IMG/VR virus record: IMGVR_UViG_3300042898_002218
Coordinates: 1-25,019 of that record
Reading direction: 5' to 3' (one strand)
Source of the DNA: a virus
DNA length: 25,019 nt
In this document: positions 1-25,019 of the stretch, piece by piece
Layout: each line of letters opens with the position of its first letter
How positions within the stretch are numbered: position 1 is the first letter of the stretch
Notes under the pieces: model-generated
Databases searched by the model: none
Seen by the model: only the letters and a program-made list of their open reading frames with translations
What the model was told of the DNA's origin: nothing
Position numbers and translations under genes: made by a program

Positions 1-300
1 CTTTTTACTGAGTTTGTTGTGTTCTGCAAGCCAAGCATTCATTTGTTCTTGCCAACGTTGCATGGCCATGCTGCGCAGTTCTTCAGGCTTAACTTGTACT
101 GGAGTTTCATACAAGTCCAACAGCACTACATCACCTGGAGGCACAGTGGCCAAGATGTTCAAGAGTTCTGGGCCAGCACGCCACATGCCGCCGTCATGTG
201 CAAAGATCATCTTTGCTTCGTATTTTTCTCGAAGAACACGTTTGGCGGTGGCGTGATCAAATCTTGCTCGTGCATGAGCAATTAAGTTTTCAGTATCCAT
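1..300 (-). CDS. Hypothetical protein, partial (C-terminus beyond left edge)
   Basis: An open frame starts at the ATG whose first base is 300 and runs without a stop to the left edge, giving the first 100 residues. It has charged helices at both ends, with the motifs FAHDGGMW at about residues 33-40, DVVLLDLYETPVQV at about 57-70, and QEQMNAWLAEHNKL at about 84-97. I see no signal peptide or membrane segment. The pattern resembles small hypothetical proteins I associate with aquatic T4-like phages, but I cannot attach a function. It follows the 316-residue gene by 43 bases on the same strand. No purine-rich ribosome-binding site precedes the ATG. Instead a TATAAT lies 5 bases upstream, so it may have its own promoter and a very short or absent leader. 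Confidence 0.85.
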   Translation of the reverse strand, partial: MDTENLIAHARARFDHATAKRVLREKYEAKMIFAHDGGMWRAGPELLNILATVPPGDVVLLDLYETPVQVKPEELRSMAMQRWQEQMNAWLAEHNKLSKK

Positions 301-305
301 ATTGA

Positions 306-334
306 ATTATAACAGAGAGCGCAAGGGTTCGCAA
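306..334 (-). promoter_or_regulatory. Candidate promoter with TATAAT box upstream of the gene at 300
   Basis: On the minus strand a perfect TATAAT occupies 311-306. A TTGCGA (four of six matches to the bacterial -35 consensus) occupies 334-329, with exactly 17 bases between them. Transcription would begin at about the A of the ATG at 300, which implies a leaderless message. The -35 overlaps the inverted repeat at 323-339. The match could be chance in AT-rich intergenic DNA. Confidence 0.4.
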
Positions 335-339
335 CCCTT
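323..339 (-). terminator. Short perfect inverted repeat after the 316-residue gene
   Basis: Seven-base arms AAGGGTT and AACCCTT flank a three-base loop, starting four bases after the stop codon of the 316-residue gene at 344. The position suits a terminator or an mRNA 3' stabilising hairpin. On the minus strand no T run follows. On the plus strand the arm is followed by a short T run, which would suit transcription the other way, but no plus-strand gene ends here. I favour an end-of-transcript or processing hairpin. Confidence 0.4.
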
Positions 340-343
340 TTGG

Positions 344-1294
344 TTAAGCTGTTGTTGCGGCAACTGAAGGGGTTCCCCAACTTGCGCTTAGATATGTTGA
401 GCTAGGTGGATAGTAGGTCACGATGGTACAAGGTGCTGTGCCAGGTGTTGCACCTGAGGCAGCAGTACCTCCAGAAATTGGATCGCCGTCTGATGCTGAC
501 CACAGTGTGGTAATGGTCAAGGCAGTTGATCCTGCATTTTTCTCAAGCGAGTGCTGAATGAAGTTTGCAGTGTAAGGTGCTGTGTCAGCAAATTGTTTGT
601 AAACTATCACAGCAGCGCCGCCAGCAGTTAGGGCATCCCAGCCATTGCCTGTGGTTAATGTAGTTGGTGTACCAGTTCCGCCAATTTTGGTTACACCAGT
701 GTATGATGTGCCAGCTATGGAGTGAGCTGATGCCAGGCCTGAAATCCAGATGTCACCACATAATGTAGTGGCCAAGTCGTTCCATTCTGGATCGCCTGTT
801 TGGCCTGTTGCTGATTTGGCCACGTCAATTTTGACCAAGCCGCCTGCATTGAAAAAATATTGTGCAGCAGCAGATGATGCAAAGGTAACAGTATTGGTAA
901 ATGTAATGGTCCAGGTTGCACCTGATGTGGCTGCTGTTTTAGAATTTGTACCACTCCAACCAGTAAACTGTGAGCCAACGGCCACAGCTTGATATCGATT
1001 ATTATAGGTATTGGTAAGGTCAGTGTTAACCGCTGCTAACACACTAATAAGAGTTCCTGTGGTCGGAGCACTTCTGGCGGTAATTGTGGTTCCTTGATGA
1101 CTGGCCTGCGAGCCAATGGTGTTTACCAAACTGGCCCATTGTGTGGCTGTTATTGTTCCTGCGGCACTAACTGTGCTTACTGCTGTTTGTCCATATGTTG
1201 TGTTCCAGGTGGCGTTAACGTTAGCGCCAGCAGTCGTGCTAACAAAACCGTTGTAATCTGTGGCCTGAATTAAGCCGCCTGATGAATAAGTCAT
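344..1294 (-). CDS. Virion structural protein of unknown role (fibre-like), 316 aa
   Basis: A complete frame of 316 residues, rich in Thr, Ala, Ser and Gly, with almost no Lys or Arg. This composition is typical of phage fibre or adhesin proteins. The N-terminus (SGGLIQATDYNGFV) leads into a region with YGQTAVSTVSAAGTITATQW at about 34-53 and a later AAQYFFNAGGLVKID segment at about 147-161. I recognise this pattern from structural proteins encoded beside tail-fibre genes in aquatic T4-like phages, although no biochemical role is known to me. There is no signal peptide or membrane helix. It starts 12 bases after the stop of the fibre gene, so the two are probably co-transcribed. A weak CGGGA about ten bases upstream may serve as ribosome-binding site. 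It could be a peripheral baseplate, short-fibre or receptor-contact protein. Confidence 0.8.
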   Translation of the reverse strand: MTYSSGGLIQATDYNGFVSTTAGANVNATWNTTYGQTAVSTVSAAGTITATQWASLVNTIGSQASHQGTTITARSAPTTGTLISVLAAVNTDLTNTYNNRYQAVAVGSQFTGWSGTNSKTAATSGATWTITFTNTVTFASSAAAQYFFNAGGLVKIDVAKSATGQTGDPEWNDLATTLCGDIWISGLASAHSIAGTSYTGVTKIGGTGTPTTLTTGNGWDALTAGGAAVIVYKQFADTAPYTANFIQHSLEKNAGSTALTITTLWSASDGDPISGGTAASGATPGTAPCTIVTYYPPSSTYLSASWGTPSVAATTA

Positions 1295-1306
1295 TCTTGT
1301 ATCCCG

Positions 1307-3088
1307 TTATTTTATTGTCACAATAGCTTCAATTGTACCTGGACCAAAGGTGAGTTTGTTATCTAGTGATCGTCCAATTACATTGAAGGCTGTGGCTTCA
1401 CCAGCTTGTGCAGCACGAGCAACACCGTCACCTGCGCTAACCAATCTATCACCTTTGTGTATCACACCAGTTACTTGAACCGGTACACGCCCAGTCATTG
1501 CAACTGGAGGGTGTGTATCGTCTTCGCCCGCACCACCATTCATGGTGTAAGCTGGTCTAGTACTTATCACACCAAACACATTTTCGCTAAGATCTTTTCG
1601 TGCTCGAGTGATTTCCTTGGCGCCACCTAGCTCAACCACAGTACCTGGTTCTAGTAGCTCATCAGCTTCAAAACGTTCTGCAACGTCAGCATACAAAGCA
1701 GTGGTAGCTGTGGCAAACACACGGTTAAAGTAATTGACAGATGACCCAATGTTGCCCACGGCATTTGTGCCAGACTTGTCAATACTAGGCACAGTTAAGC
1801 CTGTAAGAATCGCACCAGAAGTGGTAAACACTGCTACGTTTCCTGTTCCGCCTATAGAAATGTTGGCGTTACCACCCGGTGCACCAATGTTGGCTTCAGT
1901 GGATCCATTGACAATTTTGGTCACGCTAACCGCTGCGCTCAACCCAGTAAGTTGGCTGCCGTTACCAAAGAGATAAGTTCCAGTAACGTTACCAGCTGAA
2001 TCAATGTTACCAGTGGCTGACACCAACCCAGTAGTACGCAAGTTACCAGCTTGTACGTTTCCACTGGCGCTGACTGTTACACCTTGTACCAGGGTAGCTG
2101 CAATCACGTTACCACCAGTGACGTTGCCGGTGGCTGAGACTAATCCGCCTGTTAATACGTTGCCACCAGTGACGTTGCCTGTAACAACAAGTGTGGTGCC
2201 AATTGTGGCAGCATTGGCCACTGCAAATGTTCCGTTGCCGCCTAGTGCTCTAGCAACGTTGTAGATAGTTCCGCCCACATTGGCTTGAATGATCAAGTTG
2301 CCGCCTGAGATGTCTCCGCGGATTTGTGCATCGTTTGAACTTTGTGTTACGCTGAATGCATTGGTAGCACCCACAAACAATCCTGAATTGTTCAACACAC
2401 GCAAAATACCAGTGGTAGAAGTATTGGCATCACTGCGCATGAACTGTGAACTGGTCAAACTATTGAGATAGCTGGCATTGTTTGCTGTACCAGCAAAAAT
2501 TGGGCTGTTGGTAGCTGTTAATGTAATGCCAGGATAAACTGTGGGGAATGTTGCTTGCAAGCTGGCTTGAGGAACAAAACTTGATGTATCATACACAATA
2601 CCCACACGGTTGTTGTTTACATACAAACTGGTAATGTATTTTGTACCACCAACTGAGTCTGTGATGGTTTCAGGAATTGCGCCTGATGTTCCTTGGCTGG
2701 CGCTGTATGCCGGGCCAACCACAATAAATGCAGCGCCAGTCCAAACTTTCAACTGCTGGTTAGTGGTATCGTACCACAAGTCACCAGTTACGTTTGATGC
2801 AGGAGCACTAGAGCTTGCAGTGGCAGCACTGATTGTTTTAAAAACAGAACCGTTGTAAACTTTCAGCAAGTTGTTGGTTTTGTCCCACCACAACTGTCCG
2901 GTTAACGGAGCACTGGGCGCCGAAGTGTTAGATCCATTTTCCAATAATCGAACAAAGTTATTGTCCAAAAATTGACCGTATCCAGCGTAGTTTTTGCCCA
3001 CTAATGTCATTGAGCTTGCGGTGTTTGTTGCACCATCGCTAATAGTTGCAAAAACTGTGCCGTCTGTTAGTGTAATTGTATATGCCAT
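1307..3088 (-). CDS. Tail-fibre-like protein with C-terminal chaperone/cap-like domain, 593 aa
   Basis: A complete frame of 593 residues. The N-terminus (about 1-60) carries DGTVFATISDG and LVGKNYAGYGQFLDNNFVRL, a pattern I recognise from fibre proteins of aquatic T4-like phages. Two tandem GxLWxDxTNxxLKVxxG units begin near residues 64 and 102. The middle is low-complexity and Asn/Gly/Thr-rich, with repeated GNVTGGNV steps at about 304-370 that suggest a repetitive fibrous shaft. The C-terminal domain (about 466-593) begins YADVAERFEADE and contains EPGTVVELGG, NVFGVIST, PVAMTGRVPVQVTG and GDRLVSAG. That pattern is shared by many phage fibre and bacterial surface proteins. A perfect TATAAATA lies 26 bases upstream and an AGG about 8 bases upstream of the ATG. 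The likely role is host-surface binding or fibre assembly. Whether it is a long or short fibre cannot be decided. Confidence 0.85.
   Translation of the reverse strand: MAYTITLTDGTVFATISDGATNTASSMTLVGKNYAGYGQFLDNNFVRLLENGSNTSAPSAPLTGQLWWDKTNNLLKVYNGSVFKTISAATASSSAPASNVTGDLWYDTTNQQLKVWTGAAFIVVGPAYSASQGTSGAIPETITDSVGGTKYITSLYVNNNRVGIVYDTSSFVPQASLQATFPTVYPGITLTATNSPIFAGTANNASYLNSLTSSQFMRSDANTSTTGILRVLNNSGLFVGATNAFSVTQSSNDAQIRGDISGGNLIIQANVGGTIYNVARALGGNGTFAVANAATIGTTLVVTGNVTGGNVLTGGLVSATGNVTGGNVIAATLVQGVTVSASGNVQAGNLRTTGLVSATGNIDSAGNVTGTYLFGNGSQLTGLSAAVSVTKIVNGSTEANIGAPGGNANISIGGTGNVAVFTTSGAILTGLTVPSIDKSGTNAVGNIGSSVNYFNRVFATATTALYADVAERFEADELLEPGTVVELGGAKEITRARKDLSENVFGVISTRPAYTMNGGAGEDDTHPPVAMTGRVPVQVTGVIHKGDRLVSAGDGVARAAQAGEATAFNVIGRSLDNKLTFGPGTIEAIVTIK
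1980..2180 (-). repeat. Repeated GNVTGGNV-type units in fibre gene
   Basis: Within the fibre gene, residues about 304-370 repeat a glycine-asparagine-valine step. The two closest units start at 2179 and 2128, 51 bases (17 residues) apart. They share 22 of 23 bases, so the duplication is visible in the DNA as well as the protein. More diverged units (SASGNVQAGN, SATGNIDSAGNVTG) follow. This is a fibre-shaft repeat that could expand or contract by recombination. Confidence 0.75.
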
Positions 3089-3113
3089 GTCAGTTACCTG
3101 TTCCTAGTTCGAA

Positions 3114-3121
3114 TATTTATA
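3114..3121 (-). promoter_or_regulatory. T4-type late promoter box, perfect TATAAATA
   Basis: TATAAATA on the minus strand is an exact match to the T4 late-promoter -10 element read by the gp55 sigma factor. It ends 25 bases before the ATG of the fibre gene at 3088, leaving room for a leader with its own ribosome-binding site. It overlaps the TAA stop of the upstream 201-residue gene, which supplies part of the box. Confidence 0.65.
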
Positions 3122-3722
3122 CAGCGTTTATGTTGCTCAGCGTCTGTATCCGCAGTGTGTAGTCAATCTGAATTTGACGGTTCAAGCTCTTTTGCACAGG
3201 GTGAAAAATCACATGTGTAATCAATCTTAGATCGTCAGCAGATCCATTCCAGGATTTGAGTCCCAGTTCGTCAAAAACAAATTCACCATTGAAATTGGTA
3301 GAATTATCAAAAGCCTGTTGTTCTGGTGGTTCGCCGTAGTCCAGCAAACAAGTTACCAAGATATCTGTGTACACTGTGCCCGATGTGTGTAGCACTGTCA
3401 TTTTGTTATTGGTTGGGTCAGTGTCTGCTGCATCATTATCGTCCACAACCTTGGCGTATGTTTCGTTATAAAGATCAGCGTTTTGTCCTGTGGTATTTGG
3501 GGGCAAGTAAGTGATCACGCCTGTGGGGTCTACTGAACTGCCGCCATTGCCAAATGCCATTTCGTATATTCTACCCAGTCCTCTATTGCTCAGTGTTTGG
3601 GCCATGGCAATGGATATATTTTCGTAGTGAATTGCGTTCTTTTTATCTAGTAAAATTTCACCTGAAACTGGGTCATGTATTTTTACAAATCCTTCAATTT
3701 TGCACAGTCCTGGTACTATCAT
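3117..3722 (-). CDS. Conserved-looking virion-associated protein, 201 aa
   Basis: A complete frame of 201 residues. Landmarks are a beta-rich N-terminus with VKIHDPVSGEILLDKKNAIH at about 13-32, EMAFGNGGSSVDPTG at about 54-68, LPPNTTGQNADLYNETYAKV at about 73-92, LLDYGEPPEQQAFDNST at about 126-142, and FVFDELGLKSW followed by HVIFHPVQKSLNRQIQIDY near the end. I recognise this pattern as a recurrent structural-type protein near baseplate and fibre genes of aquatic T4-like phages, with no assigned function known to me. There is no membrane segment. The start overlaps the stop of the 49-residue gene (ATGA), and a GGAGGG lies six bases upstream inside that gene, so translation is probably coupled. 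A role as baseplate-fibre adaptor is inference from position. Confidence 0.85.
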   Translation of the reverse strand: MIVPGLCKIEGFVKIHDPVSGEILLDKKNAIHYENISIAMAQTLSNRGLGRIYEMAFGNGGSSVDPTGVITYLPPNTTGQNADLYNETYAKVVDDNDAADTDPTNNKMTVLHTSGTVYTDILVTCLLDYGEPPEQQAFDNSTNFNGEFVFDELGLKSWNGSADDLRLITHVIFHPVQKSLNRQIQIDYTLRIQTLSNINAV

Positions 3723-3868
3723 GCTCTTCCCTCCACATAAGTTTTTTGGGTTTTTGGATCAAAAATCCTCATGTGAGCCTGCACAGAAATAGTGCCTTGC
3801 TCATTTGGGCGGCGCTGCTGATCAGCGGGTTTGGGATTCTGAGGTTTATTAACTTCGGTATTTGACAT
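3719..3868 (-). CDS. Small protein of 49 aa, possibly related to its neighbour's N-terminus
   Basis: A short frame from the ATG at 3868 to a TGA at 3719-3721. It encodes a Pro/Gln/Asn-rich, charged first half (KPQNPKPADQQRRPNEQG at about 8-25) and a beta-like C-terminal stretch, VQAHMRIFDPKTQKTYVEGR, ending in Ala. It fills the 156-base gap between the giant gene and the 201-residue gene. It overlaps the latter by four bases (ATGA) and begins 10 bases after the giant gene's stop. Its C-terminal half resembles residues about 8-30 of the next protein (VKIHDPVSGEILLDKKNA). GGAGG lies 14 bases upstream of the ATG and a GATAAATA lies in between. It is probably real because it closes the gap exactly and has coupled overlaps. 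Its function is unknown. Confidence 0.65.
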   Translation of the reverse strand: MSNTEVNKPQNPKPADQQRRPNEQGTISVQAHMRIFDPKTQKTYVEGRA

Positions 3869-3875
3869 GGTCTAT

Positions 3876-3883
3876 TATTTATC
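3876..3883 (-). promoter_or_regulatory. Late-promoter-like GATAAATA before the 49-aa gene
   Basis: GATAAATA differs by one base from the T4 late box TATAAATA and lies 7 bases before the ATG at 3868. It contains the TAA stop of the giant gene at 3879-3881. If used, transcription would start within about two bases of the ATG, giving an almost leaderless message. It may therefore serve mainly the downstream genes. Confidence 0.4.
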
Positions 3884-6800
3884 CTCCGTTCCGCCCGGTC
3901 AAGAACCTTGCCTGCGGTGTGTCAGTTTCTTGCAGGGCCAAGCCGTCATTGACTTTGACTCCAGTTCCGTACCAGCCCAATCCACGGCGTTGCAATATGG
4001 TTATTTCCACGCCTGGTGGGGGTGCTAACATAGGATCAATTGGGTTTGAGTCAGTAATAAACTCAATGGCCAACGGCTCAAAATCAGTTACAATCCAACG
4101 ATATTGATCAGGCTCAATTGGTACAGAACTATCGCTGTAGTTATACTGACGAACACCGCCAACGTATACTTCTATTGTTTCTGTGTAAATGCTGCTGGAA
4201 TCACCAAAGTCACTAATGTCAATGCTTGGGGCATAGAATATTGTTGTTGACCCATCACCAACACTGGTATCACTTACCACATAGTTTTGATACTGTTCAG
4301 CTAGTAAGTTGCCTCGACTCATGTCATACACGTATGCACCAGTTTCGTGGTCAGCTGCACCTGTTCCTGCTGTGCCTCGACGCAGACCTGTCAAGGTATT
4401 TGTGCCTACATTGCGTTCTCTGTACATGATTCGCTCACCGTCAATGGTAATTATACCAAAAATACCTTCTGGCAAATTGGGTTCGGCACAGGCGTTTGCA
4501 TCAGCCACATGAATTGTGTTGCCAGCAGCCAACAAAGGTTGTGTTAGCGTAGTTGTGGTTGCTGGTGTAATTCTGTAAGTTCCTTGAACTCCACGCATGT
4601 CTTGGAATATTCGGAATGCACATGCTTCTGGTACTAGACTTTCAGTAAATTCTGTAACAGCTAAAATTTGAGCTGTGCCAATTGCACCGCTGGCCAAAAT
4701 TATGTAGTCGTCTACCACAGTGTAATCTTGACCTTCAAACAAACGGTAACCATCTAATGTTACCCATAGTCTGCCTGCTTCAATGCCTGGACGATCTAGA
4801 TAAAAATCATTTTTGCTGATAGCAGTACCTGCGCTGTAATCAAACGATCCTGGCAATCCGCTGACTGATCCTGCATCAAAGTCAGTACTGTCGTAGGGTT
4901 CTGCAACAGTAATACCTTCAATGACTGGTCCCACAAACACCAGTGTAGCAATGCTTTGCTGAGTGGTGTCATTAAATGTGGTTACCGATACTATGTTATC
5001 CAAAGGTGGTACTGAATTAAATTGCAATAGCGATCCAGCCAGGGTGTAATCTGCCAGTGTGCTTACTGAAATCAAAATTACATCGCCAGCTGCTGGCGCA
5101 GTGTTAAACACCACTTGTCTTCCCGGAGTGTTAGATCCGTCCCAGTTGGTCACAGAATAGTCACCAGCTGTTGCACCAAAACTTTGTACTTGCAATTCAC
5201 TGTTTTTGTATACTTGTATGTCTGTTATGGCGTTAATTGTTGATTGTAGAAAGCTAGATCCCAATCTTTGTGGCAGTCCAAAACTGGTTGAGCTGTCGTC
5301 GCCCTGCCATTCAATTCCAGCTGGGGGAGTCAAGCGCAACCCGTTGACTGTTACAATCATGTTGGCAGGATTTGTTCCTTCAACAGAATTCTCTAATGTA
5401 AATCCGCCAGTGCTGATCACTGTTGCATCAACCACCTGATACTGAACCTGTGGAGTAGACCATGAGTATTGTGTTGGTGTTTGAATTCCAAATGCCACTA
5501 ATGCAATGCCGTCAGCATCGCCAGGCGTGCTGGCCAAAGTAACTTTGGTCAACAATGTAGGAACATACACTTCCCAATAAGTTGTGTCAGTTATATCAGT
5601 ACCTTCTGGTACTGCTTGTATTGATCTGTAGTAAACACTGGTATTAATAACCACCATGTTGATTGGATAACTTTGCAAAATGTTCCAGGCATCTGCATCG
5701 TAGTATGGTTCCCAAGCCGGAACAGCAGCCGATTCGCCGTTGACAAAAATAGCCACAGTATAGATTTCTGCATCGTCAACTGGAATAATTACTGAATTTC
5801 CAATTTCTGCACCAGTATAGTTGTCTCGATACAACTGGTTGCCGCCACCCAATTCATATACTGAAATGTTCACAACATCATTGGTGGAAAATCCCTCGCT
5901 AGGAATAATTTCTACAGTTTCGTCGCCCCAATTGATGTAGTAATCTACATCTAATGTCATGGTACGCCCTGACGTTTGATTGCTAACCAGCACTTGTACT
6001 GGATGATCTACCACTCCGCTCCAGCCCAAAATATAAGATGTTGCTGGGTTGTACACATAGTTGATAACACCAATTTGGAATCCATGGCCGTCCATTTGCC
6101 AGTCAGATCCTGGTCGAGTATACACTCTTATGTCCAATGTATCAAACTCTGATCCGTTAACCAATTCTTCTGGCGCATGTCCTTCGTAAGGTCCAATAAA
6201 TTCGCCGCCGTCTACATTGACATCTGTGTTGCGTAGTCCTAATTCAATGTCTGTAAATTCACTTTCGTATTGAGCGTCAACAATTTCTGTGCCTAAGAAA
6301 TAATCACCCCATACCTGGACTCCAGGGTAATCAACCCCATCAATCAACAAAGGCAATTCAAGCCCTGGTGAATTAATGCCAGACACATAGTAGCCCATGG
6401 TACGGTCTACGCCACTTAGTGTGCCTGGGTCAACTTCAACCCAATTTTCAAGATCAAATGTAGGTCCAACCACAGCTGAACTTCCGTCACTGCTGTCAGC
6501 ACTCCACACACGATCATCATAACGTACCAAAGTTCCGTTGAGGTAAATTCCAGTAGAACTCCATGTTTGCACCGATGTTTGATATTGATAGCGATCGTAC
6601 TTGATTACTGTTTTAAATGCTCTCACTGTGGTAAGAGGTATGTTGCTATTGGTATCAATTTCCCATTGATCAAAATTTACCGCAGGATTGACGTTGTAAA
6701 CTTGTGCATCAAAGTCAGCCGAGTTTCTGTTGATCATGTTGGCGTAGGCTTGAGCGCCTGTACCGTTACCACCTGAAAACACTATGGTTGGAGTTGCTTG

Positions 6801-9800
6801 GTATCCGCTGCCAGGATTGGTTACGTTGATTGCTACTACTTGTCCTGCTGAATTAATTAAAGCAGTGGCTTCTGCAGGTGTCACAGCATCTCCTACTATG
6901 GTAACCTGCGGTGTAGTAGTGTATCCAGTTCCGTTGAACGTAACAACAATTGTTTCCACGCTCAACAGATAATTCTCGTACCATTGACTGTACGGCCATT
7001 CTGTCCAAATTTGATCAGTTGGTTCAGTGTCACTTAGTGTGTTACTAATTTGTGCTGTGCCGTGTGCGTACGGCAACAAGATAGGACTTGTATATTGTGG
7101 CACCGGCAATGTGGTGTTGTAAAACGCTGGTACGTCAAAGTCTGTTAAATCTCCTTGGTACAAGTCGTCGCCAAAGTACGTGAGATTGAACTCGCGCACT
7201 TGCACATGGTATGGTTTTACTTCTTGGAGGTAGTCAATCACAAATTCTTGATTGTCGCGGCTGTAATTTTGGAATGGCAACAATTCTCGAATTCTGTGAT
7301 CAACGTCAATCAATGATGTTTTGACCAGCCATTCAGGAGCAGCAAACTCGCTGAGTATAAAGTCAAACATCAAAGTCAAACTGCGATTTCGTTCAATTGC
7401 CAAATCATCCACAAACAATTCTTCATTGATAGCTTGGATAATTTTTCTTGTTTCAATTACAGGTTCTTGGTCAAAGTACTGTGCATCGAACACTTCAACG
7501 TCAAATCCAAATCTTCCAAGAGCATAATCATAGATTTCTGCAGAAATTGCGATAGTTCCATCTTCAAGTCCAACACGCTCAAATCCAAGATCAGTTTTTA
7601 AATAAATTTCAAATTTGCCTTGTGCATTTGCAGTTACTTTTACGCTGGCTCCTGTGGTTACAGATATTGTTGCCAAGCTAGAATAAGTTGGAACTTCTGC
7701 CACAGGTTTGATACTGGAATTGTATCCAGGGCGATACCAGTCAATGTAGCTCCAGTAATCTGTTGTGCGATAATTTTGAACTCGACTCAATACCAATTCT
7801 GGATCACCAGTGTTTGGATTTTCTGCTACAGTGTAAATTGTCCAAAGACCTCGATTGTCACTGTCGCTAACCACAAGATATTTGTAACCAATAGCATCGC
7901 CGCCAGGTGCTTCAAAATTATAAGTTAAAATTTCTAAGTTAGGTATCCGCTTGTTCCAGTTGATTACTGTTGCTCCATTAACTATTTGTGTAGATGGCAG
8001 TTCAGGTTCAGCACTGTTTAACAAAGCAAAACTACGGCTTTCACTTATTGTGTACTGTTTTAATACAGTATTGGCTCGAACAATGTAATTTTTTAGTGCC
8101 GCAAATCTATCAACAAACATTGACTGTCGAGGACGGAATTGTACTCCGTAGCGTTCAGCTGGTCCCAGATTAATGTCTGGTACTATGTTACCTGCTGTGT
8201 CAACTCCGCAGAACGAATCTTGTAGTTTTCTATAGAGATTGCCACTCAAGAAGCCATCAGCACGCCCTTGCGCTATCAGTTCATATTCCACGTGAACATT
8301 GGCATTGGTTAGTTCTCTATCAAATTCAACGTGGAGTATGGTATCTTCAGCTTCAATTAATGTTTCACAATTGTACAATGCAACTGTGCTGGAATTAATT
8401 GGTGCTAGATATGCAATGCCAGTTGATCGAGGATTTTCGATGTACTGAGAAATAGTTGCTGCACTAAGAGTTTTATTTTTCTGTGTGGCCACATCAGTAA
8501 TGCCGCGCACCCAGAAAAAGTATTGAGTGGTAAAGTTGCCATCTCGACTTAACACAGTATTGATAGTGTAACTGGATATGCTGTAAGGTGTTCCAGGACC
8601 AGCATAGTTGGCAGGAGGAACAGAACTCACAATCCATTGGTACACATCAATTGAGCTGCCAGGGAACACTTGTCCCCAACGTCGGCTGGCGTAAACAATA
8701 TCGTCTTGGTTGGGATCAATAAATCTTACTGTACTGATATCCCACCAAATTTCTCCCACATGTTCTGCGCCCCAAGTGGTGCCGCGCACGCCAACTGGTC
8801 CTACATTGTAACTGCCAGGATCAACTGCGCCAATATAATCAATGTTTTGACGAGCAGCACCAAGTATCTTACCTTGCAATGGATTAAAGAAGTCTAAAAA
8901 TTCTGTTGTGGCTGATGATATTCTGTCATACAAGAAAACACTGTTTAACAGACGCACATCAACAACTGGTTGTTCGACCCTGATTGGAGCCCAAGCTGGT
9001 GATCGTGTGGCATTTTGCCACACATGAGCTTGGCCGTAATTGCTACTGCTACTGTCACCAAAATCTGTACCAGGTGCGCCCATCCAGAGCACTCCGGATG
9101 TGTAGTCAACTGAAACTCCCAACTGATCCAAATAATCAATTGAAGTTATAGCAATCTGATTACCAAAAATAAACTTGCTTGGATTGGTTATGCTACTGTT
9201 GGCACTGTTCAACAAATCATATGTGTAAACAGCACCACTTTGATCTATAGTGGTAAAGAATGATGTTGCGCCTGCATCAAACAACTCTACGTAGTCATCA
9301 AATATTGTGATCAAGTACATAGTGCCACGAGGAGCACCCACTACTAGAGTGGTTGCAGTATCATCAACGCTGATGCTGGTGCCAAACCCAGCAAATTTTA
9401 CAGGGTACGGGCTTTGAATTGTTTGTGTCCATTCAAATGTGTTAAACCCAAGACTGTCAAATGCTGCTCCTATGCTGCCCGGAGCTACTTGTAATTTGTT
9501 TCCAGCAGGTGCGGCGTCAAAATTTGTCACGCTGAGTGTGAGCAGGCCACTGGTCACTGTGGCTGTTACATTGGGCACAACAGTGTTGATAGCTGCCGCA
9601 AGTCCAGTCACGGTATTATTGGGTGCTGTTGGTACCGCTACATCCATGTTGTTCACTCGCAAAGTATTGCCAGCTGTAAGGGTAGGGTTAGCATTGAGCG
9701 CAGTAATTACACCATACACTCTGCTTTGATTTAGACTGCGTTCAACCACACCGCCTTTGTAAATCTGGATGCTGCTTTGCGGTTCGCCAACGTATAGACT

Positions 9801-12800
9801 GCAATTGTATTTGCATAGATCAACACTCTGTCCAAAATTGCTAAATTCAGCTATGGTATCTTGTGTTACAATTTGCAACAGTTCAAACTGATTGGTTTCA
9901 ATTTCAACAATATCACCTGATTGTAAATTGTTTGCAAGATTTACAGTCACAGTAGATCCGCTAATTGTAAACGTATTGGTTGCGTCTTGTGTGGTAGAGT
10001 TTTGATTGGTCAAGAACTGATTGTTTACAATCACACTGATTGGAGCAACTGGTGTGCCTAGCACAGTAAAACTTGACGAGCTTGGGTCATTGTTCCAGAT
10101 AAACTTTTGCACATTGCGATCAAACACATATACTACACCTGCTTCAGTTTCTCCATCAGCAGTGGCATATGGCGCACCAATCATGACTTGACGGCCATCA
10201 GTACTACAACTCACGCTGTAGCCAAATTGCGCACCAGCGGCCAGGCCGCCAGCAGTTAGTGTGTCTACGTACAACCAATAGTCTTTGGCTCGGGCCAAAA
10301 TACTGGTGCCGCTGGCTGGCGAATTTAAGAATGTGATATCTTTAGTTGACGTATTAAATGTGTAGTCAATGTTTGGTCGTTGCAACACTCCATCAACTTC
10401 TATTTGAAAACTATATATGGTGCTGTCTGTTAGCGCAACTTGATAGAAATATTCATTCAATGAGAATACAGTTGCCAATGCTGGAGGTGTGTATGATGGT
10501 GTATTAATTGTAATAATTTCACCACTTATCACACTGCCCACTGTAAATGTAATATTGTTGGCTGGTACTGTACCTCCACCAAAACTGGTAGCAGGAATAG
10601 TCAATGTATTGCCTACAGTATAACCTGTGCCGCCATTTTGAACGCCAACTGTGACTGTTCCTCGGCGTCTGCTAACTGTGAACAATGCTCCTGATCCTGA
10701 ACCACCAGTGGCTGCCACGCTGAAATAATCAGCGCCGTCAAGATCTTGCAATGCAATGCGACGAATAATAATATCAGATCCACTTACAGGCGCAGACACA
10801 AATGTCACTGTGTTTAACGCTGCATTTACTGTGTAATCTGTGTTCAACGTTTGAATCTCACCATCAACTGTGACACGCAATTGTGTGGCCGCACTTATGG
10901 CGATATAATCATTAATCAAGTATATTTTTGTAGATCCATCACTTGCTGTTCTAAAATATTGATCTTCCCAGTCAACACGACCATAAGCATAAACTTTGTT
11001 TAAATCAGGTGCGCCAACATACATCCAACGCTCGTCAAGGCTCATTGCTACAGAGTAGCCAAATCTTCCTTGGTCTGCGCTGACACTACCTGGAGTAGTC
11101 AACAGTTGCCAATTAAAATACGGATTGGTGTCTGGCAAATAAGATCCAGTGTCGCGATAGATTACACAAGCATAACCGTTATTGGTCTGGCTCGCAGATC
11201 CTAAGCTCAATGGTGCTCCTGCAACTGCCCAGTCTTTGTTGCCAAATTTTACTGAAGTACCATATGCTCTTACGCCAGTTATATCCAAAGTTAATAACGC
11301 ATCGCCGCTTGATACAGGACTAGCCGGCTGGTAAACATCGCTTGTGCTTCTTACATAAGTGTAAACACCGCCTTTTGGATTTGCAGACGTTGGGAATCCA
11401 TATCTTGGGCTGCCAACCAAGGCAGCAAATCTATTAGTGGCCTGAGATACACTTGACCCGTATGCTTCTGTAGCGTCTAAATACTCTGGCGCAATTGAAG
11501 TAACTTCGCTGAAAATGTTTTGTTTTTCAACCACTTGCCACAAACCATTTCCATTGTCATCAACCCAAACTTTTGCACCAGACAGCAAACTGTTAGCATA
11601 TGGAAGAGTGTCTACATCACTGGCTTGACTTACTCTCATGGTTTTTAAAGTAAACGCTAGGCCAGTGCCGTTAACTACTGTTCGATTGCTTAAAAATCTA
11701 AAAGCAATGTTTATTGTGTTCAAATTAACAACAGACAACACATCATACACACCATCAACTTCTGTATCAAAGAATCTGATAATAATTCTATTGCCAGCAA
11801 CAAGTCCGTGGTCAGCAGTAAAAATCACACGGCTGGTGTTATTCAAGTTATCGCACACGTGACTGATTGTACCTGGCACTGATTCAGCTCGGTAAATGTT
11901 CCAATCGTAGTCATTGACTTTGGCAACCCAAATACTTGTACCCACATTGATGTTATTAATGTTGGCTTCAAGGCTGGCAGGATCATCAATGTCAAATGCT
12001 GTAATGTCAGCATCGTCAAGATTTACATATCCAGCTGATGGCAGCGCAGTATCTGTTGGCAATTCAGTTGTTGTTGGAAGAATGTTAGGTGAAGTAAGTT
12101 TAAAACTTTCTTTCCACACATTTTCCAACAAAACAGTTTGATCGGCTTTGCTGGATTCCAAAGGCAATATTACCTGAACCAAACTTGGGCTGGCATCCAG
12201 TAGCGCACGATTCAATCGCAATTCAAAATAACTGCGATTGGCATTGGCTCCGTATACTGCACGTTGTACTGCCCAGTTTTCATAAATGTTATAGTCGCCT
12301 GTTTCTTTTCCTAACACTGCCTGACTAAACAATTCTGCACTAAGGATAGTACCTTTGGAGTCCAAGAACTGTCGATAGATGTTCACTTGACTCACATCAT
12401 CTAAATTCAATGCTGCCATGTATTGTCGAGGTCTAAAGCCAATAAGGCCATAGCTCAATAGATCATTGTCATTTTCCAAGTTGGCAGCATTAATGTCATA
12501 ACTGTTGGCCAATTGATTGGCTTTGTTTGCAAGATTGGGCAACAGACCCAATTCAATATGAGAGTAATCACTTTGTACCCATTCGTTATAGTCAAATGTC
12601 TCGCTAGGCTGAACAATTGTCATAGCACTCCAATACGTGCCTTTGTATTTGACAATGGTGCCTTTGCTGTAAATTTTATAATTTTGCCATTCTTCCACAT
12701 TGTCTTGGTTGAGAATAAATCCTTGTGCGTCCACAGCACCATTCCACTCAGTAGAAGTAGCAGATACCAAGTTCAGTCGATTTTGTCTTGCACCAGTCAC

Positions 12801-15800
12801 TGGATCATATATCAAGTCTCCAAACACACTTGCATTATCCAACACAATCATGTGTTCGTAAGATGTATATTTGATGTCAATAAAACTCAGAGTTTGATCA
12901 GCTAATGGCTCAACGCTGAATGTGTTGTCAATACGAACAATGTTCAATTGTCGTGTGGGTAACTCTCTACGATTCTGATCCAGTAGAATATTTTCACTAG
13001 TTTGTGCTTGAATCGAGTCAACAACTGCTTGTTCCTTGGTAACACTAAGTCGGAATGCCAGTGGGTTTAACGCAATCAATGCATCATCGCTCCAGCCTTG
13101 TGCTGCCCAGTACAAAAATTCATTGGCCATTTGATTCCAGTCAAGCTCATAACCATTGGCTCTGTTTGTAAAAGTAAGACCTTGAGTTTCTAAATATTGG
13201 CCCAGGCTTAACAAAAAGTCAACTACTGCTGTTTTGGTATCAAATATAAATCCATACGGAACTTGTACCACAGTATTGGTATAAGATGTTGGCACTTGAA
13301 TTCTGGTGTCAAGTACAGTTATGGTGCGCAATTGACCCGAGTTTTGACTTTGCAATATGCTAAAATAAGGCTGTGTGGTGCTGTAACCGAATACTGCATA
13401 GCCGCCTGGCACTGTTTGAACCAATACTGAACTGTAGCTGGCTCGATCAAATGGTTGGTTTTTGTACAGTAATAAATTGTAACTTTCGTCAGGAATCAAA
13501 AAGCTGGTGTTGGTGCTGGCTGGGCTGCTTTTTTCAGTGTAAAGTTTGATGTATTTTTTGTCTGAGAAACTGGCCATGCGATAACACAACCGCACGTCAA
13601 GGTTGGCTAAGTCAGCAGTTAAATCTTCAGTTGAATCTATACCTGATTGTCTGTTGTAGTCCACGATCCAGTCAATGTAACTGGCTTTGCTTACACCATT
13701 GCCGTATATTTCAATACCATTAGCATCTAGTCTATATCGTCCATCATATAGATATTGTTGAAATTCTTCTTGATAGCGATACAAATCACGATCAGCAAAC
13801 AATGCAAAGAACTTGGCTGGTTGTGTCAAAGCCAACAAACGCATGACTGCAAACGGATATGAACTTGAATTCCACCACGAGGCTTCAACTGGGCCGCCGT
13901 CACCAATGCTCCAGTTCTTACGGAATTGTCCTGCGTCCCAAGTTCCCACTACCGAATCAAATGGACTTAGTAATGCTCCTTCACTGCCTGTGGGAATAAC
14001 TGATGTCAGTCCTGGTCTTGCATATTTTGAAAGATAATAAGGTGCAACTGGGTCTCTAACATAACCAGCTTCCATGTCATCCCACAGCACCAAGTTACCT
14101 TCAGTGTAAGGTGCAGGTCCATAGGTGTCGTCCCACCAGTTGGGTTTGACGCTGAGTCCTAGCATTTCCCAGGGTGTGTATTCTGGCTGTTGAGTATCGT
14201 AGAAGTAACGATAAATTCCTCGCCAGGCTCCTAACAAATAATCATTGTTGAGTTTGTTTTGGGCTTCGCTATAGTTCCATGTAAACTCATTGTTAGCTTG
14301 ATAGTCTTGTGCGGTGTAGTCAAGTTTGTTCCAGGCCACCCAACTGAGAAAGTCTTGTGACAAAATGTTGTTGACTTCACTGTAAGAAAACCCAGTGTCT
14401 CTAAACTGGCCCGGAATAACATCAGCGGCTACCAGAGGAACTGGATTTCCGTCTAATTTTAGATTGTTGAAAATTCTTGTTTCAAATTCCAACAACACAT
14501 CATCTCTAATGTCATCAAATGTTTTTGTGACTGATCCATCGTGCCCAATCAGTACTGTTTGTTCGCCTGTGCTGGTTTGTTGAACTGTAATTCTTGGTCT
14601 AAAAGCAGGGTACAAACCAAGTTTGGTAGGAGTGTTTGGCACAAAGTTACCATAAGTGGCGGTGTATTCTCTAATGGCAATTTGATCGCCCACTGACAGC
14701 GTGACCAAGATGGTCACACGAGGACCATCTGTGGCCACAGTATATTCTAAATCACGAGTGAGCAAACGATTATTAAGATATACATCCAGGCCCAAATAAT
14801 TTGCAGATGTGTAATTGTATACCTGAACAGTATCAAACACGCTAGACGTAATAAAACTCACAGTGTATGTGTTTTCAGTATACACCGCACCCGATGGCAA
14901 CATGTCTGACCAGTAGAATGGTTGTGTTTCTACTTTGCCAGCATTGAGTTCTTCAATGGCAGTGTCTAGGATTTGAGCAGTAGTTTGAAAATTAATTTCT
15001 TGCTGAGTTACATTGTCCAGCATGATACTTTTAAACTTAGTGTATTCTCTACTGTTGTAGGTTAACGCATTAAAAATATTGTATTGCTCACTGCGCAAGA
15101 AATATCCAGCCAAAGTCATTGGAGCACTTTGTTGTAGGATAGTTAATCCATAAGGAATGATGTCGCCAAGGTCCCTAGTGTTGTTGGCGCCGGCAATAGC
15201 ACCTTGGATGCCTGGTAAATTTTCGCAAATACTTTCGTAGTTTTGACGTATGGTTCCTAGCGTAAAGCTGGTACTGTTGGCATTGAGCGGGTTGTTCTGC
15301 AGGTTAGATGGAACTTGATAAAAGGCCGCAGCACTAATTTGATCGCTTAACACCAAAACTTCAATAATGTCACCCACCACATAAGTGTTGAGTAATGTAA
15401 TGGTAGTATTGTTGCCACTTATAACGTAAGTGTATTTGGTAGGATCTTGGAACACACTACCAACATAAACTTTAACCACTGGTACAAAACTGCCAGTTTG
15501 ATCAATAACTGGCACATCCAATTTTAATATTCCAGTGTTGTAAGTAAACTTAAATTGTTGATACATTTGAATGGTAGTGATTGCATTCTGCCACCCAATT
15601 AATCTTGTGTATGCTGTTCTGTCAGCATATTCTCTAGCACTACCAGAGCTAATGGCGATAGTTACTGATACGTTATCTCTAGTGTATACAAATGTATCTT
15701 TGTAGAGGTTGTTGTCAAACACAATATCTCCCACATTGGAGATACTGAGATACCGTAATGGAATTTTTAAAACTGTATCAAGTATTCTTGTGTCGCCAAT

Positions 15801-18581
15801 TGCATAACTGAATAGTTTGCTACCAATGAAGTCTGAGCTGGGATATTTTGCTTGATTACCGAAACTAACTTGATCGGCGTCATATACATCAAACAACGGT
15901 GCCTGTTGAACACCAGTTTTTTGTTGCGCCTCAATCCAGGCAGCTCCGTCATACCAGAAAGTCAATCCTTGCAAAGTATCACCTGATAGGCACAGTGTAG
16001 ACTGGTCAGTTGATACTTCGCCATCTGATGCCAGTGTGAGATTGATAATAGGTTGTGCAATCAGTGGCGGCACTGTGTCAGGCACAATGAATTCTACTAC
16101 AAAAATTTTGTCTCTTACATCTGGATCTTCGTCAGCAGCAAAAATAACTCTGGTACCATTGGTAAAAGTATATCCGTCTACTGAGTAGCCAGTTGATCCT
16201 TGAATGTTAGAGAATGCATCTGTTTCAGACTGATCAATTATATCCACAGGTTGTTTGCCCTGAGTACCCATGTTGAACAGTCGAATATCTGGACGGAATT
16301 GAATAATTGGACGTTTGCCACGATAGTTGTTGTCTAGTGTAGCCACAGTATTGTTATAAGCAGCCGTGGCATTGATTACATCAATGTGGAACCAACGGTT
16401 TGACCGTGTCCAAGGATTGAGGTCTTGACTTGCACGATCAATGGTGAAATAATCTAATTCTTCAGGCACTGGCAAACTAGAATCATTGTCATTGATTACA
16501 TAAGATTCTGGAGTGACAAAATTTGTAACAGGCAACAGCTCAATAGCAGTTCCTACACCAGCCACATAATATTCACGATAGTTGATAGCAGTGGCATTCA
16601 TGTCAGCTGTGGCTGTGGTCAATGTCACAGCACTACCATCAACTACACTTGACACAGTAAATTGAAATGAGTTTACAATGCTCTGAACGTAATAGGATTG
16701 TCCAGCAACTAGTCCTCCAATCACTGTGCCAGTAAACACTATACGTTGGCCAACATACAAATCTTCTGTGGTTGCTGTGCTAATTGTGTTGAACCCAGCG
16801 TTGGTAGATGTGCAAACAAAAGATATAGTTCCACTACTGTAACTTGCTGGAATAACATCGCCCCGAAAAACTATTTTTAGTCCGTTGGTAAACGATACAC
16901 CATTGGGGCTGGTGTAATTTTTTTGTCCTAAAATATCATCAATGAACAGTGTAGAACTTTCTGTTTCATCTAACAGTTTGATTGTACCAAAAATTTCTGG
17001 GTCAGTACCATCTTGATAGTACAAGGTGTTTAGCAACGCTGTCAGCAGAGGAATTTGTCTAAATTCGCCTGCGGCATCTTTGTACCAGTTAGTACTGCTG
17101 TACACAGTGCCATATCTAATGGTCCATTTGTTCAAATTGTCAATGGTAGCTATTCTAGACAATCTAAGATAGGTAATTCCGTCACTGACTACATAATTGA
17201 TTTGCCAAAGTTGATATCTGTCTTCTGGTGCAATTTCTACTGTATACGAAAATGGTTCAGTGTCAAAGCTGCCAATCAATCCGTTATTGACAGTCCCTGC
17301 ATCCAGTGGGTCATAGAAACTGGTTCGAATCCAGCCTCCACTTTCGGCATCAGTGTTTGAATTTGTAAAAATTAAAGTTCTGTTGTTGAGGCTGGTTATT
17401 CCGTCAATGCCGCCGTAGGTCTCAATAAACGTGTCTAGAGGTTGATTGTTAATTTGTTCAAACTGAAGTTCTGTAAGCAAATCAACTGTTTGACTGAACA
17501 CTGGCAAATTGTAATAAAAACTCTGAGCTGTTTTTGTAGGCACATTAAAAATCACCGTGCCAAGATCTTCGCCATTGTTGGTCACACCAAAAACATCACG
17601 TGAGCTGATGTTTGGTGTAGCAGGAATTTTGCCAGACACGCCTGGATTTGTTTGTATCCAAAATCCTGGGCCAGTGCCGGGTACTCCGTCTACAATATTC
17701 AACGTGCCGCGCATGTTGGTTTGTGTGCCACTCACATAGTACAATGTGTCTGGTGCATTTCTTGGCACGGTAAATGTCACAAGGCCAAAGTTTGATCCAT
17801 TGCGACTGACACCATCGTTGTAAGGATTGGCTGACCCCAATGTCTGTTCAGTCTTGATCCAGAACGGGAAGTCGCCTTGCAAGTTCAAATTGAACACATA
17901 GGTGTTTCCGCGAGCCAGCGTCAGTGTGGGGTTGTTAAGGAAGTCAATGGTGTATGCAGAAATACCAGAGTTTCCAACACGGTAGTTTACAGTTTCTGTG
18001 GAGTTCTGTGCTACCTGAAACGTATAGCTGCCGCCACGTACCACTTCAATGGTTGGGTTCTCGCCGGGTATTCCAGAAAATGTATAAACGCCGTTGGCTC
18101 TTGTGACTTCAAAGTCGTCTGTTACAGGCACGCCTGTGGCAGCAACGTCTACTGCATTGGGCCCATTGGGTAACCAAAAATACTGAGAGAAGTTTACAAA
18201 TGTATCAAAATTGATAAACGGATCCCAAGTGTAATAATCACTTGAGAACAATCTGTCTGGTCGTTGCGTTGGTGATCCTTGGAACTCCAATGCATCAAGC
18301 ATACCTGGATAGGTAATGATATTTTTAATTGTTGTGGTATCAGCAGGATCTAAACTGACCACTCCTGGTTCCAGTTGATAATCACTGCGTGTTTTTGTTG
18401 GCTCTACCACATACTTGTCGTTGGGGTTTACACCCGGACCAACTGTGCGACCAATGAAACCTTGTGTCTTTTTAAATTTAGGTTCTTGAATCAGTTGGTC
18501 AAGTGTGGCCGCTAAAAACTGTTTGTTAGTTTCAGTTTGAAAAATTTGCGGAAGAAAGTCTACTGAGCGTACTCGTGCCAT
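3879..18581 (-). CDS. Giant multidomain baseplate/virion protein, 4900 aa
   Basis: One uninterrupted frame of 4900 residues. The N-terminus (RVRSVDFLPQIFQTETNKQF, then DYQLEPGVV and YYTWDPFINFD) matches my memory of very large virion proteins next to gp6 in aquatic T4-like phages. Landmarks in order: degenerate cupredoxin-like unit at about 221-297; an 80-residue module shared with gp6 at about 584-665; TPWEMLGLSVKPNWW near 1469; GFRPRQYMAALNLDDVSQVN near 2048; seven FG-GAP-like propeller blades at about 2365-3190; EVKPYHVQVREFNLTY near 3787; two GYxxxPxxxxxG units near 3887 and 3927; IDGERIMYRERN near 4710. Ten copies of a beta module (VxVxxGxxxxxxDY) are scattered through it. It begins at a TAATG overlap with gp6. 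The T4 counterpart position is gp7 (about 1030 residues), so a wedge or peripheral-baseplate role is inferred from synteny. There is no signal peptide or obvious enzyme motif. Confidence 0.9.
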   Translation of the reverse strand: MARVRSVDFLPQIFQTETNKQFLAATLDQLIQEPKFKKTQGFIGRTVGPGVNPNDKYVVEPTKTRSDYQLEPGVVSLDPADTTTIKNIITYPGMLDALEFQGSPTQRPDRLFSSDYYTWDPFINFDTFVNFSQYFWLPNGPNAVDVAATGVPVTDDFEVTRANGVYTFSGIPGENPTIEVVRGGSYTFQVAQNSTETVNYRVGNSGISAYTIDFLNNPTLTLARGNTYVFNLNLQGDFPFWIKTEQTLGSANPYNDGVSRNGSNFGLVTFTVPRNAPDTLYYVSGTQTNMRGTLNIVDGVPGTGPGFWIQTNPGVSGKIPATPNISSRDVFGVTNNGEDLGTVIFNVPTKTAQSFYYNLPVFSQTVDLLTELQFEQINNQPLDTFIETYGGIDGITSLNNRTLIFTNSNTDAESGGWIRTSFYDPLDAGTVNNGLIGSFDTEPFSYTVEIAPEDRYQLWQINYVVSDGITYLRLSRIATIDNLNKWTIRYGTVYSSTNWYKDAAGEFRQIPLLTALLNTLYYQDGTDPEIFGTIKLLDETESSTLFIDDILGQKNYTSPNGVSFTNGLKIVFRGDVIPASYSSGTISFVCTSTNAGFNTISTATTEDLYVGQRIVFTGTVIGGLVAGQSYYVQSIVNSFQFTVSSVVDGSAVTLTTATADMNATAINYREYYVAGVGTAIELLPVTNFVTPESYVINDNDSSLPVPEELDYFTIDRASQDLNPWTRSNRWFHIDVINATAAYNNTVATLDNNYRGKRPIIQFRPDIRLFNMGTQGKQPVDIIDQSETDAFSNIQGSTGYSVDGYTFTNGTRVIFAADEDPDVRDKIFVVEFIVPDTVPPLIAQPIINLTLASDGEVSTDQSTLCLSGDTLQGLTFWYDGAAWIEAQQKTGVQQAPLFDVYDADQVSFGNQAKYPSSDFIGSKLFSYAIGDTRILDTVLKIPLRYLSISNVGDIVFDNNLYKDTFVYTRDNVSVTIAISSGSAREYADRTAYTRLIGWQNAITTIQMYQQFKFTYNTGILKLDVPVIDQTGSFVPVVKVYVGSVFQDPTKYTYVISGNNTTITLLNTYVVGDIIEVLVLSDQISAAAFYQVPSNLQNNPLNANSTSFTLGTIRQNYESICENLPGIQGAIAGANNTRDLGDIIPYGLTILQQSAPMTLAGYFLRSEQYNIFNALTYNSREYTKFKSIMLDNVTQQEINFQTTAQILDTAIEELNAGKVETQPFYWSDMLPSGAVYTENTYTVSFITSSVFDTVQVYNYTSANYLGLDVYLNNRLLTRDLEYTVATDGPRVTILVTLSVGDQIAIREYTATYGNFVPNTPTKLGLYPAFRPRITVQQTSTGEQTVLIGHDGSVTKTFDDIRDDVLLEFETRIFNNLKLDGNPVPLVAADVIPGQFRDTGFSYSEVNNILSQDFLSWVAWNKLDYTAQDYQANNEFTWNYSEAQNKLNNDYLLGAWRGIYRYFYDTQQPEYTPWEMLGLSVKPNWWDDTYGPAPYTEGNLVLWDDMEAGYVRDPVAPYYLSKYARPGLTSVIPTGSEGALLSPFDSVVGTWDAGQFRKNWSIGDGGPVEASWWNSSSYPFAVMRLLALTQPAKFFALFADRDLYRYQEEFQQYLYDGRYRLDANGIEIYGNGVSKASYIDWIVDYNRQSGIDSTEDLTADLANLDVRLCYRMASFSDKKYIKLYTEKSSPASTNTSFLIPDESYNLLLYKNQPFDRASYSSVLVQTVPGGYAVFGYSTTQPYFSILQSQNSGQLRTITVLDTRIQVPTSYTNTVVQVPYGFIFDTKTAVVDFLLSLGQYLETQGLTFTNRANGYELDWNQMANEFLYWAAQGWSDDALIALNPLAFRLSVTKEQAVVDSIQAQTSENILLDQNRRELPTRQLNIVRIDNTFSVEPLADQTLSFIDIKYTSYEHMIVLDNASVFGDLIYDPVTGARQNRLNLVSATSTEWNGAVDAQGFILNQDNVEEWQNYKIYSKGTIVKYKGTYWSAMTIVQPSETFDYNEWVQSDYSHIELGLLPNLANKANQLANSYDINAANLENDNDLLSYGLIGFRPRQYMAALNLDDVSQVNIYRQFLDSKGTILSAELFSQAVLGKETGDYNIYENWAVQRAVYGANANRSYFELRLNRALLDASPSLVQVILPLESSKADQTVLLENVWKESFKLTSPNILPTTTELPTDTALPSAGYVNLDDADITAFDIDDPASLEANINNINVGTSIWVAKVNDYDWNIYRAESVPGTISHVCDNLNNTSRVIFTADHGLVAGNRIIIRFFDTEVDGVYDVLSVVNLNTINIAFRFLSNRTVVNGTGLAFTLKTMRVSQASDVDTLPYANSLLSGAKVWVDDNGNGLWQVVEKQNIFSEVTSIAPEYLDATEAYGSSVSQATNRFAALVGSPRYGFPTSANPKGGVYTYVRSTSDVYQPASPVSSGDALLTLDITGVRAYGTSVKFGNKDWAVAGAPLSLGSASQTNNGYACVIYRDTGSYLPDTNPYFNWQLLTTPGSVSADQGRFGYSVAMSLDERWMYVGAPDLNKVYAYGRVDWEDQYFRTASDGSTKIYLINDYIAISAATQLRVTVDGEIQTLNTDYTVNAALNTVTFVSAPVSGSDIIIRRIALQDLDGADYFSVAATGGSGSGALFTVSRRRGTVTVGVQNGGTGYTVGNTLTIPATSFGGGTVPANNITFTVGSVISGEIITINTPSYTPPALATVFSLNEYFYQVALTDSTIYSFQIEVDGVLQRPNIDYTFNTSTKDITFLNSPASGTSILARAKDYWLYVDTLTAGGLAAGAQFGYSVSCSTDGRQVMIGAPYATADGETEAGVVYVFDRNVQKFIWNNDPSSSSFTVLGTPVAPISVIVNNQFLTNQNSTTQDATNTFTISGSTVTVNLANNLQSGDIVEIETNQFELLQIVTQDTIAEFSNFGQSVDLCKYNCSLYVGEPQSSIQIYKGGVVERSLNQSRVYGVITALNANPTLTAGNTLRVNNMDVAVPTAPNNTVTGLAAAINTVVPNVTATVTSGLLTLSVTNFDAAPAGNKLQVAPGSIGAAFDSLGFNTFEWTQTIQSPYPVKFAGFGTSISVDDTATTLVVGAPRGTMYLITIFDDYVELFDAGATSFFTTIDQSGAVYTYDLLNSANSSITNPSKFIFGNQIAITSIDYLDQLGVSVDYTSGVLWMGAPGTDFGDSSSSNYGQAHVWQNATRSPAWAPIRVEQPVVDVRLLNSVFLYDRISSATTEFLDFFNPLQGKILGAARQNIDYIGAVDPGSYNVGPVGVRGTTWGAEHVGEIWWDISTVRFIDPNQDDIVYASRRWGQVFPGSSIDVYQWIVSSVPPANYAGPGTPYSISSYTINTVLSRDGNFTTQYFFWVRGITDVATQKNKTLSAATISQYIENPRSTGIAYLAPINSSTVALYNCETLIEAEDTILHVEFDRELTNANVHVEYELIAQGRADGFLSGNLYRKLQDSFCGVDTAGNIVPDINLGPAERYGVQFRPRQSMFVDRFAALKNYIVRANTVLKQYTISESRSFALLNSAEPELPSTQIVNGATVINWNKRIPNLEILTYNFEAPGGDAIGYKYLVVSDSDNRGLWTIYTVAENPNTGDPELVLSRVQNYRTTDYWSYIDWYRPGYNSSIKPVAEVPTYSSLATISVTTGASVKVTANAQGKFEIYLKTDLGFERVGLEDGTIAISAEIYDYALGRFGFDVEVFDAQYFDQEPVIETRKIIQAINEELFVDDLAIERNRSLTLMFDFILSEFAAPEWLVKTSLIDVDHRIRELLPFQNYSRDNQEFVIDYLQEVKPYHVQVREFNLTYFGDDLYQGDLTDFDVPAFYNTTLPVPQYTSPILLPYAHGTAQISNTLSDTEPTDQIWTEWPYSQWYENYLLSVETIVVTFNGTGYTTTPQVTIVGDAVTPAEATALINSAGQVVAINVTNPGSGYQATPTIVFSGGNGTGAQAYANMINRNSADFDAQVYNVNPAVNFDQWEIDTNSNIPLTTVRAFKTVIKYDRYQYQTSVQTWSSTGIYLNGTLVRYDDRVWSADSSDGSSAVVGPTFDLENWVEVDPGTLSGVDRTMGYYVSGINSPGLELPLLIDGVDYPGVQVWGDYFLGTEIVDAQYESEFTDIELGLRNTDVNVDGGEFIGPYEGHAPEELVNGSEFDTLDIRVYTRPGSDWQMDGHGFQIGVINYVYNPATSYILGWSGVVDHPVQVLVSNQTSGRTMTLDVDYYINWGDETVEIIPSEGFSTNDVVNISVYELGGGNQLYRDNYTGAEIGNSVIIPVDDAEIYTVAIFVNGESAAVPAWEPYYDADAWNILQSYPINMVVINTSVYYRSIQAVPEGTDITDTTYWEVYVPTLLTKVTLASTPGDADGIALVAFGIQTPTQYSWSTPQVQYQVVDATVISTGGFTLENSVEGTNPANMIVTVNGLRLTPPAGIEWQGDDSSTSFGLPQRLGSSFLQSTINAITDIQVYKNSELQVQSFGATAGDYSVTNWDGSNTPGRQVVFNTAPAAGDVILISVSTLADYTLAGSLLQFNSVPPLDNIVSVTTFNDTTQQSIATLVFVGPVIEGITVAEPYDSTDFDAGSVSGLPGSFDYSAGTAISKNDFYLDRPGIEAGRLWVTLDGYRLFEGQDYTVVDDYIILASGAIGTAQILAVTEFTESLVPEACAFRIFQDMRGVQGTYRITPATTTTLTQPLLAAGNTIHVADANACAEPNLPEGIFGIITIDGERIMYRERNVGTNTLTGLRRGTAGTGAADHETGAYVYDMSRGNLLAEQYQNYVVSDTSVGDGSTTIFYAPSIDISDFGDSSSIYTETIEVYVGGVRQYNYSDSSVPIEPDQYRWIVTDFEPLAIEFITDSNPIDPMLAPPPGVEITILQRRGLGWYGTGVKVNDGLALQETDTPQARFLTGRNGG
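9010..11489 (-). other. Seven FG-GAP/integrin-like propeller blades within the giant protein
   Basis: Seven units share the pattern (F/Y/L)G-x-S-(V/I), then a strand ending in GAP, GSP or GEP, and usually a small-residue-VY-type strand. The G motifs start at residues about 2373 (AYGSSV, VGSP), 2439 (AYGTSV, AGAP), 2507 (FGYSVA, VGAP), 2786 (FGYSVS, IGAP), 2916 (FGQSVD, VGEP), 3066 (FGTSIS, VGAP) and 3154 (LGVSVD, MGAP). Seven is the blade count of an integrin-alpha propeller. The calcium loop DxDGxxD of classical FG-GAP repeats is missing, closer to the FG-GAP_2 type. Spacing is 66-68 residues for the first blades and up to 279 where beta modules are inserted. The fold is inferred; the repeats are visible. 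Confidence 0.7.
16590..16832 (-). repeat. Shuffled 80-residue module, copy in the giant protein
   Basis: Residues about 584-665 of the giant protein read VCTSTN, then YVGQRIVFTGTVIGGL, YYVQSI, FTVSSVVDGSAVTLTTATADM. The same order of motifs occurs in gp6 at residues about 536-615. The module reads as a beta-sandwich-like insert. A more distant relative may start near residue 2237 (GTISHVCDN). Confidence 0.7.
17688..17921 (-). other. Degenerate cupredoxin-like unit in the giant protein's N-terminal region
   Basis: Residues about 221-297 contain LTLARGNTYVFNL, PFWIKT, VTFTVPRNAPDTLYY and a final GTLNIVDG, the order of strands in cupredoxin-like units of marine phage and bacterial proteins. Those usually carry an HPF motif and a YYxCxxHxxM motif. 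Here the His before PF is Phe 238, the Cys position is Ser 284, the His position is Gln 287, and only Met 290 remains. Copper binding is therefore not expected, and the unit is probably structural. Confidence 0.5.
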
Positions 18582-21500
18582 TAAATTACTCCGCTGCCTG
18601 CTGCTGTGCGCAGGTTAGTACTGGTCAATGCTTCAATCACATCAATGTTATCGATGGTTGCGGCATTGGCAAAAATCTCATTGGGTTGAGAACGAATTTC
18701 ATACAAGTCACCAAAGCTCTTTTGTGGATCCAATGGAACCAACACTACAGAACTGATAATTGTACCAAGTTGTCGATGCAAGTAAGCAGCAAGTTCAGAG
18801 AAATAGAATGTGTCACCAAAGTTCCATTTGTCAATTGAAAAATAACTGTTCATTTCTGCTAGTACTGAGCTTTTGATTTCAGAAGTTGATGCTGTTGAAT
18901 TTTGTGCTCGTATCACTTTGATAGTAGCACGCAATGTGGTTGCGGCCTTGAGTCCAAACAGCGGTTTAAAATTCACTGAGTTGACCACAATGTTGTCAGA
19001 CACCATTTTGTAATCTTGTAATCGTTGATATTCTGTGCTTAGATCATCAATAGTTGGTTGTTCAGGTTCAGTAACTGTGCCAGTAGTGTCTTTCAACCAG
19101 TTCTGGTAGGCATTATAATAGCTCAAAGTGACCACATACAAGTCAATGATGTTGGTAGTTCCTGGATCAATTCTACTGGTCAACGGACTGTTGTGTCTGT
19201 ACTGATAGTACAAACTTTGTCGTCCGGCTCTTGCAATCCATCCTGTGACTGCGTTAAGTTCTAACACTCCAGTCACTGTCAAACTCAGTTGATAAAATGC
19301 AGCTTCGCTGTAGGCATAAAATACCTGTCCTGAAGACCATTCAGTTTTTACCAATTCAATTTCATCAAGTGTAGCATAACTGTAAATTACCACGCCTTCG
19401 TCTACCAACAAATAACGCTGTAGGTTGTCAAAGTCCACAGTTTGTTGCAAGAACACATAAGGTCCTGTAGTTCCAGCTGGTCCTACTATTTCACTAAAGA
19501 AGTCTGGGTTGTCTGGCACGCCATCATTGTCTGAGTCTCTGTATCCTACCAGCACCTGGAAGTCATCTACATATCCATCGCTTTCGACTGGCTGACCAGT
19601 AATGGTCATGTAAATATCTCCTTCGAGTGGTTCACTGGAGTTTGGTTGGGTGTTGACTGCTAACACATTGATAAAATCTTTGATCACTGTGCCAGTACGG
19701 CTGTCATAGATTTGCGCACCATCGTAGAAGAAGAATCTTGTTTGCAACACTGATCCAAAGTTGTATGCAAGTCCACGGAATGTAATTGTGTAATTTTGAT
19801 TTTGAACCACAAACTGGATCAGCCATGAAGAGTCTAGACTGGCACCGCTGGTATTACCAGCGTACTCTTGACTCCAGGCAGCGTCTTGGTCCAGATTGGT
19901 AGATTGAATCAAATACCACGAGTACGGAGTACCTGTAATGGCGCCGTCATTGTCGTAGCCCAGGCCAAAATTACGAAACAGTGCAATTTGATCACTCATT
20001 GCAGATTCAATCGACAGTGGCAAGTCTGTAACAAATAACGGAATAATAGTGTCTACTATAGCACCAGTAGGAACAAAGTTATTGAGTATGACTGGCCCTG
20101 ACCCATTGGTTAAATTACCCAATCCTGAGTTCATACCATCGCCAGTTACTCGTATGGGGCTGGCCCAAATTTCCACACGCTCTTCTGCTTTGGTTGGAAT
20201 GCCCAATTGCAGTTTGTTGTTTTTATCAAAAAAGTAACCCGGTGGCGGAACAAAACGTACTAAACTACCAACAATAGCGTACAAGAAATTGGTTGTAGAT
20301 TCATCTCCCACTGCAATGGGCGTGCCTGCGTTGTTTTCAAAGTATCCAGTGGTTTCATTGGCCAATGTAGTGCTTTGGTGCCAGGTGCTTCCGCCTGTAC
20401 TCAAAGTAGTAACTGCACTCATTGAGCCTGACGCCGAGCTTAATGTCACTGCCGATCCACCAGCTGTGGTGCTTACAGTAAATGTACTGTTGACTGAATT
20501 TATGCTGACCACATAATAAGGCAAGTCGGCGGTAATGCCACCAAACACTGTGCCCGAGAATGTGATTGGCATGCCAACATAGGCATAATCAAAAAATGCA
20601 GCAGTAGAACAGGCAATTGTATTGGTTGTAATTGTTGTGGTCGTGCAAATGATATCTAAAGTGTTGATTAACTTTCTTGGAAAATTTCCATAGTAAAACT
20701 GACGCATTGTACTTTCAGTCAACTGTGGTTGCACCTGATTGGTAATTACATCAGCAATTTCGTTGCGGTTGGTCCAACTGAACAAAACAGTTGGTAAAAT
20801 ATTTTGTTGCCACAATCCTCCGTCACTACCAAAACTGTTGGTTGAACTGTATTTGCCAGTGTTATCAACCAAGTCAAGATATCGACTAGTGCCAATTGAC
20901 GCACGATTCAATGCTTTAGATTTGATAATTGAATTGTACTGTGTGTAAGGAAACAAGTTGTAGTCTTCACCATTGACCATGCGATTTTGTGTGTAGTACC
21001 TAGCAGGCGCACGTTGTTTGATTTCATCAATTGGCTCGCGAGCCTGTGCATTAGATACCGGACGAGTAATACCACAAGTAAATGTGATAGTTTGCAAATT
21101 GCCGTTGCGGTCAGTATAACTGATAGGCAAAACTACATTTTGCATTTCTTCAGGATTGATAATGTACTGCAATCCATTGGAACTGCGTACATAGGCACGG
21201 AAAATTCCTACTGGAATTTCCGAAAACACTCCATCTCCAAATATCATGGTAAGTTGATCGTTTGTTCTGCTGGTTGTGGAATAGATTGATCGTAGGCCAG
21301 TCAGTTGTTCAGCTGCACCAACGTAGATATTTTCTGTGTATTGCCATTCACGGCTGATACTTCCCACGTTGTCAAGTTGAAACAACCAACGATCTTCGTT
21401 GTTTACGCCTTCGATGTTGATGTTTACTGTGCGGTTGGCAATGCGCTCGGCCAAGTTAAAGTCTTGATTTTGTAGCGTGCCTTGCTTGAATGCAAAAAAG

Positions 21501-22261
21501 TATCCAGTGTTGGCAGATTGAAAACCCAGTTGGTCATTGCGATACAACACATTGAAACTGGTATTTGGTTGTGGTGGTGGCTCGTAGATATAATCACGAC
21601 CAACACTGGTTGAAGTTATTGCTTCAAACGGCATTGAAATTCCGTCCACTGTGGCGTTATACGGAATGACTGGCAAGAATCCTGGCACAAGATTAATAGC
21701 ATACTCGTCTGTACGCACACCCAATATGGTTTGTCTATTGCCCGGACGACCTATGCGTTGGCTGTCTACTAGAGCAGCATTGATGATAGTGGTAAATTGT
21801 TCTTGCCAGTCTGGGTTTGTTGGATCGGCCCAGTCCACAGTAACATTGCTCAAGTTGACTCCGTTATAGTCAATTACGTTTTCAGTTGTGGTAACATTGA
21901 ATACTTTGAGATATCCTTGAGCCGCAGTATTGCGTTTGGCTGTATAGCTGACCAAATTGGCCAAGCGCACAACTGAATCTCTGCGTTCTGCTGTGTCTAA
22001 ATAGTTTTCTCTGGTGTTTAAATCTGTGCGGAAAGCCAGGGCTTGGCCCATGAATGCAATTACATCTAGTAAAGCAATGAATTCTGAACTTTCAATGTAG
22101 TCGTTGAAAGTTTCTGGGTAGTAGAGGCGTATGTAATCAATGAAACTTTTGCGTAGAGTTTCAAAGTCATAACTTTGAAAATCAGCTTCACGATAGGTTT
22201 GATAGATCTGTTTCCAGTCTTCTACACCAAATATTGCTGTTTGTCTTGTGGTCTTTGCCAT
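18581..22261 (-). CDS. 6: Baseplate wedge protein gp6 (gpJ-like), enlarged to 1226 aa
   Basis: The N-terminal 120 residues carry the gp6 signature: FGVEDWKQIYQTYREADFQ, DFETLRKSFIDYIRLYYPE, FIALLDVIAFMGQALAFRTD, and NYLDTAERRDSVVRLANLVS. The gpJ-like core has TRPVSNAQAREPIDEIK followed by TQNRMVNGEDYN at about 424-435. The C-terminus (about 1075-1226) has VNFKPLFGLKAATTLRATI, WNFGDTFYFSELAAYLHRQL and SVVLVPLDP. gp6 dimers join neighbouring wedges into the baseplate ring around the hub. T4 gp6 is about 660 residues. This one is nearly double, with an inserted module at about 536-615 and a DSDNDGVPDNPD calcium-loop-like motif at about 909-920. It sits 49 bases after gp25 with GAGG just before the ATG and an AATAAATA 22 bases upstream. 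Its stop shares one base with the giant gene's start. Confidence 0.93.
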   Translation of the reverse strand: MAKTTRQTAIFGVEDWKQIYQTYREADFQSYDFETLRKSFIDYIRLYYPETFNDYIESSEFIALLDVIAFMGQALAFRTDLNTRENYLDTAERRDSVVRLANLVSYTAKRNTAAQGYLKVFNVTTTENVIDYNGVNLSNVTVDWADPTNPDWQEQFTTIINAALVDSQRIGRPGNRQTILGVRTDEYAINLVPGFLPVIPYNATVDGISMPFEAITSTSVGRDYIYEPPPQPNTSFNVLYRNDQLGFQSANTGYFFAFKQGTLQNQDFNLAERIANRTVNINIEGVNNEDRWLFQLDNVGSISREWQYTENIYVGAAEQLTGLRSIYSTTSRTNDQLTMIFGDGVFSEIPVGIFRAYVRSSNGLQYIINPEEMQNVVLPISYTDRNGNLQTITFTCGITRPVSNAQAREPIDEIKQRAPARYYTQNRMVNGEDYNLFPYTQYNSIIKSKALNRASIGTSRYLDLVDNTGKYSSTNSFGSDGGLWQQNILPTVLFSWTNRNEIADVITNQVQPQLTESTMRQFYYGNFPRKLINTLDIICTTTTITTNTIACSTAAFFDYAYVGMPITFSGTVFGGITADLPYYVVSINSVNSTFTVSTTAGGSAVTLSSASGSMSAVTTLSTGGSTWHQSTTLANETTGYFENNAGTPIAVGDESTTNFLYAIVGSLVRFVPPPGYFFDKNNKLQLGIPTKAEERVEIWASPIRVTGDGMNSGLGNLTNGSGPVILNNFVPTGAIVDTIIPLFVTDLPLSIESAMSDQIALFRNFGLGYDNDGAITGTPYSWYLIQSTNLDQDAAWSQEYAGNTSGASLDSSWLIQFVVQNQNYTITFRGLAYNFGSVLQTRFFFYDGAQIYDSRTGTVIKDFINVLAVNTQPNSSEPLEGDIYMTITGQPVESDGYVDDFQVLVGYRDSDNDGVPDNPDFFSEIVGPAGTTGPYVFLQQTVDFDNLQRYLLVDEGVVIYSYATLDEIELVKTEWSSGQVFYAYSEAAFYQLSLTVTGVLELNAVTGWIARAGRQSLYYQYRHNSPLTSRIDPGTTNIIDLYVVTLSYYNAYQNWLKDTTGTVTEPEQPTIDDLSTEYQRLQDYKMVSDNIVVNSVNFKPLFGLKAATTLRATIKVIRAQNSTASTSEIKSSVLAEMNSYFSIDKWNFGDTFYFSELAAYLHRQLGTIISSVVLVPLDPQKSFGDLYEIRSQPNEIFANAATIDNIDVIEALTSTNLRTAAGSGVI
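20415..20656 (-). repeat. Shuffled 80-residue module, copy in gp6
   Basis: Residues about 536-615 of gp6 read IICTTT, then YVGMPITFSGTVFGGI, YYVVSI, FTVSTTAGGSAVTLSSASGSM. This parallels residues about 584-665 of the giant protein motif by motif. It lies just after the gpJ-like core, so it looks like an insertion into an otherwise conserved wedge protein. Confidence 0.7.
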
Positions 22262-22283
22262 GCCTCTTTGCCTTTAGATCTTG

Positions 22284-22291
22284 TATTTATT
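22284..22291 (-). promoter_or_regulatory. Late-promoter-like AATAAATA upstream of gp6
   Basis: AATAAATA on the minus strand differs at one position from the T4 late box and ends 22 bases before the gp6 ATG, within the 49-base gap after gp25. The spacing leaves a leader containing AAAGG and GAGG, so both promoter and ribosome-binding site fit. Confidence 0.45.
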
Positions 22292-22310
22292 ACCAGAAAA
22301 AACGGCTCAG

Positions 22311-22685
22311 TTATACGTAGCTGGCTCTGCGTTGTTGATTATCAAAGAACACACTTAAAAATTCAGCATCAGTTCCTGGCAATACTGCTATTTCTAACTG
22401 TATTAGAAACCCGTTGTCTTGAGGAAACACTGCCATTTGCGTAACTTGTATTCTTGGATCGCCACCGCACACACGTTGCACTTCTGTTTCAATATTGCGT
22501 TGCAGTTCAGTGATTTGATTTTCAAAAACATAGTCCCACATCACGGTGCCGTACTGCGGACGACCAGGCAATTCTCCTTGCCGTATGTTGAACGCATTCA
22601 ACAGATCTCGTTTGATTAACTCAAAGTCAACCAAGGTAAATTTTTTATATTGGTTAATGGTATTGAAGCCGATGAATGTGGTCAT
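22311..22685 (-). CDS. 25: Baseplate wedge protein gp25
   Basis: A complete frame of 124 residues with the family signature RQGELPGRPQYG at residues 35-46, followed by MWDYVFENQITELQRNIETE and, in the C-terminal half, GGDPRIQV and a LIQLEIAVLP strand. Gp25-like proteins are found in all contractile injection systems. In T4, gp25 sits in the wedge core with gp6 and gp53 and nucleates sheath polymerisation. The length is close to T4 gp25 (132 residues). The start at 22685 follows the upstream gene's stop by 17 bases. The gap holds a GATAAATA seven bases before the ATG and no clear ribosome-binding site. Position directly before gp6 supports the assignment. Confidence 0.93.
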   Translation of the reverse strand: MTTFIGFNTINQYKKFTLVDFELIKRDLLNAFNIRQGELPGRPQYGTVMWDYVFENQITELQRNIETEVQRVCGGDPRIQVTQMAVFPQDNGFLIQLEIAVLPGTDAEFLSVFFDNQQRRASYV

Positions 22686-22691
22686 GATTAA

Positions 22692-22699
22692 TATTTATC
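22692..22699 (-). promoter_or_regulatory. Late-promoter-like GATAAATA upstream of gp25
   Basis: GATAAATA differs at one base from the T4 late box and ends seven bases before the gp25 ATG. The 17-base intergenic gap is AT-rich and has no Shine-Dalgarno-like purine run, so a transcript from here would be nearly leaderless. Confidence 0.45.
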
Positions 22700-22702
22700 G
22701 GC

Positions 22703-24208
22703 TCAAGCAAGGTTCTGTCTAAGCACATCAATTGCGCTTTCGGTTACCTTGATTGCTTCTGCAATTCTACGTTGTTCTTTTTCAATTTTGGCCACAAGGG
22801 CTGAATCATTTGCTAGTTTGGCCTGGCGAAGGAGTCCTTGTAATCTTCCATCAACAGCATTATAGTCATTGATATAAGATTCAAGGTCTGCAATGTCTTT
22901 TCCGTAACTATTTAACCTAGCTCGTTTTGCATCACTCTTGCTGAGAGTAATGAGTGATTGATCAAGAATAGCATTGGTCTGTTCAACAGCAATACCAAAT
23001 TCAATTCCCAGCTCAGATGTTGTAATTTTTGGTGGTGTGTTATTGTATTCCACCGGGGGTATTTTTGGGTTACCAGTTACTCTAACTGCGGCAGCATTTA
23101 GTGTGACTCTGTTCACTGTGTCAAACACTGGCTCTCCTAGAGCCAACTGTTTCATTGCATCGTCGACTTTGGTTGCTGAAAAATCTACAGCAAAACTTGC
23201 ATTTCGTGCTGTTTCATTTAGTGCAGTTTTAACATCACTAGCAAGTGCTTTTCCTTGGGCCCAGTCCATGGTATTTGGTATACTTTTGGCTGCATTTAAT
23301 GCTGTGCCTGCTAGAGCACCGATGCTGAGTTTGTCTGTAGGAATGCCCAGTGCTTTTACTGCGGTCAGACCATTGCTCATTAATTCTTGTTGTATGGTTT
23401 CTTGTTTTGGCAATGATCCTAACAAATCTTTTAGGCTGGTAATGCCAGCCTTGCCTGTAAACACCGTGGGACTTTTTAAAACACTAGTCAATGTGTTGGC
23501 GCCACTGGATAAAAATTGTGATACTGTGCCAGGTTTGATCACGCCAGCAGCTTCCAGTTGAGACCCGTCAAACCCAAATTTTCCAACGCCTATAGAATTA
23601 CTAACTTGATTGGCCACTTGTCCTATTGATCGAGATGCAGACGCCAAACTGGCAGTTACATCGCTTACTGATAAATTGCTAATGCTTCCCAGCGCCGGCA
23701 TTTGCTTGGCAAAATCTGGTATACCAATTGGTGCAGTAGGAGCCAATGCTCCAGCTGCGGCACTTTGTATACCGCCAAGTGTTTGTTTGGCTACGCTTAT
23801 ACCTGAGTTTACTGCGCCGGCAATGCTGCTCGGTAATGCTGAAGCTGCTTGTAAAATTCCTGGTGCACCAAGGCCACCAGTGAGTCTGTTTGCAATACCT
23901 GAAGCAGCACCAGCCACACCGCCAGGAATATTTTTTAATGCACCTTGCAATGCTCCTGACACTGTGCCACCAATGCCACTGGCAGCTTGTGACAAACTGG
24001 CTGCGGCGGACGACAATCCTTGTGTTGCTTGGGTGGCTGCACTTAAAGCATCTCCAACTTTTAAACCGGTTAGACTTCCTGTACTTGCTTGTTTGTCAAA
24101 GATAGCTTTGGCTTGATCAAACGTCATGCCCGGAGGAGCCTTAACTGTAAACACTTCTCCTATAGTTTTAGAAGAAAGTGAATCTAAGGAAAATTTAAAT
24201 TCACTCAT
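22703..24208 (-). CDS. Ala/Gly/Ser-rich baseplate-region protein with C-terminal coiled coil, 501 aa
   Basis: A complete frame of 501 residues between the gp5-like gene and gp25. The N-terminus has a short conserved-looking motif at about 18-50 (EVFTVKAPPGMTFDQAKAIF, then STGSLTGLKVG). Residues about 55-160 are an Ala/Gly/Ser-rich, weakly hydrophobic helical stretch. Residues about 210-290 carry FGFDGSQLEAAGVIKPGTV, SPTVFTGKAGITSLKDLL and IQQELM, which I recall from phage tail-hub-associated proteins of unknown role. The last 75 residues look like a helical hairpin or coiled coil (DIADLESYINDYNAVDGRL to AIDVLRQNLA). It overlaps the gp5-like gene by four bases (ATGA), so it is probably made with it. 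A hub or spike accessory role is inference. It lacks the length and position of a tape-measure protein. Confidence 0.8.
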   Translation of the reverse strand: MSEFKFSLDSLSSKTIGEVFTVKAPPGMTFDQAKAIFDKQASTGSLTGLKVGDALSAATQATQGLSSAAASLSQAASGIGGTVSGALQGALKNIPGGVAGAASGIANRLTGGLGAPGILQAASALPSSIAGAVNSGISVAKQTLGGIQSAAAGALAPTAPIGIPDFAKQMPALGSISNLSVSDVTASLASASRSIGQVANQVSNSIGVGKFGFDGSQLEAAGVIKPGTVSQFLSSGANTLTSVLKSPTVFTGKAGITSLKDLLGSLPKQETIQQELMSNGLTAVKALGIPTDKLSIGALAGTALNAAKSIPNTMDWAQGKALASDVKTALNETARNASFAVDFSATKVDDAMKQLALGEPVFDTVNRVTLNAAAVRVTGNPKIPPVEYNNTPPKITTSELGIEFGIAVEQTNAILDQSLITLSKSDAKRARLNSYGKDIADLESYINDYNAVDGRLQGLLRQAKLANDSALVAKIEKEQRRIAEAIKVTESAIDVLRQNLA

Positions 24209-25019
24209 GCTGTTTTCACAATCTCTACTCCGGCTGGAACAGGTTCAGCACCCGGCGGCGGATCAGGCTGGCCTTCTTCAAAGTCCAATTCAGACGCAAC
24301 TCCAGCATTGTGGTAAGGCCAGGGTTCGTGTGTGGGTGCTCTAGGCACAATAGTTTCTAATTTGTCTTTTTCAACTTCCCATCCTTTTGATGTACTAAAT
24401 GTGGTTGAATCTAGCAAGATTTTTTCTAATTCTTTAGGTACATCTACTGCTGGAGCAGCAGGACCATTTAAGTCAATTCCGCCAGCCGATACAACAAGAC
24501 TGCTGCCGGCAGCCCAACTTCCGCTGGCACTTTCCAAAGCCAATGTTCCGTCAGCCTTTACACCAATTGTGGCTTTGCTGTATAACTTTAAATCAGCTTG
24601 TGCTGTGATTGATGCACTTACTCCAGCTTCAACAGTGAAGTTGTTTTTGGCTTTGATGTTAAAATTTCTCCCAGCGTACATGTTGATGTCTTGATCAGCA
24701 TGAATGTTAACATCGCCTTGACTGCGCACATTTACTGAGTTTGTGCTGTAGACATCAATGGTACCTTCTTGTCCTAACTCAATCCAAGTTTGTCCGTTGG
24801 CATGAATAAGATAGATAAAATTGTTAGAGTCATTCATCATGAACTGATGACCTTTGGCGCTACGCAGGCGGAACAGTTGATTTCTTCCGTTAATGTCACC
24901 GTCATCCATGACAAATGTGTGCCCGCCCATGCGGCCAATTACTTCTAGCTCTGCTGGCTTTACTGCACCAGAGTTGAGTTTTTGTCGTATGTCAGCTGGC
25001 TTCAATCCACCTTGATAAA
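24205..25019 (-). CDS. 5: gp5-like baseplate hub/spike protein, C-terminal part (partial)
   Basis: The frame is open to the right edge. The codons before the first possible TTG start (25005) read Tyr-Gln-Gly-Gly and continue in frame, so the visible 271 residues are the C-terminal part of a longer gene. GHTFVMDDGDINGRNQLFRL and GHQFMMNDSNNFIYLIHANG are the beta-hairpins that precede the spike in gp5/VgrG-type proteins. The stretch TIDVYSTNSVNVRS, GDVNIHADQDINMYAGRNFN, KNNFTVEAG and further similar steps form regular alternating octads, as in the triple-stranded beta-helix of T4 gp5. The last 70 residues are a Pro/Glu-rich tail. The protein would form the membrane-piercing spike under the tail tube. 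No lysozyme domain is visible in this part. The stop overlaps the start of the next gene. Confidence 0.85.
   Translation of the reverse strand, partial: YQGGLKPADIRQKLNSGAVKPAELEVIGRMGGHTFVMDDGDINGRNQLFRLRSAKGHQFMMNDSNNFIYLIHANGQTWIELGQEGTIDVYSTNSVNVRSQGDVNIHADQDINMYAGRNFNIKAKNNFTVEAGVSASITAQADLKLYSKATIGVKADGTLALESASGSWAAGSSLVVSAGGIDLNGPAAPAVDVPKELEKILLDSTTFSTSKGWEVEKDKLETIVPRAPTHEPWPYHNAGVASELDFEEGQPDPPPGAEPVPAGVEIVKTA

Follow-up and report, generated by a model that had tools for sequence, protein, structure and literature searches.

A seven-bladed, integrin-like propeller predicted inside a giant baseplate-wedge-type protein of uncultured jumbo phages

The window, which is the whole stretch of 25,019 nucleotides analysed from the IMG/VR record IMGVR_UViG_3300042898_002218, harbors on its minus strand, where all features described here are located, an open frame encoding a giant virion protein of 4,900 amino acids (3879..18581; phrog_10938 'virion structural protein', E 2e-302). 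It is accompanied by a baseplate wedge subunit that is gp6-like by position and size (18581..22261; phrog_10646 'baseplate wedge subunit', E 1.3e-276) and by a baseplate wedge subunit that we read as gp25-like (22311..22685; phrog_975 'baseplate protein', E 3.6e-9; phrog_43 'baseplate wedge subunit', E 4.9e-7). The giant gene abuts the gp6-like gene at 18581, and comparison with the T4 gene order puts the former in the position of T4 gp7, directly after gp6. The giant protein is placed in the virion from its neighboring baseplate-wedge genes and from its homologue in PA5oct, the record of which is tagged ESI-MS/MS; both back the original prediction that the propeller forms part of a baseplate protein. 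A link to T4 gp7 at the sequence level did not emerge, however, since hhalign of both scaffolds of the giant protein against the single T4 gp7 sequence returned a probability <1%. These scaffolds, which are common to cultured jumbo phages, cover residues 1290–2340 on the left (11562..14714; blastp blocks, with a tblastn search of an overlapping piece matching 60 phage records) and residues 3205–3830 on the right (7092..8969; blastp blocks). The scaffold structure model was poor (pLDDT 60.6, pTM 0.34), and its PDB matches were largely confined to a single module some 80 residues long (941–1026 in model numbering), which resembles small barrels found in ubiquitin E1 enzymes and in phage endosialidases (Z about 7–11). 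Profile searches of the PDB gave no match for the left scaffold and four SNF7 rows for the right one (E 0.04–0.25), which were taken as chance.

Exactly seven FG..GAP units were observed in the giant protein, at residues 2374, 2440, 2507, 2786, 2916, 3066 and 3154, representing the FG units of blades 1 to 7 in that order. The pattern, (F/Y/L)GxS(V/I) followed by (G/S)(A/S/E)P within 8–22 residues, was written after reading the original prediction, whose count of seven is borne out, with its first two positions off by one. A chance origin of the units was ruled out by 2,000 shuffles of the residues of the whole protein, which gave a mean of 0.0135 matches and a maximum of 1. A lone LGLSV is also present at residue 1474, with no GAP partner. 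A blade profile derived from the family itself, and hence trained on the same blades that it then matches, gave seven matches in the window protein (E 2.3e-11 to 3e-20) and nothing else below E 0.1. In leave-one-out tests, where each blade was sought with a profile of the other six at i-E < 0.01, the omitted blades 1–7 were recovered in 28, 7, 40, 35, 31, 40 and 34 of the 40 relatives, respectively, with 0 matches in shuffled copies (2–6 at i-E < 1). For the window protein itself, these tests gave weak signals for blades 2 and 7 (E 0.39 and 0.43), as might be expected if the segment comprised separate beta-sandwiches or an open solenoid merely resembling propeller repeats; against this reading, the blade profile detected seven blades in 61 of the 67 non-redundant relatives having both flanks.

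The fold predicted for this segment bears further on the same question. An AlphaFold2 model of the propeller segment (pLDDT 85, pTM 0.87) was compared by VIA-align, and all 50 matches listed were integrin entries by title, with Z of 34.0–38.3 and rmsd of 2.6–4.1 Å over 355–387 aligned residues, the aligned span starting at model residue 15 or 16 and ending at 852–874; the match to 9t3y_A, for instance, displayed Z 38.3 and rmsd 2.7 Å with 363 residues aligned. The tight integrin fit was obtained from VIA-align only, which bridges inserts, whereas Foldseek superpositions were poor among the 50 matches listed (TMq 0.08–0.33, rmsd 10–39 Å), with a chain of the cyanophage A4 portal-tail ranked above the integrins. 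These low TM-scores would suit the sandwich or solenoid reading, which we nevertheless regard as very improbable given the close match to closed integrin rings and the meeting of the segment ends in relatives where the insert is missing; neither arrangement was found by the structure prediction that the original prediction had put forward as its refutation check. The model matches integrin propellers along the whole segment, which makes a single closed ring of seven blades the reading that fits best, ring closure being judged from the match of the predicted model to closed integrin rings. Computation thus supports residues ~2355–3196 as one closed, integrin-like seven-bladed propeller of FG-GAP_2 type, as originally proposed, on the basis of the sequence, the family-wide blade counts and the confident predicted fold.

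The profile families point to the same type. FG-GAP_2 (PF14312) scored 31.2 bits in the whole window protein and 43 bits in the excised region, against a cut-off of 23, and marked one of the seven blades only (residues 2769–2820, blade 4); it matched at E ≤ 1 in 39 of the 40 family rows. FG-GAP (PF01839), the calcium-loop type, gave a single partial match under its cut-off (15.1 vs. 22.1 bits) in the window protein, and across the family it matched 5/40 rows at E ≤ 1 (best 0.0039). Of the HMM search that the original prediction had proposed, with seven consecutive matches as its support, the FG-GAP_2 part held for one blade, whereas FG-GAP stayed under its cut-off and these profiles did not yield seven consecutive matches. 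The same prediction had the calcium-binding loops absent, which agrees with 0 matches to the strict motif D.[DN].[DN]G..D in the 40 relatives and with short strand 1–2 loops of 2–5 residues, each of fixed length in 40/40 rows. The propeller thus belongs with FG-GAP_2 (PF14312), without calcium loops.

The propeller and its modules extend over 8994..11519 (blade profile, AlphaFold2, integrin match over model residues 15 to 852–874), and by the strand order in the model each blade has four strands, while the inserts recur at a small number of constant loop positions. An N-terminal strand (2358–2363), which is probably strand 4 of blade 7 and would close the ring, lies with blade 1 at 11325..11510 (motif, integrin match, strand list). 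Motif, blade profile and strand list place blade 2 at 11100..11264 and strands 1–3 of blade 3 at 10974..11063, while strand 4 of blade 3 and strands 1–3 of blade 4, where the FG-GAP_2 match over cut-off lies, occupy 10098..10280 (PF14312, strand list). Blade profile and strand list place strand 4 of blade 4 and strands 1–3 of blade 5 at 9729..9911, strand 4 of blade 5 and blade 6 at 9153..9437, and strands 1–3 of blade 7 at 9015..9122. Extra beta modules had been predicted between the blades, the largest between blades 3 and 4; modules are present and the largest is in blade 3, but they sit within blades 3, 4 and 5, between strands 3 and 4. The blade 3 insert (residues 2537–2767, 231 amino acids, 10281..10973; strand list) varies from 144 to 276 amino acids in 40 rows, the blade 4 insert comprises 62 residues (2829–2890, 9912..10097; strand list, row lengths) and the blade 5 insert 97 residues (2952–3048, 9438..9728). 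Within the blade 3 insert, residues 2542–2611 (10749–10958) constitute a module like the Phage T7 tail fibre N-terminal domain (PF03906, E 1.2e-6; 28.8 bits vs. a cut-off of 25.2, partial, profile 8–74 of 157), a profile that matched at E ≤ 1 in 11/40 rows, and the middle module displays three states among the 40 rows, being absent in 5 and replaced in 7. The segment matching the blade 5 insert in relative L030 is Flagellin_IN-like (PF07196, E 2e-5, over cut-off), and matches to Flagellin_IN at E ≤ 1 were observed in 8/40 rows, the window not among them. An additional insert in the strand 2–3 loop of blade 1 occurs in 12/40 rows; on inspection it resembled CBM5/12, but this candidate was rejected, as neither of the two segments tested among the 12 matched a Pfam CBM, nor did a similar-looking segment from one blade 5 insert. 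When the propeller regions of all 40 rows were compared with PHROGs, phrog_11431 was the only match, in one row, within the T7-like insert.

Differential distribution of the propeller was observed among the homologues of the giant protein. It is absent from all eight cultured jumbo-phage homologues examined (PA5oct, Atu_ph07, RaK2, 121Q, Hallingskeid, SCTP-2, Phosso and Vibrio 2.275.O) and from two metagenomic ones, i.e., from 10/10 more distant relatives. The flanking strands join directly in six of these ten, while the left strand aligns poorly in the other four (RaK2, 121Q, Hallingskeid and Vibrio 2.275.O). The left arm, LWQVVEKQ (residues 2347–2354, 11520..11543), is a strand in the model and aligns with the W.V strands of the six empty-site relatives, and the right arm, WAPIRVEQ (residues 3197–3204, 8970..8993), was placed by flank alignment with the empty-site relatives; the graft lies between these two neighboring strands, which probably form a beta-hairpin. 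Carriers fall on one side of a single branch of the tree and non-carriers on the other, with support of 100/100, and computation supports the carriers as a clade of uncultured jumbo phages. Judged from these alignments, the whole propeller is an insert in the giant protein, and versions with and without it in related phages illustrate clearly how, in nature, a closed propeller can serve as a plug-in domain. The insertion was not visible to the original prediction, which was made without relatives.

The propeller region displays a lower mean pairwise identity than the left scaffold over the same 21 rows (57.3% vs. 72.3%), as expected of an exposed surface, and relaxed constraint could also explain this faster divergence. 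The blades range between 55 and 70% over 40 rows. The inserts of blades 3, 4 and 5 show 46.7, 54.8 and 61.2%, respectively, so that of the three only the blade 3 insert clearly exceeds the blades in variability. A propeller that served as filler or spacer, adding to the size of the baseplate and binding nothing in particular, would fit its lack in related phages and the other large variable segments carried by giant proteins of this lineage, but such a role is unlikely in view of the well-conserved blade regions and the seven blades kept by nearly all relatives of the clade.

The propeller may instead act as a binding platform of the baseplate, with either the surface of the host or docking fibres as its target. 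As the computation supports, a closed, calcium-loop-free ring is spliced between two neighboring scaffold strands of a baseplate-wedge-type protein, where it can sit with the scaffold undisturbed, the two ends of such a ring lying next to each other; the N-terminal strand seems to complete blade 7, and the long strand 3–4 loops of blades 3, 4 and 5 carry beta-modules, one of them swapped or missing in some relatives. Of the two targets, the host surface is somewhat the more probable. The T4 baseplate contains six wedges, and if the same number applies here, each wedge would display one propeller, which with its modules would bind a glycan or protein of the cell surface in adsorption or triggering. 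In the other case, the propeller would be an internal docking hub, its modules serving to anchor tail fibres or further proteins of the baseplate and making no contact with the host. The T7 tail-fibre N-terminal domain, which attaches the fibre to the tail in T7, and Flagellin_IN are assembly or structural modules, and the named modules therefore favor docking over host binding, as do the PF03906 match in the blade 3 insert and the location of the three inserts in strand 3–4 loops, on the other side of the ring from the face with which integrins usually bind ligand. A middle module that changes as it does in the blade 3 insert would, however, be unusual for a conserved interface, and the cultured relatives examined do without the propeller, so that the docking hub appears possible and less likely than the cell-surface platform. 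A more doubtful extension of the cell-surface platform would make the baseplate wedge a receptor-binding organelle, in which six integrin-like rings with swappable adhesin modules grip the host and a signal via the graft point triggers the baseplate. As the loops carrying modules that differ between relatives are now named, host recognition by these uncultured jumbo phages becomes testable.

Searches for other carriers were also performed. No match to the propeller was obtained by tblastn against 50,697 phage records at 1e-5, nor to that of the divergent relative L171 against phage records at 1e-2, and the propeller alignment yielded 533 pattern stretches in a collection of genome contigs, with no relative among them. 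The propeller profile found integrin alpha-6 as its best PDB entry (E 0.45), and the best viral structural match was the uncultured Caudovirales phage protein A0A6J5L8L4 (BFVD model, piece 3, E 7.9e-28, 18% identity), possibly a remote relative within this family. Literature searches joining FG-GAP, phage and baseplate found no paper, and those on FG-GAP and bacteriophage found none about phage tails, judged by title.

Among known systems, the integrin alpha propeller (e.g., PDB 9t3y and 4wjk) shares the seven blades, the FG and GAP positions and the overall ring (Z 34–38), whereas the phage ring lacks calcium loops and lies inside a phage virion-type protein. An inserted module is likewise found in the propeller of those integrins that possess an I domain, which sits between blades 2 and 3, whereas the phage inserts lie in the strand 3–4 loops of blades 3–5. 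Pfam FG-GAP_2 (PF14312) covers blade 4 over its curated cut-off but marks one of the seven blades, three of which are split by inserts. The giant proteins of cultured jumbo phages are like the window protein in having homologous scaffolds on both sides, with the preceding gene annotated as baseplate wedge protein in 6/8, and unlike it in lacking the propeller. The receptor-binding protein of the S. aureus phage 80alpha likewise places a propeller in a phage baseplate, a five-bladed platform suggested to bind the GlcNAc of wall teichoic acid, but it is a protein in its own right, trimeric and carried by a coiled-coil stem, whereas here seven blades lie inside a wedge-type protein (PMC7048315). 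The FG-GAP proteins of the prasinovirus MntV1 and medusavirus, proposed as attachment aids in a paper that regarded virus-encoded FG-GAP as almost unseen (PMC11467894), are encoded by eukaryotic viruses and are not tail proteins, unlike the phage propeller. Phage propellers are thus already known, and what is new is that a ring of integrin type occupies a structural place in the baseplate, as a graft within a baseplate-wedge-type protein.

Seven FG..GAP units were observed in the giant protein of this 25,019-base IMG/VR virus record (3879–18581, minus strand, 4,900 residues), at residues 2374, 2440, 2507, 2786, 2916, 3066 and 3154; across 2,000 shuffled copies the same pattern occurred 0.0135 times on average and never more than once. 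Each unit marks one blade of a predicted propeller segment (about residues 2355–3196). In an alignment of 40 non-redundant rows (the window and 39 related loci), the blade profile gave seven matches in 37 rows and eight in 3. The profile was also applied to 172 IMG/VR loci, part of which were retrieved by a propeller query and are biased; 28 loci without an anchor were left out, and the 144 with both flanking anchors comprised 137 with seven blades, 4 with six, 1 with eight and 2 with none (L101 and L102). Removing the overlap between these loci left 89 different sequences (seven blades in 82, six in 4, eight in 1 and none in 2), or 67 clusters when grouped at 90% identity (61, 3, 1 and 2, respectively). 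Among the scaffold-query loci (best 80 of 181), both anchors were present in 61, with seven blades in 60 and eight in 1. Matches to FG-GAP_2 (PF14312; E <= 0.01) were confined to the giant frame in all seven large related contigs (220–364 kb, completeness not given).

The AlphaFold2 model of residues 2341–3215, built from the 40-row alignment, reached a pLDDT of 85.2 and a pTM of 0.87, with short stretches of low confidence. Against solved structures, all 50 listed VIA-align rows were integrin entries by title (Z 34.0–38.3, rmsd 2.6–4.1 Å, 355–387 residues aligned), led by 9t3y_A (Z 38.3, rmsd 2.7 Å, 363 residues), and 383 of the 452 residues of 4wjk_A (Z 34.9) were covered. Every listed row spans the whole ring, starting at position 15 or 16 of the model and ending at 852–874, in agreement with the closed seven-bladed ring of the original prediction, closure being assessed on the predicted model through the match to closed rings and the strand order. 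The Foldseek ranking, with the cyanophage A4 portal-tail chain 9k09_U at the top and integrins next, was less tidy than VIA-align (TMq 0.08–0.33, rmsd 10–39 Å over 50 rows), and this poor superposition is attributed to the large inserts.

In each blade three strands follow the FG unit and the fourth precedes the next one. In the window, blades 3, 4 and 5 carry inserts of 231, 62 and 97 aa, each placed between the third and fourth strands; across the 40 rows the insert length varies from 144 to 276 aa in blade 3 and from 95 to 151 aa in blade 5. Some relatives carry further inserts in the strand 2–3 loops of blade 1 (12/40) and blade 4 (5/40), and one between blades 1 and 2. The strand 1–2 loops, which form the calcium-binding site of integrins, have a constant length of 2–5 residues in all 40 rows, none of which contains the strict calcium motif there. 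The first part of the blade 3 insert (2542–2611) scores above cut-off for the T7 tail fibre N-terminal domain. For the middle module of this insert (about 2612–2707), 28 of the 40 rows share one type, 7 hold a replacement and 5 have no such module. A Flagellin_IN match above cut-off was found in the blade 5 insert of L030, one of the related loci. Divergence is faster in the propeller region than in the left scaffold (residues 1290–2340), the mean pairwise identities over the same 21 rows being 57.3% and 72.3%. It is fastest in the blade 3 insert (46.7% identity over 40 rows); the inserts of blade 4 (54.8%) and blade 5 (61.2%) vary no more than the blades do (55–70%). Divergence and the swapped module suit, rather than prove, an exposed and partner-specific surface; the partner could be the host or a tail fibre, and the T7-fibre-like module leans towards docking.

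On the minus strand, the giant follows a hub/lysozyme-like fragment, an unassigned protein and two baseplate wedge proteins, which we read as gp25-like and gp6-like. A scaffold piece matched 60 phage records, eight of which were examined (PA5oct, Atu_ph07, SCTP-2, Vibrio 2.275.O, RaK2, 121Q, Phosso and Hallingskeid; 287–490 kb); six have a gene with a baseplate wedge annotation immediately before the giant, and in SCTP-2 and Vibrio 2.275.O the gene in this place is large and differently named. The giant of PA5oct bears an ESI-MS/MS tag in its record and is therefore taken as part of that virion. Since the giant occupies the position of T4 gp7 and a search for sequence similarity to gp7 found none, it is described as a wedge-type protein at the gp7 position rather than as gp7. 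The giant frame stops early, away from the contig end, in L010 and L029 (contig IMGVR_UViG_3300008117_000729) as well as L056 and L085, at about 2,337, 2,390 and 3,371 residues, through either real breaks or assembly errors; most complete relatives have about 4,700–5,300 residues.

The propeller is itself inserted into the giant: the FG..GAP motif and blade-profile matches below E 0.1 are missing from all eight cultured homologues, whose blastp blocks end at window residues 2136–2280 and restart at 3174–3218. When the joined window flanks were aligned to ten relatives without the propeller, six (L102, L101, PA5oct, SCTP-2, Atu_ph07 and Phosso) displayed a 'W.V' strand, a short turn and a second strand with a conserved stretch, the flanks LWQVVEK ... 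WAPIRVEQPVVDVRLL corresponding to LWEVLE ... VRTEEQRVKTKLI of L102; these two strands probably make up a hairpin. The left strand aligns poorly in RaK2, 121Q, Hallingskeid and Vibrio 2.275.O, so the exact site is less sure there. Upstream of the two strands, the giants of Atu_ph07 and Phosso (L014 and L019) hold a different segment of ~1,500 residues, in which GxGY-type repeats were seen by eye; the region therefore tolerates large inserts. A left-scaffold tree was built without the propeller columns from 42 rows, 41 of them distinct; in it, a single branch with support of 100/100 divides 32 carriers from 10 non-carriers. With the tree unrooted and long branches flagged, one gain of the propeller is the simpler reading, and loss is possible as well.

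Other segments were also observed along the giant. Another large segment, at residues 149–624 (window 16710–18137), has no blastp block to any of the eight cultured homologues, and the repeated stretches in it resemble cupredoxin-like modules by eye. Directly upstream of the propeller, the module at residues 2231–2315, locally confident within a poor overall model, is modelled with a likeness to small barrels found in phage endosialidases and in ubiquitin E1 enzymes (Z about 7–11). A weak CBM_5_12-like stretch lies at residues 1964–1985 (E 0.051, under cut-off), and the PA5oct (0.0011) and Atu_ph07 (1.5e-4) giants match more strongly, likewise under cut-off. Residues 3870–3951 may be a mobile tail module, with matches to phrog_460, to phrog_1922 and at several positions of the Atu_ph07 giant.

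Searches of open-licence papers brought up none that deals with FG-GAP in phage baseplates, and comparison with PHROGs showed no family corresponding to the propeller itself. Both uncultured phages and algal or amoebal giant viruses have proteins named as FG-GAP (BFVD rows; PMC11467894). Propellers are known in phage tails, the receptor-binding protein of phage 80alpha being described with a five-bladed propeller platform (PMC7048315).
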